Source: Sinorhizobium fredii NGR234 (GTDB taxonomy: Bacteria > Pseudomonadota > Alphaproteobacteria > Rhizobiales > Rhizobiaceae). Taken from it: DNA of 64,000 nt. Each line of letters begins with the position of its first letter. Within the stretch, counting starts at the first letter, position 1. Shown here one piece after another: positions 1-64,000 of this stretch. The DNA is taken from the NCBI RefSeq assembly GCF_000018545.1, contig NC_012587.1, forward strand, positions 2,884,001-2,948,000, given 5' to 3'. Made by a program: the position numbers and the translations under genes. The notes below the pieces were generated by a model that saw only the letters and a program-made list of their open reading frames with translations, was not told the origin of the DNA and made no database searches.

Positions 1-80
1 CGTTCCATCTGGTGGCCTTGCTGCTCGTCCTCGGCGGCATCGCGATCGCCGAGCGCGGCCGGCCGAAACCGCCACGGTGA
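1..80 (+). CDS. C-terminal end of a probable DMT/EamA-type membrane transporter (partial)
   Basis: Only the last 25 codons are present, reading in frame from base 3 to a TGA at 78-80. The residues (FHLVALLLVLGGIAIAERGR, then PKPPR) form a hydrophobic helix followed by a basic, proline-rich tail. This is how the tenth helix of drug/metabolite (EamA) transporters commonly ends. The protein would be an inner-membrane permease of unknown substrate. The family call rests on this short tail alone, so other polytopic proteins are possible. Confidence 0.4.
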   Translation, partial: FHLVALLLVLGGIAIAERGRPKPPR

Positions 81-104
81 CGCATAAATGGGCGATGCAG
101 GAAG

Positions 105-264
105 ACCCCTCCCCAACCCCTCCCCACAAGGGGGAGGGGTTTAAGACGCCGCCTCCGCTCCTTTCCCGCATCAACCCTTCCGGAGGCTCGGACGTCGGGA
201 AATTGTAGGCGGATGCAGCGGGCGCCAAGCCCCTCCCCCTTGTGGGGAGGGGTTGGGGAGGGGT
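105..264. repeat. 35-bp G/C-rich element in two perfect inverted copies (105-139 and 230-264)
   Basis: The copy at 105-139 is the exact reverse complement of the copy at 230-264, with about 90 bp between them. Each copy also contains its own C-run/G-run hairpin around a CACAAG core. The pair fills the gap between the transporter end and serA. It resembles the mosaic intergenic repeats of rhizobia (RIME-like); that family name is an inference. Confidence 0.75.
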
Positions 265-296
265 GAGGGTAAATCTTCAGAAGAGCGAGTGGCCGC

Positions 297-1892
297 TCAA
301 TCGACGTTGAACACCAACGGCTTTGCCTGGCGGACCGCCGGGTTCGCACGCAACTTGTCGAGCACCGCTTCGGAAACCGGCCCATCGACGTAAAGCAGTG
401 CGATCGCGTCGCCGCCCTGCTTTTCGCGGCCGAGTTGGAAGTTGGCAATGTTGACGTTGGCGTCGCCGAGGGTCGTGCCGATGAAGCCGATCATGCCCGG
501 AACGTCGGTGTTGGTCAGGTAGACCATGTGGTTGCCGACATCCGCATCGAGGTTGATGCCCTTGATCTGGATGAAGCGCGGCTTGCCGTCGGAGAAGACC
601 GTGCCGGCGACCGAGCGGGTCTGGTTCGCGGTCTTCACCGTCAGCTTGATGTAGCCGTCGAAGACGCCCGTCTTGTCGCGCTTGACCTCGGAAAGGATGA
701 TGCCCTTTTCCTTGATCATGATCGGTGCGGAAACCATGTTGACATCGGCCACCTGCGGACGGATCAGGCCGGCGAGAACGGCGCTGGTCAGCGCCTTGGT
801 GTTCATCGTCGCGGTCGAGCCGTCATAGAGAATCTCGATCTCCTTGATGGCGCTTTCCGTCACCTGCCCGACAAAGGCACCGAGAACGTCGGCAAGCCGG
901 ATCACCGGCTTGAGGATCGGCGCCTCCTCGGCGGTGATCGACGGCATGTTGATGGCGTTGCTGACGGCGCCCTTGACGAGGTAGTCCGCCATCTGCTCGG
1001 CAACCTGCAGCGCCACATTCTCCTGCGCCTCGGTGGTCGAGGCGCCGAGATGCGGCGTGCAGACGACGTTGGGCAGACCGAACAGAGGGCTCTCCGTGGC
1101 CGGCTCCACCTCGAAGACGTCGAAGCCCGCACCGGCAACGTGGCCGGACTTCAGCGCATCGGCCAGCGCCTTCTCGTCGACAAGGCCGCCGCGGGCGCAG
1201 TTGACGATGCGCACGCCGGGCTTCGTCTTGGCAAGTGCTTCGGCGCTGAGGATGTTGCGCGTCTTGTCGGTCAACGGCACGTGCAGGGTGATGAAATCCG
1301 CCTGCGCAAGCAGTTCGTCCAACTCGACCTTGACGACGCCCATCTCCTCCGCCCGCTCCTTCGACAGGAACGGATCATAGGCCAGCACGTGCATCTTCAG
1401 GCCGATCGCACGGGCGCAGACGATCGAGCCGATATTGCCGGCACCGATGACGCCGAGCACCTTGCCGGTGATCTCCACGCCCATGAACTTCGACTTTTCC
1501 CACTTGCCGGCCTGGGTGGAATTGTCGGCGGCGGGAAGCTGGCGGGCCACCGCGAACATCAGCGCGATCGCGTGCTCGGCGGTGGTGATCGAGTTGCCGA
1601 ACGGCGTGTTCATGACGATGATGCCGCGCCGCGAGGCGGCCGGGATGTCGACATTGTCGACGCCGATGCCGGCGCGGCCGACCACCTTGAGATTGGTCGC
1701 CTCGGCGATCAGCTTTTCCGTCACCTTGGTGGCGGAGCGGATGGCGAGGCCGTCGTAATTGCCGATGATCTCGGCGAGTTTCTCCTTGTCCTTGCCGAGC
1801 TTCGGCTGGAAATCCACTTCGACGCCGCGGTCGCGGAAGATCTGGACGGCGGTTTCCGACAGTTCGTCGGATACGAGAACGCGAGGTGCCAT
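297..1892 (-). CDS. serA: D-3-phosphoglycerate dehydrogenase
   Basis: SerA oxidises 3-phosphoglycerate to 3-phosphohydroxypyruvate with NAD, the first step of serine synthesis in the cytosol. The 531-residue protein has the catalytic fold split around a Rossmann domain (GVIGAGNIGS, about residues 147-156). The active-site Arg lies in NCARGG (about 234) and the catalytic His in CTPHLGAST (281). An intervening domain and a C-terminal ACT domain from about 455 follow, as in the long form of the enzyme. The reading frame is open upstream, but the ATG at 1892 follows an AAGGAGG ribosome site and matches family starts. It lies 79 bp downstream of serC, so the two probably form an operon. Confidence 0.97.
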   Translation of the reverse strand: MAPRVLVSDELSETAVQIFRDRGVEVDFQPKLGKDKEKLAEIIGNYDGLAIRSATKVTEKLIAEATNLKVVGRAGIGVDNVDIPAASRRGIIVMNTPFGNSITTAEHAIALMFAVARQLPAADNSTQAGKWEKSKFMGVEITGKVLGVIGAGNIGSIVCARAIGLKMHVLAYDPFLSKERAEEMGVVKVELDELLAQADFITLHVPLTDKTRNILSAEALAKTKPGVRIVNCARGGLVDEKALADALKSGHVAGAGFDVFEVEPATESPLFGLPNVVCTPHLGASTTEAQENVALQVAEQMADYLVKGAVSNAINMPSITAEEAPILKPVIRLADVLGAFVGQVTESAIKEIEILYDGSTATMNTKALTSAVLAGLIRPQVADVNMVSAPIMIKEKGIILSEVKRDKTGVFDGYIKLTVKTANQTRSVAGTVFSDGKPRFIQIKGINLDADVGNHMVYLTNTDVPGMIGFIGTTLGDANVNIANFQLGREKQGGDAIALLYVDGPVSEAVLDKLRANPAVRQAKPLVFNVD

Positions 1893-1971
1893 GGAGGCCT
1901 CCTTCAAATCAGGTCTGAACGGAATTGGGGGTGGCCTCGCCCTCAGGGAGAGCGAAGCAAATCGCATCGGA

Positions 1972-3150
1972 TCAGGCGGCGGCCTGCGAAAGCGTCGCCT
2001 TCTGGGTCTCGAAGGCCCAGGAGAGCCACGGCATCAGCGCGTCCATATCGGCTGTCTCGATCGTCGCGCCGGCCCAGATCCGAAGGCCGGAGGGCGCATC
2101 GCGATAGTGGCCGATATCGAAGGCAACGGCCTCCTTTTCGAGCAGGGCGACGACGCCCTTCGCGAACGCAGCCTGGCCGTCGGCATCGAGCGCCAAGACG
2201 TCCTTGTCGACGATCTTGAGGCAGACCGAGGTGTTGGAGCGGGTTTCCACCGTGTTCGCCAAGTTGGCAATCCACGCATTGGCGTCGACGAACCGATGAA
2301 TCGCGCCGGCATTCGCGTCTGCCCGGGCAATCAGGCCCTTGAGCCCGCCAACCGACTTCGCCCAGAGAAGCGCGTCGATATAATCCTCGACGCAGAGCAT
2401 CGACGGCGTGTTGATCGTCTCGCCTGTAAAGATGCCTTCGATCAGCTTGCCGCCGCTGGTCAGGCGGAAGATCTTCGGCAGCGGCCAGGCGGGCGCATAG
2501 GTCAGCAGCCGCTCGACGGCACGCGGCGAAAGAATGAGGACGCCGTGTGCACCCTCGCCGCCGAGGACCTTCTGCCAGGAAAAGGTGACGACGTCGAGCT
2601 TGGCGAAGTCGAGTTCCTGGGCAAAGGCGGCCGAGGTCGCGTCGCAGATGGTCAAGCCCTTGCGGTCCGCCGGGATGAAGTCGGCGTTCGGAACGCGCAC
2701 GCCCGAGGTCGTGCCGTTCCAGGTGAAGACGACGTCGCGGTCGAAATCGACCTTGGAGAGATCCGGAAGTTCGCCGTAGTCGGCCTCGAAGCGGCGGACG
2801 TCGGCGAGCTTCAGCTGCTTGACCACGTCGGTCACCCAGCCGGCACCAAAACTCTCCCAGGCGAGCATGTCGACGCCACGCGCGCCGAGCAGCGACCACA
2901 GCGCCATTTCGACGGCGCCGGTATCGGAAGCAGGCACGATACCGATGCGGTAGTCGGCCGGCACTTCGAGAATTTCGCGGGTGAGGTCGATGGCTTGCTT
3001 GAGCTTGGACTTGCCGATCTTGGCGCGGTGCGAACGACCGAGCGCGGCATCGGAGAGAGCTTCGAGCGTCCAGCCGGGACGCTTTGCGCAAGGACCAGAA
3101 GAAAAATGGGTATTTGCCGGGCGCACGGCCGGCTTGGCAGGCTTCGTCAT
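1972..3150 (-). CDS. serC: Phosphoserine aminotransferase
   Basis: SerC transfers an amino group from glutamate to 3-phosphohydroxypyruvate, giving O-phosphoserine; it may also serve pyridoxal phosphate synthesis. The 392-residue protein belongs to the longer alphaproteobacterial SerC subgroup. It has the N-terminal substrate motif [15 protein letters not shown] and the PLP-binding Lys at about 194 in [11 protein letters not shown]. It is the first gene of the serC-serA pair, placing steps two and one of serine synthesis together. The ATG at 3150 gives a normal family N-terminus. Confidence 0.96.
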
Positions 3151-3299
3151 ATGCTATCCTCTCAGATAGAAGCCCCTCGTTGGGGAGGGGTGTCCCGCCG
3201 TCGGAAATATTGTGCGTCGGAGAGGAAGTCAAGCGACTTGTGTCGCGTATGGCACGATTTTTGGCGCTTCAAGCATATCGCGCGGGCTAGAGACGAGGT

Positions 3300-4118
3300 T
3301 CACCAGAGCGCGAAGCGCAGGCCTGCGCGGATTTCATGACGGGAGAGACCGTCATCGTAGCCCTTGGCGCCCTCCGACCCGGAGCTGAACATGTCGCCAT
3401 CGGCAATGTGCGAATAGCGATAGCCGACATCGAACTTCAGCCGATCGGTGATATCGTAGGAGACGCCCGCCATCAGGGCATAGGTGAAGCGCCAGCTGTC
3501 GCGCCCAACGTAGGAGGTGCCACCCGTCGCCCCAGAGCAGGCACCCCCGCCGGCGACGCAGACCGAGCCCTCATGCACCGTGTTCCAATCGATATGGGTT
3601 GCGCCGATGCCGGCGCCGACATAGGGCGTGAATCCGGCGAGCGTCGCCAGATCGACATAGCCGTTCGCCATCAGCCCGAGAGCGGAAAAATTGGCGCTGT
3701 GGGAGAGTGAGCAGGACGTACCGGCCCCCTCGCCCGCGCAAGGACTTGCCGAAACCAACGAGCCGTCGAAACGGCCCTCGAAATATTCGGCCGTCAGATC
3801 GGCACGGAACACGTCGCTGAAGCGATAGCCGAGGCCGATGGTGCCGGAGACCGGCTTGTCGAAGCGGGCGCTGTCGAACGGAACATTGCTGTAGCCGCCG
3901 GTGCCGCCGTCAAAATTCCGGTAGAAAGGATCGCCCTCGTCGAGCCAGCCCGAATAACCGATGTCGCCGCGCAGATAGAGGTTGCCGCCGTTATTCGCCT
4001 CCGGGGAAATGGTGATCTCCGGCGCGTCGAGAAGGTCTTCGTCATTCGCCGCGGCGAAGCCGGGCAGGAGCAGGCCGGCGCCGAGAACGATGCTGCAAAT
4101 CCCGTGCCGCCAATTCAT
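3300..4118 (-). CDS. Outer-membrane beta-barrel protein (Omp25/31-like porin family)
   Basis: The 272-residue protein starts with a Sec signal peptide (MNWRHGICSIVLGAGLL, cut near AAA-ND). Alternating barrel strands follow, such as YLRGDIGYSG, GLGYRFSDVF and FTYALMAGVSYD, and it ends in the aromatic outer-membrane signature RAGLRFALW. This fits the OmpA-like beta-barrel surface antigens common in rhizobia and Brucella. The ATG at 4118 is chosen over an upstream in-frame start because it begins the signal peptide. A perfect CtrA-type box lies about 80 bp upstream. It is followed in the same orientation by serC-serA. The exact role, structural or porin, cannot be read from sequence. Confidence 0.8.
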   Translation of the reverse strand: MNWRHGICSIVLGAGLLLPGFAAANDEDLLDAPEITISPEANNGGNLYLRGDIGYSGWLDEGDPFYRNFDGGTGGYSNVPFDSARFDKPVSGTIGLGYRFSDVFRADLTAEYFEGRFDGSLVSASPCAGEGAGTSCSLSHSANFSALGLMANGYVDLATLAGFTPYVGAGIGATHIDWNTVHEGSVCVAGGGACSGATGGTSYVGRDSWRFTYALMAGVSYDITDRLKFDVGYRYSHIADGDMFSSGSEGAKGYDDGLSRHEIRAGLRFALW

Positions 4119-4174
4119 GTCGCATGCCCTCGCCAGTCGCCGACGCCACGCCAAAGGCCTCGTGGCGGTTCGCG

Positions 4175-4223
4175 TTAACTATTGGCAGGGACAAGTTAAC
4201 CGGCGGTTAAGCATGTTTGTTAA
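4175..4223 (-). promoter_or_regulatory. CtrA-type box in a cluster of four TTAA motifs upstream of the first barrel gene
   Basis: TTAA occurs at 4175, 4196, 4207 and 4220. The middle pair forms TTAACCGGCGGTTAA (4196-4210), an exact TTAA-N7-TTAA, the alphaproteobacterial CtrA full site; read on the minus strand it is followed by C. It sits 78 bp before the ATG at 4118 and downstream of the preceding terminator. Binding is inferred. Confidence 0.6.
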
Positions 4224-4235
4224 CCGGCATGTCGC

Positions 4236-4268
4236 ACAAAAAGAAAGGGCCGCAGAAGCGGCCCTTTG
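4236..4268 (-). terminator. Intrinsic terminator after the second barrel gene
   Basis: On the minus strand AAAGGGCCGC pairs with GCGGCCCTTT around a short loop, followed by a T-rich run (TTTCTTTTT). It lies 25 bp past the stop at 4293, so the two barrel genes are probably separate transcripts. Confidence 0.8.
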
Positions 4269-4292
4269 GAATGCGCTTCGCCGAGCGCTCAA

Positions 4293-5057
4293 TCATTGCA
4301 GCGCGTAGCGCATGCCGAGCTTGAAATCGTGCGACGTGATGTCTTCGAAATGCATCGGGGCGTTGACGACACTGCCATCGTAGGCGCGGATATTGCCGGT
4401 CTTCGCGTCTCCGAGGTCGACGTAGCTGTAGCCGAAATCGATCGCCAGACGCTCGGTCGCCTGATAGGCGACGCCTGCATGCAGCGCCCAGGCAAAGTTC
4501 CAGGTCGGGTCTTCATCGGCATAGGCGACGCCGGCCATCGGCACGTTGATGTCGCGGAAGCCCGATATCGTGTTGCGCGACGCGCCGATACCGGCGCCGA
4601 CATAGGGCTTGACGCCGTACCAGTCGCCGATGTCGACATAGGCGTTGGCCATCAGCAGCCACTCCGACTTGGCGCCGTCATAGTCGTTGGTGTTGTCGAA
4701 TACGCCGTCACCGTCGCCGTCATAGCGGTCGAGGGCGGAGAAATCCGCCTTGCCGCGGTATTCGACGATACCGTCCATGCGTAGCCATTCATTGAACTGG
4801 TAGCCGATGCCCACGCCTGCCAGCGGCGCGCTGTCGAAGCTGCCCTCATCGACGAATTCATGAAGCGCGACGACGTCGAACAACTCATGCTCCATGCTGC
4901 CGAGCCGCTGGTTGCTCATGCCGAGGTGACCGCGTAGGTACCAACCACCGACGACGACAGGCGCCGGGTCGACCGGATCTTCAACGTAAAGGTCGGCGGC
5001 CAACGCGGGCGTGCCGCCCAGCCATGCAGCCACAACCGCAATCAAGGACTTCCTCAT
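4293..5057 (-). CDS. Outer-membrane beta-barrel protein (porin family), second tandem gene
   Basis: The 254-residue protein has a Sec signal peptide (MRKSLIAVVAAWLGGTPALA, cut before ADLYVEDP). Barrel strands include GWYLRGHLGMSN, GVGIGYQFNEWL and AWALHAGVAYQ, and it ends in the outer-membrane signature KLGMRYALQ. The mature N-terminus ADLYVEDP resembles Omp25/31-type proteins. It shares fold and layout with the neighbour at 3300-4118 but little direct sequence, so this is an old duplication or two family members side by side. The ATG at 5057 begins the signal peptide. A CtrA-type box lies 90 bp upstream, and a terminator follows the gene. Confidence 0.8.
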   Translation of the reverse strand: MRKSLIAVVAAWLGGTPALAADLYVEDPVDPAPVVVGGWYLRGHLGMSNQRLGSMEHELFDVVALHEFVDEGSFDSAPLAGVGIGYQFNEWLRMDGIVEYRGKADFSALDRYDGDGDGVFDNTNDYDGAKSEWLLMANAYVDIGDWYGVKPYVGAGIGASRNTISGFRDINVPMAGVAYADEDPTWNFAWALHAGVAYQATERLAIDFGYSYVDLGDAKTGNIRAYDGSVVNAPMHFEDITSHDFKLGMRYALQ

Positions 5058-5146
5058 GACATGCTCCGCGAATAGTCTTTCGGCGCCGGTAGTTCCACCG
5101 GACAGACCATGCAACTTCTGTTGCAACCAAAACTCGCACAGCTCGG

Positions 5147-5161
5147 TTAATATTGGATTAA
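5147..5161 (-). promoter_or_regulatory. CtrA-type box upstream of the second barrel gene
   Basis: TTAATATTGGATTAA is an exact TTAA-N7-TTAA; on the minus strand it reads TTAA-N7-TTAACC, matching the longer consensus. It is 90 bp upstream of the ATG at 5057, in the only AT-rich stretch nearby. CtrA control is an inference from the motif. Confidence 0.6.
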
Positions 5162-5211
5162 GTATAGAAATTTACTTCGTTTATTAAGATTTAGCGATTC
5201 GGCTGTTCCCA

Positions 5212-5239
5212 AAAGCAAAAGCCGGCAATAATGCCGGCC
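5212..5239 (-). terminator. Intrinsic terminator after glmM
   Basis: On the minus strand GCCGGC-ATTATT-GCCGGC is followed by TTTTGCTTTT, starting 34 bp past the glmM stop at 5272. Confidence 0.8.
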
Positions 5240-5271
5240 TCTGCAATGCGTTCTGGCTTGTCCGAAAACCC

Positions 5272-6624
<1,353 letters not shown>

Positions 6625-6983
6625 AAGAACTCCATCGTCCTGCTTCGGCAGGATCTCTTTTGCCGGCCGCGTCTGATTGCGTGCTCCACGACTGGTTTTC
6701 ATGTCCCCGGGACCTCGCCTGCGGGCCTTATCCAAGGCGGGATTGCCAACGCGATTGCGTTGCCGCCCCTCGCTCCAACTATAGAACGCCCCTTCCGGCC
6801 AAACCGGTGAATCGGGCGGCTTTGCGCCATCTTTGGCACAAATGCACAACAAACGGCAGCAACAGTATCATCAGAAATCATTACAGCCCGTTACCAAGCG
6901 CACTCGCTTCACGCCGCAAAAAACCGCCGCTCCTTTCGGAAGCGGCGGCTTGGTCTTCATAGCCTGCTTGCCACCGGCTGCAA
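6625..6983. other. Intergenic region between ftsH and glmM
   Basis: This 359-bp gap holds the ftsH terminator at 6917-6949. The rest presumably carries the glmM promoter, but I see no clear -35/-10 pair. ORFs across it are short overlaps of neighbouring frames with no recognisable protein. Confidence 0.6.
6917..6949 (-). terminator. Intrinsic terminator after ftsH
   Basis: On the minus strand CCGCCGCTTCC-GAAA-GGAGCGGCGG is followed by TTTTTTG, about 35 bp past the ftsH stop. Confidence 0.85.
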
Positions 6984-8921
<1,938 letters not shown>

Positions 8922-9020
8922 CGAACTCCCCGGAACCTGTGACAGCCCGCGCTTTCGCCGGGCTGCTGTATGGTCCTTAACATAGGGTTCCGGCAGCGCC
9001 TTGCCAAGGAAAACCGCCGG

Positions 9021-10358
9021 TTACCCTTCCATTTCTGTCAAACCATCATCAACCGGCGGCGCGGGGTATCGATCGCGCCCGAACAACAGCCCGATCGTAT
9101 CGGCCATGATCCTGTCGAAACCCGGCAAAAAGGTGTCGTATGGGCCGATCCGGCATTCGACCTTGGCCTCTGCGGCCGTGGAACCGAGGCTGCCGACATC
9201 CTCTGGCGCGACGCGCGGCGCCACCAGCGAAGCCCGCTTGGCAACCCCCTCAGGCAGGCCTGCGGCAAAAAGCCTCTGCCTCCACACCCCGCCCTCGGCC
9301 TCCGCGCAGATCGTCAGGGCGGTTCCAACGCTCGTGATGTTGAAACGCCCATCCCATGTGCCGCTCTCATTTGCGCCAATTCTCAAGGCCGGCAAGTTGC
9401 GTGGCTCCCGATAGAGATAGAGGCCGCTTCGCCGCCGATCGAATACCACGCGCCCCGCCGTCATGCGCCCGGCCTCGCCAGATCGCAGAAAGCCGGACAG
9501 ACGCTCGATCGTTGCGCGTCCCGGCAGGTGTTCACGGCCGCCGATGACCGCGCCAACAGTCATCAGGGCGCGGCGCCAATCGGGGTCGTCGATCCGACCG
9601 GCCTGCGCCGCCGCGACCTCGGCGACGAGACCCTCGTGAACACGCAGATGCTCGCCCAACAGGACAGCGGCTCTTGCCGAAGAGGCCATGCGCAGTTGTC
9701 CGCCCCGCCGAGGCGGCGGTGCGACGCCCGAAGCCGCTAGGCTGGCGCGCACCCGAGCCCGCTCGAACAGCGGATTTTCATTGCTCGGATCGTCGAACCA
9801 ACCAATGCCGCGGCCCCCCAGGTAGGCGCGAATATCGGCCCGTCGTAGCCCGAGGAACGGTCGCAGGACCCACGTGCGGCGTCCATAGAGCATGGCTGCC
9901 GCCATGCCTGCGCTGCCGTGTCCCTGTCCCTGGTCGCGCGCGCCGCGCATGGCGATCGTCTCGTTCTGGTCATCGAGCGTGTGCCCGGTGGCGATGCAGT
10001 CGGCCCGGAAGACGGCCGCCGCTTCGGCCAGCATGTCGTAGCGCTTGAGGCGCGCCGCCGCCTGAATGCCGGCGCGCGGCTTGTCGCCCGGCCAGCGGCA
10101 GACTTGATGGGGAATGCCGAGCCCGGCGCAGAATGCCCCGACGGCCGCAGCCTCGTCGGCGGAATCGGATCTCAGGGCGTGATCGACCGTGCAGGCGACG
10201 AGCGAGAACCCCTCGAAGTCCGCTGTCCCGAGCGCTGCGTGAAGCGCGACGAGAAGCCCCTTGGAGTCGCTGCCACCGGAGATGGCGACGAGAATCCGGC
10301 CTGGTTTGATAAAGGATCTTAGAAAACGTCTTGCCGCAGCGATGACGGCCTCTGGCAT
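9021..10358 (-). CDS. tilS: tRNA(Ile)-lysidine synthase
   Basis: TilS attaches lysine to C34 of the CAU-anticodon tRNA(Ile) using ATP, so that it reads AUA. The PP-loop motif SGGSDS is at residues 27-32, and the N-type ATPase core continues through GHTLDDQNETI and RPFLGLRRADIRAYL. The frame extends upstream to a TTG at 10379 inside cpoB, but the ATG at 10358 has a GAGG site 8 bases upstream and is preferred (445 residues). It starts 10 bp after the cpoB stop, so the two are probably cotranscribed. The C-terminal half is more divergent, as usual in alphaproteobacteria. Confidence 0.93.
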   Translation of the reverse strand: MPEAVIAAARRFLRSFIKPGRILVAISGGSDSKGLLVALHAALGTADFEGFSLVACTVDHALRSDSADEAAAVGAFCAGLGIPHQVCRWPGDKPRAGIQAAARLKRYDMLAEAAAVFRADCIATGHTLDDQNETIAMRGARDQGQGHGSAGMAAAMLYGRRTWVLRPFLGLRRADIRAYLGGRGIGWFDDPSNENPLFERARVRASLAASGVAPPPRRGGQLRMASSARAAVLLGEHLRVHEGLVAEVAAAQAGRIDDPDWRRALMTVGAVIGGREHLPGRATIERLSGFLRSGEAGRMTAGRVVFDRRRSGLYLYREPRNLPALRIGANESGTWDGRFNITSVGTALTICAEAEGGVWRQRLFAAGLPEGVAKRASLVAPRVAPEDVGSLGSTAAEAKVECRIGPYDTFLPGFDRIMADTIGLLFGRDRYPAPPVDDGLTEMEG

Positions 10359-10368
10359 TGGGTCGGCC

Positions 10369-11391
10369 TCAGCAGCCAAAGCGGCTCTGCTCGCTCGTCA
10401 CCTTCGCCCGAACCGCGGCCGATGCCTTGGGATAGCGCTTGTCCACCTCGCGCAAGGTGGCGCAGGCGGTTTCCTTGTTGTCGAGAGCCCCGAGCGACAT
10501 GCCAAGCTTGAGGAGCATCTCGGGTGCCTTGGGCGACTTGCCATAGGCCTGATGCGCGTTCAGGAAGGTCTTGGCGGCGTCGCTGTATTTACCCTGGGAA
10601 TACTGCGCTTCGCCCATCCAGAAGCTTGCGTCGGCCGCCTTTTCGCCCTCCGGAAAGGCGGCGAGATAGTCGCGGAACTCCTGCTCGGCCATGCCATAGT
10701 CGCCGGACAGAACATGGCCATAGGCCGACTGATAAAGATCGCCCGGATTGCTGAGGGAAGCGGTCTGCTGCTCGCTGCCGGGATTGGCGTTGAGGCCGCC
10801 ATTGCCTTGATCGGCGATCCCCGTGTCCACGCCGGGCAGCGTGGCGTTGGCGCCGGGCTCAGTGCCCGTGGTCGCCGATACAGGATTGCCGCTTTCGTCG
10901 AAGATGATCTGGCCGAGCGTGCTTGGCGGCGGTGCCGCCCCTGCCGCATTCGGATCGGCATCGGCCATGTTCGCGCCGTCCGCCGGGGCAGTCGTCGGGC
11001 TATCCGTCACCTCGGGGGTGACGGACGCCTGATCGCTGGACTTCGGCGTTTCAAGTGCGCCGCTTTTCTTGGAGGAGGATTTGCCGCTTTCCAGATCCTG
11101 GAAGCGGAACTCGTTGTCCTCCTGGAACTTCCGGATCTGCTCCTGCATCTGCAGGAGCTGGAAGCTCATTTCTTCGATACGCCCGTTGAGAGAGCGGATC
11201 TGTTCCTCGAGTTGGCCAATCCGGCCGACGTCGGCCGATTGCACCTTCACCACCGGCAGATCGCTCTTGCTGGCGGCATCGCCTTGGGTCGCGCGGTTCA
11301 GCAGCCCCGAGAGCGGCATGGCATTCGCCGTTTGGCCGAGGCCCGCAAGGGCCGCAAGACCAATCAGCCCTGCCACGACAAATTTCTTCAT
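10369..11391 (-). CDS. cpoB: Tol-Pal associated periplasmic protein CpoB (YbgF)
   Basis: CpoB links the Tol-Pal machine to peptidoglycan synthesis during division. The 340-residue protein has a signal peptide (MKKFVVAGLIGLAALAGLG, cut after ANA). A trimerising coiled coil follows (IGQLEEQIRSLNGRIEEM, about residues 50-95). Then come a low-complexity Ser/Pro/Ala/Gly linker and a C-terminal TPR domain (LYQSAYGHVLSGDYGMAEQEF onward). The linker is longer than in E. coli. The ATG at 11391 starts the signal peptide; the longer frame upstream is not used. It follows pal after a terminator. Confidence 0.93.
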   Translation of the reverse strand: MKKFVVAGLIGLAALAGLGQTANAMPLSGLLNRATQGDAASKSDLPVVKVQSADVGRIGQLEEQIRSLNGRIEEMSFQLLQMQEQIRKFQEDNEFRFQDLESGKSSSKKSGALETPKSSDQASVTPEVTDSPTTAPADGANMADADPNAAGAAPPPSTLGQIIFDESGNPVSATTGTEPGANATLPGVDTGIADQGNGGLNANPGSEQQTASLSNPGDLYQSAYGHVLSGDYGMAEQEFRDYLAAFPEGEKAADASFWMGEAQYSQGKYSDAAKTFLNAHQAYGKSPKAPEMLLKLGMSLGALDNKETACATLREVDKRYPKASAAVRAKVTSEQSRFGC

Positions 11392-11524
11392 CACATTTGT
11401 CCTGTTCGATAGATTGTTCCCGCCCCGGACCGCGCTCCGCTGTACATGCGACGATTCCATAGGGCGAGTGCCGCACAGTTTTCCAACTGCCGTGAAAAAG
11501 CAACGGAGTTCGGCCAAAGTGTGG

Positions 11525-11555
11525 TAAAAAAGAAAGGGCGGCCCACGGCCGCCCC
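11525..11555 (-). terminator. Intrinsic terminator between pal and cpoB
   Basis: On the minus strand GGGCGGCC-GTG-GGCCGCCC is followed by TTTCTTTTTT, starting about 30 bp after the pal stop. It would separate cpoB-tilS from tol-pal, at least partly. Confidence 0.8.
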
Positions 11556-11582
11556 TCCAAAATCATCGCAAATCGAGAGCGA

Positions 11583-12113
11583 TCAGCTTCCGGCGCCGCC
11601 GAGAACGGTGACGGCGCGGCGATTCTGCGACCAGCAGGAGATGTCGTCGCAGACGGCGACCGGCTTTTCCTTGCCGTAGGAGATCGTCCGCATGCGGTTC
11701 GCCGGAACGCCTTGGCCTGCGAGATACTCACGTGTCGCGGCAGCACGGCGGGCGCCGAGTGCCAGGTTGTATTCGCGCGTGCCGCGCTCGTCGGCATGGC
11801 CTTCGATGGTGATGGCATAGTTCGGATACTTCGCCAGCCACTGGGCCTGACGGGCGAGCGTCGCCTGCGCATCGGCGCGGATCGAGCTCGAGTCGGTATC
11901 GAAGAAGATGCGGTCGCCGACATTGACGGTGAAGTCCTGCTGCGAGCCCGGCGTCGCAGCGCCGGCACCGAGGCCGAGGCCGGCGGCGTCGTTCGGCAGG
12001 TTCTTCTTGGAAGCGCAGCCGGCGACGGCAAGGGTCATGACGAGGGCGAGCATGACGGGATTGCGGGCAATGGTCTGCATGCGGCTTGCTGCCGGGGTGT
12101 CAATTCGGCTCAT
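11583..12113 (-). CDS. pal: Peptidoglycan-associated lipoprotein Pal
   Basis: Pal anchors the outer membrane to peptidoglycan and is relocated by the Tol motor. The 176-residue protein has a lipoprotein signal ending in the lipobox LAVAGC (Cys about 33). A short Gly/Ala linker leads to an OmpA-like peptidoglycan-binding domain containing FDTDSSSIRADAQATL and IEGHADERGTREYNLALG. The ATG at 12113 is used. It lies 337 bp downstream of tolB, so it may have its own promoter. Confidence 0.96.
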   Translation of the reverse strand: MSRIDTPAASRMQTIARNPVMLALVMTLAVAGCASKKNLPNDAAGLGLGAGAATPGSQQDFTVNVGDRIFFDTDSSSIRADAQATLARQAQWLAKYPNYAITIEGHADERGTREYNLALGARRAAATREYLAGQGVPANRMRTISYGKEKPVAVCDDISCWSQNRRAVTVLGGAGS

Positions 12114-12450
12114 GGGCCGGGTCTCCTTGAGAAGTGTCTGAATTCACGGTTGCCAGACTGTAACCGGAAGCGGTTAATTGCTTTTCAACAGGTATGGTTA
12201 ACAAATCGACAATCTGCGGCGGAGGGCCTGCTACAACAGCACTTTGCGGCGAGAAAGCGGCACTTCGGCCACAATTGCCGCCGCACCTGTGGACAACAGG
12301 TCCACGCATGTCGCCCAAAAGTGCGCCGCGGTTTTGGGGTAACGAGATGCATAAAAACAACAGCCTGAAGCGCGCCGCGTGAACAATGCGACGCGCATCA
12401 GGCGCGCAATGCGGGCGGAAAACCGCCCGCACTCTTCCTAAAACTCCGCA
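12114..12450. other. Intergenic region between tolB and pal
   Basis: This 337-bp gap contains a G/C hairpin (GCGGGCGG-TTTT-CCGCCCGC on the minus strand, about 12410-12431) just after tolB but without a T-run. Nearer pal is an AT-rich segment (about 12150-12210) that could hold the pal promoter. No convincing ORF or RNA gene is visible. Confidence 0.5.
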
Positions 12451-13758
12451 CTATTCCATCAATGGCGACCAGGCCGGATCCGAAGCGAAGCCCTGGGTCT
12501 GGATCTGCTGTTCGTTGTAGCCCGTCAGGTCGATGGAGTAGAGCTGCGGCCCGCCGGCGCCGGCGTTCTGGCGGAAGAACATCAGCACGCGGCCGTTCGG
12601 CGCCCAGGTCGGCCCCTCGTTGTGGAAGCCGGTGGTGAGGATGCGCTCGCCGGAACCGTCCGGCTTCATCACGCCGATCGAGAACTTGCCGCCCGATTGC
12701 TTGGTGAAGGCGATCAGATCGCCGCGCGGAGACCAGACAGGCGTCGAGTAGGAACCGTCGCCGAAGGAGATGCGCGTCTGGCCTGAACCGTCGGCGCCCA
12801 TGACATAGAGCTGCTGCTTGCCGCCACGGTCGCTCTCGAAGACGATCCGGGCGCCGTCCGGCGAATAGGACGGAGAGGTGTCGATCGCATTGGTGTTGGT
12901 CAGCCGTGTGGTCGTGCGCGAGCGCAGGTCCATCGTGTAGATGTTGGCGTTGCCTTCCTGCTGCAGGCTCATGATGACCCGCTGCCCGTCCGGCGAGAAG
13001 CGCGGCGCAAAAGTCATGCCCGGAAAATTGCCGACCACCTCGCGCTGCCCGGTTTCGAGCTGCAGCAGATAGACGCGCGGCTGCTGGTTCTCGAAGGACA
13101 TATAGGTGATTTCCTGACGGTTCGGCGAGAAGCGCGGCGTCAGAACGATGTCGTTCGAATTGGTGAGCGCGCGGGCGTTGAAGCCGTCCTGGTCCATGAT
13201 CGCCAGCTGGCGCTTGCGGGCGTTCTTCGGGCCGCTTTCGGCGACATAGACGATGCGGGTATCGAAGTAGCCTTTTTCGCCGGTGATCCGCTCATAGATC
13301 GCGTCGGCGATGATATGGGCGACGCGGCGCCAGTTTTCCGGCTGGGTGTAGAACTGCTGGCCGAGCATCTGCTGTCCGGCGAAGGTGTCCCACAGGCGGA
13401 ACTCGGCCTTCAGCCTGCCGTCGCCTTCCTGGGTGACGCGGCCGGTGACGAGCGCCTGCGCATTGATGACCTTCCAGTCCTCGAAGCGCGGCGCCGCATC
13501 GGGGTTGGCGATCTTCTCGATGAAGGCGCCCTTGTCGATCGGTGCGAAAAGCCCGGAACGCTTGAGATCGGCGGCAACGACGTCGGAGATCTTCTGACCG
13601 AGCTCACCCTGCAGGAAATCCGTGATCGCGACCGGCAGCGGCTCGACGTTGCCCTTGTTGATATTGATCTCCACGACCGCGTTTGCCGGCGCGGCGAAAA
13701 GAACGCCTGCGAACACTAGCGTGAAAAGACGGAAAAAATTGCGTCTCAGCATTTCCAT
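12451..13758 (-). CDS. tolB: Tol-Pal system beta-propeller protein TolB
   Basis: TolB is a periplasmic protein that binds Pal and TolA and reports Tol motor action. The 435-residue protein has a signal peptide ([18 protein letters not shown], cut near ANA-VVEI). The N-terminal alpha/beta domain is followed by WD40-like propeller repeats ([62 protein letters not shown]). The ATG at 13758 with AAAGG upstream is preferred over the ATG two codons later. It follows tolA after an 81-bp gap carrying a degenerate palindromic repeat. Confidence 0.97.
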
Positions 13759-13786
13759 AAAGCCTTTCAGCCTTTCATCTTTCTGG

Positions 13787-13835
13787 GCGGAGCGAGGAAA
13801 GCGTGCGCGGTTTTCCCGCCACATCGCGCCCCAAC
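13787..13835. repeat. Degenerate palindromic repeat between tolA and tolB
   Basis: The sequence GGAGCGAGGAAAGCGTGCG, then CGGTTTTCCCGCC, is a diverged copy of the element at 54306-54356 (AGAGCGGGATGAGGAAAAGT then CGCGGTTTTCCGCC). It lies inside the tol operon. Confidence 0.5.
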
Positions 13836-13839
13836 CTGT

Positions 13840-14910
13840 CTAGAGCATTGAGCTCGGGTCGAAGTTGACGACCACCTCGCTCCACGAATCGTACTTGTCT
13901 TTGGGCAGAGCCGTGAAAGGAGCCGATTTGAGAACGGCGCGTCGCGCACCGCTGGCAAGCGCCCGGCGTGCCGCCTCCGAACCGCCGGTCGCTTCGACTT
14001 CCGGTTCGCCGATCAACTCGCCGTTCGGATCGAGCTGGAAGGTCACCTTGATGCGCACGTCCGCCGCATCGGCCATGCCGGGGATGATCGACCAGTTGTT
14101 CTGGATCTGACCGCGCAGCGCATCCATTTCGCTCTGCGAAAGCGTGTTGCCGCTCGTCGTCTTCTTGCCGCCGAGGGCCGCCTCCTCGGTCGAGCGCTTG
14201 GCGCCGCCGCCGGAAGACTCCTGCTTGTTGAGCAGCGCCGCGATCTCGTCGGCGTTGAAGTCGCTCTCCTTCTGGGAGGACGCCTTCTTCTGCTCCTTCT
14301 TGGTCTCTTCCTTCTTGCGCTCCGGGGTCTTCGCCGTCTGCGCCGGCTTTTCGACTTTCGGCTTCACCTGCGGGGTCGGCACCTTGTCCGGCAACGCCTC
14401 GGCCTCGGGGTTCTCGGCCGGCTGTTCCTCGGCCGGCGCAGGCTCCGGTTTGGTCTCCGGCTTCACTTCCTGCTTCGGTTCGGGGAGTGCTGCAACTTCG
14501 GTCGCGGGCTCCGAGGCAGGCTTGGGCTCCTCGACCTTCTGGATTTCCTCCTTCACCGGATCGGGAGTCGGCGGCGCCTTCTCGGTTTTCTCCGGTGCCG
14601 CGGCCGACTCGTTTTCGATGGGCTTGGCGTCGGGCTTCGGCGGCGTCTTCAGGTCGACGTCGTTGTCGCCGATGTTTTCGGCGTTCTCGACGGGCGTTGG
14701 CTTCTTGGTCGGGACCGGCGAAGCCTTCTCCTTGGCCGGGGCCTTCTTGTCGCCCTGCTGGATCTGGGTCATGTCCGTGATCGGCACGATGTCGACCGGC
14801 AGCGCCTCGACGTCCGCGACCTCGAATTCGGCCGGGCTGCCAAGCGACACCAGCGCCCAGGTCAGGACCAGGGCGTGGAGGACAGCAGATGTAGCAAGAC
14901 CGCCCTTCAT
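13840..14910 (-). CDS. tolA: Tol-Pal system bridging protein TolA
   Basis: TolA spans the periplasm, passing proton-motive energy from TolQR to TolB-Pal. The 356-residue protein has one N-terminal membrane helix (residues 5-25, LATSAVLHALVLTWALVSL). A very long Pro/Lys/Glu-rich domain follows (about 50-220) with charged repeats. A TonB-like C-terminal domain holds NNWSIIPGMADAADVRI and LDPNGELIGEPEV. The middle domain is biased in composition and gives strong antisense frames that are not genes. Its start is 9 bp after the tolR stop. Confidence 0.93.
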   Translation of the reverse strand: MKGGLATSAVLHALVLTWALVSLGSPAEFEVADVEALPVDIVPITDMTQIQQGDKKAPAKEKASPVPTKKPTPVENAENIGDNDVDLKTPPKPDAKPIENESAAAPEKTEKAPPTPDPVKEEIQKVEEPKPASEPATEVAALPEPKQEVKPETKPEPAPAEEQPAENPEAEALPDKVPTPQVKPKVEKPAQTAKTPERKKEETKKEQKKASSQKESDFNADEIAALLNKQESSGGGAKRSTEEAALGGKKTTSGNTLSQSEMDALRGQIQNNWSIIPGMADAADVRIKVTFQLDPNGELIGEPEVEATGGSEAARRALASGARRAVLKSAPFTALPKDKYDSWSEVVVNFDPSSML

Positions 14911-14919
14911 GTCCGGGGA

Positions 14920-15372
14920 TCACTTTTCCTGTTCTTGAAGCGTTACCAGCCCGAGATTCTTGAAGCCGGCAGCCGAGATGCGCGCCATGACCTTCATCAC
15001 CGTGCCGTAGTCGGCATTGGTATCGCCGCGCACATAGATGCGCTCGTTGTAGCCCGTCGTGGCGATCGCCTCGAGCTTCGGAACGACCTCGTCGATGCCG
15101 ATCGGGGTCTCCTGCAGGAAGATTTCACCGGCCGGATTGACCGAGACGGTGATCGGCTGGGTGTCGGCGTTCATCGCCTTCGCCTGCGTTTCCGGCAGGT
15201 CGATCGGCACGCCAACGGTCATCATCGGTGCCGCCACCATGAAGATGATCAAGAGCACCAACATGACGTCGACGAGCGGCGTCACGTTGATTTCGCTGAT
15301 CGTACCGCCCTTGCCCCTGCGCCGGCGGCGTCCGCCGCCCGACCCCTTGGCTCCGCCTACTGCCATACCCAT
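14920..15372 (-). CDS. tolR: Tol-Pal system proton channel subunit TolR
   Basis: TolR (ExbD family) forms the ion-conducting rotor with TolQ. The 150-residue protein has a Gly/Arg-rich cytoplasmic tail and one membrane helix holding the essential Asp in INVTPLVDVMLVLLIIFMV. A periplasmic domain follows, ending GLKNLGLVTLQEQEK-like (FKNLGLVTLQEQEK). The ATG at 15372 with GGAG upstream is used. It sits between tolQ (27-bp gap) and tolA (9-bp gap). Confidence 0.96.
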   Translation of the reverse strand: MGMAVGGAKGSGGGRRRRRGKGGTISEINVTPLVDVMLVLLIIFMVAAPMMTVGVPIDLPETQAKAMNADTQPITVSVNPAGEIFLQETPIGIDEVVPKLEAIATTGYNERIYVRGDTNADYGTVMKVMARISAAGFKNLGLVTLQEQEK

Positions 15373-15399
15373 CAGCGTCGTCTCCGTGCTCGAAGGTCG

Positions 15400-16119
15400 T
15401 TATTGCGCGGCCTGGCGCGAAGGCTGCAGCTTCTCGTCGATCTGCCGCGACAGGATGGCGGAGAACTCGTCGGCGAAGGCTTCCATGCGGGCGCTGAGCT
15501 TGCCGGCGTCGGCGGTGAACTTGTTGTAGGCGATGACGGCGGGAATAGCGGCGAGCAGGCCGATGGCGGTTGCCAGCAGCGCCTCCGCGATACCGGGCGC
15601 AACAACGGCGAGGTTGGTCGATTTCGACCCGGCGATTGCCTGGAACGAGGTCATGATACCGACGACGGTACCGAAGAGGCCGATGAAGGGGGCGGACGAA
15701 CCGATCGTCGCGAGCGAGCCGAGCCGCGCCTCGAGCGATTCGGATTCGCGAGCGAGCGTCACATCCATGGCGCGGTCAATGCGCATCTGCAGGCCGATCG
15801 GCGAACGGGCGCCGCGTTCGAAGCTCTTCTTCCACTCGCGCATCGCCGAGACGAAGATTGCGCCCATGCCGGTCGTCTGCCGATCGGAAAGGGTGCGATA
15901 AAGTTCCTCGAGCGACTGGCCGGACCAGAAGACCTGCTCGAAATTGTCGAGCTGCCGGCGCACGCGCCCGTAGTTGAGCGACTTGTCGACGACGATCGCC
16001 CAGGTCCAGACCGAAGCTGCAATCAGCCCCAGCATGACCAGCTTGACCACCAAGCCCGCTTGCATGAACAGCGACCAGAGGGTCACATCGCTCGTCGCGG
16101 CCAATCCAACCTGTTCCAT
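15400..16119 (-). CDS. tolQ: Tol-Pal system proton channel subunit TolQ
   Basis: TolQ (MotA/ExbB family) is the stator-like inner-membrane subunit that energises TolA. The 239-residue protein has three membrane helices (about 20-40, 135-160 and 170-195). The signature GSSAPFIGLFGTVVGIMTSF leads into helix two and AIGLLAAIPAVIAYN forms helix three. The start at 16119 (MEQVGLAATSDVTLWSL) matches the family; upstream frame is not used. It leads tolQ-R-A-B. Its usual upstream partner ybgC is separated from it by ku-ligD. Confidence 0.96.
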   Translation of the reverse strand: MEQVGLAATSDVTLWSLFMQAGLVVKLVMLGLIAASVWTWAIVVDKSLNYGRVRRQLDNFEQVFWSGQSLEELYRTLSDRQTTGMGAIFVSAMREWKKSFERGARSPIGLQMRIDRAMDVTLARESESLEARLGSLATIGSSAPFIGLFGTVVGIMTSFQAIAGSKSTNLAVVAPGIAEALLATAIGLLAAIPAVIAYNKFTADAGKLSARMEAFADEFSAILSRQIDEKLQPSRQAAQ

Positions 16120-16497
16120 CGATCTCAGTCCCCGAATCCAAACACCCGGCAGGAGCAACGCATGCTCATGACCGGGTCGCCCAAACGTCCTGCTGCAAAA
16201 TGCCCCGGCATCGCCGCCGTTCGCGGCAATTGCGATCTACTCGCTTCAGCCTGCCTTCTTGCCGTCAATTTTGGTCAAAGGATGACGTGCACTGCACAAA
16301 TCCTGATACACAGATAAAGACACTATTATCGTTAAGGGAGTGTTACCGGAGCGGCGCTGCCGGCGGCTGCGGCGCGGAACTTCGCCAAAGCTCGTACGTT
16401 TCCGGTCAATGGGCGCTCACGCGAGAATACAACCGAGACGAAACAGTCACCGTGGCTCGACCGCAGCGGCGCGGCGCCGGCTGAGCGGGGCATAGCG
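16120..16497. other. Divergent promoter region between tolQ and ku
   Basis: This 378-bp gap separates tolQ (minus) from ku (plus) and must carry the tolQ promoter and possibly the ku promoter. An AT-richer stretch at about 16285-16340 is the likeliest promoter site, but I cannot assign hexamers. No ORF or RNA gene is recognised. Confidence 0.5.
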
Positions 16498-17352
16498 ATG
16501 GCGGCACGCGCACTCTGGAAAGGGCAGCTTCGCCTGTCGCTGGTATCGATCGCGGTCGAACTGTTCAGCGCGACCCGCTCCGGCGCGAGCATCTCGTTCC
16601 GGCAGATCCACAAGCCGTCCGGCAAGCCGATCCATTACGAGAAGGTGGTGGAGGGCGTCGGACCGGTCGATGTCGACGATATCGTCAAGGGTTTCGAATA
16701 CGAGGACGACCGATACGCCCTGCTCGACCCGGAGGAGGTCGACGCGATCAAGCTCGAAACCAAGAAGACGCTGGAGCTGGTGCAGTTCGTCGATGTCGGC
16801 GAGATTCCGCCGCTCTATTTCGACAAACCCTATTATCTCGTTCCGGCGGACGATCTGGCCGAGGATGCCTACCGCGTCGTCCGGGATGCGCTGAAGACGG
16901 CCAACAAGATCGGGCTGGGGCAATTGACGCTGCGCGGCCGGGAGTATCTCGTCGCGGTGAAACCCGGCGGCGACGGCCTGCTCCTCGAGACGCTGCGCTA
17001 TGCCGACGAGTTGCGCAAGGCCGACCCGATGTTCTCGGACATATCCGGCAAGAAAGCCGACAAGGAACTGCTGGAGGTCGCCGCAGCGCTGATCGAGCGC
17101 AAGACCGCTCCCTTCGACGCCCAGGCCTTCAAGGACAATTACGCGACGGCCCTTCGGGAGCTTGTGAAACGCAAGATGAAGGGCAAGTCGGCGCGCGTCG
17201 AGGTCGAGGAAGGCGAACGGCCTGAGCGCCGCGGCGACAATGTCGTCGACCTGATGGCCGCCCTGAAGAAGAGCCTCGAAAGCAACGAACCCAAGAAGAA
17301 GCCGGCAAAGGCGCACTCGTCGTCGCGCCGCACCCGGCGGAAATCGGCGTGA
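16498..17352 (+). CDS. ku: Ku protein, non-homologous end joining
   Basis: Bacterial Ku forms a homodimeric ring on double-strand DNA ends and recruits LigD. The 284-residue protein covers the Ku core: start ARALWKGQLRLSLVSIAVEL, then IHYEKVVEGVGPVDVDDIVKGFEYE, YYLVPADDLAEDAYRVVRDAL and the bridge region. It ends in a Lys/Arg/Ser-rich tail (KKKPAKAHSSSRRTRRKSA) typical of DNA-binding extensions. It is followed 9 bp later by ligD, so the two form an NHEJ operon. The pair lies opposite to the flanking tolQ and ybgC. Rhizobia often have several ku copies; this is the only one in view. Confidence 0.96.
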   Translation: MAARALWKGQLRLSLVSIAVELFSATRSGASISFRQIHKPSGKPIHYEKVVEGVGPVDVDDIVKGFEYEDDRYALLDPEEVDAIKLETKKTLELVQFVDVGEIPPLYFDKPYYLVPADDLAEDAYRVVRDALKTANKIGLGQLTLRGREYLVAVKPGGDGLLLETLRYADELRKADPMFSDISGKKADKELLEVAAALIERKTAPFDAQAFKDNYATALRELVKRKMKGKSARVEVEEGERPERRGDNVVDLMAALKKSLESNEPKKKPAKAHSSSRRTRRKSA

Positions 17353-17361
17353 GGACGATCG

Positions 17362-19959
17362 ATGGCCGCGCGAAGTGCACCGCTTTCCGAATACAATCGA
17401 CGCCGCGATTTTACCAAGACGCGCGAACCGAAGGGCGCGGTCGCCCCGGCAAGCGGCGACAGGAAGCGCTTTCTCGTCCAGAAGCACGACGCGACCCGGC
17501 TGCATTACGATTTCCGTCTCGAATGGGAAGGCGTCCTGAAGAGCTGGGCGGTCACCCGCGGTCCAAGCCTCAATCCGGAGGACAAGCGCCTCGCCATCCG
17601 TACCGAGGATCACCCCCTCGCCTATGGCGACTTCGAGGGCACGATCCCGGAAGGAGAGTATGGCGGCGGCACGGTGATGCTCTGGGACACCGGCTGGTGG
17701 GAGCCGGAAGGTGACCCGTCGAAAGGTCTGAAGAAGGGCAAGCTTTCGTTCAGGCTGCATGGCAGCCGGATGAAGGGCGGCTGGGCGCTGGTGCGCATGC
17801 GGCCGCGCGACGGCGAGAAGCGCGAAAACTGGCTGCTCGTCAAGGAGACGGACGAGATAGCCTCCGAGGAAGGCGAGAGCCTGATCAAGGAGAACGTCAC
17901 CAGCGTGGCGACCGGCCGCACGATGGACGAGATTGCCGGCGGCAAGGGTGAAAAACGGGCACGCGTCTGGCATTCCAACAAAAGCACGGCCGCCAATCTG
18001 AAGGCCGGTGCGATCGCCGGGAACGACAACCCTCGCAAGCGTCAGGCACGAAAATCCTCGGGCAAGCTGCCCGCCTTCAAGGCTCCGCAGCTCGCCACGC
18101 TGGTGACCAAAGCACCCGCCGGCGAAACGTGGCTGAACGAAGCCAAGTTCGACGGTTACCGCCTGATATGCGCCATCGGTGGCGGCGCTGTCCGCTGCTA
18201 CACCCGCAATGGCCTCGACTGGACCGAGAAGTTCCCGGCGATTGCGGCCGCCCTTGCCGAGCTCGATTGCAAATCCGCCCTGATCGACGGCGAGGTGGTG
18301 GCGCTGTCGGACGCGGGATCAAGCTTTTCGGCGCTGCAGAAGGCGCTGAAGACCGGCGCCAGCACGAGGCTCTACGCCTTCGACCTCATCGAACTCGACG
18401 GAAAGGACCTCGGCCGCGCGCCGCTCATCGACCGGAAGGAAAAGCTGAGAGGTCTGCTCGACTCGCTCGGTACCACGGCGACCGTCCAGTACAGCGAGCA
18501 CGTTCAGGGCAACGGGGAGCATGTGCTTGCGGCGATATGCAAGGCCGGCCAGGAGGGTATCATCGCCAAGGAAGCGAAGGCGCCCTATCGCAGCGGCCGC
18601 ACCCGAAGCTGGCTCAAGGTCAAATGCACCAAGCGTCAGGAGTTCGTCATCGGCGGCTATACACCCTCATCGAAGAAAGGGCGGCCGTTCGCCTCCATTC
18701 TCGTCGGTACTTTCGAGGGCGGCAAATTGATCTATCGGGGCGGCGTCGGTACCGGCTTCGGCGAAAAGGTGATGGAGGAACTCGCTGCCGCCTTTGCAAA
18801 GCGCAGCCGCGAGACGCCGCCGTTCGACAGCGTGCCACGAGAAAGAATGCGAAAAGCGGTCTGGCTGAAGCCGGATCTGGTGGCGGAAGTGGATTTCGCC
18901 GAATTCACCGCCGACGGACATGTCCGCCACGGCTCGTTCGAGGGATTGCGCGAGGACAAGGAGGCCAAGGCCGTGAAACTGGAAACAGCGAAACCGACAG
19001 GCGCCGCGTCGAAAGCCGCGAAGGGCAAGCCCTCGGCCAATACCGGCAAGGCGTCGTCGCCCAAGGGCGACACCGATGTCCTCGGCGTCCAGATCTCGCA
19101 TCCCGACCGCATCCTCTTCGAAGGTCAGGGTATCACCAAGATCGATCTTGCCCGCTACTACGCCGTCGTCGCCGACAGGATGCTGACCTTCGCCGCCGAC
19201 CATCCCGTCTCACTGGTCCGCTGCCCCCAGGGCGGGCAGCGGCACTGCTTCTTCCAGAAACATACGAACGACGCTTTCCCGGAGGCGATCCGCGAAGTGC
19301 CGATCACCGAGTCCTCGGGCGAAACCGAAAACTACATGTATGTCCATGACGCCAAGGGCCTCGTCGCCGCCGTGCAGATGGGCACGCTCGAGTTCCACAT
19401 CTGGGGCGCGACGATCGACAAGCTGGAAACGCCTGACCGGTTGGTCTTCGATTTCGACCCCGATCCGAGCGTCGACTTCACGACCGTGAAGAACGCCGCC
19501 CGCGCCCTGCGCGACGAGCTGGCGGACATCGGTCTGCAGTCCTTCGCGCTGGTGACCGGCGGCAAAGGCGTTCACGTCGTCGTGCCGCTTGTCCGGCGAG
19601 CCAGTTGGGACGACGCGAAGAGTTTCGCCAAGGCCGTGGCGCAGAACATCGCCGATCGCGATCCCGATCATTTCGTTGCCACCATGTCGAAGGCGAAGCG
19701 CAAGGGGCGGATCTTCATCGACTGGCTGAGAAACGAGCGTGGCGCCACGGCGATCGCCCCCTATTCCAGCCGCGCCCGCGAAGGCGGGCCGATCGCCACG
19801 CCGGTCGGTTGGGACGAGTTGGAACGGCTGAGCGGGGCCAACACCTTCCGCATCGGCGATATCCTCGAGCGCATCGAAGCGGACACCGACCCGTGGCGCG
19901 ATATCGGCAAGGTCAAGCAATCGCTGACAAAGAAGATGATGGATTCGGTCATAAAATAG
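17362..19959 (+). CDS. ligD: Multifunctional DNA ligase D (NHEJ)
   Basis: LigD trims, fills and seals broken DNA ends held by Ku. The 865-residue protein has all three domains. The N-terminal 3'-phosphoesterase runs from about 35 to 160 (FLVQKHDATRLHYDFRLEW). The ATP-dependent ligase follows, with the adenylated Lys in EAKFDGYR (about residue 263) and an OB fold ending near 535. A C-terminal primase/polymerase domain runs from about 570 (HPDRILFEGQGITKIDLARYY, DFDPDP catalytic aspartates). The domain order PE-LIG-POL is the usual rhizobial one. It ends 8 bp from the convergent ybgC stop. Confidence 0.97.
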   Translation: MAARSAPLSEYNRRRDFTKTREPKGAVAPASGDRKRFLVQKHDATRLHYDFRLEWEGVLKSWAVTRGPSLNPEDKRLAIRTEDHPLAYGDFEGTIPEGEYGGGTVMLWDTGWWEPEGDPSKGLKKGKLSFRLHGSRMKGGWALVRMRPRDGEKRENWLLVKETDEIASEEGESLIKENVTSVATGRTMDEIAGGKGEKRARVWHSNKSTAANLKAGAIAGNDNPRKRQARKSSGKLPAFKAPQLATLVTKAPAGETWLNEAKFDGYRLICAIGGGAVRCYTRNGLDWTEKFPAIAAALAELDCKSALIDGEVVALSDAGSSFSALQKALKTGASTRLYAFDLIELDGKDLGRAPLIDRKEKLRGLLDSLGTTATVQYSEHVQGNGEHVLAAICKAGQEGIIAKEAKAPYRSGRTRSWLKVKCTKRQEFVIGGYTPSSKKGRPFASILVGTFEGGKLIYRGGVGTGFGEKVMEELAAAFAKRSRETPPFDSVPRERMRKAVWLKPDLVAEVDFAEFTADGHVRHGSFEGLREDKEAKAVKLETAKPTGAASKAAKGKPSANTGKASSPKGDTDVLGVQISHPDRILFEGQGITKIDLARYYAVVADRMLTFAADHPVSLVRCPQGGQRHCFFQKHTNDAFPEAIREVPITESSGETENYMYVHDAKGLVAAVQMGTLEFHIWGATIDKLETPDRLVFDFDPDPSVDFTTVKNAARALRDELADIGLQSFALVTGGKGVHVVVPLVRRASWDDAKSFAKAVAQNIADRDPDHFVATMSKAKRKGRIFIDWLRNERGATAIAPYSSRAREGGPIATPVGWDELERLSGANTFRIGDILERIEADTDPWRDIGKVKQSLTKKMMDSVIK

Positions 19960-19966
19960 GAAGTCT

Positions 19967-20419
19967 TTAGGCCGCCCCTTGGGCCGCCAGGAACTTCGTC
20001 GCCAGCGCCTCCGGCAATCGGCGCGGACGCCCCTGCCCGTTGATGACAGCGATGATCACCTTGGCCGCGATCAGCAGCGCGCCGGCACGGCGGATCTCCT
20101 GCTGCAGCACCATCTTGGCACCGCCGGCCTTCTCGGTGGTCGTCTCGATCGTCAGTATGTCGTCCATGCGCGCCGGCGATTTGAAGTCGATCTCCATGCG
20201 GTGAACCACGAAAACCAGGCCTTCCGCATCGCTCTCGATGGCGAGCGACGCCTGCTCCACGCCGAGCAACCGCAGATAGTCGGTCCGGGCACGCTCCATG
20301 AAATGCAGGTAACGGGCATGGTAGACGACGCCGGAAAAATCGGTGTCTTCGTAATAGACCCGCTGGATCAAACGGTGGCCGGTCTCGGTCAGCTCGCCGG
20401 CAAGCGAAATCAGTGACAT
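19967..20419 (-). CDS. ybgC: Tol-Pal associated acyl-CoA thioesterase YbgC
   Basis: YbgC is a hotdog-fold thioesterase that hydrolyses acyl-CoA and is often encoded first in tol-pal operons. The 150-residue protein carries the catalytic motif YYEDTDFSGVVYHARYL with the active Asp, then FMERARTDYLRLLG. The start at 20419 (MSLISLAGELTETGH) is preferred; the longer frame runs toward the sqdB promoter. Here it is cut off from tolQ by the oppositely transcribed ku-ligD pair and is divergent from sqdB (126-bp gap). It probably has its own promoter. Confidence 0.93.
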   Translation of the reverse strand: MSLISLAGELTETGHRLIQRVYYEDTDFSGVVYHARYLHFMERARTDYLRLLGVEQASLAIESDAEGLVFVVHRMEIDFKSPARMDDILTIETTTEKAGGAKMVLQQEIRRAGALLIAAKVIIAVINGQGRPRRLPEALATKFLAAQGAA

Positions 20420-20545
20420 GGCATTCTCCGGGAGGATTTTTGCTTTTTCTGTGCAGGAACCAAAAGACATTTGCAAGCATTGCAGCTTTGTCACAATCCT
20501 ATCCTATCAGGTCACCGTGTTCCTTCCCGATCAGGAGAATCGTGC

Positions 20546-21766
20546 ATGAAGATCGCAATCCTCGGCGGCGATGGTTTTGTCGGCTGGCCCACCGCGTTGC
20601 ATCTTTCCGATGCGGGCCACGACACCCACATTCTCGACAACCTCTCACGCCGCTGGATCGACACCGAGCTTGGCGTGCAGTCCTTGACCCCGATGGATTC
20701 CATCCAGGAGCGCACCCGTATCTGGCATGCAGAGACCGGCCGGCGCATCCATTTCAACCTGATCGACCTCGCCCGCGACTACGAGCTCCTGAAGAAATGG
20801 CTTGCCGAACATCGTCCCGACGCCATCGTGCATTTCGCCGAGCAGCGCGCCGCGCCCTATTCGATGAAGAGCGACCGCCACAAGAACTACACCGTCAACA
20901 ACAACGTCAACGCCACGCATAACCTGCTGAACGCGCTGGTCGAGATCGACCTCGACGCCCATCTCGTGCATCTCGGCACCATGGGCGTCTACGGCTATTC
21001 GACGATCGGCGCGGCCATTCCGGAGGGCTACCTGCCGGTCGGGATCGAGACGACGGACGGCGAGACGGTCAGCCAGGAGATCCTCTACCCGTCCAATCCG
21101 GGCTCGATCTACCACATGACCAAGTGCCTCGATCAGTTGCTCTTCCAGTTCTACGCGAAGAACGATGGGCTTCGGATCACCGACCTGCACCAGGGCATCG
21201 TCTGGGGAACCCACACGGAGCAGACGCGCCGGCATCAGCAGCTCATCAACCGCTTCGACTATGATGGCGACTACGGCACGGTGTTGAACCGCTTCCTGAT
21301 CCAGGCGGCGATCGGCTATCCGCTGACGGTTCACGGCAGCGGCGGCCAGACCCGCGCCTTCATCCACATCCAGGATTCGGTCCGCTGCATCGAGCTGGCG
21401 CTGACGAATCCGCCGGCACGCGGCGGCCGGGTCGAGATCTTCAATCAGATGACCGAGACGCACCGCATCCGCGACCTGGCCGAGATGATCGCGCGGATGA
21501 CCGGATCGGAGATCGCCTGGCTGCCGAACCCGCGCAAGGAAGCGGCCGAAAACGATCTCGTCGTGCACAACGAAAAATTCCTGGCGCTCGGTCTCGACCC
21601 GATCCGGCTCGAAGACGGGCTGCTTTCGGAGATCGTCGACGTCGCGAAGAAGTTCGCCTACCGCGTCGACCGCTCGCGGGTGCCGGCCGTTTCCGCCTGG
21701 ACGAAGGACATCGCCTCCGTGATCAACCATGATCCGGAGGGCAAGCGGCTGAAATCCGTCTCATGA
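20546..21766 (+). CDS. sqdB: UDP-sulfoquinovose synthase
   Basis: SqdB makes UDP-sulfoquinovose from UDP-glucose and sulfite with bound NAD, the first committed step of sulfolipid synthesis. The 406-residue protein is an extended SDR with the nucleotide motif ILGGDGFVGWP (residues 4-14). The family segment FAEQRAAPYSMKSDRHKNYT and the catalytic Tyr-x3-Lys in SIYHMTK are both present. The ATG at 20546 follows an AGGAGA site. It opens the sqdB-D-C operon, overlapping sqdD by 4 bp. In rhizobia this lipid can replace phospholipids under phosphate limitation; I see no clear Pho box in the 126-bp upstream gap. Confidence 0.96.
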   Translation: MKIAILGGDGFVGWPTALHLSDAGHDTHILDNLSRRWIDTELGVQSLTPMDSIQERTRIWHAETGRRIHFNLIDLARDYELLKKWLAEHRPDAIVHFAEQRAAPYSMKSDRHKNYTVNNNVNATHNLLNALVEIDLDAHLVHLGTMGVYGYSTIGAAIPEGYLPVGIETTDGETVSQEILYPSNPGSIYHMTKCLDQLLFQFYAKNDGLRITDLHQGIVWGTHTEQTRRHQQLINRFDYDGDYGTVLNRFLIQAAIGYPLTVHGSGGQTRAFIHIQDSVRCIELALTNPPARGGRVEIFNQMTETHRIRDLAEMIARMTGSEIAWLPNPRKEAAENDLVVHNEKFLALGLDPIRLEDGLLSEIVDVAKKFAYRVDRSRVPAVSAWTKDIASVINHDPEGKRLKSVS

Positions 21767-22626
21767 GTGGCGCGGTCGCCAATCCGGAGGAATTCAGCCC
21801 GTCATCTCCGGCGGCCGCTCACCAGGCCTTCGTGACGCTCGTCACTAACGCCGACTACGCGCTCGGCGCGCGCGCCTTGGTACGGTCGATCCGCCTGACG
21901 CGGACCCCGGCCGATATCGTCGTGCTCTACACCGGCGGGGTGGATGCCGCCGCTCTCCAGCCGCTCGTCGAATTCGACTGTCGCCTGATCGAAACCGAAC
22001 TGCTGCCTCTTTCCGATGAATTCAACGCCCGGCACGCGCGCCGCAACGTCCACGAGAAGGCGCCCTTCACCAAGGGCCGGAAACCCGACTTCCACTCTCC
22101 GCTCGACAATTTCTGCAAGCTCCGCCTCTGGCAGCTCGTCGAATACGAGTGCTGCGTCTTCATCGACGCCGACGCGATCGTGCTGCGCAACATAGACAAG
22201 CTCTTTTCCTATCCGGAGTTTTCCGCCGCGCCGAACGTCTATGAGAGCCTCGCCGACTTCCATCGGCTGAATTCCGGCGTCTTCGTCGCAAAACCGTCGC
22301 TCGAAACCTTCGGGAACATGCTTGCGGTCCTCGACGCGCCGGATGCCTTCTGGCCGCGCACCGACCAGACCCTCCTGCAGAGCTACTTCCCTGACTGGCA
22401 CGGGCTGCCGGTAACGATGAACATGCTGCAATATGTCTGGTTCAACCTGCCCGAGCTCTGGGACTGGCGGTCGATCGGCGTGCTTCACTATCAATATGAG
22501 AAGCCGTGGGAGAAGGACCATCCGCGCGCCGAAGCGCTGCGCCCGCTGATCGACCTCTGGTTCGCCTACCTCGCGGGCGATGATATCCCTGACGTCGCAA
22601 CCCTTGCCAATCCGGCTCAATCATGA
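21763..22626 (+). CDS. sqdD: Glycosyltransferase SqdD (GT8/glycogenin-like), sulfolipid synthesis
   Basis: The 287-residue protein looks like a glycogenin-type retaining glycosyltransferase. It has an N-terminal donor-binding core (AFVTLVTNADYALGARALVRSIR), the metal-binding DxD in FIDADAIVLRNID, and FHRLNSGVFVAKPS. In the sqd operon of Rhodobacter the same position holds SqdD, proposed to transfer sulfoquinovose to diacylglycerol; the role here follows from that order. It overlaps sqdB and sqdC by ATGA at both ends, so the three are translationally coupled. It has no signal peptide or membrane helix. Confidence 0.85.
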   Translation: MSGAVANPEEFSPSSPAAAHQAFVTLVTNADYALGARALVRSIRLTRTPADIVVLYTGGVDAAALQPLVEFDCRLIETELLPLSDEFNARHARRNVHEKAPFTKGRKPDFHSPLDNFCKLRLWQLVEYECCVFIDADAIVLRNIDKLFSYPEFSAAPNVYESLADFHRLNSGVFVAKPSLETFGNMLAVLDAPDAFWPRTDQTLLQSYFPDWHGLPVTMNMLQYVWFNLPELWDWRSIGVLHYQYEKPWEKDHPRAEALRPLIDLWFAYLAGDDIPDVATLANPAQS

Positions 22627-23624
22627 CGCGCGTCCTTGTCTCCGGCGGCACCGGTTTTGTCGGACGCTTCATCGTCGAGCATCTGCTTCAACGAGGCTAC
22701 AAGGTCGCGGTCGGCGGCCGCTCTGAGCCGCCGGCAGGCTTCTTCACGCAGCCGGTCACCTACGTGCCGCTTCGGCTCGATCCGGACGCCGACCAGGTCG
22801 CCGCCTTCGACAATGTCTGCTATTTCGTCCATGCCGCCTTCGAGCATGTCGAGGGCAAGTATCGCGGCGGCGAAGGCACCGACCCGGAGGGCTTTCGTCG
22901 CGCCAACGTCGATGGGTCGGTCCGCCTGTTCGAGGAGGCCCGCACCGCCGGCGTGCGCCGCTGCGTCTTCCTGTCGAGCCGTGCCGTCTACGGCGAAACG
23001 CCGTCAACTATCCTTCACGAAAACACGCCCACGCAGCCAGATACGCTCTATGGCGTGGTGAAGCTTGCCGCCGAAGATGCACTGGAATCAATGACCGCCC
23101 CTGACTTCGTCACCACCAGCCTGCGGGTCACCGGCGCCTACGGACCGGCCGGACCGGGCCGGACACACAAATGGAGCGGGTTGTTCGCCGACTATTTGGC
23201 CGGCCGGCCTGTCCAGCCGCGTGTCGGCACCGAAGTATATGGAGATGACATCGCCGCGTCGGTACGCCTGATGCTCGAAAACGATCCGGCAAAGGTTTCC
23301 GGACAGGTTTTCAACGTTTCTGACGTGCTGACTGGAAATCGCGACATTCTCTCCGTCCTTCAGGTGGCAACCGATTGCCCCAATCCTCTCCCGCCGGCTG
23401 CGGAAGCGAAGGAGTTCAAGGAGATGTCGACCGAGAAGCTGCGCGCGCTCGGCTGGTTGCCCGGCGGACGCGAACGGCTGGCGGCGACGATCAGGGAACT
23501 GGCGGGGGCCGGAGCGCAATGTAATGTGTCAGAACCGCATACGCCGGTGACTGCCCCTCTCCTCGGGTTTAACCCGAGGACTAGCCCTCTCCCCGCACGC
23601 GGGGAGAGGGGACCGGGAGCGTGA
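22623..23624 (+). CDS. sqdC: NAD-dependent epimerase/dehydratase SqdC, sulfolipid synthesis
   Basis: The 333-residue protein is an extended SDR with the Rossmann motif VSGGTGFVGRF (residues 5-15). It also has FLSSRAVYGET and the catalytic Tyr-x3-Lys in YGVVKLAAEDAL. It ends the sqdB-D-C operon, with an ATGA overlap onto sqdD. SqdC is conserved in bacterial sulfolipid operons but its reaction is not settled. About the last 23 residues (from about 311) are encoded by a palindromic repeat element rather than family sequence, so the natural protein probably ended earlier in an ancestor. Confidence 0.82.
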   Translation: MTRVLVSGGTGFVGRFIVEHLLQRGYKVAVGGRSEPPAGFFTQPVTYVPLRLDPDADQVAAFDNVCYFVHAAFEHVEGKYRGGEGTDPEGFRRANVDGSVRLFEEARTAGVRRCVFLSSRAVYGETPSTILHENTPTQPDTLYGVVKLAAEDALESMTAPDFVTTSLRVTGAYGPAGPGRTHKWSGLFADYLAGRPVQPRVGTEVYGDDIAASVRLMLENDPAKVSGQVFNVSDVLTGNRDILSVLQVATDCPNPLPPAAEAKEFKEMSTEKLRALGWLPGGRERLAATIRELAGAGAQCNVSEPHTPVTAPLLGFNPRTSPLPARGERGPGA

Positions 23625-23683
23625 CGCGAGTCCCTTCTCCCCATCGGAATGGGGAGAAGGTGCCGGCAGGCGGATGAGGGGCA
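23553..23683. repeat. Mosaic of palindromic repeats overlapping the sqdC 3' end
   Basis: Three hairpin units follow one another: CCTCGGGTTTAACCCGAGG (about 23561-23579), CCCTCTCCCCGC/GCGGGGAGAGGG (about 23585-23610), and CCTTCTCCCCAT/ATGGGGAGAAGG (about 23632-23660). The last unit plus its flank (GCCGGCAGGCGGATGAGGGG) matches the element at 55565-55625 in reverse orientation. The mosaic may also end the sqd transcript. Confidence 0.7.
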
Positions 23684-23704
23684 ATCGGGCAAATCTCATC
23701 ACGA

Positions 23705-24607
23705 CTATCCAAGATCCACCACGACAATCTCCGGCGGCACGCCGAAACGAACAGGCGCGATCGAGCAGCCAAGCCCGCCCGAGACGATCAGATTGCGCTC
23801 CTCCTCGACGATATGGCCATAGGCATAGCGGTCGCCGAAGCGCGACGGCACGACCGGTGAGTGGCCGATGAAGCGGACCTGCCCGCCGTGGGTATGGCCG
23901 GAAAGCGTCAGCGAGACCCGCGGCGGTACCCTCGGGAAGATGTCGGGCTCATGCGCAAGCAGGATGACGGGCGCCTCGTCGGTAACCTGCGCCAGTGTCC
24001 CGTCGAGGTCGTCGAGCCCGCCCATGGCGCTACGCTTCCATTTCTTGCCGGGCAGCAGTGCAAGCTGGTCCTCGAGGCCGGCGATCCAGAAGCCCAGACC
24101 ATCCTTCTCGAAGCGCAAGGCGCGGTTGCTGTAGACCGGGATGCCGACCTCCGCCAAGGCGCGATGGCCGAAGGTGTCGCCGCCGCCGTTCTTCTGGGCG
24201 GTCCTGTCCTCCCACCAGTCGTGGTTGCCCATGATCGCGTGGATGCCGAGCGGCGCCTTCAGCGTCGACAGCGCCTTCGACCACTCGGCCGAATGGACGT
24301 AGCGCGTCACCAGGTTCATGCCCGAGGCATAATCGCCGAGAAGCACCGTGACGTCGCCGCCCAGCTCGTTGGCACGCTCGCAGATGGACGCAATACGCCG
24401 TGCCGACATCCAGGGCTCGCAGGCATGCAGGTCGGCGAGAGCGACGACGCGCAGCCTGAGGCCGGGCGTCCAGCCGGGCGGCGTCAGGCTGTAGTGCGCA
24501 ATCCTCAGGCGCGCCAGCGGCTCGACCGCAAAGGCATAGCCGCCAAGCGCCATGGCGCTCGCGAAACCACTGCCGAGAACCTGCAGGAAGCCGCGGCGGG
24601 TGATCAT
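23705..24607 (-). CDS. Tat-exported metallophosphoesterase (YaeI/Icc-like)
   Basis: The 300-residue protein starts with a twin-arginine signal (MITRRGFLQVLGSGFASAMA), so it is probably exported folded to the periplasm. The calcineurin-like fold follows: VVALADLHACEP (metal site; usual D-x-H), VTVLLGDYASG, IMGNHDWWED, ILLAHEPDIFP and LTLSGHTHGGQVRF. These supply the usual two-metal ligands. Related enzymes act on UDP-diacylglucosamine or other phosphodiesters; the substrate here is unknown. It starts 1 bp after the ruvB stop, so it is probably the distal gene of the ruv transcript. Confidence 0.85.
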   Translation of the reverse strand: MITRRGFLQVLGSGFASAMALGGYAFAVEPLARLRIAHYSLTPPGWTPGLRLRVVALADLHACEPWMSARRIASICERANELGGDVTVLLGDYASGMNLVTRYVHSAEWSKALSTLKAPLGIHAIMGNHDWWEDRTAQKNGGGDTFGHRALAEVGIPVYSNRALRFEKDGLGFWIAGLEDQLALLPGKKWKRSAMGGLDDLDGTLAQVTDEAPVILLAHEPDIFPRVPPRVSLTLSGHTHGGQVRFIGHSPVVPSRFGDRYAYGHIVEEERNLIVSGGLGCSIAPVRFGVPPEIVVVDLG

Positions 24608-24608
24608 C

Positions 24609-25649
24609 TCAGTCGTCCTCGAGCGTCAGCCGGAACTGGGCCGCCTCGACATCCTTCGGCGGATTGAGGCCGAGATGTTTCCAGGCATTGGCGGTCAGGA
24701 CACGGCCGCGCGGCGTACGCTGGATGAAGCCCTGCTGGATCAGATAGGGCTCGATGATGTCCTCGATCGCATCGCGCGGCTCGGAAAGCCCGGCCGCGAT
24801 CGTCTCGATGCCGACCGGTCCGCCGCCGAAATTCTGCGCGATCATGAACAGGTAGCGGCGGTCAAGCTGGTCGAGCCCCATGCTGTCGACGAGCAGCCGG
24901 GTCAGCGCCTCGTCGGCGATCTGCCGGGTCACCGCCTCGGCGCGAGCCACCTCTGCGAAGTCGCGCACCCGCCGCAACAGGCGGCCGGCGATGCGCGGCG
25001 TGCCGCGGGCCCGCCGGGCGATTTCGCGCGCGCCCTCGTCGGTCATGCCGAGCCCCATCAGCCGCGCACCGCGCCGGACGATCAGTTCCAGTTCCTCGAC
25101 CGTGTAGAAATTGAGCCGTACGGGGATGCCGAAGCGATCGCGCAGCGGTGTCGTCAAGAGGCCGAGACGCGTCGTCGCCGCCACCAGCGTGAATTTGGCG
25201 AGGTCGATCTTTACCGAACGCGCTGCCGGCCCCTCACCGATGATCAGGTCGAGCTGGAAATCCTCCATCGCCGGATAGAGGATTTCCTCGACCGCCGGGT
25301 TCAGCCGGTGGATTTCGTCGATGAACAGCACGTCGCGTTCTTCGAGATTGGTGAGCAGCGCCGCCAGATCGCCGGCCTTGGCGATCACCGGGCCCGACGT
25401 CGAACGGAAATTGACGCCGAGTTCCTTCGCCATGATCTGCGCGAGCGTCGTCTTGCCGAGACCGGGCGGGCCGACGAAGAGCACATGGTCGAGCGCCTCG
25501 CCGCGATTGCGCGCCGCCTCGATGAAGATCTTGAGATTGGCGCGTGCCTCCGCCTGACCGGTAAACTCGTCGAGCGACTGCGGGCGCAGTGTCGCATCGA
25601 GATCTTCGCCCCGCTTCTCCGGCGCAATCAGGCGTGCGGCTTCAGTCAT
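24609..25649 (-). CDS. ruvB: Holliday junction branch migration ATPase RuvB
   Basis: RuvB is the hexameric AAA+ motor that drives branch migration with RuvA. The 346-residue protein has Walker [10 protein letters not shown] (about 60-68), Walker [10 protein letters not shown], sensor 1 AATTRLG and the Arg finger region LRDRFGIP. A winged-helix C-terminus holds [17 protein letters not shown]. The start at 25649 ([16 protein letters not shown]) matches the family; an in-frame ATG three codons upstream (25658) is also possible. It follows ruvA after 154 bp. Confidence 0.97.
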
Positions 25650-25803
25650 CTCAAACATCCATTGCGGGGTGGATCGCGCGGCTGTTCAACGCCGCTGTGC
25701 GCATCTCAACCTTAGTGCGAGCGCGGCAGTCAATCCAGTGCGATCGGTTCACGAACCCCCTCACTCCAATTCCATTGTGGCTGCAGAAAGGCTTGGCCAC
25801 CCC

Positions 25804-26421
25804 TCAGCGCGCCAGTTCCTTTAGCCCAAGGCGGATCAATTTGGCGCTGTCGCCCCCCTCGCCGCCATTCTTCAGCGCTGCTGCCACGGCGTTTGCCGCC
25901 TGGTCGCGCGAATAGCCGAGATTGGTAAGCGCCGAGACCGCGTCGGAAACCGGTGCCGCGGCGACCCCCTCGCCCAATTCCTGCTTGAGGCCGATCGACG
26001 CGGACATCTCGCCGGCAAAGGCCGGCGCCTTGTTCTTCAGCTCCGTGACGATACGCACCGCCACCTTGGGACCGACGCCCGGAGCGCGCGCCACCGACGT
26101 CTTGTCCTGCAGCGCGATGGCATTGGCGAGTTCGCCGGGCGTCAGCGTCGTAAGCAACGCCAGCGCCACCTTGGAGCCCACCCCCTGGACGGTTTGCAGC
26201 AGGCGGAACCATTCCCGCTCAAGCGCCGACAGGAAGCCGAAGAGCCTCAACTGGTCTTCGCGAACATAGGTCTCGATGAAGAGCACGGCCGCCTCGCCGG
26301 CCGAGCCAAGCTTGGCGAGCGTGCGCGCCGAGCAATAGGCGACATAACCGACCCCGTGCACGTCGAGGACGACAAAGTCCTCGCCGATCTCGTCAATGGT
26401 GCCCTTGAGTTTGCCGATCAT
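25804..26421 (-). CDS. ruvA: Holliday junction binding protein RuvA
   Basis: RuvA binds four-way junctions and loads RuvB. The 205-residue protein has the N-terminal OB fold ([28 protein letters not shown]). The tandem helix-hairpin-helix domain follows ([34 protein letters not shown]). The RuvB-binding C-terminal domain contains [20 protein letters not shown]. It lies between ruvC and ruvB, with inverted repeats separating it from ruvC. Confidence 0.97.
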
Positions 26422-26470
26422 CTGGCTTCCGTCTTTCTGCTTTCATTCCCTTGGAGGTTGCGTTCCGCGC

Positions 26471-26641
26471 ACCCCCTCTGGCCTGCCGGCCATCTCCCCC
26501 ACAAGGGGGGAGAAGAGAGGTTGCACGATCCGCGCCTCCACGGCAGCGTCCTGTTTCCTGAAACGTTTCGGTCGGAGCCCGGGGCCAACCGCACATATTC
26601 TCCCCCCTTGTGGGGGAGATGGCCGGCAGGCCAGAGGGGGT
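26471..26641. repeat. 43-bp element in two perfect inverted copies (26471-26513 and 26599-26641)
   Basis: The two copies are exact reverse complements 85 bp apart and fill most of the ruvC-ruvA gap. Each copy holds a GCCTGCCGGC dyad and a CTCCCCC-ACAA-GGGGGGAG hairpin. The unit is closely related to the pair at 28363-28566. It resembles rhizobial intergenic mosaic elements (RIME); the name is an inference. Confidence 0.8.
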
Positions 26642-26668
26642 TAGGCCTCGTCACCATTCTGATCTCCA

Positions 26669-27181
26669 CTACCCGGCTAACGCCGCGAGGCGGCTCGTTA
26701 CCGCCTGGCGGTTATGCGCATGGCAGATGGCAATCGCAAGCGCGTCGGCCGCGTCATTGCCCTTGAACTCGGCCTTCGGCATCAGCACCTTCAGCATCAT
26801 GTGGATCTGCTGCTTCTCGCCGTGGCCGACGCCGATCACCGCCTTCTTCACCGCGTTCGGTGCATATTCGGCGACCCGAAGGCCGGCGCGCGCCGGAACG
26901 AGCATGGCGATGCCGCGCGCCTGGCCGAGCTTCAACGTCGCCGTCGCATCCTTGTTGACGAAGGTCTGCTCCACGGCCGCCTCGTGCGGCTGGTAGCCGT
27001 GCACCACCTCGGCGAGCCCGTCGTGCAACTGGCAGAGGCGCGAGGCAAGGTCCATCTCGCCATCGGAGGTCACGGTACCCGAAGCGACGAAGCGCAGCGA
27101 ATTGCCGAGCGTTTCGATGATGCCCCAGCCGGTGCGCCTCAGGCCCGGATCGATGCCGATGATGCGAATCGTAGTCTGCAT
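26669..27181 (-). CDS. ruvC: Holliday junction resolvase RuvC
   Basis: RuvC cuts Holliday junctions symmetrically after RuvAB action. The 170-residue protein shows the RNase H-like fold with the first acidic residue in [14 protein letters not shown] (about 10). The second is in [23 protein letters not shown], and the last pair is in [16 protein letters not shown]. Length and motifs are typical. It leads the ruvC-A-B group, separated from ruvA by a 247-bp gap with inverted repeats. Confidence 0.97.
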
Positions 27182-27349
27182 GGCTCACCCTATGTCGGTC
27201 GACGGGACGCTGCCAGCAAAAAGTGAACAAAACAAAAACATTACACAGAAACGACGAACCTTCGAATAAATCGGCCGGCTGGCCCTTGGCGTAAGGAAAC
27301 TTGAACCTACATTGCGATCAATCAATTTCCCTTAACCACAGGCGTTGCC

Positions 27350-28348
27350 ATGATCCCCTTTTCCGTTCTCGACCTGTCACCGATCACCGAGGGCGGCAGC
27401 GTCGCCCAATCGCTGCAAAACTCGCGCCGGTTGGCGGTTGCGGCGGAGGAAAATGGCTACAAGCGCTTCTGGCTGGCCGAGCATCACGGCATGACGGGAA
27501 TTGCCAGCGCCGCGACGTCGATCGTCATCTCGCATGTGGCCTCGGCGACGAAAACCATCCGGGTCGGCTCCGGCGGCATCATGCTTCCCAACCATTCGCC
27601 GCTGGTCATCGCCGAGCAATTCGGCACGCTCGCGGCGCTCTACCCCGGCCGCATCGATCTCGGCCTCGGCCGCGCGCCTGGCACCGACATGCGAACCGCA
27701 CAGGCGCTCCGCCGCAACATGGAAACGAGCTCCAACAATTTCCCGAACGATGTGGTGGAACTGCAGGCGTTGCTCGGCCCGATCAGCGAAGACCAGAAGA
27801 TCGTCGCGGTTCCCGGGGCCGATTCGAATGTGCCGATCTGGCTGCTCGGCTCCAGCCATTTCAGCGCCCATCTCGCCGGCATGCTCGGCCTTCCCTTCGC
27901 CTTCGCCTCGCACTTCGCGCCGGACATGCTGCTCTCGGCGCTGGAGATCTACCGGGAGCGCTTCACGCCGTCGGCGCAGCTCGACAGGCCGCATGTGATG
28001 GTCGGCGTGATGGGGGTTGCCGCCGATACGGACGACGAGGCGAACCATCTCTTCACTTCGATGCAGCAATCCTTCGTGGCGCTTCGCCGCAATGCGCGCG
28101 GCCGCTTCCCGCCACCGGTCCAGTCCATGGACGGCCTGTGGGCCCCGGACGAGAAGATCTTCGTCGACCACGCCATGCGCTATGCGGTCGTCGGCGGCCC
28201 GGAAAGCATCCGCAAAAAGATTGCCTCCTTCGTCGATCTCACCAAGGCCGACGAACTGATCGTCTCCATGCCGATCTTCGACATGGACAAGCGACTGCAT
28301 TCGCTGGAGCTGTTTGCCAAGGCGCAGAGGGCGCTGATGGCGGCCTGA
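27350..28348 (+). CDS. Luciferase-like (LLM class) flavin-dependent oxidoreductase
   Basis: The 332-residue protein is a TIM-barrel FMN-dependent monooxygenase of the bacterial luciferase superfamily. Diagnostic segments are [59 protein letters not shown] and [14 protein letters not shown]. These match the YhbW-like single-subunit group. The substrate is unknown and no dedicated flavin reductase is adjacent. It is divergent from ruvC and followed by an inverted-repeat pair, so it is probably monocistronic. Confidence 0.88.
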
Positions 28349-28362
28349 CTGCAAAAGATGGC

Positions 28363-28566
28363 ACCCCCCTCTGCCCTGCCGGGCATCTCCCCCACAAGGG
28401 GGGAGATCGGCCAGAGGCAAGGCTCTGCCTGTCAATGAGTTTGCGAATGCCGACGAGACTAACTTTCACGTTGCGGCTGAATAGAATAGCAATTGGTTGA
28501 GCGGGACATCGCTGCTTGCCGATCTCCCCCCTTGTGGGGGAGATGCCCGGCAGGGCAGAGGGGGGT
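28363..28566. repeat. 49-bp element in two perfect inverted copies (28363-28411 and 28518-28566)
   Basis: The copies are exact reverse complements with 106 bp between them, lying between the luciferase-like gene and the convergent yebC. Each holds a GCCCTGCCGGGC dyad and a CTCCCCC-ACAA-GGGGGGAG hairpin. It is the same family as 26471-26641. Besides these repeats the 244-bp gap shows nothing recognisable. Confidence 0.8.
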
Positions 28567-28592
28567 CACACCGCGTGCCCGAGCACCGGACC

Positions 28593-29339
28593 TCAGGCCG
28601 AGAGCTTCGCCAGCACTTCCTCGGAGACTTCGAAGTTCGAATAGACGTTCTGGACGTCGTCGTCGTCTTCGAGGTTGTCGATGAGCTTCATCAGCGACTG
28701 GGCCTTTTCCTCGTCGACCGGCACGGTGTTCTGCGGCTTCCAGATCGCCTTGACGGTTTCGGCTTCGCCGAGCACGCCTTCGAGCGCTTTCGAAACGTCG
28801 CCGATTTCTTCGAAACCGCAGAGGATCGTGTGGCCGTCCTCGTCCGTCGTCACGTCGTCGGCACCCGATTCGATCGCCGCTTCCATCACCTTGTCGGCGT
28901 CGCCGGCGGAGAGCGTGTAGGTGATTTCGCCGACGCGATCGAAGGAGAAGGAGACCGAACCGGTTTCGCCGAGCGCGCCGCCCGCCTTGGTGAACATCGA
29001 GCGGACGTTGGAGGCGGTGCGGTTGCGGTTGTCGGTCAGCGCCTCGACGATGACGGCGACGCCGCCCGGGCCATAGCCTTCGTAGCGGACTTCCTCGTAG
29101 TTCTCCGCATCGCCGCCGGCAGCCTTCTTGACGGCGCGCTCGATATTGTCCTTCGGCATCGACTGCGCCTTGGCGTTCTGGATCGCCAGTCGCAGGCGCG
29201 GGTTCATCGCCGGGTCGGGCATGCCGGACTTCGCCGCGACGGTGATTTCGCGCGCGAGCTTGGAAAACATTTTGGAACGTACCGCATCCTGACGGCCCTT
29301 GCGGTGCATGATGTTCTTGAACTGTGAATGGCCAGCCAT
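28593..29339 (-). CDS. yebC: YebC/PmpR (TACO1) family regulator
   Basis: YebC-family proteins act as transcriptional regulators and, in recent work, as translation factors helping ribosomes through proline-rich stretches. The 248-residue protein has the family start [18 protein letters not shown]. It continues with [23 protein letters not shown] and [28 protein letters not shown]. The ATG at 29339 is chosen; the longer frame adds six non-family residues. In many alphaproteobacteria yebC lies just before ruvC; here the luciferase-like gene has come between. Confidence 0.95.
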
Positions 29340-29482
29340 GACGCCCTCTGCATGCATGAATTTATTGGGATGGGGCGCCTTATAGTTTCATTGCCGCTTT
29401 TCGTCCAGCAGGGGCCGTCTTTTCGGCGCGCGGAAATCGGCGCACCTTGAGCTCCGTGATGGAGCTCCGGAACGGTCAGATG

Positions 29483-30322
29483 TCACACGCCCTGAAGGAC
29501 GTGGATCAGCGGCTTGCTCGGCAGCGTGCGCAGGGAAACGCTGATGCTCGGACCGGTGGCGAAGCTCTTGTCGTAGTCGTCGCCGAACATCGCCAGGAAA
29601 TCTCCGATCGGCGGGCCGCGCCGGTGCATGGGCAGGATCAGCGCGGCGCGCAACCGCGAGGTGACGCGGCTCATGCTTTCCGCGCCCATGGTCAGGCCGC
29701 CGTCGACCGGCACCATCAAGACGTCGAGCCGGCCGATCTGCCGGTAATGGCTGTCGTCAAGCTCGTGATGCAAATGGCCGAGATGGCCGATGCAGAGGCC
29801 GGCGACCTCGAAGATGAAGATCGAATTGCCGTCGGGCTCCATGCCCTCGAAGCCGGCGCGGATGTCGGTCGTCACGTTGCGGATATAGGTGTCGCCGACG
29901 ACGAGGTCATAGTCGGCCGGCTCACCATCCTCGCCCCAACCATGCAACACGTAGCGGATCGCCGGATCGGGCGTCAGCGTGTAATGGCTCGAATGGGCCT
30001 TGTTCATCGTCACGACGGTCGGCGGCGTCGTCGGCCGGAACCAGCCGTTGTAGTCGGTGGCGATCGAGATGCCGCCAGGCGTCTCGATCAGGAAGGTCGA
30101 ATGGCCGAGATAGGCGATGGTGACTTCGCCATCGGCGGCTGCCGCGGCGGGCGCGACCTCAGGCGCCGCGTAGCTGGCGAAGCTTGCCTTCGGCATGGCT
30201 TCGGCGATCGCCTGGCACTGGCTGATCGGGGCGGATGCATCCTGCGCATGGGCCGGCTCGGGCCAAAGCGTATGGATGAACCAGATGGCGACGAGCGCGT
30301 AGGCAAGGTAACGCACCAGCAT
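29483..30322 (-). CDS. Exported MBL-fold hydrolase-like protein with altered metal motif
   Basis: The 279-residue protein has an N-terminal signal/anchor helix (LAYALVAIWFIHTLW) ending near AHA-QDA. A UPF0173-like metallo-beta-lactamase fold follows: VTIAYLGHSTFLIETPGGISIATD, GHLGHLHHELDD, VLMVPVDGGLTMG and ILPMHRRG. The usual H-x-H-x-D-H metal motif reads KAHSSH, so the first His and the Asp are missing. It may bind one metal, use other ligands or be non-catalytic. Neighbours (yebC, RND pump) give no clear functional link. Confidence 0.72.
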   Translation of the reverse strand: MLVRYLAYALVAIWFIHTLWPEPAHAQDASAPISQCQAIAEAMPKASFASYAAPEVAPAAAAADGEVTIAYLGHSTFLIETPGGISIATDYNGWFRPTTPPTVVTMNKAHSSHYTLTPDPAIRYVLHGWGEDGEPADYDLVVGDTYIRNVTTDIRAGFEGMEPDGNSIFIFEVAGLCIGHLGHLHHELDDSHYRQIGRLDVLMVPVDGGLTMGAESMSRVTSRLRAALILPMHRRGPPIGDFLAMFGDDYDKSFATGPSISVSLRTLPSKPLIHVLQGV

Positions 30323-30496
30323 CCTTCACCTCTCAGGCGCGGTTTCAGGGCGGGACGAGGAGCAGCCCATGCGGCCTTCCTCCCGTATTCCCCTTCAACG
30401 ACCAGGATCGGCCCGCAGGATCATTCAAGCCCGCCGCGCCGTCCATAAACAAACGGCCGCCCGCCGCTCACAATCGTGTCATTGCACCGGTTCCGG

Positions 30497-33400
30497 CTAC
30501 TCCGCCGGCGCGCCTGCGGCCTTTGGCAACGCCGCAGGCTTGCGGCGGAGTGAGCGCAGCGTCACGTAGAAGACCGGGGTCAGGAACAGCCCGAGGAAAG
30601 TGACGCCCAGCATGCCGGAGAACACCGCCGTGCCGAGAGACTGACGCATTTCGGCGCCGGGGCCGGTGGCGATCACCAGCGGAACCACGCCGAGAATGAA
30701 GGCAAAGGCGGTCATCAGGATCGGACGGAGCCGCAGCCGGCTTGCCTCGATCGCCGCCTCGATCGGCGTCTTGCCCTCCTCCTCGCCCTGGCGCGCGAAT
30801 TCGACGATCAGGATCGCGTTCTTCGCCGCCAGGCCAATCAGCACGATGAGGCCGATCTGCGTCAGTACGTTGTTGTCCATGCCCCGGAGCGACACGCCCA
30901 AAAGGGCTGCGAGAACGGCGAGCGGCACGATCAGGATGATCGCCAGCGGCAGCACCCAGCTCTCATACTGGGCGGCCAGCGCCAGGAAGACGAAGATCAC
31001 CGAGAGTGCGAAGATGAACGCGGCCGTGTTGCCGGTCTGCCGCTCCTGGAAGGCAAGCTCGGTCCATTCGAAGGTGGTCCCCTGCGGCAGGATCTGCGCG
31101 GCGAGCGCCTCCATCTTGTCGAGCGCCGTACCGGTCGCCACACCGGGCGCCGGATTGCCTTGGAGCGGCACGGAGACATACATGTTGTAGCGCTGCACGA
31201 GCGCAGGCCCGCTCGTATCGCGGATCTCGACCAGCGTACCGAGCGGCACCAGCGCCCCCGACGCGGAACGCACCTTCAGCGCAAGAATGTCGTCGCGCTC
31301 GACGCGATATTGCTGGTCGGCCTGGGCGCGCACCTGGTAGACGCGGCCGAACGCATTGAAATCGTTGACGTAGGACGTTCCGAGATTGATCGACAGCGTC
31401 TCGAAGATGTTCGGGATCGGCACGTTCAGGGCTCGTGCCTTGTCGCGGTCGATCGCCAGGAAGAACTGTGGGCTCGAGGCCGAGAAGGTGGTGAAGACGC
31501 CCGTCAGTCCTTCGGTCTGGTTGGCCGCCCCCATCATCTGGAATGCGAGTCCGAGGACGCGGCGCATATCGGCGCTCTGGCGGTCCATGATCTGCATCTT
31601 GAAGCCGCCCGAATTGCCGATGCCGCGCACCGACGGCGGCGGCACGGCGATGATGAAGGCCTCCTGGATGCTCTGCATCGCGCCGAAGAGCTGGCCGATG
31701 ATCTGCGTGGCGTTTTGGCCGTGTTCGAGCCGCTCCTCGAAACTGTCGAAGGGCGTGAAGATCACGCCCGAGTTCGAGGCGTTGGTGAAGGTCGCCCCGT
31801 TGAAGCCGGCAAAGGCGACGGCGTCCCTCACCCCCGGAACTTCGCGGATCATCGCCGATGCCCGCTGGACGACGGCATCCGTCCGCTCGAGCGAGGCGCC
31901 GTCGGGAAGCTGGATGACGACGATCGCGTAGCCCTGGTCCATCGTCGGGATGAAGCCGCGCGGCACGACCTGCGCCATATACCAGGTGGCCCCGAGCAGG
32001 GCGACGAAGACAACGAGGGCGGCGACCAACGCAACGCGCGTCTGGACAAGGCGGCGCACCGTCCAGGCATAGCCGTCGGCCATCCGGTCGAAACCGTTGT
32101 TGAAGCCGTTGGCCAGCGCCCGGCCGAAACGGGTGACGGGATTGCGGCTTTCGTGTTCGTGGTCATCGTGGGGGCGTAGAAGGATTGCCGCAAGCGCCGG
32201 CGACAAGGTCAGTGAATTGATGGCGGAGATCACCGTCGCCACCGCGATCGTCACGGCGAACTGCAGGTAGAACTGGCCGGAAATACCCGGAATGAAGGCG
32301 GTCGGCACGAAGACGGCGGTGAGAACGAGCGAGATGGCAATGACCGCCGCACCCACCTCGTCCATGGTCACATGCGCCGCCTCCCGCGGTGTCATGCCGC
32401 GCGCCAGATTGCGCTCGACATTCTCGACGACGACGATCGCATCGTCGACCACGATGCCGATCGCCAGCACCAGCCCGAAGAGGGTCAGCATGTTGAGCGA
32501 AAAGCCGAAGGCGAAGAGCAGCGCGAAAGTGCCGATCAGCGAAACGGGAATAGCGACGATCGGAATGATCGCCGTGCGCCAGGACTGCAGGAAGACGATG
32601 ACCACCAGCGCGACGAGGATCACCGCCTCGCCGATCGTCATATAGACCTCGTCGATGGACTCCGAGATGAATTCGGTCGGATTGTAGATGATCCGATGTT
32701 CGAGTCCCTCGGGAAAGTCCTTGGCAAGGTCGGTCATCGTCGCCTGGATCGCGTCCGCCGCCGCAAGCGCATTGGTGCCGGGGCGCGAGAAGATGCCGAG
32801 CGCGACGGCCGGGCTGCCGTTCAGATAGCTGTTTGTCACATACTCGCGCGCCCCGAGCTCGACGCGGGCGACGTCCTGCAACTGGACGAGCCTGCCATCC
32901 TGGGTGGCCTTGACGATCACATAGCGAAATTGCCGGGCGTCGCTGAAGCGGCCGTCGGTGGTGACGGTGTATTGAAAGGCCGTGTCGCCCGACATCGGCG
33001 GACCGCCGATCGAGCCGCCGGAGACCTGGACGTTCTGCTGGCGCAACGCCTCGACGACGTCGCCGGACGTCATGCCGTAGGCGGAGAGCTTCTGCGGGTC
33101 GAGCCAGACACGAAGCGCGTATTCACGCTCGCCGAACAGGATGACGTCGCCGACGCCGTCGAGCCGGACAAGCAGGTCGCGAATGCGGGTGCGCGCATAA
33201 TTGGAGACATAGAGCTGGTCGTAGCGGTCGTTCGGCGACAAGAGGTGAACGACCATCATCAGGTCGGGAGAGCTCTTGGTCGTGGTGACCCCGATGCGCC
33301 GGACGTCCTCCGGCAGACGCGGCTCGGCAATCGAGACGCGGTTCTGCACGAGAACCTGCGCCTGGTCGAGGTCCGTGCCGAGCTTGAAGGTGATCGTCAG

Positions 33401-33673
33401 CGACATCGAGCCGTCGGCGGTCGAGTAGGAGGACATGTAGAGCATGTTCTCGACGCCGTTGATTTCCTGTTCGAGCGGCGTTGCGACCGTATTGGCGACG
33501 GTCTCCGCATCCGCTCCCGGATAGGAGGCCCTGACGACGATGGTGGGCGGTGCGATTTCCGGATATTGCGCCACCGGCAGCTGGAAATAGGCGATGCCGC
33601 CGACGATCAGGAGGACGATCGACAGAACCGAAGCGAAGATCGGCCGGTCGACGAAGAAATGCGCAAATCTCAT
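30497..33673 (-). CDS. RND multidrug efflux permease (HAE1 family)
   Basis: This inner-membrane proton antiporter captures drugs or other amphiphiles and feeds them to an adaptor and outer-membrane channel. The 1058-residue length and twelve-helix layout with two large periplasmic loops are typical of AcrB/MexF proteins. The proton-relay Asp pair is in LAIGIVVDDAIVVVENVERN and the relay Lys in LIGLAAKNAILIVEFARQ. It starts inside the adaptor gene with an ATGA overlap. No outer-membrane channel gene and no local TetR repressor are present, so it probably shares a TolC-like protein encoded elsewhere. The substrate is unknown. Confidence 0.95.
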   Translation of the reverse strand: MRFAHFFVDRPIFASVLSIVLLIVGGIAYFQLPVAQYPEIAPPTIVVRASYPGADAETVANTVATPLEQEINGVENMLYMSSYSTADGSMSLTITFKLGTDLDQAQVLVQNRVSIAEPRLPEDVRRIGVTTTKSSPDLMMVVHLLSPNDRYDQLYVSNYARTRIRDLLVRLDGVGDVILFGEREYALRVWLDPQKLSAYGMTSGDVVEALRQQNVQVSGGSIGGPPMSGDTAFQYTVTTDGRFSDARQFRYVIVKATQDGRLVQLQDVARVELGAREYVTNSYLNGSPAVALGIFSRPGTNALAAADAIQATMTDLAKDFPEGLEHRIIYNPTEFISESIDEVYMTIGEAVILVALVVIVFLQSWRTAIIPIVAIPVSLIGTFALLFAFGFSLNMLTLFGLVLAIGIVVDDAIVVVENVERNLARGMTPREAAHVTMDEVGAAVIAISLVLTAVFVPTAFIPGISGQFYLQFAVTIAVATVISAINSLTLSPALAAILLRPHDDHEHESRNPVTRFGRALANGFNNGFDRMADGYAWTVRRLVQTRVALVAALVVFVALLGATWYMAQVVPRGFIPTMDQGYAIVVIQLPDGASLERTDAVVQRASAMIREVPGVRDAVAFAGFNGATFTNASNSGVIFTPFDSFEERLEHGQNATQIIGQLFGAMQSIQEAFIIAVPPPSVRGIGNSGGFKMQIMDRQSADMRRVLGLAFQMMGAANQTEGLTGVFTTFSASSPQFFLAIDRDKARALNVPIPNIFETLSINLGTSYVNDFNAFGRVYQVRAQADQQYRVERDDILALKVRSASGALVPLGTLVEIRDTSGPALVQRYNMYVSVPLQGNPAPGVATGTALDKMEALAAQILPQGTTFEWTELAFQERQTGNTAAFIFALSVIFVFLALAAQYESWVLPLAIILIVPLAVLAALLGVSLRGMDNNVLTQIGLIVLIGLAAKNAILIVEFARQGEEEGKTPIEAAIEASRLRLRPILMTAFAFILGVVPLVIATGPGAEMRQSLGTAVFSGMLGVTFLGLFLTPVFYVTLRSLRRKPAALPKAAGAPAE

Positions 33674-34827
33674 TGGCCATTCTCCGCCGATTGCGGCGCG
33701 TCCTGCGGCAGCACGACGAGTTCCGGCTTCACCTTGACGCCGGGCCGCGCGCGCATGATGCCGTTGACGATGATCGTCTCCTCTCCGGTCAGGCCGCTGC
33801 GGATGACCCGGTAGCCATGCAGCCGCGGCCCGAGGCGCACGGGCTTGGTCGCGACGCTTCCGTCCTCGCCCACCACATAGACGACGCGTTCGTTCTGGTC
33901 GGCGGCGATTGCCTCATCGGGGATGAGGATCGCCTGGTAGGTGTTCGACCCCTCGACCTCGACGCGCCCGAAAAGGCCCGGCTGCAGAGTGAAGTTCGGG
34001 TTGGAGAAGCGGGCGCGCAGGCGCATCGTACCCGTCTGGGTGTCGACCCTGTTCTCGGAAAAGTCGAGCTTTCCCTCGAAGGGCGGTTCCGTGGCGTCGG
34101 CGATCGTCACCAGCACCGAGAGCGCGCCGGCGCCCTCCTGCAGGGCGCTGCCGCGTTCGCGGGCGGTGCGCGCATAGGAAAGCAGGCGCCGCTCGTCCAC
34201 GTCGAAATAGAAATCGATCGGATCGAGCGAGACAATCGTCGTCAACACCGTCTCGTCCGCCTGAACAAGGTTTCCCGGCGATATCCAGCGCCGGTCGACG
34301 CGGCCGCTGAGCGGCGCGGTGATCGTGGTGTATTCCAGATCGAGCCGAGCCCGATCGACGGCCGCCTCGGCGCCGCGAATATTCGCTTGCGCGGCGAGCA
34401 GGGCGCGGCGGTCGTCGTCGAGCTTGGAAATCGAAAGCGTGCCGGTGCCGGTCAGGGACTCGGTTCGCTTGAACTGCGCTTCGGCGAAGCCGAGCGTCGA
34501 CTGTGCCGAGGCAAGCGACGCCTCCGCCTGTGAAAGGGCCAGGCGGAAGGGCCGCTGGTCGATGACGAAGAGCTTGTCGCCCTTGTTCACCAAGGCGCCG
34601 TCGGTAAAGAACACCTGGTCCAGATAGCCGCCGACACGCGAACGGACGGAAACCTCGTCCACCGCCTGGAACCGGCCGATGAACTCATCGGCATCGATGA
34701 CGTCCCGCACCACCGGCTTGGCGACGGTCACCGCCGGCAGTTGCGCGTCCTGCGCCCCTGCCGGTGCCGACATGAGAAGGGAGATGGAAATGCCGGCGAT
34801 CGCCGGCAGACGCCACTTTCGCAACAT
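33670..34827 (-). CDS. RND efflux periplasmic adaptor (membrane fusion protein)
   Basis: The 385-residue protein has a signal peptide (LPAIAGISISLLMSAPAGAQ). The HlyD/AcrA layout follows: beta-barrel and lipoyl halves (VRSRVGGYLDQVFFTDGALVNKGDKLFVID), an alpha-helical hairpin (about 95-165), and the second lipoyl half YTTITAPLSGRVDRRWI. A C-terminal barrel and membrane-proximal domain complete it. No lipobox Cys is visible, so it is probably not a lipoprotein. It is the first gene of the pair and overlaps the permease by 4 bp. Confidence 0.93.
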   Translation of the reverse strand: MLRKWRLPAIAGISISLLMSAPAGAQDAQLPAVTVAKPVVRDVIDADEFIGRFQAVDEVSVRSRVGGYLDQVFFTDGALVNKGDKLFVIDQRPFRLALSQAEASLASAQSTLGFAEAQFKRTESLTGTGTLSISKLDDDRRALLAAQANIRGAEAAVDRARLDLEYTTITAPLSGRVDRRWISPGNLVQADETVLTTIVSLDPIDFYFDVDERRLLSYARTARERGSALQEGAGALSVLVTIADATEPPFEGKLDFSENRVDTQTGTMRLRARFSNPNFTLQPGLFGRVEVEGSNTYQAILIPDEAIAADQNERVVYVVGEDGSVATKPVRLGPRLHGYRVIRSGLTGEETIIVNGIMRARPGVKVKPELVVLPQDAPQSAENGQ

Positions 34828-34933
34828 GCACGCTCTCCAGGCACTTGAACATCAAGATCGCCCGGCGCGGGTTGGATTGATCCAGTTGCCGTGGCGACAG
34901 TCTCGAACCCGGGGCATTCGCCTCCGGGTAGCG

Positions 34934-34989
34934 CCAGAGCGGGGAAGAAGAAAGTGCGTACGCGGATTTCCCGCACGCATTCGCTCTGG
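34934..34989. repeat. Palindromic repeat (CCAGAGCG/CGCTCTGG ends)
   Basis: An imperfect palindrome with an internal GTGCGTACGCGG core is a diverged relative of the 54306-54356 element. It lies upstream of the RND adaptor gene. Confidence 0.55.
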
Positions 34990-35111
34990 CTTCTAGATCG
35001 ACATGGGAACTTGCGAATAGCGGCCGCTCGATACGGCTCTGATTTTGCGCGCTAACCTGCCACCATTTTCAACGCCTGTCACTGAAAAAAGCATGTCCGC
35101 ATCAGCGACTG

Positions 35112-35140
35112 AAAAAGGCCCTGCGCCGCTTCGCACGGGC
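35112..35140 (-). terminator. Probable intrinsic terminator after ymdB
   Basis: On the minus strand GCCC-g-TGCG pairs with CGCA-GGGC (one bulged G), followed by CTTTTTC, about 40 bp past the ymdB stop. Confidence 0.6.
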
Positions 35141-35177
35141 TTACCCGACAGGCAAATCGGCCGAAGACAGGCGTCGC

Positions 35178-36002
35178 CTAGGACCAGAAGTCCGGGATCG
35201 TTTCGCCGAGCCGGGGGCCGAGCCGGAGCGGCGCGATCTTCTCGGCCAGACCCGTGCGGTCGGAGACCTCGACGCCGACGCCGCAGATCGTGGCAGGACC
35301 GGAGGCCGCCTCGAACCGGCCCTTGGGCATCTTCGAGATGAAACGGTTGAGCGGCTCTTCCTTGTCCATTCCGAGCGAGGAATCGTAGTCGCCGCACATG
35401 CCGGCGTCGCTGATATAGCCGGTGCCGCCGTTCAGGATCTGATGATCGGCGGTCGGCACATGGGTATGCGTGCCGACCACGAGGCTGGCGCGTCCGTCGA
35501 CGAAATGGCCGAAGCACTGCTTCTCGCTCGTCGCCTCGGCGTGGAAGTCGAAGACGACCGCATCGGCCTGTTCTCCAAGCGGGCAGGCCTCGAGGATCGC
35601 CTCGGCGCATTTGAACGGGTCATCGAGCTCCGGATGCATGAACACCCGGCCCATGACGTTGGCGACCAGCACACGAGCGCCGTTGCGGGCGAAGAACAGG
35701 TTGGAGCCGCGCCCCGGCGTGCCGGCCGGATAGTTGGCCGGTCGCAGGAACTGGTCGTGCCGCTCGCAGAAGACGACGGCCTCTTTCTGGTCCCAGACAT
35801 GATTGCCGGTCGTCACCACGTCGGCGCCGGCGGCGATCGTCTCCAGGAAGATGTCCTCGGTGATGCCGAAGCCGCCCGCAGCGTTCTCGCCGTTGACGAC
35901 GACGAAGTCGAGCTTCAGATCGCTCACCAGTCCCGGGAGGCGCTCCCAGACCGCCGTGCGGCCAGTCTTGCCAACCATATCTCCCAGAAACAGAAGTCGC
36001 AT
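35178..36002 (-). CDS. ymdB: YmdB-family metallophosphoesterase (TIGR00282)
   Basis: The 274-residue cytosolic protein has the YmdB-type calcineurin fold: RLLFLGDMVGKTGR (metal site), FVVVNGENAAGGFGIT, VVTTGNHVWDQKE, VVFDFHAEATSEK and VVGTHTHVPTADHQIL. Bacillus YmdB hydrolyses cyclic nucleotides in vitro and affects biofilm genes; its role in rhizobia is not established. The ATG at 36002 is preferred to the TTG at 36011, which lies in the ygfA stop region. It begins 5 bp after ygfA, so the two are cotranscribed, an order common in Rhizobiales. Confidence 0.9.
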   Translation of the reverse strand: MRLLFLGDMVGKTGRTAVWERLPGLVSDLKLDFVVVNGENAAGGFGITEDIFLETIAAGADVVTTGNHVWDQKEAVVFCERHDQFLRPANYPAGTPGRGSNLFFARNGARVLVANVMGRVFMHPELDDPFKCAEAILEACPLGEQADAVVFDFHAEATSEKQCFGHFVDGRASLVVGTHTHVPTADHQILNGGTGYISDAGMCGDYDSSLGMDKEEPLNRFISKMPKGRFEAASGPATICGVGVEVSDRTGLAEKIAPLRLGPRLGETIPDFWS

Positions 36003-36007
36003 GCCGT

Positions 36008-36589
36008 TCAATCCCGCTCGAAGTGTCGAAAACCGCTCTCGGTCAACACGGCATCCAATGCCACGTCATGCGGTTCCGCCGGCACTGATGCCACTTCCTG
36101 GCAGTCGAATGCAATCCCGATCAGGCGCGGCATGTGGCCTTTGCTGCGCAAACGGTCGATGGCGCGGTCATAATAACCGGCACCGTAACCGATACGGTGG
36201 CCGACCGCATCGAAGGCGGACAGCGGTACCAGCATGATATCCGGGTCGAGCTGCGGTGCCTCCGGTCCCGGACCGGTCGTGCCGAACCCGGTCGAAACGA
36301 CCGCCACGCCATCGGCGAGTTCGCGAAATACGATGGTCCTCTTGTCAAGGATCACCGGCAGGCAAAGCCGCGCGCCGCGGTCCTTGAGCCGTACCATCAG
36401 CGGCCGGATGTCCGCCTCCGAACGGATCGGCCAGAAGCCGGACACGACATGGCCGGGATCAAGCGCGATGATGTCGGCGGCATGATCCGCCATGGCAAGG
36501 CTCGCCTCGATCCGCGCTTCGGCCGGCATCGCGTCGCGCATCGCCAGACGCTCGTTGCGTAACGCGGCCTTCAAGTTCTTCGGTGACAT
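36008..36589 (-). CDS. ygfA: 5-formyltetrahydrofolate cyclo-ligase
   Basis: This enzyme uses ATP to convert 5-formyl-THF to 5,10-methenyl-THF, recycling a storage folate. The 192-residue protein has the N-terminal basic helix (KNLKAALRNERLAMRD), FWPIRSEADIRPLM, and the signature IGYGAGYYDRAIDRL. The start at 36589 (MSPKNLKAAL) is chosen over a longer frame. In gammaproteobacteria ygfA follows ssrS and zapA directly. Here zapA and 6S RNA are on the same strand but about 1.7 kb upstream, with three small regulatory-type genes between. Confidence 0.93.
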   Translation of the reverse strand: MSPKNLKAALRNERLAMRDAMPAEARIEASLAMADHAADIIALDPGHVVSGFWPIRSEADIRPLMVRLKDRGARLCLPVILDKRTIVFRELADGVAVVSTGFGTTGPGPEAPQLDPDIMLVPLSAFDAVGHRIGYGAGYYDRAIDRLRSKGHMPRLIGIAFDCQEVASVPAEPHDVALDAVLTESGFRHFERD

Positions 36590-36850
36590 CAAGCGTCCTT
36601 TCCGGCAAACCATTCTCGGGCAACGAGGTAGTGCAGATCGCAGGCGAACTGAACCCGTGTCTCCGTCGCTTTTGCAATATTTCGCGACAGTCCTCCACCC
36701 TTCCCATATCGAAACAGCATTAACGTGGCCTTCACCTTTTGCCACGGTTCGGCTTCGCCAGGCGCGCCGCGCGTGTAATTAGCGTCATGTTTTCAAATGA
36801 TTGGAGAGTTGCGATCCGGCGATTTGCCGGAGGCTCTCAAAGGATAGGCC

Positions 36851-37066
36851 GTGTCCATGACGGACAGGATCGACCAGCTCGGCCCTCTTGAACTGCGCTG
36901 CCTCTCGCTTGCAGCGCGTGGTCGGACCCGCTTGGATATGATGCGTGAAACCGACATTCCGATGGAACGGATCGATCAGGCTCTGGAAACGGCAATACGC
37001 AAGCTCAAGGCGAGCAATCTTGCCGAAGCCGTTTTCCGTGCTGCCAGGCTTGACCTTCTCTCATAG
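36851..37066 (+). CDS. Small LuxR-like helix-turn-helix protein
   Basis: This 71-residue protein consists almost only of a GerE/LuxR-type helix-turn-helix: LGPLELRCLSLAARGRTRLD, then MMRETDIPMERIDQALETAI and RKLKASNLAEAVFRAARL. There is no receiver or ligand-binding domain. GTG at 36851 has AAGGA six bases upstream; an ATG two codons later is the alternative. It is divergent from ygfA. Its stop overlaps the stop of the convergent small gene at 37061-37285 by 6 bp. It could bind DNA alone as a dimer or antagonise larger LuxR proteins; neither is shown. Confidence 0.65.
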   Translation: MSMTDRIDQLGPLELRCLSLAARGRTRLDMMRETDIPMERIDQALETAIRKLKASNLAEAVFRAARLDLLS

Positions 37067-37285
37067 CATCCAGTGTGAATGCCGGACCGGGTCCGGCCAC
37101 CAGCCCTCCAGCGGACGCTCGACATCGGCGAGGCCCGCGTCGTCGATGAGATGCGGATCGCACCGATCGATGACCCGCGTCCAATAGATCTCGATCGCAT
37201 AGCGCAACCGGAACCGTACAACGGCCGCCCTCAACGGGGAGCTCTGCCGGGGTGTCGGAGATGCAGGCACGACCAGTACAGGCAT
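37061..37285 (-). CDS. Small DUF1127-like protein, divergent from lysR
   Basis: The 74-residue product is basic near the centre and contains AIEIYWTRVIDRCDPHLIDD, then AGLADVERPLEGWW. This resembles the D-x-x-L-L-x-D-I-G-L core of DUF1127 proteins, but with changes. Codon third positions are G/C-rich through the frame. An in-frame ATG at 37336 would add 17 residues; the ATG at 37285 has GAGG upstream. It faces lysR at 37389 head to head, a common layout for a LysR target. No function is known, and it could be a chance ORF. Confidence 0.45.
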   Translation of the reverse strand: MPVLVVPASPTPRQSSPLRAAVVRFRLRYAIEIYWTRVIDRCDPHLIDDAGLADVERPLEGWWPDPVRHSHWML

Positions 37286-37388
37286 GACGGGCCTCGAGAA
37301 GATGGAACAACCCCATCTTCCGCCTTTCATTGACATGAGACAAACGAATTGCGAACATGGCTATCATCAGATTTTCTTATGTCGAACC

Positions 37389-38255
37389 ATGTCCCTTCCG
37401 CTCGACAGCGACCTCCTCAGAACCTTCCTCGCAGTTGCCGAGACCGGCAACCTGACACGCGCTGCCGATGCGGTTCGACGCACGCAATCGGCCGTCAGCA
37501 TGCAGATCAAGAAGCTCGAGGACCTGCTCGGCTTCCCGCTGTTCGAGCGTCATTCGCGCGGCGTCGTGCTGACCGCCGAGGGCCGGCGCCTCGTCGACAA
37601 TGCGCGGCGGATCGTGGCGCTGCTCGACGACACCGCGGCGGCGCTGCGCCAGCCCGCTCTGCGGGGCTCCGTCCGCATCGGCATATCGGAGGAATACATC
37701 AACTCGACCCTGCCAAAAGCACTCGGCGCCTTCGCCGCAATCCACCCGAGCGTCGAGGTGACGGTGCAGCAGGGGCATTCGATGTCCAACCTGACATCGC
37801 TCGAAGCCGGCGAGATCGACATCGCCGTCGTCTTCGAGCCGGGCGGCCGGACCAGGAACGAAGTCCTGATGGTCGACCCTACGGTGTGGTCAACCTCCGA
37901 CCAGCACGCCACGCATGAACGGCGACCGGTACCGATCGCCACCTACACCCACTATGAAGGCGGCTGGTGCGACGACCTGGCGATGCGCAGCCTGAAGAAG
38001 CGCGGCATAGCGAGCCGCGTCGCCTATGTCAGCCGCACCAGCAGCGGCCTGATCGCTGCGGTCGTCTCGGGTCTCGCCATCGCCCCGATGTCGCGCAGCG
38101 CCATACCCGCCGGCTGCCGCGAACTGACCGAAGACGACGGCTTCGGCGTCATCGACATGTCGAACGTCGTGTTGCGCACCAAGCCGGACCATCGCTCCCC
38201 GACGATCGACGCGATGGCCGACGCCATTCGCCGCGCCTTTCGGGGTACTGAGTGA
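37389..38255 (+). CDS. LysR-family transcriptional regulator
   Basis: The 288-residue protein has the N-terminal winged helix-turn-helix LLRTFLAVAETGNLTRAADA, then VRRTQSAVSMQIKKLEDLLG (residues 8-45). A linker helix and a periplasmic-binding-like effector domain starting near SVRIGISEEYINSTL follow. The ATG at 37389 fits family starts; the longer frame upstream crosses the promoter. The effector is unknown. It is divergent from the small gene at 37061-37285, its most likely direct target, and convergent to the 6S RNA gene, ending 26 bp before it. Confidence 0.92.
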   Translation: MSLPLDSDLLRTFLAVAETGNLTRAADAVRRTQSAVSMQIKKLEDLLGFPLFERHSRGVVLTAEGRRLVDNARRIVALLDDTAAALRQPALRGSVRIGISEEYINSTLPKALGAFAAIHPSVEVTVQQGHSMSNLTSLEAGEIDIAVVFEPGGRTRNEVLMVDPTVWSTSDQHATHERRPVPIATYTHYEGGWCDDLAMRSLKKRGIASRVAYVSRTSSGLIAAVVSGLAIAPMSRSAIPAGCRELTEDDGFGVIDMSNVVLRTKPDHRSPTIDAMADAIRRAFRGTE

Positions 38256-38280
38256 AAAGGAAGAGTGCGATCCACGACGA

Positions 38281-38426
38281 CCGGTGGATAGTTTACGATC
38301 CCGGGTGCCTACAAAGTAGGTGGGCACCGTGTGTCCAGACCCACGGGTCCGGACAGGGACAGTTCCCTTGAGATCGTGTATGGCCCCGGGGATTGTGGTT
38401 CCTGTCGGGAAGCGCAGACCGCCGGG
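38281..38426 (-). ncRNA. ssrS: 6S RNA
   Basis: 6S RNA binds sigma70 RNA polymerase and restrains transcription in stationary phase. It is called here from three signs. It lies just downstream of zapA on the same strand, the classic zapA-ssrS order. The ends pair (CCGGCGG with CCACCGG, one mismatch), giving a closed rod of about 146 nt with an open G/C-flanked centre. The arm GGUGCCCACCUAC, then UUUGUAGGCACC, is like other alphaproteobacterial 6S RNAs as I recall them. A CTATAT -10 box sits at 38430-38435. The exact ends are estimates. Confidence 0.75.
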
Positions 38427-38429
38427 CAG

Positions 38430-38435
38430 ATATAG
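38430..38435 (-). promoter_or_regulatory. -10 element of the 6S RNA promoter
   Basis: CTATAT on the minus strand matches the Sinorhizobium housekeeping -10 consensus and is placed 4-7 bases before the predicted 5' end. The matching -35 region (CTCTGGCG) is weak. Confidence 0.5.
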
Positions 38436-38519
38436 AACGTCCTGACCGCTTTCGCCAGAGCGGGTTCTGCGGAAAAATGCGCTGAAATCGACAATTCGAA
38501 ATCCGGGAGGCCGGAAACC

Positions 38520-38897
38520 TCAATTTGCCGGGGCGACCGGGCGGCCGTTGAGCTTGGCGGTGATATCCTGGATCTGCGCCGTGACCTCCGTCAAGGCCGC
38601 GGCAAGCGCCTCCTCGCCTCTCGCCTGGTCGGAAAGGTTTGTGTCTCGACTGTTCCTAAGGTTGCCGACCTCGGCCTCGAGGTTCTTCAGCCGCCGATTG
38701 ACCTCGCTCAGCTCGTCCATGACCATGATGCCCGCCATCACCGTCAGCCGCAGGTCGCCGATTTCGCCGAACTGTGCCTTCAGATGGCCGACATATTGAT
38801 CGAACCGGGCGGCGAGGTCGCTCAAGTGATCCTCCTGCCCCTCCTCGCAGGCCATGCGGTAGGCCTTGCCGTCGATCGTCACCGTCACCTGTGCCAT
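38520..38897 (-). CDS. zapA: Cell division protein ZapA
   Basis: ZapA bundles FtsZ filaments at the division site. The 125-residue protein has the family N-terminal domain (VTVTIDGKAYRMACEEGQED, then HLSDLAARFDQYVGHLK), LTVMAGIMVMDEL, and a C-terminal coiled coil (SEVNRRLKNLEAEVGNLR). It is somewhat longer than E. coli ZapA, as usual in rhizobia. It follows the DUF4164 gene after 12 bp and precedes 6S RNA. Confidence 0.93.
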   Translation of the reverse strand: MAQVTVTIDGKAYRMACEEGQEDHLSDLAARFDQYVGHLKAQFGEIGDLRLTVMAGIMVMDELSEVNRRLKNLEAEVGNLRNSRDTNLSDQARGEEALAAALTEVTAQIQDITAKLNGRPVAPAN

Positions 38898-38909
38898 GCT
38901 TCAAGAACC

Positions 38910-39179
38910 TCAGCGATCCAGCACTGCCCGAATGGTTTCCATCGCCGTCACCAGACGACGGGACACTTCGCGATTGACCTCTTCCAGTCTATTGGCCCGG
39001 AACTGCGACTGGTCGAGTTCCTGCGCCAGCCGCGACCGGTCCGTATTGACCCGGCGCACCTCGCCCTCGAACTCGCTCACGTCCTTTTCCTTGTCAAAGC
39101 GGCCGTCGATCGCGATTTCAAGAGACTGAACCGCGTTTCGCAATTCCTCGATCGCCGCATTGACCGTCTTTGCAGGCAT
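38910..39179 (-). CDS. DUF4164 coiled-coil protein
   Basis: The 89-residue acidic protein is predicted to be nearly all coiled coil (NAAIEELRNAVQSLEIAIDG, VRRVNTDRSRLAQELDQSQF, RLEEVNREVSRRLVTAMETI). It matches the DUF4164 type found next to zapA in Rhizobiales. The position and shape suggest a helper in FtsZ-ring bundling, like gammaproteobacterial ZapB, but that is inference. It is cotranscribed with zapA. Confidence 0.75.
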   Translation of the reverse strand: MPAKTVNAAIEELRNAVQSLEIAIDGRFDKEKDVSEFEGEVRRVNTDRSRLAQELDQSQFRANRLEEVNREVSRRLVTAMETIRAVLDR

Positions 39180-39593
39180 CTCTTTCGAAACCTCTCCGGA
39201 GGGTGAGATAGGTCGATTACCCTCTCATTGCCCTAAACAAGGTGCAGGCCGATCCAACGTCTGTTGCTTGAACGTGTCTCGCTCCGCGCTCCGAATCGAC
39301 CGGCGTTCCGGCCTCGGATAGCCCTTTTTAAACCCAATCCATAAGGCTCAACAATGGCGGCTTCGCCAATTGCACCCTGCAAGCTGTGGATCGCCGATTT
39401 TATCTTCCGGTGATATGCTTGCCGGCACGATCCCGCGGCCCAGCCATGATCGCAAAAAGCTCGCCGCCACGGGCGACGGAAGGCCTGTATTTGTTGACTC
39501 GGGCGGCGCACCTGCTATGTGTTCGGCCGCTTCTCATACGGTCTTTGGAGGATAGAGACCGTCCCCTGACCACCGAACTCAAACGGAACAGTC
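39180..39593. other. Divergent promoter region between DUF4164-zapA and tkt
   Basis: This 414-bp gap must hold promoters for both directions. A near-consensus promoter for tkt lies at 39493-39520. Short ORFs across it lack any family look, and no RNA gene is recognised. Confidence 0.55.
39493..39520 (+). promoter_or_regulatory. Probable tkt promoter
   Basis: GTTGAC (39493-39498), 16-bp spacer, then CTATGT (39515-39520) closely fits the Sinorhizobium CTTGAC-N17-CTATAT pattern, about 74 bp before the tkt ATG. Confidence 0.5.
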
Positions 39594-41570
39594 ATGATCT
39601 CTCGCGAAAAACACGACCGGATGGCGAATGCAATCCGTTTCCTCTCCATGGACGCCGTCGAGAAGGCAAATTCCGGCCACCCAGGTCTCCCGATGGGCGC
39701 GGCCGACATAGCAACGGTCCTCTTCACTCGTTACCTCAGCTTCGACCCGAAGAACCCCGCCTGGCCGAACCGCGACCGCTTCGTGCTGTCGGCCGGCCAC
39801 GGCTCGATGCTGCTCTATTCGCTGCTCTATTTGACCGGCTACGAAGACATCACCATCGACGAGATCAGGAATTTCCGCCAGCTCGGCTCGAAGACGGCGG
39901 GCCATCCGGAATACGGCCATGCCGCCGGCATCGAGACGACGACCGGCCCGCTCGGCCAGGGCATTGCCAACGCCGTCGGCATGGCGCTCGCCGAGCGCAA
40001 GCTGCGCGACGAGTTCGGCAGCGACCTGATCGAGCACTACACCTATGTGATCGCCGGCGACGGCTGCCTGATGGAAGGCATCAGCCAGGAGGCGATCGCG
40101 CTTGCCGGCCATCTGAAGCTCAACAAGCTCATCGTCTTCTGGGACGACAACAACATCTCGATCGACGGACCGATCTCGATCGCCGACTCGACCGACCAGC
40201 ATGCCCGCTTCCGTGCCTCCAAATGGCACACCATCGCCGTCGACGGCCATGATCCGGAGGCGATCGCCGCCGCGATCGAGGAAGCGCAGAAGTCCGACAA
40301 GCCGACGATGATCGCCTGCAAGACCGTCATCGGCTTCGGCGCCCCGAACAAGGCCGGCACCCACAAGGTGCATGGCTCGCCGCTCGGCGCCGAGGAAATC
40401 GCCGCGACCCGCAAGGCGCTCGGCTGGGAAGCCGAGGCCTTCACCGTTCCGGCCGACGTGCTCGACGCCTGGCGTCTTGCCGGCCAACGCTCGGCGGAAA
40501 CCCGCAAGGCATGGGAAGAAACCCTCCAAACTGCCGAGAAGAAGGCCGAATTCGTGCGCCGTTTCTCCGGCGAACTCGAGGCCGGCCTCGCCCCGGCAAT
40601 CAGCGCCTACAAGCAGAAGCTCGCCGAGACGAAGCCGTCGCCGGCGACCCGCAAGGCTTCCGAGGATGCGCTGGAAGTCATCAACGGCGTACTCAACGAG
40701 ACGATCGGCGGCTCGGCCGACCTGACCGGTTCCAACAACACCAAGACGAGCCAGACCCATTCGATCACGCCGGACAATTTCTCCGGCCGCTACGTCCACT
40801 ACGGCGTCCGCGAGCACGGCATGGCCGCCGCCATGAACGGCATGGCGCTGCACGGCGGCGTGATCCCCTATTCCGGCGGCTTCCTGATCTTCTCGGACTA
40901 TTGCCGTCCGTCGATCCGCCTCGCCGCCCTGATGGGCATCCGCGTCATTCACGTGCTCACCCACGACTCCATCGGTCTCGGCGAGGATGGTCCGACGCAC
41001 CAGCCGGTCGAGCATCTGGCCGCCCTGCGCGCCATCCCCAACCTCCTGGTGTTCCGCCCGGCCGACGCGACCGAAACGGCCGAATGCTGGCAGCTGGCGC
41101 TTGAGAGCAAGAAGCGCCCGTCCGCCATCGCGCTGACGCGCCAGAACCTCATGGCGGTGCGCACCGAATACAAGGAAGTGAACCTCTGCGCCCGCGGCGC
41201 CTATGACCTGATCCCGGCGAGCGACGCCAAGGTGACGATCTTCGCCACCGGCTCGGAAGTCGAAATCGCCGTCAAGGCAAGCCAGGCGCTGACGGAGAAG
41301 GGCATCTCGACGCGTGTCGTTTCCGTGCCCTGCATCGAGCTTTTCGCCGAGCAGAGCGACGACTATCAGCAGGCGGTCATCGGCAAGTCGCCGGTCAAGA
41401 TCGCCATCGAAGCCGGCGTCCGCCAGGGCTGGGACCATATCATCGGCAGCGACGGCACCTTCGTCGGCATGTCGAGCTTCGGTGCCTCCGGTCCCTACAA
41501 GGAGCTCTACAAGCACTTCGGCATCACGCCGGAAGCGGTTGTCGCGGCCGCCGAAGCCAAGCTGTCCTGA
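39594..41570 (+). CDS. tkt: Transketolase
   Basis: Transketolase moves two-carbon ketol units between sugar phosphates in the non-oxidative pentose phosphate and Calvin pathways, using thiamine diphosphate. The 658-residue protein has the N-terminal [16 protein letters not shown], the ThDP motif [13 protein letters not shown] through DDNNISIDG, and the catalytic Glu region [19 protein letters not shown]-terminal domain from about 530 completes it. It opens the tkt-gap-pgk-fba block. A hairpin lies in the 72-bp gap before gap. Confidence 0.97.
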
Positions 41571-41577
41571 TCAAGCC

Positions 41578-41604
41578 GGAGGGCGCCCTGGTGGCGCCGT
41601 CCAT
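41578..41604 (+). terminator. Hairpin between tkt and gap
   Basis: GGAGGGCGCC-CTGGT-GGCGCCGTCC pairs over nine to ten bases, just after the tkt stop. There is only a weak T-run (ATTCGTTT), so it may be a partial terminator or an mRNA-stabilising end. Confidence 0.45.
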
Positions 41605-41642
41605 TCGTTTACCCACGCCATCCTGATAGGGAGAGACCCGAC

Positions 41643-42653
41643 ATGACAGTGAAAGTCGCCATCAACGGTTTCGGTCGCATCGGCCGCAACGTGCTTCGCG
41701 CCATCGTCGAATCCGGCCGCACGGATATCGAAGTCGTCGCGATCAACGACCTCGGCCCGGTCGAGACCAACGCCCACCTGCTGCGCTTCGATTCCATCCA
41801 CGGCCGCTTCCCGGCCGACGTGAAGGTCGAAGGCGACACGATCGTCATCAACAATGGCAAGCCGATCAAGGTGACCGCCGTCCGCAATCCGGCTGAACTG
41901 CCGCACAAGGACCTCGGCGTCGACATCGCGATGGAATGCACCGGCATCTTCACCGCGCGCGACAAGGCAGCCGCCCATCTCGAAGCCGGCGCCAAGCGCG
42001 TCATCGTCTCGGCACCGGCCGACGGTGCCGACCTGACCGTCGTCTACGGCGTCAACCACGACAAGCTGACGAAGGATCACCTCGTCATCTCCAACGCATC
42101 CTGCACGACCAACTGCCTTGCACCGGTCGCCAAGGTGCTGAACGACGCCATCGGCATCGACCATGGCATGATGACGACGATTCACTCCTACACGAACGAC
42201 CAGCCGTCGCTCGACCAGATGCACAAGGACCTCTACCGCGCCCGTGCTGCGGCGCTGTCGATGATCCCGACCTCGACCGGTGCAGCCAAGGCCGTCGGCC
42301 TCGTGCTGCCGGAGCTCAAGGGCAAGCTCGACGGCTTCGCCATGCGCGTGCCGACCCCGAACGTCTCGGTCGTCGACCTCAAGTTCGTCGCCAAGCGCGA
42401 CACCACCAAGGAAGAGATCAACGCGGCGATCAAGGCAGCCGCCGACGGCCCGCTGAAGGGTATTCTCGGCTATACGCTCGCCCCGAATGTCTCGATCGAC
42501 TTCAACCATGATCCGCATTCCTCGGTCTTCCACATGGACCAGACCAAGGTGATGGAAGGCAAGTTCGTGTCGATCCTCACCTGGTACGACAACGAATGGG
42601 GCTTCTCGAACCGCATGTCCGATACGGCGGTCGCCCTCAGCAAGCTCATCTAA
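41643..42653 (+). CDS. gap: Glyceraldehyde-3-phosphate dehydrogenase
   Basis: GapDH interconverts glyceraldehyde-3-phosphate and 1,3-bisphosphoglycerate. The 336-residue protein has the Rossmann start [17 protein letters not shown], the active-site Cys in [19 protein letters not shown] (about 157), and the phosphate sites [13 protein letters not shown]. Asp is not at the usual end of beta-2; the residues are VVAINDLG, as in enzymes that use NAD. It has a GGGAGAG ribosome site. The next gene begins 4 bp after its stop. Confidence 0.97.
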
Positions 42654-42657
42654 GACC

Positions 42658-43248
42658 ATGTTCCGGGCCCTTTCCTCAACGACGGTGCGCTGGCGTCCGC
42701 TCGAGGGGGAAGGGCTCGAACATCTGACGATCCGACCTCTCGATGCATCCGTCGGCGCGGCGATCCGCGCCGAAAGCGTTCTGATCGGCGAGCGCGGCGG
42801 GGCTCCCTACGGGGTCCGCTACCGCATCGATTGCGATGCCGGCTGGCGCGTCACGTCCTTCGTCATCGAGACGACGGACGCGCGCCGGCTACACCTTCTT
42901 TCCGACGGCACCGGCCATTGGCGCACGGCCGAGGGCGTCGCCCTCCCCCGCTTCGACGGCTGCATCGACATCGACCTCGCCGGCACGCCATTCACCAATA
43001 CGCTGCCGATCCGCCGTATGGACCTCACGCGTGCGTCCGGCACCGCCAAACTCAAGATGCTCTACGTGCCGTTCGACAGCTTCGAGCCGACTGTCGACGG
43101 TCAGCACTACACCTGCCTCGAGGACGGCAAGCTCTATCGCTACCAGGCGGAGGACCGCAGCTTCACCGCTGACCTGCCGGTGGACGAGGACGGCCTCGTC
43201 ATCGACTATCCCACCCTGTTTCAGAGACTATCACTGGAGACGAACTGA
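42658..43248 (+). CDS. Putative glycolipid-binding domain protein (DUF1089)
   Basis: The 196-residue protein matches the putative glycolipid-binding family: [74 protein letters not shown], then LPIRR. Members are predicted beta-sandwiches with no proven activity. It has no signal peptide. It starts 4 bp after gap and its TGA overlaps the pgk ATG (TGATG), so its translation is coupled to both glycolytic genes. That placement is unusual and suggests a link to central carbon flux or simply hitch-hiking. Confidence 0.75.
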
Positions 43249-44447
43249 TGACTTTCAAGACCCTTGACGATCTGACCGACATCGCCGGCAAGCGCGTGCT
43301 GGTGCGCGTCGATCTCAACGTTCCGGTCAAGGACGGGCAGGTGACCGACACCACCCGCATCGAGCGCGTGGCGCCGACCATCCGCGAACTCTCCGAAAAG
43401 GGCGCCAAGATCATCCTGCTTGCCCATTTCGGCCGTCCGAAGGGCGAGCCGGTCGCCGATATGTCGCTGAAGGCGATCGCCCCTGCCGTCGAGGAAATCC
43501 TCGACCAACGTGTCCACTTCGCCGCCGACTGCATCGGCGACAAGGCCGCCAACGCGATTGCCGAGATGAATGACGGCGACGTGCTGCTGCTTGAAAACAC
43601 CCGCTTCCACAAGGGCGAGGAAAAGAACGATCCGGCCTTCGTCACGGCACTGGCCGCCAATGGCGACCTCTATGTCAACGACGCCTTCTCGGCCGCGCAT
43701 CGCGCCCATGCCTCGACCGAGGGTCTGGCGCAGCATCTCCCCGCCTATGCCGGCCGCACCATGCAAGCCGAACTCGAGGCACTCGAAAAGGGCCTCGGCA
43801 ATCCGAAGCGGCCGGTCGTCGCGATCGTCGGCGGCGCCAAGGTGTCGACCAAGATCGACCTCCTGCAGAACCTCGTGAAGAAGGTCGACGCGTTGGTCAT
43901 CGGCGGCGGCATGGCCAACACCTTCCTGGCCGCACAAGGCGTCGACGTCGGCAAGTCGCTCTGCGAGCACGATCTTGCCGAAACGGCAAAGTCGATCATC
44001 GCCGCGGCGGCCGCGGCCGGTTGCGCCATCGTGCTTCCGGAAGACGGCGTCGTTGCTCGCGAGTTCAAGGCCGGCGCCGACAACGCGGTCGTCGACATCA
44101 AGGCGATCCCGGCCGACGCCATGGTCCTCGACGTCGGGCCGAAATCCGTCGCCGCCATCAACGACTGGATCTCGCGTGCCGAGACGCTCGTCTGGAACGG
44201 TCCGCTCGGGGCCTTTGAAATCGCGCCCTTCGACAAGGCGACGGTGGCGGCGGCCAAGCACGCGGCCGCCCGGACCCGCCAAGGTTCGCTCGTCTCGGTC
44301 GCCGGCGGCGGCGATACGGTGGCCGCCCTCAACCACGCCGAGGTCGCCGACGATTTCACCTATGTCTCGACGGCCGGCGGCGCCTTCCTCGAATGGATGG
44401 AGGGTAAGCCGCTCCCGGGCGTCGATATCCTCCACAAACAGAAGTAA
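43248..44447 (+). CDS. pgk: Phosphoglycerate kinase
   Basis: Pgk transfers phosphate between 1,3-bisphosphoglycerate and ADP. The 399-residue protein has the substrate-binding [15 protein letters not shown] and [12 protein letters not shown]. It also has [20 protein letters not shown], the nucleotide site [13 protein letters not shown], and the Gly-rich [11 protein letters not shown] near the C-terminus. It is translationally coupled to the preceding DUF1089 gene by a TGATG overlap. A 244-bp gap separates it from fba. Confidence 0.97.
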
Positions 44448-44458
44448 CAGCAAGTTCG

Positions 44459-44492
44459 CCGACCCGCGCAAACGGATACGCCCGGGTCGGCG
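44459..44492 (+). terminator. Hairpin after pgk
   Basis: GCCGACCCG and CGGGTCGGC pair around a loop of about 15 bases, 12 bp past the pgk stop. An A/T-rich but not T-run sequence follows, so termination is possible but not certain. Confidence 0.45.
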
Positions 44493-44515
44493 CTCAAAAT
44501 AATAATGATATTTCA

Positions 44516-44551
44516 AACGATTAAATTTTTTTAAATCGTTTTAGTCGATTT
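44516..44551. promoter_or_regulatory. AT-rich dyads upstream of fba
   Basis: AACGATT...AATCGTT (44516-44540) flanks an A/T core, and overlapping it AAATCG-N7-CGATTT (44533-44551) forms a second dyad. They stand out in a G/C-rich region and are about 140 bp before the fba ATG. They look like regulator sites; no regulator is assigned. Confidence 0.45.
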
Positions 44552-44636
44552 TACTGCCATTTTCCCGCACACTATCTTCTGTTATCGCGCCCCTGCCCTT
44601 CGGCGGCGCGAAGTATGTCTCTCGCGCCCTCAGACC

Positions 44637-44647
44637 GAAACGGTTTC
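44637..44647. promoter_or_regulatory. GAAACGGTTTC palindrome in the fba leader
   Basis: This perfect 11-bp palindrome, 45 bp before the fba start, has the shape of a LacI-family operator half-site pair. Regulation is only inferred. Confidence 0.35.
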
Positions 44648-44691
44648 TTGCGCCGCTCCGCCTGGGTCGGCGCTGTGTGTAGGAGAAAAAG

Positions 44692-45717
44692 ATGAGCGAA
44701 AGACTGGAAGATATTGCGGTTGCCATGGTCGCCAACGGCCGGGGCCTGCTCGCTGCCGACGAGTCGACCGCAACGATCAAGAAGCGCTTCGACAGCATTG
44801 GGCTGGAGTCCACCGAGGACTCGCGCCGCGACTATCGCGAGATGCTGCTGCGCTCGGACGAAGCGATGCGCAACTATGTCTCCGGCGTCATCCTTTACGA
44901 GGAAACCCTGTTCCAGAAGGCGGCCGACGGCACGCCGCTCGTCGACATCATCAAGAGCGCCGGCTCGATCCCCGGCATCAAGGTCGACACCGGCGCCAAG
45001 CCGCTGCCGCATTTCCCCAATGAGACGATCACCGAGGGCCTCGACGGCCTCGCCGCCCGCCTCGCCAAATACTACGAAGCCGGTGCCCGCTTCGCCAAGT
45101 GGCGCGGTGTCATCGCCATCTCCGGCACCCTGCCGAGCTTCGGCGCAATCAAGGCCAACGCCCATGCTCTGGCCCGCTACGCGACGCTCTGCCAGGAGGC
45201 CGGGATCGTCCCGATCGTCGAGCCGGAAGTATTGATGGACGGCGCTCCGGGCGACCACTCGATCGATCGGTCCGAAGAAGTAACCGAATGGGTACTTCGC
45301 ACCGTCTTCGAGGAACTCGGCGACCTGCGTGTGAAGCTCGAAGGCATGATCCTGAAGCCGAGCATGGTGATCGACGGCAAGAAGACCCGCAAGGCCTCGG
45401 TGGAAGAGGTGGCCGAGCGCACCGTCAAGGTGCTGAAGCGCACCGTGCCGGCCGCCGTGCCGGGCATCGCCTTCCTGTCCGGCGGCCAGTCGACGGAGGA
45501 GGCGACCGCGCATCTCTCCGCCATGAACACGGTCCACGACCTGCCCTGGAAGCTGACCTTCTCCTATGGCCGCGCCCTGCAGCAGGAAGCGCTCAACGCC
45601 TGGAACGGCAAGCCGGAGAACGTCGCCGCCGGCCAGCGCGCCTTCACCCATCGCGCCAAGATGTGCAGCCTCGCCGCCAAGGGAAGCTGGAAGAAGGATC
45701 TCGAGCAAGCCGCCTGA
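44692..45717 (+). CDS. fbaB: Class I fructose-bisphosphate aldolase
   Basis: This Schiff-base aldolase splits fructose-1,6-bisphosphate into triose phosphates. The 341-residue protein is the eukaryote-like class I type. It has GRGLLAADESTATIKKRFDS, YREMLLRSD, GVILYEETLFQ, FAKWRGVIAIS, the Schiff-base Lys in VKLEGMILKPSMV, and FLSGGQSTEEAT. An AGGAG site precedes the ATG. It completes the tkt-gap-pgk-fba block and is followed by a strong terminator. Its leader carries several dyads, so it is probably transcribed separately from pgk. Confidence 0.96.
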   Translation: MSERLEDIAVAMVANGRGLLAADESTATIKKRFDSIGLESTEDSRRDYREMLLRSDEAMRNYVSGVILYEETLFQKAADGTPLVDIIKSAGSIPGIKVDTGAKPLPHFPNETITEGLDGLAARLAKYYEAGARFAKWRGVIAISGTLPSFGAIKANAHALARYATLCQEAGIVPIVEPEVLMDGAPGDHSIDRSEEVTEWVLRTVFEELGDLRVKLEGMILKPSMVIDGKKTRKASVEEVAERTVKVLKRTVPAAVPGIAFLSGGQSTEEATAHLSAMNTVHDLPWKLTFSYGRALQQEALNAWNGKPENVAAGQRAFTHRAKMCSLAAKGSWKKDLEQAA

Positions 45718-45747
45718 GTAGGCCGATATTAAAAGGGGAGCGAGGAG

Positions 45748-45780
45748 AAGGCCCGGTGGCAGCGATGTCACCGGGCCTTT
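45748..45780 (+). terminator. Intrinsic terminator after fba
   Basis: AAGGCCCGGTG pairs with CACCGGGCCTT around ten bases, ending in TTTGATTT, 30 bp past the stop. Confidence 0.8.
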
Positions 45781-45879
45781 GATTTCAAAGGGGTCAATTG
45801 TCAGGGAGACAAGTTTGCTGTTTCGGGCGGGGCGGCAACGATCTTACATCTCGGGCAACTCGGATTGCCAGGGGCTCCC

Positions 45880-46797
45880 ATGAACACTGTCTCCTATGTC
45901 ACCGTCGACGTCTTCACCGCCGAGCGCTTTGCCGGCAACCAGCTTGCCGTCATCCCGGACGCACGGGGCTTGAGCGACGATGAGATGCAGGCGATTGCCG
46001 CCGAGTTCGGCTATTCGGAATCCACCTTCGTCCTGCCGCCCGACGATCCCGCGAACACCGCCCGCGTGCGCATCTTCACGCCGACCGCCGAAATTCCCTT
46101 TGCCGGACACCCGAATGTCGGCACCGCCTTCGTGCTCGGCCGGCAGCAGGAGATCTTCGGCAGGAAGCCGGGCGACACGTTGCGTTTCGAGGAGAAGGCG
46201 GGTCTGGTCGAGGTCACCCTCCTCAGGAAAGACGGCACCATCACCGGAGCGCGTATCGTCGCTCCCCGGCCGCTCAGCGTCGGACCCGTCATCGACGCTG
46301 CGACCGTCGCCGCCTGCGCCTCGCTCGAGCCGGAGGACGCAACCGAACGCACTCATCCGCCGGTCCGCGTGTCAGTCGGCCTCGCCTTTGCCGTTGCCGA
46401 ACTCAAGGATGTCGATGCCCTGTCAAAGGCCCGGCCCAACGTCAGCGCCTTCCATGACGCGGATGCCCGCTACCCACTTGCCGACGACAGTTTCAGCCTG
46501 TTTCTCTATGCCCGCACGCCCGAGCGCCCCTGGCAGATCCGGGCCCGCATGTTCGCGCCGCTCGACAACGTCATCGAGGACCCGGCGACCGGTAGCGCCT
46601 CGGCGGCACTCGGCGCCTATCTGGTTTCGCTTCTGCCGCAGGCCGATGCCGATATTGAGCTTGCCATCGAGCAGGGCGTCGAGATGGGCCGCCGCAGCCT
46701 CATAGATGTCGCCGTCAGAAAGAAAGGCGGCACGGTCCGCGAGGTCAGCGTTTCGGGCAATTGCGTGGCGGTGATGCGCGGATCGATCGAAGCCTGA
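45880..46797 (+). CDS. PhzF-family isomerase/epimerase-like protein
   Basis: The 305-residue protein has the two-lobed diaminopimelate-epimerase-like fold of the PhzF family. It starts YVTVDVFTAERFAGNQLAVI, has the catalytic Glu in AAEFGYSESTFVLPP, and FTPTAEIPFAGHPNVGTAFVL. The C-terminal EDPATGSASAALGAYL is the second-lobe signature. No phenazine genes are nearby, so it is a general family member of unknown substrate, as is common in proteobacteria. The ATG at 45880 is preferred to an earlier in-frame start. It is convergent with the cyclase gene. Confidence 0.88.
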   Translation: MNTVSYVTVDVFTAERFAGNQLAVIPDARGLSDDEMQAIAAEFGYSESTFVLPPDDPANTARVRIFTPTAEIPFAGHPNVGTAFVLGRQQEIFGRKPGDTLRFEEKAGLVEVTLLRKDGTITGARIVAPRPLSVGPVIDAATVAACASLEPEDATERTHPPVRVSVGLAFAVAELKDVDALSKARPNVSAFHDADARYPLADDSFSLFLYARTPERPWQIRARMFAPLDNVIEDPATGSASAALGAYLVSLLPQADADIELAIEQGVEMGRRSLIDVAVRKKGGTVREVSVSGNCVAVMRGSIEA

Positions 46798-46815
46798 GCG
46801 TCGAGGCCCGCCGGA

Positions 46816-48708
46816 TCAGCGCGTCTCGGGCGTGCAATCCTTCATCGACGCGAGAAGCGCCCGAAATCGGGGATGATCGCGAATCGGATCCAGATCGGAG
46901 TCCTGCTTGAACCAGAGGAGGTGATAGCTGGAGCTCTGCGGGACGACGGCTTCGAGGAGATCGAGCGCACGCTCGTTCTCCCCCAACAAGGAATGGACAC
47001 AGGCCGCGTTGTATTGGGCGACGATATCGTCCGGATCGATCGCCAGCGCTCGCGCCGCCCATTCCTTGGCGCGGTCGCCTTCGCCCAAATGCGCGAGCGC
47101 CAATGCACCGCGATGGGCCGGGCTGGCGTTTTCCGGGTGCCGCTCCAGCGCGGCTTTCGCCCGCTCGATGCCGATCCGCGCCCAGCGCTGGCGCTCGGAG
47201 TCCACGCCGAGCGAGAGATAGCAGTTCAACAAATGAATCGGCGAGAAATAGTCGTCGGGCCGGATTTCGGCGGCGCGTTTGAAGAACTGCACCGCCTCCT
47301 GAAAACGACCCTGTGCAAACAGGAAGCGGCCATAATACAAATTCGCCTCATAGAGCGAAGGGCTCAGCGCCAGCGCCTGACGGAACTCGCGGCCGGCTTC
47401 CTCCGTTTGGCCATTGTGGGTCAATGCCAGTCCGCGGGAGGCATGCGCCTCCGCCAGATTCGGATCGAGGGCCAGCGCCTTGGCGCTCATGTCGAATATG
47501 CTCTCGAGCGGAAAATCCTTTTCGTGCCAATCCCGGATCGCACATTCGCATTCGGCTATGCCTGCATAGGCGCGGGCATAATTCGCATCGAGCTCGACGG
47601 CCTTCAGGAACATCCGGCGCGCAAGCAGCAGGTAGGGCCGTGTCCAGGTATGCGAAAACTGCCGACCGCGCAGATAGTAGGTATAGGCCTCCACGGAGGT
47701 GGTCGGATCGCTCTCGATCGCCTTTTTTTCCTCCGGCAGCAGCTTGATCCTCAGCTGGTCGACGATCGCATGGGTGATCTCGTCCTGAATGGCGAAGATG
47801 TCGGTGAGGTCGCGATCGTAGCGATCGGCCCATAGATGTCCGCCGGTGTGCGCATCGATGAGCTGGCCGGTGATGCGGACGCGTTCGCCCACCTTGCGCA
47901 CGCTGCCTTCCAGGATGAAGCGGACGCCGAGTTCCTGGGCGATCTGCTTAACCTTCACCGCCTTGCCCTTATAGGTGAAGACGGTGTTGCGGGCGACGAC
48001 ATGCAGGCGCGAGATCTTCGACAGGTCGGTGATGATGTCCTCGGTGATTCCGTCGGAAAAATATTCCTGCTCGGGATCGTGGCTCATATTTGTGAACGGC
48101 AGCACGCCGATCGACAGCTCGTAGCCGGTCTCGAGGGTCGCGTCAGACGCCTCCGGCTCCTGCCGGGCAGCCGCATCGCCGAGCGCCACCGTATAGACGC
48201 GGATGTTCGGAGCGATGTTCTTGAGGCTGTACTCGCCCTTGTCGACGAAGCCGAGATCGAGCCTTGAGCCGACCTGATCGCGCACCGACGAGGACACCGC
48301 AATGCCGGACGGATCGGCAAGCCCCTCGAGCCGGGCCGCAACGTTGACGCCGTCCCCGAAGATATCGCCTTCCTCCACGATCACGTCGCCGAGATGGATG
48401 CCGATCCGGAGCTCGACACGCCTGCTCCTCGGCAGGCCCTCGTTGCGGGCGAGCATGCCGCGCTGGATCTCAGCTGCGCAGGCAACCGCATTCACGACGC
48501 TCGAGAATTCTATGAGCATGCCGTCGGCGGACAGCTTGACGATGCGCCCCTTGTGTTCGGCGATCTTCGGCTCCAGGCACTCGCGTCGATGCAGTTTCAG
48601 CGTGGCCAGCGTCCCCGCCTCGTCGGTTCCCATCAGACGGCTGTAGCCCACGACATCGGCAGCGAGAATGGCGGTCAGGCGGCGTTCCAAGAGAGCCTCG
48701 ATTTTCAT
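46816..48708 (-). CDS. Class III adenylate cyclase with TolB-like and TPR domains
   Basis: The protein of about 630 residues has an N-terminal class III cyclase domain: metal Asp in LTAILAADVVGYSRLM, the second acidic site in LSADGMLIEF, and transition-state residues in GDGVNVAARLE. A TolB-like N-terminal domain follows (SIGVLPFTNMSHDPEQEYFS, DGITEDIITDLSKI, LEGSVRKVGERVRIT). A C-terminal TPR array runs from about 340. It probably makes cAMP in the cytosol and senses proteins through TPRs. This architecture is multiplied in Sinorhizobium. A GTG at 48723 is an alternative start; neither has a clear ribosome site. Confidence 0.88.
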   Translation of the reverse strand: MKIEALLERRLTAILAADVVGYSRLMGTDEAGTLATLKLHRRECLEPKIAEHKGRIVKLSADGMLIEFSSVVNAVACAAEIQRGMLARNEGLPRSRRVELRIGIHLGDVIVEEGDIFGDGVNVAARLEGLADPSGIAVSSSVRDQVGSRLDLGFVDKGEYSLKNIAPNIRVYTVALGDAAARQEPEASDATLETGYELSIGVLPFTNMSHDPEQEYFSDGITEDIITDLSKISRLHVVARNTVFTYKGKAVKVKQIAQELGVRFILEGSVRKVGERVRITGQLIDAHTGGHLWADRYDRDLTDIFAIQDEITHAIVDQLRIKLLPEEKKAIESDPTTSVEAYTYYLRGRQFSHTWTRPYLLLARRMFLKAVELDANYARAYAGIAECECAIRDWHEKDFPLESIFDMSAKALALDPNLAEAHASRGLALTHNGQTEEAGREFRQALALSPSLYEANLYYGRFLFAQGRFQEAVQFFKRAAEIRPDDYFSPIHLLNCYLSLGVDSERQRWARIGIERAKAALERHPENASPAHRGALALAHLGEGDRAKEWAARALAIDPDDIVAQYNAACVHSLLGENERALDLLEAVVPQSSSYHLLWFKQDSDLDPIRDHPRFRALLASMKDCTPETR

Positions 48709-48893
48709 CTTGTGGCCGAGCACGGTAATTTAACCTTTTCTTGACTGCATGTCGTGCGCAGACTTCGGGGATTTTGGCCGTAACTATAGCCCCACCCTGC
48801 AAAGTTAGCTGTTTCTAAGGGAACGTCGGACGGTCGCGCATTCCATGCGCATGTGATATCCGCGGGAAGGAGTTGCTGCGCGACCGCCTGCGA

Positions 48894-49049
48894 TTAGAGC
48901 CGGATGAACACCGTGACCATCATGACGGCGATGGCGAAGACGGCGATCTTCCAGAAGTCCCGGCGCTGCCTGAGGCCGGGATATCCAAGCGGCTTGATGA
49001 GCTGCAGACACATGGCGAGGATGAGGAGAAGCGTCAGTGTCTTCGACAT
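48894..49049 (-). CDS. Small two-helix membrane protein (51 residues)
   Basis: An ATG at 49049 opens a 51-codon frame ending TAA at 48894: MSKTLTLLLILAMCLQLIKP, then LGYPGLRQRRDFWKIAVFAI and AVMMVTVFIRL. It has two hydrophobic segments (4-18 and 35-50) split by a basic, proline/glycine loop. That shape and the strong codon bias suggest a real inner-membrane peptide. A CCGGA site lies upstream. It is in the same orientation as the cyclase gene (about 170-bp gap) and divergent from the MFS gene. I do not recognise a named family. Confidence 0.6.
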   Translation of the reverse strand: MSKTLTLLLILAMCLQLIKPLGYPGLRQRRDFWKIAVFAIAVMMVTVFIRL

Positions 49050-49229
49050 TCATTTATTCCGGAGAAATTCACGGCCTCGGTTGCAACGTCATACGGCCGT
49101 CACTTTTCGTCGCATAGAGGGCTATTGTTTTCGCCGCCGATTTGCAATGACCGGCGGTAGCGATTCCGATTGGCACGGCACCACCGCGCTGCCACGACTT
49201 GCCGGTCGCAGAACGATTTCGGATGGACG

Positions 49230-50531
49230 ATGAGAAACAACCTGCTCCCCGTCGCCGCGCTGTTGCTCGGCACTCTGTTCCTCTTTCTCGGAAACGGTCT
49301 GCTCGGTCTGCTCCTGCCGGTGCGCGGCACGGCGGAAGGATACCCGACCACGATTCTCGGCCTGATTGGCACGTCCTGGGCTTCGGGCTTCGTGCTCGGC
49401 TGCTTCTTCGCCCCCAATGTCGTCAAGCGAATCGGGCACGTGCGGGCCTTCAGCGTCTTCACTGCCCTGATTGCAATCGTTTCTCTTTTGACGGGCATGA
49501 TGATCGACCCCATCTGGTGGTTGGCCTTGCGCGCGCTGACGGGTTTCTCGACCGCCGGCACGTCGATGATCATCGAAAGCTGGCTGAACGAACGCGCCAC
49601 GAATGAAAGCCGCGGCGTTATCTTCTCCCTCTATATCGCCATCACGCTCTTCGGCGTCGTCGGCGGCCAGATGATGATTCCGTTCGGCGAAACGGGCACC
49701 ACCTTCTTCTTCATGATCTGCGGCATTCTCTACTGTGTCGCGATGTTGCCGACGCTCTTGTCCAAGGCCGCCTCGCCCACGCCGCTGAAACAGGTCCGGC
49801 TCGACCTTCGCGGCCTTTATCGCAACTCGCCGGTTTCCTTTCTCGGCATCCTGCTGATCGGCATCGCCAACGGTGCCTTCGGCACCCTCGGCGCCGTTTT
49901 CGGCCGCCAGGCGGGCCTATCCGACAGCACCGTCGCAGCGATGATGAGCGTCGCGATCTTCTCCGGGGCGGTCATGCAACTGCCCGCCGGCCGCATTTCC
50001 GACCGGGTCGATCGCCGTTACGTGCTCGCCGTGCTGGCCGGCGTCGGCGCCCTGGCGGGACTCCTCCTCTTCCTCGTCGAGCCGGGCCAGGTCTGGATCG
50101 TGCTGACGCTGATCGCCGTCTACGGCGCCGCCGCCAACGCGCTCTATCCGATCGCCGTCTCGCACGCCAACGACTTCGCCACGGCCGAGGATTTCGTCAA
50201 GGTTTCGGGCGGCTTGCTGCTGCTATACGGCATCGGCACGATCATCGGCCCGACGATCGGCGGACCGGTGATGACCGCGACGGGCCCCTATGGCCTCTTC
50301 ATGATCACCGCCTGCGCGCATATGCTGATCACCGCTTACGCGATCATCCGCAGCCGCCGGCGCGCACCGGTCCCGGTCGCCGAGCGCGAGACCTTCTCGC
50401 CGGTCAATGCCGGTGCGCCGACGACGCCGGAAAGCCTGCAGCTCTCCCCGCGCGCGGCCCCGCTTGAGGAGGCGCGAGGAGACATCGTCGACGACCCCGA
50501 AGAGGAGGAGAGAGCCAATGAGCCTGTTTGA
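49230..50531 (+). CDS. MFS transporter (YcaD-like)
   Basis: The 433-residue inner-membrane protein has twelve predicted helices. Helix one is LLPVAALLLGTLFLFLGNGL. The MFS loop 2-3 region is PNVVKRIGHVRAF and the second-half motif is GRISDRVDRRYVLAVL. It resembles the YcaD-type group with the early motif SWASGFVLGCFFAP. The C-terminal tail of about 50 residues is acidic and overlaps the DUF1192 gene. The start at 49230 begins helix one; upstream frame is not used. The substrate is unknown. Confidence 0.88.
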   Translation: MRNNLLPVAALLLGTLFLFLGNGLLGLLLPVRGTAEGYPTTILGLIGTSWASGFVLGCFFAPNVVKRIGHVRAFSVFTALIAIVSLLTGMMIDPIWWLALRALTGFSTAGTSMIIESWLNERATNESRGVIFSLYIAITLFGVVGGQMMIPFGETGTTFFFMICGILYCVAMLPTLLSKAASPTPLKQVRLDLRGLYRNSPVSFLGILLIGIANGAFGTLGAVFGRQAGLSDSTVAAMMSVAIFSGAVMQLPAGRISDRVDRRYVLAVLAGVGALAGLLLFLVEPGQVWIVLTLIAVYGAAANALYPIAVSHANDFATAEDFVKVSGGLLLLYGIGTIIGPTIGGPVMTATGPYGLFMITACAHMLITAYAIIRSRRRAPVPVAERETFSPVNAGAPTTPESLQLSPRAAPLEEARGDIVDDPEEEERANEPV

Positions 50532-50706
50532 CGACGATCAACCGAAGAAGAAGACCGCGCACGAGATCGGCAGCGACCTTTCGCTGCTCTCCGTCGACGA
50601 GCTCACCGCTCGTATCGCGCTGTTGACGGAAGAAATCGCCCGACTGGAAGCGGAGCGCGCCCGCAAATCGGCGAGCCGCTCGGCTGCTGAAGGGTTGTTC
50701 CGTTGA
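50518..50706 (+). CDS. DUF1192 small coiled-coil protein
   Basis: The 62-residue protein begins MSLFDDDQPKKKTAHEIG and contains DLSLLSVDELTARIALLTEE, then IARLEAERARKSASRSAAEG. This matches DUF1192, small alphaproteobacterial proteins with a short coiled coil. It starts inside the end of the MFS gene (14-bp overlap) with AGGAGGAG upstream, so it is translationally coupled. In rhizobia it is often near rcdA, which follows here after 348 bp. The function is unknown. Confidence 0.82.
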   Translation: MSLFDDDQPKKKTAHEIGSDLSLLSVDELTARIALLTEEIARLEAERARKSASRSAAEGLFR

Positions 50707-50772
50707 TGCAGACGCCAAACCGGCCGTGCCGAATGGACCCCGCTTAACGGGATATTAGGCATTTTCTGTAAT

Positions 50773-50881
50773 AGTCCGGTCATCCGGTCCTTCCGGACTC
50801 AGACATTTTCACCAACTGGCGAATGGGTCTGATTTTCTCCCTGTTTTACCTTGAGAGCCGCCCCGCGCGGCTCTTTTTTTG
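50773..50881 (+). ncRNA. Candidate structured RNA ending in a strong terminator
   Basis: Three hairpins follow one another: AGTCCGG/CCGGACT (50773-50799), TCAGAC/GTCTGA (50799-50832) with inner pairs, and GAGCCGC/GCGGCTC plus seven Ts (50855-50880). It could be a small RNA or the 3' end of the DUF1192 mRNA. A weak TTAACG-N17-TGTAAT pair begins near 50744. I recognise no named RNA. Confidence 0.35.
50853..50881 (+). terminator. Strong intrinsic terminator
   Basis: GAGCCGC-CCCGC-GCGGCTC is followed by seven Ts, 147 bp after the DUF1192 stop. It would end the MFS-DUF1192 transcript or the candidate RNA. Confidence 0.85.
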
Positions 50882-50915
50882 TTTCGCGACAGCTGAATTC
50901 AAAGAATTGTGGAGA

Positions 50916-50930
50916 TTAACCCTTTCTTAA
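50916..50930 (+). promoter_or_regulatory. CtrA-type box upstream of rcdA
   Basis: TTAACCCTTTCTTAA is an exact TTAA-N7-TTAA and starts TTAACC. It lies 125 bp before the rcdA ATG, after the terminator, in the presumed promoter. CtrA control of rcdA would close a feedback loop; binding is inferred. Confidence 0.6.
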
Positions 50931-51054
50931 GAATACCCTTGCGCGGAATGCGGTATCAGATCATTCTTCGGGCATAGAGGGGCGGCAAGGAAACTTTTCC
51001 CAAGGCCACTTCGTTACCTGACCGTGATGCGTTTTGAACCAGGAAAGACAGGCC

Positions 51055-51573
51055 ATGTCCGAGAGAGGATTGAATACCGTCAGTTTCGCAGGACATGCTG
51101 CGTCCTCGGCGCAGTTCAAGGCGCTCTATGCGGAGGGGATGGGCCTTGTCGAGGAGACGGCGGGCTATCTCGACGGACCTGGCCGGACCGCCTCCAAAGT
51201 TCTGCCGCGCATGGCCTCGGTGCTTTACGCCGCCGAGTCGATGCGGCTGACCACGCGGCTGATGCAGATGGCTTCCTGGCTTCTCCTGCAGCGCGCCGTC
51301 AACAACGGCGAAATGAGCCGCGAGCAGGTCATGTCGGAAAAGAGCAAGGTTCGCCTCGACAGCTTCAACGTCGACCGCAGCGCGCCCGGCTGGAACGAGC
51401 TGCCGGACTCGTTCCGCGAGTTGATCGAACGCTCGCTCCGCCTGCAGAACCGCGTCGCGCTTCTCGATCGCGAGATCTACCGGCCGCAGGAAGCGACGAC
51501 CTTCGTTCCGGACAACCAGAACGGCGTCAAGGCGCAGATCAAGCTGCTGCAGACCGCCTTCGGCAGCAACTGA
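51055..51573 (+). CDS. rcdA: Regulator of CtrA degradation RcdA (DUF1465)
   Basis: RcdA is an adaptor that helps ClpXP degrade the cell-cycle regulator CtrA at the pole. The 172-residue all-helical protein matches DUF1465/RcdA: AQFKALYAEGMGLVEETAGY, VLYAAESMRLTTRLMQMASW, then LLLQRAVNNGEMS and FRELIERSLRLQNRVALLD. The ATG at 51055 has an AGGAAAG site; a TTG at 51034 is unlikely. A CtrA-type box lies upstream and a terminator follows. Confidence 0.88.
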   Translation: MSERGLNTVSFAGHAASSAQFKALYAEGMGLVEETAGYLDGPGRTASKVLPRMASVLYAAESMRLTTRLMQMASWLLLQRAVNNGEMSREQVMSEKSKVRLDSFNVDRSAPGWNELPDSFRELIERSLRLQNRVALLDREIYRPQEATTFVPDNQNGVKAQIKLLQTAFGSN

Positions 51574-51601
51574 CGCCGACAGCGATCACGATGAAGTTGG
51601 A

Positions 51602-51627
51602 AGCCCGGCCTCGCGCCGGGTTTTTTC
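51602..51627 (+). terminator. Intrinsic terminator after rcdA
   Basis: CCCGGC-CTCGC-GCCGGG is followed by six Ts, 30 bp past the rcdA stop. Confidence 0.85.
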
Positions 51628-51666
51628 AGGCCTGTTCCATGCCTTTTGCGAGACCGTGCAAAGAGG

Positions 51667-51870
51667 ATCCTCGGGTCAAGCCCTTGGGTCAAGCCCGAGG
51701 ATGACGCCCTTGGAAGGCATCAAAGTCAAGAAGGGCGCCGAGAGGACGGGCGGCGTTCGATCGCCTCGCTCGACATCGTCCGATTCCCCCCAGACATCGT
51801 CGCCCCTGCATAATCCTGACGGCCGACTCCCCCCCGATGTCATCCTCGGGCTTGACCCGAGGATCCATGA
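51667..51870. repeat. Two inverted copies of a CTCGGG-TCAAG-CCCGAG palindromic repeat
   Basis: A duplicated unit at 51667-51706 (CCTCGGGTCAAG, then CCCTTGGGTCAAGCCCGAGG) and a unit at 51836-51870 share the palindrome CCTCGGGCTTGACCCGAGG with GATGTCATC/GATGAC flanks, in opposite orientation. Such repeats are widespread in alphaproteobacterial intergenic DNA. Confidence 0.65.
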
Positions 51871-52034
51871 ACGGACGCCCGAATTCACAACCTGCCCGTC
51901 TGACATCTTGCCGACCGACGTTCGCTGAGTGAAACCGGACCGGGAACCCGAGAGACCCCGACGCCAGGATCGCTATTGCCTTCACCGTGTACTACGCGAT
52001 AGGCCGGCTGGACTGCTGAATGCCGTCACAGACA

Positions 52035-52062
52035 ACAAAAAAGCCCGGCAAGGCCGGGCTTC
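52035..52062 (-). terminator. Intrinsic terminator after rpmE
   Basis: On the minus strand AAGCCCGGC-CTT-GCCGGGCTT is followed by TTTTG, 23 bp past the rpmE stop. Confidence 0.85.
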
Positions 52063-52084
52063 ATAAATGCCGTATGGCGAGAAC

Positions 52085-52306
52085 TTAGAGGCCGAGGCCT
52101 TCGAAGCGCTTCTTGAACTTCGAAACGCGGCCGCCGCGGTCGACGAGCTGCTGGTTGCCGCCGGTCCAGGCCGGGTGCGACTTCGAGTCGATTTCAAGGT
52201 GCATGGTTGCGCCTTCCGAACCCCAGGTCGAGCGGGTTTCGTATTCGGTGCCGTCGGTCATGACCACCTTGATCGTGTGGTATTCGGGATGGATGCCTGC
52301 CTTCAT
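52085..52306 (-). CDS. rpmE: 50S ribosomal protein bL31
   Basis: bL31 sits at the central protuberance and bridges the two subunits. The 73-residue protein has [40 protein letters not shown] and a C-terminal FKKRF. The zinc-binding cysteines of the C+ form are absent, so this is the C- (zinc-independent) type usual in alphaproteobacteria. It is divergent from the ABC exporter gene and ends at a clear terminator. Confidence 0.96.
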
Positions 52307-52504
52307 AACAATCTTCCTAGAGTTCCAGGGTCCAATTGTCGCAAGGCATTGCGACTTTGGGACCGAACACGTAAATGAAGCCGCGGACCGCTCTCGGCCA
52401 CGGCTTCTTTAATTCGATGCCGTGCCTATACATGAAGGTCCGCGGGATAACAAGTGCCGCGCGGAAGACTAATCGACCCTCCGTGACAGGCGATCGGGGA
52501 TCAC

Positions 52505-54307
52505 GTGCCAAGACAAGAGAACCAAGCGCGCGAGCGCAAGTCCGTCCGGCCGCTTGCAGCCGTGCTGCCCTATGTCAGGCGATACCGCCGCTTTGCGATC
52601 GGCGCCGCCATCGCGCTGACGGTTGCCGCCGTCACCACGCTGACGCTGCCGCTGGCGGTCCGCCGGATGATCGACCACGGCTTCTCCAACTCCGATTCCG
52701 CCTTCATCAACACCTATTTCACCATGCTGATGGTGCTGGCGATCGTCCTCGCTTTGGCAAGCGCCGCCCGCTACTATTTCGTGATCTCACTCGGCGAGCG
52801 CATCGTCGCCGATCTCAGGCGCGACGTCTTCGCCCGGGTGACGGGGCTTTCCGCCTCCTTCTTCGACGTCAACCAATCCGGCGAGATCGTATCGCGCCTG
52901 ACCGCCGATACCACACAGATCAAGTCGGCGGTCGGCGCCACGGCCTCCGTCGCGCTGCGCAATCTGATCCTCTGTCTCGGCGCCATCGGCATGATGGTCT
53001 ACACCAGCCCGAAACTGTCGAGCCTGGTCATCGCCGCCATTCCGCTTATCGTCTTCCCGCTGGTCGGCTTCGGCCGCTCCGTCCGCCGCCGCTCCCGCGA
53101 GGCGCAGGATACGCTCGCCGCCGCCTCCGCCTATGCCGGCGAGGCGATCGGGGCCACCCGCACGGTGCAGGCCTTCAACGGCGAGGAGAGCGCCAACCGC
53201 CGTTTCGGCGCGGCAGTAGAGGAAGCCTACGGTGCTGCGCGCGCCGCGATCCGGGCACGCTCTGCGCTGACCGCCTTTGCCATCACGATGGTGTTCGGCA
53301 GCGTCGTCGCCGTGCTGTGGTTCGGCGCCCGCGACGTCCTCAACGGAACGCTTTCCGCCGGCACACTCAGCCAGTTCCTGCTCTATTCGGTTTTTGCCGC
53401 CGGCAGTCTCGGAGCGCTCTCGGAGGTCTGGGGCGAACTCTCGCAGGCGGCAGGCGCCGCCGAGCGCCTCAACGAACTGCTGAGCGAAGTCCCGCAGATC
53501 CGCGCGCCCGAGCATCCCGTTGCAATGGCTGTTCCAGCCCGGGGAGCGATCGCTTTCGATGACGTGCATTTCGCCTATCCGGCGCGACCCGACTACAAGA
53601 GCCTCAAGGGCCTGACCCTGGCAGTGCAGCCGGGCGAGACCGTCGCCATCGTCGGCCCTTCCGGCGCCGGCAAGAGCACCGTCTTCTCGATGCTGCTGCG
53701 CTATTATGACCCGATCAGCGGAGCCGTCCTGATCGACGGCGTGGACATCCGCAGCGTCGATCCGAAGGATCTGCGCGACCGGATCGCGATCGTCCCGCAG
53801 GATGTGACGATCTTCGCCGCCTCGGTGCATGACAACATCGCCTTCAGCGCCCCGGAGGCGAGTCGCGAGGCGGTGCGGGCGGCGGCGATTGCAGCGCAGG
53901 CCGATGAATTCATCGCAAAGCTCGATCGGGGCTACGACACGCTGGTCGGCGAGCGCGGCGTGACGCTTTCCGGCGGTCAGCGCCAGCGCATCGCGATTGC
54001 CCGGGCGATCCTCAGGAACGCTCCGATCCTGCTCCTCGACGAGGCGACATCGGCTCTCGACGCGGAGAGCGAGACCCTGGTGCAGAAGGCGCTCGACGGT
54101 CTGATGCGCGAGCGCACGACGCTCGTCATCGCGCATCGGCTGGCAACGGTGCTGAAGGCCGACCGCATCCTCGTCATGGATCATGGCCGCATCGTCGAGG
54201 AAGGCACCCACGCCTCGCTGATCCGCCACGGTGGCCTCTATGCCAAGCTCGCCCGGCTCCAGTTCGATCATGGGGCGGAAGGCCTGTTCGTCGCATCCCA
54301 GCTCTAG
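52505..54307 (+). CDS. ABC exporter, fused permease and ATPase (MsbA-like)
   Basis: The 600-residue half-transporter has a six-helix membrane domain (about 25-320; LPYVRRYRRFAIGAAIALTV). The ATPase domain follows with Walker A GPSGAGKST, signature LSGGQRQRIAIARA and Walker B ILLLDEATSALD. It would work as a homodimer exporting lipids or drugs. The start is GTG at 52505; no earlier ATG fits. Its stop TAG lies inside a palindromic repeat. The usual neighbour in rhizobia is rpmE, as here; the substrate is unknown. Confidence 0.92.
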   Translation: MPRQENQARERKSVRPLAAVLPYVRRYRRFAIGAAIALTVAAVTTLTLPLAVRRMIDHGFSNSDSAFINTYFTMLMVLAIVLALASAARYYFVISLGERIVADLRRDVFARVTGLSASFFDVNQSGEIVSRLTADTTQIKSAVGATASVALRNLILCLGAIGMMVYTSPKLSSLVIAAIPLIVFPLVGFGRSVRRRSREAQDTLAAASAYAGEAIGATRTVQAFNGEESANRRFGAAVEEAYGAARAAIRARSALTAFAITMVFGSVVAVLWFGARDVLNGTLSAGTLSQFLLYSVFAAGSLGALSEVWGELSQAAGAAERLNELLSEVPQIRAPEHPVAMAVPARGAIAFDDVHFAYPARPDYKSLKGLTLAVQPGETVAIVGPSGAGKSTVFSMLLRYYDPISGAVLIDGVDIRSVDPKDLRDRIAIVPQDVTIFAASVHDNIAFSAPEASREAVRAAAIAAQADEFIAKLDRGYDTLVGERGVTLSGGQRQRIAIARAILRNAPILLLDEATSALDAESETLVQKALDGLMRERTTLVIAHRLATVLKADRILVMDHGRIVEEGTHASLIRHGGLYAKLARLQFDHGAEGLFVASQL

Positions 54308-54420
54308 AGCGGGATGAGGAAAAGTGTGCGCGGTTTTCCGCCCGCATCCCGCTCTAACCTATTAGAATCGATCACGTTCATTATTCTAGGTCGATCCGAC
54401 CTAAAATCATCGTGATCTAG
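54306..54420. repeat. Compound palindromic repeat at the end of the ABC exporter gene
   Basis: The first palindrome is AGAGCGGGATG ... CATCCCGCTCT (54306-54356). A second is ATCGATCACG ... CGTGATCTAG with an inner AGGTCGATCCGACCT (54367-54420). The exporter stop codon overlaps the first palindrome. Diverged copies of the first unit occur at 13787-13835 and 34934-34989. Confidence 0.75.
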
Positions 54421-54555
54421 GACCGGAGCGTTAACCACTCGCTCGTCGGATGAGATTGTTTGTCGATCCGCCGTTGCCCGCGGCAACCACGGCCCTATTG
54501 TAAGGAGGCCGGCTGTTGCCGGCAGCGCCGTCGACAAGATTGGGAGGATATCCGT

Positions 54556-55548
54556 ATGCCATTTCTCAGCATGACCCGCCGCGCCGCCCTTGCCTTCGGC
54601 ATCGCCACGCTTTCCGCGATGACACTCGGCAGCCCGGTGCAGGCGCAAAGCTTTCCGGACCGGACGATAACGCTCGTGGTCCCCTTCGCCGCCGGCGGCT
54701 CGACCGACGTGGTGGCGCGGATCATCGCCCAGAAGATGTCCGAGGATCTCGGTCAGCAGATCGTCGTGCAGAACGTCGCAGGCGCCGGCGGCAACCTCGG
54801 AGCGTCCAATGTGGCGCGCGCCGATCCGGACGGCTACACGATCCTGATGGCCACGGTCGCAACCCACGCCCTCAATCCGCTGATCCTGAAGACCAAGCCC
54901 TACGATCCCGAGAAGGATTTCGCGCCGGTCTCGCTGCTGGTCATCGTGCCGAACGTGCTGGTCGTCAATCCGGAACTGCCTGCCAAGTCGGTGCAGGAAC
55001 TGCTGGCGCTGCTGAAGGCGTCGCCCGACCAGTACAGCTACGCATCCTCCGGCAATGGCACGCCGCTGCATCTTTCCGGCGAACTCTTCAAGACGATGGC
55101 CGGCGTCCAGATGCAGCACATTCCCTACAAGGGCTCCGGCCCGGCGCTGAACGACGTCATCGGCAACCAGGTGCCGATCATGTTCGACAACCTGCCCTCG
55201 TCGTCGAGCCACATTAAGGCCGGGACGCTGAGGGCGCTCGCCGTGACGACGGCTGAACGCGCCCCCTCCTTCCCGGACGTGCCGACCATCGCCGAGTCCG
55301 GCATTCCCGGCTACGAGACCTATACCTGGAACGCCCTCTTCGCCCCGGCCGATACGCCTCAGCCGGTGATTGCTCGCCTCAACGAGGCGGCCAACAAGGC
55401 TCTCGCCGATCCGGCGGTCAAAAAGCGCATGGGGGAGTTCAGCGCCAAGATCGTCGGCTCGACGCCCGAAGAGCTCGCTGCCCATGTGAAAGCAGAGTTG
55501 GCAAAGTGGACGCCGGTCGTGCGCGACGCGAACGTGCAGATGGATTGA
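54556..55548 (+). CDS. TctC/Bug-family periplasmic solute-binding protein (orphan)
   Basis: The 330-residue protein has a signal peptide (SMTRRAALAFGIATLSAMTL, cut after QAQ) with a twin-Arg pair. The Bug family fold follows: FPDRTITLVVPFAAGGSTDV, VVQNVAGAGGNLGASNVARA, YASSGNGTPLHLSGELF and HIPYKGSGPALNDVIGNQV. These proteins bind carboxylates or amides for TctAB uptake systems. No tctA or tctB lies nearby, so it is an orphan that may feed a distant permease or act as a sensor. The ATG at 54556 has a GGGAGGA site. Confidence 0.88.
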   Translation: MPFLSMTRRAALAFGIATLSAMTLGSPVQAQSFPDRTITLVVPFAAGGSTDVVARIIAQKMSEDLGQQIVVQNVAGAGGNLGASNVARADPDGYTILMATVATHALNPLILKTKPYDPEKDFAPVSLLVIVPNVLVVNPELPAKSVQELLALLKASPDQYSYASSGNGTPLHLSGELFKTMAGVQMQHIPYKGSGPALNDVIGNQVPIMFDNLPSSSSHIKAGTLRALAVTTAERAPSFPDVPTIAESGIPGYETYTWNALFAPADTPQPVIARLNEAANKALADPAVKKRMGEFSAKIVGSTPEELAAHVKAELAKWTPVVRDANVQMD

Positions 55549-55564
55549 CGAGAGACTGGCGTTT

Positions 55565-55625
55565 GCCCCTCATCCGCCTACCGGCCCCTTCTCCCCGCAA
55601 GCGGGGCGAAGGGGACTCGCGGCAC
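55565..55625. repeat. Palindromic repeat related to the sqdC 3' element
   Basis: CCCCTCATCCGCC followed by CCCCTTCTCCCCGC/GCGGGGCGAAGGGG and ACTCGCGGC matches 23624-23683 in reverse orientation. It sits between the Bug gene and the convergent FAD gene. Confidence 0.65.
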
Positions 55626-55699
55626 CGTATTGCCACCATCCCCTGAGGAAGAGGCCGGCAGTGAGGATCGGAAGTCCCCTACGATAGCAACGCCGTGCC

Positions 55700-57349
55700 T
55701 CAAACCTCCCCGGCCGCGCCCCGCCCCGCGGCACGGCCGGAAAAGATGCAGCCACCCAGGAAGGTGCCTTCGAGGGCGTTGTAGCCGTGCATGCCGCCGC
55801 CGCCGAAGCCGGCCACTTCGCCGGCCGCATAAAGACCCGGCACCGGCTCGCCGGAAAGTTCCAGCACCTGGCCGGACAAATTGGTCTGCAGCCCGCCGAG
55901 TGTCTTGCGCGTCAGGATGTGCAATCGCACCGCGATCAGCGGCCCGGCCTTCGGGTCGAGCAGACGATGCGGCTTGGCGGTGCGAAGCAACCGGTCGCCG
56001 CGATAGGCGCGGGCACCGCGGATGGCGGTAACCTGCGCATCCTTGGAAAACGGATTGTCGATCTCCCGGTCGCGCGCCTCGATCTGCCCCTTGAGATGGT
56101 TCACCGAAAGGCGGTTCTCGCCGGTCAGCCGGTTCATCGCCTCGACGAGATCCTCCAGCCGATCCTTGACGATGAAATCCTCGCCCTTTTCCATGAAGGC
56201 CTGCACCGGGCCGGGCGGCTTGGCGCCGAGCCGCCTCAGGAGAAGCGCGATGCTCTTGCCGGTCAGATCTGGATTCTGCTCGGATCCGGAAAGGGCAAAC
56301 TCCTTCTTGATGATCGCCCGCGTCAGGATGAACCAGCTATAGTCGTGGCCGCTCTCGCGGATCGCCGCCAGGGTCCCGAGCGTATCGAAGCCCGGCATGG
56401 CCGGCGCCGAAAAGCGGTTGCCGTCGGCATCGCACCAGAAGGAGGACGGGCCCGGCAGGATACGGATGCCATGATCCGGCCAGATCGGCTCGAAATTCCT
56501 GAGGCCTTCGGTATAGTGCCACATGCGGTCGGCGTTGATGACCGAGCCGCGGGCGCGGCCGGCGATCTCCAGCATCCGGCCGTCGACATGATGCGGCACG
56601 CCGCTGACCATCGAGGCCGGCGGCTGGCCGAGGCGCTTGCGCGGCCAGTTGCGGCGCACCAGTTCGTGATTGCCGCCGATGCCGCCCGAGCTGACGATCA
56701 CCGCGCCGGCGGAAATCTCGAAGTCGCCGGCCACCTCCCGCGCACTGCGCTCGCCGCGGCCGACCGGATCCGCCTTGAGGATTGCGCCGCGGGCGCCGCT
56801 CACGGCGCCGTCGGTGGTGACAAGCTCGTCGACGCGGTGGCGGAAGCGGAACCGGACAAGACCGCGGCTTTCCGCCTCCCGCGTCAGCCGGATGAAGGGG
56901 TCGAGCACCGCCGGGCCGGTGCCCCAGGTGACGTGGAAGCGGGGAACGGAATTGCCGTGGCGATGCGCAAGGCCGCCGCCGCGCTCGGCCCAACCGACGA
57001 CCGGAAACCAGCGCAGCCCGAGCCGATGCAGCCAGCGTCGTTTCTCGCCGGCAGCGAAATCGAGATAGGCCTCGGCCCAGAGGCGCGGCCAGTGATCCTC
57101 GGGCCGGTCGAACTGCGACGACCCCATCCAGTCCTGGCCGGCCAGGTCACGGCTGTCGCGAATGCCCATGCGCCGCTGCTCGGGACTGTCGATGAAAAAG
57201 AGGCCGCCGAGCGACCAGAAAGCCTGGCCGCCGAGATTCTGCTCCCCCTCCTGGTCGAGAACGATCACCTTGCGGCCCAGCGCCGCCGCCTCGGACGCCG
57301 CCACGAGCCCGGCAAGGCCCGCGCCGATGACCAGCACATCGCAATCCAT
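55700..57349 (-). CDS. FAD-binding dehydrogenase (3-ketosteroid dehydrogenase-like)
   Basis: The 549-residue flavoprotein has the FAD-binding Rossmann start DCDVLVIGAGLAGLVAASEA, then ALGRKVIVLDQE. Further FAD-domain segments are VIVSSGGIGGNHELVRRNWP and the C-terminal GLYAAGEVAGFGGGGMHGYN, then ALEGTFLGGCIFSG. This C-terminal motif is typical of the KsdD/fumarate reductase-like group called FAD-binding dehydrogenase. The substrate is unknown; no steroid genes are nearby. ATG at 57349 is preferred to the TTG before it. It lies 70 bp after the MotB-like gene. Confidence 0.88.
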   Translation of the reverse strand: MDCDVLVIGAGLAGLVAASEAAALGRKVIVLDQEGEQNLGGQAFWSLGGLFFIDSPEQRRMGIRDSRDLAGQDWMGSSQFDRPEDHWPRLWAEAYLDFAAGEKRRWLHRLGLRWFPVVGWAERGGGLAHRHGNSVPRFHVTWGTGPAVLDPFIRLTREAESRGLVRFRFRHRVDELVTTDGAVSGARGAILKADPVGRGERSAREVAGDFEISAGAVIVSSGGIGGNHELVRRNWPRKRLGQPPASMVSGVPHHVDGRMLEIAGRARGSVINADRMWHYTEGLRNFEPIWPDHGIRILPGPSSFWCDADGNRFSAPAMPGFDTLGTLAAIRESGHDYSWFILTRAIIKKEFALSGSEQNPDLTGKSIALLLRRLGAKPPGPVQAFMEKGEDFIVKDRLEDLVEAMNRLTGENRLSVNHLKGQIEARDREIDNPFSKDAQVTAIRGARAYRGDRLLRTAKPHRLLDPKAGPLIAVRLHILTRKTLGGLQTNLSGQVLELSGEPVPGLYAAGEVAGFGGGGMHGYNALEGTFLGGCIFSGRAAGRGAAGEV

Positions 57350-57422
57350 CAACGGTGTCTCCCCAATCTCCCTCGACGACTCTTACGCACACGTCAAGGT
57401 CAATTCAAGCGGGAGTGTCCGC

Positions 57423-58454
57423 CTATTTTTCGGTCAGCTTGAGCTCGATGCGCCGATTTTGCGCCCGCGCCTCCAGGCTCTCGCCGACCGCGATAGGCTG
57501 GTATTCGCCGAACCCGGCCGCCACGAGGCGATCGGCTGGTACACCCCTGGAGATCAGGAACTTGACGACCGACGTGGCGCGCGCCGACGACAGTTCCCAA
57601 TTGTCCGCGAAGCGGCCGGTGCCGGACAGCGGCACGTTGTCCGTGTGGCCGTCGACGCGCAGCACCCAGTTGATCTCGGCCGGAATTTCCTTGGCGAGAT
57701 CGAGCAGAGCCGTGGCGAGCTTCGCCATCTCCCCCTGGCCTTCAGGGTTCAGGTCGTTGCTGCCCGAGGAGAACAACACTTCCGACTGGAAGACGAAGCG
57801 GTCGCCGACAATGCGGATGTTCTCGCGATCCGAAAGGATTTCCCGCAGGCGTCCGAAAAAGTCCGAGCGATAGCGGTTGAGTTCCTGCACGCGCTGGGCG
57901 AGCGCAACGTTCAGTCGCCGGCCGAGATCGGCGATCTTGGCCTGCGACGACTGGTCCTTGGCCTCGGAAGCCTGCAGCGCGCCCTCGATGGCGGCGATCT
58001 GGCTGCGCAGCGCGGCGATCTGCTGGTTCAAAAGCTCGATCTGGCTCATCGCCCGCGAACTGATCTGCCGTTCGTTTTCGAGCTCCGAACCCAGCCGGCC
58101 GATTTTCTGGCTGGCCGCGTCGGCGCTGCCGGCCCCCTGGTCGAGCAGCGACTGCAGGCGCGATCGCTCGCCTTCCGACTGGGAAAGCGAGGCCTGGAGA
58201 TTGGCGAGCGAATCCTCGAGGTCCTGCTTGCCGCTCTTTTCAAGGGCCAGAAGCTGGGTGAGTTCGTTGATCTGGCTGTTCAGGCGGTTCAGAACCTCGT
58301 CCTTGCCGGTGATTTCCCGCCCCATCAGGAACTGCGCCGTGACGAAGACGCTGAGCAGGAACATGATCGCCATCAGCAAGGTCGAAAGCGCATCGACGAA
58401 GCCCGGCCAGTAGTTGATCGTCCGCGGATTGCGGCCCCTTCGGGCGAGCGCCAT
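57423..58454 (-). CDS. MotB/TolR-like protein with OmpA peptidoglycan-binding domain
   Basis: The 343-residue protein has a short basic cytoplasmic start and one membrane helix with a likely ion-binding Asp (YWPGFVDALSTLLMAIMFLL; Asp about 21). A long coiled coil (about 50-205) follows. It ends in an OmpA-like peptidoglycan-binding domain (LFSSGSNDLNPEGQGEMAKL, LRVDGHTDNVPL, NWELSSARATSVV). With the upstream MotA-like protein (3-bp gap) it should form a proton- or sodium-driven motor anchored to the wall. Flagellar MotB lacks such a long coiled coil. The same plan is seen in ZorB. The role is unknown. Confidence 0.8.
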   Translation of the reverse strand: MALARRGRNPRTINYWPGFVDALSTLLMAIMFLLSVFVTAQFLMGREITGKDEVLNRLNSQINELTQLLALEKSGKQDLEDSLANLQASLSQSEGERSRLQSLLDQGAGSADAASQKIGRLGSELENERQISSRAMSQIELLNQQIAALRSQIAAIEGALQASEAKDQSSQAKIADLGRRLNVALAQRVQELNRYRSDFFGRLREILSDRENIRIVGDRFVFQSEVLFSSGSNDLNPEGQGEMAKLATALLDLAKEIPAEINWVLRVDGHTDNVPLSGTGRFADNWELSSARATSVVKFLISRGVPADRLVAAGFGEYQPIAVGESLEARAQNRRIELKLTEK

Positions 58455-58457
58455 GGA

Positions 58458-59564
58458 TTACTCGCCCCCGCTTTCGTCGGCGTGACTGAGTTTCGCCTGC
58501 GCGGATGTCCGCTCGCTGTTCACGGCGATACGGTCGGCCTGGCCGATGCGCGATGTCAGCCGGTCGAGCGTCTTGCGCATCGACTTGGCCTCCTCCTGCT
58601 GCGCCTCGATCCAGTCGCGCAGCATCTGCTGCTCGCCACGCATGTTCTTGACGAGACCCTGGATGCCTTCGGCGAGGCTCGCCATCGCCGCCGTCGTGCG
58701 CTGGTTGACGCCTCCGTCGTGCGCGAGACGGGAGAGCTGGTCGGCGACGCGCCGCATTTCCTCGGCGGGGGCGCCGCCGGCCGTCTCGATCGGTGACGAA
58801 AAGCCGGAGCCGACATCGGTGACCGATGAAAGCCAGTTTTCAAGCTCCGTGTAGAAGCGGTTCTGGGCGCGGCCCGCCTGGAGATCGAGGAAGCCGAGGA
58901 TCAGCGATCCGGAGAGGCCGAACAGCGAGGCCGAGAAGGCCGTGCCCATGCCGGTCAGCGGCGCCGACAGGCCGCTCTTCAGCGAACTCAGCAGGTCCTC
59001 GGTGGTGCCGGAGCCGGCGTCCAGCGACTGGATGACGGTATTGATCGAGCCGATCGTCCCGAGAAGGCCCCAGAAGGTGCCGAGCAGGCCGAGAAAGACG
59101 AGGAGGCCGGCGAGATAACGGGTGATGTCGCGCGACTCGTCGAGGCGCGTCGCGATGGAATCGAGGATCGAGCGGAGCGCGATCGTCGAGATGGCCGTCG
59201 TCTGCCGCCCGCCGATCAGGGAGCGCATGGGCGCAAGCAGTACCGGATCGCGACCCACCTTGTCGGCACTGCCGGCGGCACGGAACGAGTTGAACCAGCG
59301 CACCTCGGGCCTCAGGCCGAGCACGTGGTTGAACGCCAAGAGAATGCCGATCAGGAGCACGCCGAGGATCAGTCCGTTGAGACCGGGATTGCCGACGAAA
59401 GCTTCACGCGCCTGCCGGAAGAGGATCGCCGAGACAAAACCGACGATGATCAGGAAGATGACCATCGTCCAGAAATAGGGCATCGGGCTCGAAAGCTTGT
59501 GCGGATTGTAGTTCTCCTCCGCTACTTCCTGCCCACGCCAGCCGGACAGATTCAGTTTCGTCAT
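58458..59564 (-). CDS. MotA/TolQ/ExbB-like channel protein with C-terminal tail
   Basis: The 368-residue protein has four predicted membrane helices (about 35-55, 70-90, 150-175 and 200-225). Helix one is YFWTMVIFLIIVGFVSAILF. The helix three-four region GLLGTFWGLLGTIGSINTVI and LTGMGTAFSASLFGLSGSLI is the MotA/TolQ signature. A cytoplasmic, partly coiled C-terminal tail of about 130 residues is absent from TolQ and ExbB. The start at 59564 (MTKLNLSGWRGQ) is preferred to a longer frame. It is the first gene of the pair and is separate from tolQR in this window. Confidence 0.8.
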   Translation of the reverse strand: MTKLNLSGWRGQEVAEENYNPHKLSSPMPYFWTMVIFLIIVGFVSAILFRQAREAFVGNPGLNGLILGVLLIGILLAFNHVLGLRPEVRWFNSFRAAGSADKVGRDPVLLAPMRSLIGGRQTTAISTIALRSILDSIATRLDESRDITRYLAGLLVFLGLLGTFWGLLGTIGSINTVIQSLDAGSGTTEDLLSSLKSGLSAPLTGMGTAFSASLFGLSGSLILGFLDLQAGRAQNRFYTELENWLSSVTDVGSGFSSPIETAGGAPAEEMRRVADQLSRLAHDGGVNQRTTAAMASLAEGIQGLVKNMRGEQQMLRDWIEAQQEEAKSMRKTLDRLTSRIGQADRIAVNSERTSAQAKLSHADESGGE

Positions 59565-59923
59565 GCGTTTGCCAATCTCCCGGTTTGCGGCATCTGTCGC
59601 GCGCCTGCGTGCACAAGCGGCTGTTGCTGCAACTCTTTGAAGTAGCGGATCATTCTCGAAATCAATAGTGATCTCGGCCGAACGATGCCGCCGATGGCCG
59701 GAGACCATCCCTATCGGCCGGAGACTAGTGGAACTTTGCGCCAAATTGAAGGGAAAACGGAAAGTCCCGCGCAGGAATGCGGCGGCTCCCGTCCGGGACG
59801 TCGGGCCGGCGCGCTACCAAGGCACGGATATGTTCGATTCCAATGCGTTACGGTGAAACGCGGGCGCTGCGACGCCCGCTCTTTCGCGGCCGTTCAAGCG
59901 ATGGCCGTGGCCATGCCCATCGG
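59565..59923. other. Intergenic region between the MotA-like gene and the IMPase gene
   Basis: This 359-bp gap holds a G/C hairpin at 59856-59877. The part near 59565-59680 should carry the promoter of the MotA-like gene; no clear hexamers. A 62-codon plus-strand frame looks non-coding. Confidence 0.5.
59856..59877 (-). terminator. Possible terminator after the IMPase gene
   Basis: GCGGGCG-CTGCGA-CGCCCGC forms a strong hairpin about 45 bp after the IMPase stop, but only a short T-run follows (GTTTC on the minus strand). Confidence 0.45.
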
Positions 59924-60724
59924 CTACTTTGTCGGAACAGGGCGATGGATGACGTCGCGCAGCGCCTTGGCGATATATTCGTTGCCGCAGATGATCGAGC
60001 CGTCTTCGACGGGCTTCGATCCACCGTCGATGTCGGTCACCCAGCCGCCGGCCTCGCGGATCAGCAGGACTCCGGCGGCGATGTCCCAGGCGGCAAGGTC
60101 ACGCTCCCAGAAGCCGTCGAAGCGCCCGGCCGCCACGTAGGCGAGATCGAGCGAGGCGGAGCCGAAGCGGCGAATGCCGGCGACCTCGCCCATGACGTGG
60201 CGAAGTTCGATGAGATACTTGCCGTGATTACCGCGGCCGAGATGCGGCGTGCCGGTAGCAACCACCGCATCGGACAGCGCCTTGCGGGCGCCGACGCGCA
60301 GGCGCCGGTCGTTGAGGAAGGCGCCGCCGCCCCGCTCGGCCGTGTAAAGTTCGTCGGTCGCCGGGTTGAAGACGACCGCGCCGACGATCTCGCCCTGGCG
60401 CTCCAGCGCGATCGAGATGGCGAAATGCGGCAAGCCGTGGAGGAAATTGGTGGTGCCGTCGAGGGGATCGACGATCCAGCGATGGGCGCCGTCGGTGCCC
60501 TTGATCTCCTCGCCCTCCTCGCCGAGGAAGCCGTAGGTCGGGCGGGCCTTCAGGAGCTCCTCGCGGATGATCCGCTCGGCCTTGCGGTCGGCCTGGGAAA
60601 CGTAATCGCTCGGCCCCTTCAAGGAGACCTGCAGGTTCTGGACTTCGCCGAAATCGCGCGCCAGCGACTTGCCGGCCTTGAAGGCCGCCTGGACCATGAC
60701 GTTGAGAAGGGCAGAACGGGCCAT
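59924..60724 (-). CDS. suhB: Inositol monophosphatase family protein (SuhB-like)
   Basis: IMPases hydrolyse inositol phosphate and related sugar phosphates with Mg; SuhB also helps ribosomal RNA transcription in E. coli. The 266-residue protein has the metal sites GEEGEEIKG and IVDPLDGTTNFLHGLPHFAI. The C-terminal WDIAAGVLLIREAGGWVTDIDG is also present. The start at 60724 (MARSALLNVMVQAAFKAG) fits family length. It lies 244 bp downstream of the Sel1-repeat gene. The symbol is by homology and could belong to a paralogue. Confidence 0.88.
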   Translation of the reverse strand: MARSALLNVMVQAAFKAGKSLARDFGEVQNLQVSLKGPSDYVSQADRKAERIIREELLKARPTYGFLGEEGEEIKGTDGAHRWIVDPLDGTTNFLHGLPHFAISIALERQGEIVGAVVFNPATDELYTAERGGGAFLNDRRLRVGARKALSDAVVATGTPHLGRGNHGKYLIELRHVMGEVAGIRRFGSASLDLAYVAAGRFDGFWERDLAAWDIAAGVLLIREAGGWVTDIDGGSKPVEDGSIICGNEYIAKALRDVIHRPVPTK

Positions 60725-60968
60725 TGGGCAATCCTCTGAAAGCGAAGGCCGGCCGAGCCATCTCGACCGGACATTGAACCTGCTTGACGGTTCGCCCCAG
60801 CAAGGGTCGGCGAAGGGACGCAACCGTCGTCAAAAAACCGAGTGAGAAGTCACTCTGTCCGCACGGCCGGGATGTTGGGGCCGCGGACAAAACCGCGGCT
60901 TCAAGACCACAAAATCCCCGAAAGTTCAAGGGAAATAGACGGCGCCGTCGAATCGCGACGCGACGCGA

Positions 60969-62105
60969 TCAGGACGAGCGGAACTTGTTCGCCGCCGCGA
61001 GCGCCGATTTCTGCTGCTGGTCGTTGAGGCCGAGATAGAAATCCTCGAGCGCATCGTCCTTGAGCCCGGCCCGGCGCGACAGCACGTACCACTTCGCCGC
61101 CTCGATCGGATCGGGTCGTGTGCCGATGGCATTGACGAGGAGATGGGCAAGGCGGTTCTGCGCGACGACATTACCGCCCTCGGCGGCCCGCTTCATCCAG
61201 GCAAAACCCCCGTCGAGGTTGCGGTCGCCACCGATCCCCTCGATCAGCCAGATCGCCATGTCGAGCTGCGCCGTGTCATAACCGGCGCGCGCCGCCCGGG
61301 CGAGCCATTCGCGCGCCCGCGCCCGCTTGCCGTCGTCGATGCCTTCGACATTGAGATAGATCTGCGAGAGCGCGTACTGGGCGTCGGCAATGCCCTGTTC
61401 GGCCGCCTTCTCGTAATAGGGCATTGCCGCCTTCAGTCCCTTCTGGCCCGGAGCGTCGGCAACGAGCGTCTGGCCATAGTTGAACTGGGCGGCCGCATTG
61501 CCGAGATCTGCGGCCTTTTTCATCAATTCATCGGCGCTCTTGCGGTCGCGCTTGACGTAGCGCCCCTCCATCAGGATCAGCGCATATTTGAACATCGCCG
61601 CCGGATCGCCGTTATTGGCCGCCTGGCCATACCAGAAGGCCGCATCCTTGGGATTGCGCGCGACGCCGAGGCCCTGCTCGAGGATCGATGCGACAAGCGT
61701 CTGAGCCGCCGGATCGCCGAGCTGGGCGCGCGGCAGGGCGAGATCCATTGCCGTCAGGTAAAAGCCGCGCTGGAAGGCCCCGTAAGCGTCGTCCACCTTG
61801 CCGGCGAACGGTTTTTCCGCCGGAAGCGCCGGAAGTTCGGCGCCCATGCGGTCGATGACGTTGACGCCACCGGACGGCTTCTCGGCCTTCGGCTTGGCCT
61901 TTTCATCGCTCTTCGCCGGCTTTTCGGCGCCCTCCGGCAGCGCTGCGCCGTTATAGGGCGTGATCCGGCCGCGCTTCGGGACCAGTCCCTCGTCGGCCGG
62001 CGCGGGAGAGGGCGGCTGCTCGGCGAGCGCCGGAAAAGCGGCCAGCGCAAAGGCGACGGCAAGGGTCGCAGCCCGGCTCAATGTGAGGAAGGATCGGCTC
62101 AGCAT
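60969..62105 (-). CDS. Exported Sel1-repeat (TPR-like) protein
   Basis: The 378-residue protein has a signal peptide (SRAATLAVAFALAAFPALA) and a Pro/Lys/Glu-rich linker (about 30-80). At least six Sel1-like repeats follow: LGDPAAQTLVASILEQGLGV, NGDPAAMFKYALILMEGRYV, LGNAAAQFNYGQTLV, QGIADAQYALSQIYL, AGYDTAQLDMAIWLIEG, GGNVVAQNRLAHLL. Such proteins act as scaffolds, often at the envelope. ATG at 62105 is used; GTG two codons earlier is possible. It starts 8 bp after the ThiE-like gene stop, so they are cotranscribed. Confidence 0.85.
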   Translation of the reverse strand: MLSRSFLTLSRAATLAVAFALAAFPALAEQPPSPAPADEGLVPKRGRITPYNGAALPEGAEKPAKSDEKAKPKAEKPSGGVNVIDRMGAELPALPAEKPFAGKVDDAYGAFQRGFYLTAMDLALPRAQLGDPAAQTLVASILEQGLGVARNPKDAAFWYGQAANNGDPAAMFKYALILMEGRYVKRDRKSADELMKKAADLGNAAAQFNYGQTLVADAPGQKGLKAAMPYYEKAAEQGIADAQYALSQIYLNVEGIDDGKRARAREWLARAARAGYDTAQLDMAIWLIEGIGGDRNLDGGFAWMKRAAEGGNVVAQNRLAHLLVNAIGTRPDPIEAAKWYVLSRRAGLKDDALEDFYLGLNDQQQKSALAAANKFRSS

Positions 62106-62113
62106 CGCCACGT

Positions 62114-62767
62114 CTAATCTTCAAACCGTGGCGCTTTTTCGTCAAGCAAGGCGTTGACGGCGGCGACCACGGAGGGCGCCTGACCCGGCTCGGCAAAGAC
62201 AGCGAGGCGAAGCGCAACGAACTCGGCGCCGGTCTCGGCCACCGCAAGGGCCGATTGCGGATCGGTGCCGCCCATCACGATGCAAGGAATTTCGATCATC
62301 GATGCCCACCACTCGGCGAGCGCCAGGTTCTTCGGATGCGCTTCCGGCTTGATGTCGCCGTCGGTGCGGCCGAAAAACACATAGTCCGGCCGGAGTTCGC
62401 CGATCTCGAGCGCATGGTGGCGGTCGGTCGCATTGCCGCCGCCGACGATCATCTTCGGCGTATGCCGCTCGATCGCCTCTCCGAGCACATCCGCGCCGGC
62501 GGCGATGTGAAGGCCGTCGGCCTTGGAACGACCGGCGACGCGCGTGTCGCCCTCGATGAGCGCTGCCGCCCCCGCCTTCTGGATCACTGGTACGAGCGCT
62601 TCGGCGTGCTTTTGGAAATCCGTCTCGTTGAGGCCGTATTGCGGGACGATGACGGATGCCACATCGCCGCCCTTGAGGGCATCGGCGAGCACTTTCGAGC
62701 GTTCGGCAAGGTCCGGCATGTCGGGTGCGATCAGCACGAGGCGGCAGCGGTTATCGGTATTGCTCAT
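62114..62767 (-). CDS. ThiE-like (thiamine phosphate synthase fold) protein
   Basis: The 217-residue protein has the TIM-barrel of the ThiE/TenI family: LVLIAPDMPDLAERSKVLAD, GAAALIEGDTRVAGRSKADG, then LHIAAG. Further segments are DYVFFGRTDGDIKPEAHPKN and IPCIVMGGTDPQSALAVAET. The canonical H-x-G-Q-x-D motif is replaced by LHIAAGAD, and no thi genes are nearby. It may be a divergent paralogue with another role. It leads the Sel1 operon. Confidence 0.75.
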   Translation of the reverse strand: MSNTDNRCRLVLIAPDMPDLAERSKVLADALKGGDVASVIVPQYGLNETDFQKHAEALVPVIQKAGAAALIEGDTRVAGRSKADGLHIAAGADVLGEAIERHTPKMIVGGGNATDRHHALEIGELRPDYVFFGRTDGDIKPEAHPKNLALAEWWASMIEIPCIVMGGTDPQSALAVAETGAEFVALRLAVFAEPGQAPSVVAAVNALLDEKAPRFED

Positions 62768-62870
62768 ATCGTTCGTTCCTGGCGAAGCCCGCTTGAGGGC
62801 GGAAATCCGCTACTCGATTTCATTCGGGAAAACCGATAGACGGAGATGACCAAAGGATCAACCGCCGCCC

Positions 62871-63650
62871 ATGCTCCCCGATCTCGACTTCTATCTCGTC
62901 GCCGTTCCGGCAGTGCTGCTCGTTGGCCTCAGCAAGGGAGGCATGGGCGAGGCGCTGTCGCTGATGGGCGTTCCGATCCTCTCCCTGGCGGTCTCGCCCG
63001 TCCAGGCGGCGGCATTGTTGCTGCCGATCCTCATCGCCATGGACATCGTTTCCCTGTGGATCTGGCGCAAGCACGGCGACCGCAAGACGCTTACCATGCT
63101 GCTGCCCGGCGCGCTCGCCGGGATCGCCATCGGCTGGGCGACCTCCGCCTATGTGCCGCGCGATGCGCTGCGGCTGATCATCGGCGCCATCACCGTCGTG
63201 TTCGTGCTGCGCTACGTCTATACCGTCTGGCGGAGCCGCAGTGGCGCAGCAATCCTTCCGAAGCAGCATCGTCTGGGCCCAGCCGCTCTGTGGGGAGGTT
63301 TCGCAGGATATGGCAGCTTCGTCGCGCATGCCGGCGGGCCGCCGTTCCAGATCTACGCGCTGCCGCTGAAGCTCGACCCGCGCGAATATACCGGCACCAT
63401 CGTGCGCTTCTTCGCGACGCTCAATGCGGTGAAGCTCATTCCCTATTTCGCGCTGGGGCAGCTCGACACCAGCAACCTCATGACATCGGCAACACTCTTT
63501 CCCCTGGCGATGGTCGCGACCGCCTGCGGCGCCTGGATCGTCCGCCGCATGAAGCCGCAGGTGTTCTACCCCTTCATGTACACCATGGCTTTCATCGCCG
63601 GATCGAGACTCGTCTGGGAAGGGTTGACCAGCCTTCTATCCGGCGGTTGA
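62871..63650 (+). CDS. TauE/SafE (TSUP) family membrane permease
   Basis: The 259-residue protein has about eight hydrophobic helices. The family start is VAVPAVLLVGLSKGGMGEAL, then PGALAGIAIGWATSAYV and the second-half repeat GGFAGYGSFVAHAGGPPFQI, then YALPLKLDPREYTGT. TSUP proteins move sulfite, sulfoacetate and other organic anions across the inner membrane. The substrate is unknown; sulfolipid genes are 39 kb away, so no link is claimed. It is divergent from the ThiE-like gene. Confidence 0.88.
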   Translation: MLPDLDFYLVAVPAVLLVGLSKGGMGEALSLMGVPILSLAVSPVQAAALLLPILIAMDIVSLWIWRKHGDRKTLTMLLPGALAGIAIGWATSAYVPRDALRLIIGAITVVFVLRYVYTVWRSRSGAAILPKQHRLGPAALWGGFAGYGSFVAHAGGPPFQIYALPLKLDPREYTGTIVRFFATLNAVKLIPYFALGQLDTSNLMTSATLFPLAMVATACGAWIVRRMKPQVFYPFMYTMAFIAGSRLVWEGLTSLLSGG

Positions 63651-63761
63651 TCCAAAGCGGGCGAGCTCCGCAAACCGGCACGGATGCTGCAAAGCAATGC
63701 GGATTTATCGCAATGCACAATTTTCTTGCTGCCCCGGGAGAATTCGCATAACGTCCCGGTC

Positions 63762-64000
63762 ATGACGATCGCGGACCCATTCGACGCCATTGCGGATCCG
63801 AACCGGCGCTACTTGCTGGAGGAACTGCGGCGCGCCCCGAAGACTGTCAATGAACTCGCCGAGGGGCTGCCGATCAGCCGGCCGGCGGTGTCGCAGCATT
63901 TGAAGGCGCTGCTCGATTGCAATCTCGTATCGGTATCGACGAGCGGCACCCGGCGTATCTACGCGATCCATAGACCCGGCTTCGACCGCCTCAACCTATG
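63762..64000 (+). CDS. ArsR-family winged-helix regulator (5' part only)
   Basis: The first 79 codons before the window edge read MTIADPFDAIADPNRRYLLE, ELRRAPKTVNELAEGLPISR, then PAVSQHLKALLDCNLVSVST and SGTRRIYAIHRPGFDRLNL. This is a clear ArsR/SmtB winged helix with recognition helix SRPAVSQHLKALLD. The Cys in LLDCNLV is not the metal-binding ELCVCDL site, so it may be a metal-free type. The target is probably the following gene outside the window. Confidence 0.85.
   Translation, partial: MTIADPFDAIADPNRRYLLEELRRAPKTVNELAEGLPISRPAVSQHLKALLDCNLVSVSTSGTRRIYAIHRPGFDRLNL

Follow-up and report, generated by a model that had tools for sequence, protein, structure and literature searches.

The gene pair

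The window analysed here is a 64,000-nucleotide stretch of the Sinorhizobium fredii NGR234 genome, and its positions 57423-59564 hold, on the minus strand, a MotA-type gene and a MotB-type gene that lie 3 bp apart. The MotA-type subunit (A; 58458..59564) is 368 aa long when read from its ATG, with an alternative TTG start at 59744 that would give a protein of 428 aa, and consists of four membrane helices followed by a cytoplasmic tail of ~140 aa. A hydrophobicity scan placed the four hydrophobic segments at scan-window centres of residues 32-48, 63-79, 155-169 and 214-221. The Pfam MotA_ExbB domain (PF01618) was matched with 23.1 bits, barely above the cut-off of 22.9, and for that reason the A protein is classed as a very distant MotA_ExbB member; this match and the four helices together place it on the A side of the superfamily.

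The core of the A subunit reads GLLGTFWGL, and two predicted channel-ring residues are invariant: Thr163 in TM3 (codon 59076..59078, minus strand), a Thr in 39/39 and 87/87 aligned rows, and Ser213 in TM4 (codon 58926..58928, minus strand), unchanged in the same two alignments of 39 and 87 rows. The position of Thr163 is occupied by Thr in the aligned TolQ/ExbB and ZorA proteins and by Ala in flagellar MotA (12/12), and that of Ser213 by Ser in ZorA and by Thr in both TolQ/ExbB and flagellar MotA. The cytoplasmic tail (residues 228-368; 58461..58883, minus strand), helical by inspection only, contains a DQMRxEQ-like conserved patch in which M308, R309, E311 and Q312 are each found in at least 90% of 87 rows. 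The pattern is a loose one, as its strict form matched only 34 of 61 members, and certain members, such as those with A proteins of 297-304 aa, have only a short tail.

The MotB-type subunit (B; 57423..58454, minus strand) is a protein of 343 aa that matched NCBIfam NF006544, 'peptidoglycan -binding protein' (PRK09039), with 691.3 bits against a curated cut-off of 362. In a Pfam scan it matched OmpA alone (61.4 bits, cut-off 27.2), with no match to PF02472, the TolR/ExbD type. Consistent with the B side of the superfamily, it has a single membrane helix with an Asp: the segment reads WPGFVDA, begins in the AlphaFold2 model at residue 17, and includes Asp21 (codon 58392..58394, minus strand), predicted to carry the ion, which is Asp in 26/26 and 65/65 aligned rows. 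The same Asp was found in every one of the 61 B genes in the set of loci, window included, 58 of which read WxGx[VI]DA and three WPGxVD followed by Gly or Val. A 1175-aa frame in one locus (L073) was considered as a B protein and ruled out, being devoid of the membrane Asp motif and adjoining the true B gene.

Beyond the membrane, AlphaFold2 predicts a long periplasmic helix or coiled coil of ~165 residues (43-207; 57834..58328, minus strand) with a break at 107-110, and then an OmpA/MotB-type peptidoglycan-binding domain (213-342; 57429..57818, minus strand) that is also indicated by Pfam and by fold matches, the closest of which are MotB/MotS C-domains. The monomer model as a whole (helices 17-106 and 111-207, OmpA fold 213-342) is of modest confidence, with a mean pLDDT of 71 and a pTM of 0.45. 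The length of the coil differs from family to family among the B genes of the loci set, and the wall motif NxxLSxxRAxxV is found in 60 of the 61, being absent from L037. The initial annotation had described a MotA-like four-helix protein 3 bp from a MotB-like protein with a membrane Asp, a coiled coil and an OmpA domain, and the ORFs, Pfam and AlphaFold2 bear this out; its long A tail and long B coil stood as well, the sizes it gave them being 130 and about 150 residues.

Distribution and gene neighbourhood

The A subunit was matched in 125 of 190 Alphaproteobacteria genomes, once only in 122 of them and at less than 65 bits in four, and the B model in 120 of the 190 at a threshold of 1e-30, the pair being mostly single-copy and present in roughly two thirds of the sampled class genomes. 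Because the A profile gave no match in the other 65 of 190, the pair is dispensable in some lineages. For comparison of loci, 60 non-rhizobial loci were chosen from the A matches, and 80 Rhizobiales loci, near kin of the window, were taken as the best 80 among 582 that had been confirmed. A and B are adjacent in 60/60 of the chosen loci and in 80/80 of the Rhizobiales loci; their spacing has a median of 7 bp and is at most 60 bp in 56 of 61 loci. Since the pair is retained in 60/60 chosen loci of other genomes, whose A proteins share 36-53% identity with that of the window, a chance origin is excluded.

The neighbours of the pair are housekeeping genes, namely thiE, efp, an inositol-phosphatase gene and an msbA-like ABC gene. 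On the minus strand, the gene for an inositol-monophosphatase family (SuhB-like) protein (59924..60823) is a conserved neighbour in 78 of the best 80 of 582 Rhizobiales loci and in 54/60 other loci, that for a Sel1-repeat secreted protein (60969..62111) in 65/80 and 4/60, and that for the thiamine phosphate synthase ThiE (62114..62767) in 65/80 and 38/60; an EF-P gene lies near the pair in 48 of the 60 other loci. Synteny with suhB, efp and thiE does not have to imply a common function. A promoter scan gave no sigma-70-like site, and the same scan returned 10 terminator-like sites versus 4.4 expected.

The Sel1 protein of the window, which has six Sel1-like repeats by reading of its sequence and no near-full paralogue in the genome, is probably the orthologue of RgsF (SMc03995). 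In a study of S. meliloti (PMC7327166), RgsF is described as a periplasmic protein located at the growing pole and septum, for which a knock-out was not obtained; its depletion led to short round cells, its overproduction had no effect, and TolQ and TolR were recovered by pull-down. The main text of that paper never uses the terms 'MotA', 'MotB', 'ExbB' or 'OmpA'. RgsF suggested a Rhizobiales-specific polar-growth motor, an idea weakened by the class-wide spread of the pair and by the scarcity of the RgsF-like gene elsewhere; because the Sel1 gene is found at so few loci beyond near kin, the motor is not one peculiar to polar growth.

Relationship to Tol/Ton systems and a secreted OmpA-like partner

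Tol-Pal is encoded separately in the same window at 11.6-16.2 kb (TolQ by PF01618, a Pal-type gene by OmpA, and TolR, TolA and TolB by ORF reading), as had been proposed earlier. The A subunit resembles TolQ/ExbB in its GLxGTxWG motif and ring Thr, but Ser213 replaces Thr, the family forms a separate branch, and B, unlike TolR/ExbD, carries an OmpA domain and coil of its own. The pair is thus, by these comparisons and those with flagellar MotAB given below, distinct from both TolQR/ExbBD and the flagellar stator.

In 51 of the 60 non-rhizobial loci the A gene has upstream of it, at most 250 bp away in 50 of them, a gene for a secreted OmpA-like protein whose consensus has a proline-rich middle and in which an OmpA domain was found in 25/25 members scanned. 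This arrangement, together with the retained TolQ/ExbB-type motif, would suit a Tol/Ton-like force transducer that works in parallel to Tol-Pal and uses the secreted partner to pull on the wall or outer membrane. Such a transducer nonetheless seems unlikely, as B has its own wall domain, the partner gene was not found in the flanks of any of the 80 Rhizobiales loci (best 80 of 582), and the partner profile matched only two proteins in the window's genome (38 and 34 bits), both of them other OmpA proteins and one the product of the Pal-type gene. Furthermore, the OmpA domain of the partner is without the usual Asn in 40/40 members with a placeable motif (of 51), and a GHTD-like Asp was found in 4/51. 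A hidden partner between the phosphatase and A genes was looked for in nine Mesorhizobium-type loci and found in none; by sequence reading, the intervening gene in those loci encodes an unrelated membrane protein, an epimerase-like protein on the opposite strand, or a LysE-like protein.

It is also conceivable, and a little less probable than force transduction, that the pair is a wall-strain sensor, in which contact with peptidoglycan opens the channel and the tail signals or frees a partner, ion flow being a signal rather than work. The long A tail with its conserved patch would suit such a device, and for Zorya it has been proposed (PMC11890865) that an alteration of the wall allows ZorB to bind, with opening of the channel. 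However, no cytoplasmic effector gene is conspicuous in the neighbour clusters, and the shortness of the tail in the 297-304 aa proteins argues against signalling through it.

Relationship to Zorya

Like ZorAB, the pair combines a MotA-type ring protein bearing a C-terminal cytoplasmic tail with a MotB-type OmpA-domain protein, and shares with it the Thr/Ser channel ring and a GMxTAFxxSLxGL stretch. PADLOC models matched A as ZorA1 (50.4 bits) and B as ZorB3 (99.6 bits), and the family falls on the ZorA side of the A-subunit tree with a support of 96, subject to long-branch warnings. The A protein fails both NCBIfam ZorA models: it scored 19.9 bits where the cut-off is 100, and 18.6 bits where it is 500. 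In further contrast to ZorAB, the pair has a long periplasmic coil, core-genome synteny and an A tail of only ~140 aa, the two ZorA proteins compared being 688 and 862 aa in total.

A phage-defence function, with the pair as a new Zorya type cut down to A and B, would account for these likenesses but is very improbable. No Zor model, ZorC/D/E included, was matched among the seven neighbours scanned, in agreement with the initial annotation, and the matches of the neighbouring ABC gene to the mad3 and mad8 models are such as ABC ATPases may give. Rather than being patchy, the pair is a mostly single, syntenic copy in its class, where the ZorA1 model at 1e-25 found 0/181 genomes, yet the same model gave strong ZorA matches in three genomes from a different class. 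A defence role was accordingly rejected on distribution, synteny and neighbours; of the suggestion that the pair is a defence relative, the sequence kinship stands and the role does not.

Two other groups resemble the pair. Long-tailed MotA/OmpA pairs found in other Pseudomonadota (L231-L234) gave the best profile match to the A subunit, 97% by hhalign in local mode, and a short OmpA-type partner lies directly downstream in the three of these loci that were read (L231, L232 and L234). They differ in their neighbours, in the size of their A proteins (675-855 aa) and in forming a separate branch (98). PRK09039 and NF006542-NF006546 include B, a clear member of NF006544, but provide a name without a function and say nothing of A, of its pairing with B, of the OmpA-like partner or of the conserved gene order.

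Relationship to the flagellar stator

The pair has the overall plan of flagellar MotAB, and the wall domain of B is of the MotB type. In contrast to flagellar MotA, however, the A protein had no MotA_N (PF20560) match in the Pfam scan, and its ring residues differ. The flagellar MotA of this genome (MotA_N, 116.9 bits) is encoded at C3:310948, a distance of 2.63 Mb by coordinate or ~1.3 Mb by the shorter route if the replicon is circular. As noted previously for this locus, flagellar genes are not near: no flagellar model scored above cut-off among the scanned neighbours, and the Sel1 protein gave 46.6 bits against the MotX model, whose cut-off is 330. By hhalign, the A profile was least similar to flagellar MotA, at 18% versus 81% for TolQ/ExbB and 97% for long ZorA-like proteins. 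The flagellar MotA proteins group on a branch of their own (support 99) with the family outside it, which agrees with the expectation that the pair would not fall within flagellar MotAB, although a constrained tree uniting the two was not rejected (p 0.67) and the free quick tree was bettered by both constrained trees, by log-likelihoods of 15.7 and 13.9. That the pair is a second flagellar stator, as implied by the database name 'flagellar motor protein MotA' and by its listing as motility-related in PMC8656257, is scarcely credible, being rejected on domain, ring residues, genomic location and tree.

A candidate housekeeping motor of the envelope

The reading we favour, and consider probable, is that the pair is a housekeeping, ion-driven motor of the alphaproteobacterial envelope, a third one and akin to the Zorya motor, most likely for wall growth, division or envelope upkeep. 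Sequence comparison establishes the gene pair, its conserved residues, a predicted wall-binding fold, its synteny and class-wide spread, and its separateness from flagellar and Tol/Ton pairs; on the same footing, the predicted motor chemistry is well supported, and the proposal of a second wall-anchored machine of the ion-motor type has held. It is the neighbouring genes that point to a role in growth or division, and we infer a 5:2 assembly, ion flow and a direction of force.

In such a motor, A subunits (five, by analogy) would surround the membrane helices of a B dimer as an inner-membrane ring, and ions, probably protons, moving past Asp21 in B and past the ring residues Thr163 and Ser213 in A would rotate one subunit against the other. 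The OmpA domain of B would hold peptidoglycan via the long coiled coil. With B thus fixed to the wall, torque would have one of two outlets: the cytoplasm, reached through rotating A tails in the way modelled for ZorAB, or the periplasm, where it would serve to pull on or re-space the wall. In most of the non-rhizobial loci examined, the secreted OmpA-like protein would be a natural periplasmic partner. A broader and more tentative proposal would make the pair the third envelope motor of the whole class, alongside Tol-Pal and Ton, working with a secreted OmpA-like partner of its own in the growth or division of the wall. On this view it would share an ancestor with the Zorya motor, and the defence machine would have been derived from such a housekeeping motor of the wall.

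If the favoured reading is true, many Alphaproteobacteria, rhizobia included, operate an unstudied proton- or sodium-powered machine that grips the wall and that annotation conceals as a 'flagellar motor protein' or a 'peptidoglycan -binding protein'. It could power septation or the growth of the wall, for example in Rhizobiales, where the machinery of polar growth is known only in part, and would offer a housekeeping counterpart for understanding the mechanism of ZorAB. Deletion of the genes and mutation of a single Asp would put the motor claim to a direct test.

In the open PMC literature no phenotype of either gene was found, nor the pair by name, with the exception below; subscription journals and supplementary tables lie outside that search, so essentiality data may exist. 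The exception is Atu3746, the likely Agrobacterium orthologue of B, which PMC8656257 places in the detergent-resistant membranes in each of the three conditions examined there, and on that report the B protein is therefore made in Agrobacterium.

The motor-type gene pair and its products

Both genes of the pair lie on the minus strand of the window, and the open reading frames confirm the two adjacent motor-type genes of the initial annotation: the A gene (58458-59564) encodes a protein of 368 aa and is followed after 3 bp by the B gene (57423-58454), encoding 343 aa. The A protein has the four hydrophobic segments of the MotA-like protein first described, with a tail that measures about 140 residues and not 130, and its Pfam match to MotA_ExbB is marginal (23.1 bits against a cut-off of 22.9). 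The B protein carries the membrane Asp, coiled coil and OmpA domain attributed to it, with Asp21 in the membrane segment WPGFVDA; an AlphaFold2 monomer of modest confidence (pLDDT 71, pTM 0.45) has two long helices, spanning residues 17-106 and 111-207, followed by an OmpA fold (213-342). The nearest solved structures are the wall-binding domains of MotB-type proteins and MotS (top 3khn, E 5e-10), the Pfam match to OmpA is clear, and the NCBIfam model reached is NF006544, 'peptidoglycan -binding protein', at 691 bits. These features strongly suggest a distinct, conserved type of wall-anchored ion motor.

Across families in 60 loci, the length of the B protein ranges between 327 and 632 aa; most of this variation lies in the central part of the coil, both ends of which are conserved. 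At one class locus (L073:8701-13701), the B gene (8701-9891) has beside it another long frame (1175 aa as called) with the same coil and OmpA motif but no membrane Asp motif.

The host genome has four matches to MotA_ExbB, namely TolQ, an ExbB-type protein, flagellar MotA and the A protein. The flagellar MotA lies 2.63 Mb from the pair by coordinate, or about 1.3 Mb along the shorter arc should the replicon be circular. Tol-Pal is separately present, as noted previously, in a cluster of TolQ, TolR, TolA, TolB and Pal (11583-16158) some 41 kb away.

Place among motor families

The A protein was compared with its relatives at two ring residues. Position 163 is Thr in all 26 family rows, as in TolQ/ExbB (20/20) and ZorA (2/2), whereas flagellar MotA has Ala (12/12); position 213 is Ser in 26/26 family rows and 2/2 ZorA, whereas both TolQ/ExbB (20/20) and flagellar MotA (12/12) have Thr. 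By these residues the family is nearest to ZorA. Profile comparison scored four long-tailed proteins from other Pseudomonadota at 97%, TolQ/ExbB at 81%, a ZorA profile made of two rows only at 67%, and flagellar MotA at 18%.

A quick tree built on 74 rows and 215 columns, using 21 of the 60 class loci and omitting 11 near-like ExbB/TolQ rows, L229, L197, L210, L169, L171-L176 and L178, placed the family and ZorA opposite TolQ/ExbB and flagellar MotA, with a split support of 96 and long-branch warnings. A place within flagellar MotAB, the refuting outcome named at the outset, did not occur; constrained trees rejected neither a joint clade with flagellar MotA (p 0.67) nor the family as a single clade (p 0.76). 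The sequences thus make up a compact family that lies apart from both flagellar MotA and TolQ/ExbB and is closest to ZorA by ring residues, with a tentative deep branching order. A published classification divides MotAB relatives into flagellar and generic ones, with 272 generic proteins, mentions members of unknown function and excludes ZorAB from its trees (PMC12505986); other new transducers have also been described (PMC12204202).

In several other Pseudomonadota families (L231:6659-9879, L232:7806-10612 and L234:5197-7895), MotA-type proteins of 675-855 aa with long tails are accompanied by a short OmpA-type partner; they make up a separate branch (98) and may have been studied just as little. 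A non-alphaproteobacterial locus (L227:6140-14264) holds one run of MotB-like, HlyD-like, distant MotA-like, 969-aa protein and ABC genes, named from sequence reading, which resembles the SiiAB type I secretion arrangement.

Gene neighbourhood

The 60 class loci were hand-picked, one per genome and mostly among the stronger matches, from 125 A matches. All have the B gene, and A-B spacing (window included) is 7 bp at the median and no more than 60 bp in 56/61. An inositol-phosphatase gene is found at 54/60, the L057 copy being weak and on the opposite strand and several misses falling at contig ends; EF-P is found at 48, ThiE at 38, and an msbA-like ABC gene of inconstant strand also at 38. 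Among Rhizobiales, the best 80 of 582 confirmed loci, hence near kin, hold B (80), phosphatase (78), ABC (67), ThiE (65), Sel1 protein (65) and EF-P (35) genes; in two of them, L120 and L122, three of these genes (phosphatase, Sel1 and ThiE) are found several kb off on the opposite strand.

A gene for a secreted OmpA-like protein lies upstream of the A gene at 51/60 class loci, within 250 bp in 50 of the 51. It was missing at L025, L026, L037, L048, L056, L067, L073, L078 and L083, with a piece found by tblastn in L048 and L056, and was seen in the flanks of none of the best 80 of 582 Rhizobiales loci. The host genome appears to have no dedicated copy, since a profile yielded just two weak OmpA matches elsewhere. 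The protein has a proline-rich middle followed by a C-terminal OmpA domain; PF00691 matched all 25 members scanned, and no NCBIfam cut-off was reached by the member displayed in full. Wall binding of the usual type is doubtful judging from its motif, because the first residue is never Asn in the 40/51 where the motif could be placed (34 have Ala) and a GHTD-like Asp is present in 4/51.

In many class loci a sugar-phosphate cluster continues into thiE, efp, the phosphatase gene and the motor pair. Since the window has transketolase, GAPDH, PGK and aldolase-type genes (39594-45714; named from sequence reading and counterparts in other loci), it is a rearranged form of this old neighbourhood. Close to the motor region, the gene for the cell-cycle protease adaptor RcdA (51034-51570; NF051867, 210 bits) adjoins the msbA-like ABC gene.

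Distribution

In an even draw of alphaproteobacterial genomes, the A protein matched 125/190 at E <= 1e-3, where 4 of the 125 fall below 65 bits and could be other MotA relatives, and three genomes hold two matches. The B model matched 120/190 at E <= 1e-30 and none of 14 control genomes, including Escherichia coli and Caulobacter vibrioides. Phylum-wide, the A profile matched 113/398 genomes at 1e-6, and the pair is absent from some class lineages; among the 20 no-match genomes listed (265 more fall outside the list), nine belong to family f14, three to f65 and two to f147, and the window's own family and order contribute one each. One f14 genome has a divergent match (L228:7111-9633), in which a B-like gene precedes a longer A gene (563 aa) with EF-P adjoining. 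Scores above 300 bits also occur outside the class, in six genomes from three families; on the tree these form one group (support 96) among alphaproteobacterial rows, at a poorly supported position, which may point to transfer.

Relation to Zorya defence systems

The suggestion of a defence relative holds for sequence kinship, with the ZorA-type ring residues, and is not supported for the role, given the spread of the pair over about two thirds of class genomes; no Zor model matched any of the seven neighbours scanned. At 1e-25 the ZorA1 model matched none of 181 class genomes and no controls. The same model picked out strong ZorA in three genomes belonging to another class, and at 1e-10 it also gave weak matches within the family, including the window's A gene (48 bits). 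The neighbouring ABC gene matches mad3 (119.5 bits) and mad8. Published Zorya motors depend on their tail as well as on wall binding and ion flow (PMC11890865), and the corresponding sequence features of the pair speak for a Zorya-like mechanism, not for a like role. The pair is a class-wide variant of a known machine type; the case for its proposed cellular job is circumstantial. No published study of it was found among open PMC papers; two papers listed for the model name PRK09039 look incidental from their titles, and nothing on the pair was found in PMC9275681.

Candidate orthologues in related genomes

Upstream of the pair, the Sel1 protein (60969-62111) begins like a secreted protein with a signal peptide and, by sequence reading, contains six Sel1-like repeats (Pfam 97.5 bits, two stretches passing individually). 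RgsF of S. meliloti (SMc03995) is a periplasmic protein with a signal peptide, a TPR domain and six Sel1-like repeats; it is located at the growing pole and septum, its knock-out was not obtainable, depletion gives short round cells, and overproduction is without effect (PMC7327166). The names MotA, MotB, ExbB and OmpA are absent from the main text of that report. The closeness in number of SMc03995 to tkt2 (SMc03978; PMC9611204) parallels that of the Sel1 and transketolase genes in the window. SMc03994 is given as ribosomal protein S21 (PMC9611204), but no S21 gene was seen beside the Sel1 gene in the window. With no second near-full-length match in the host genome (next best 52 bits), the Sel1 protein is on these grounds a likely RgsF orthologue. 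A ChvI-bound fragment lies within SMc03993, whose product is not given (PMC3687685).

The window order of RcdA (51034), MsbA-like (52505) and MotB-like (57423) genes is that of Agrobacterium Atu3742, which is RcdA (PMC10469942), Atu3744, named MsbA, and Atu3746, named MotB (both PMC8656257), and the order B, FAD-dehydrogenase and ABC gene recurs in Agrobacterium at L130 and L132. By gene order, the B protein thus very likely has Atu3746 as its orthologue. Named a 'flagellar motor protein' and counted among motility proteins, Atu3746 was present among detergent-resistant membrane proteins in each of the three conditions examined (PMC8656257); its flagellar MotB and motility label appears to be a misannotation.
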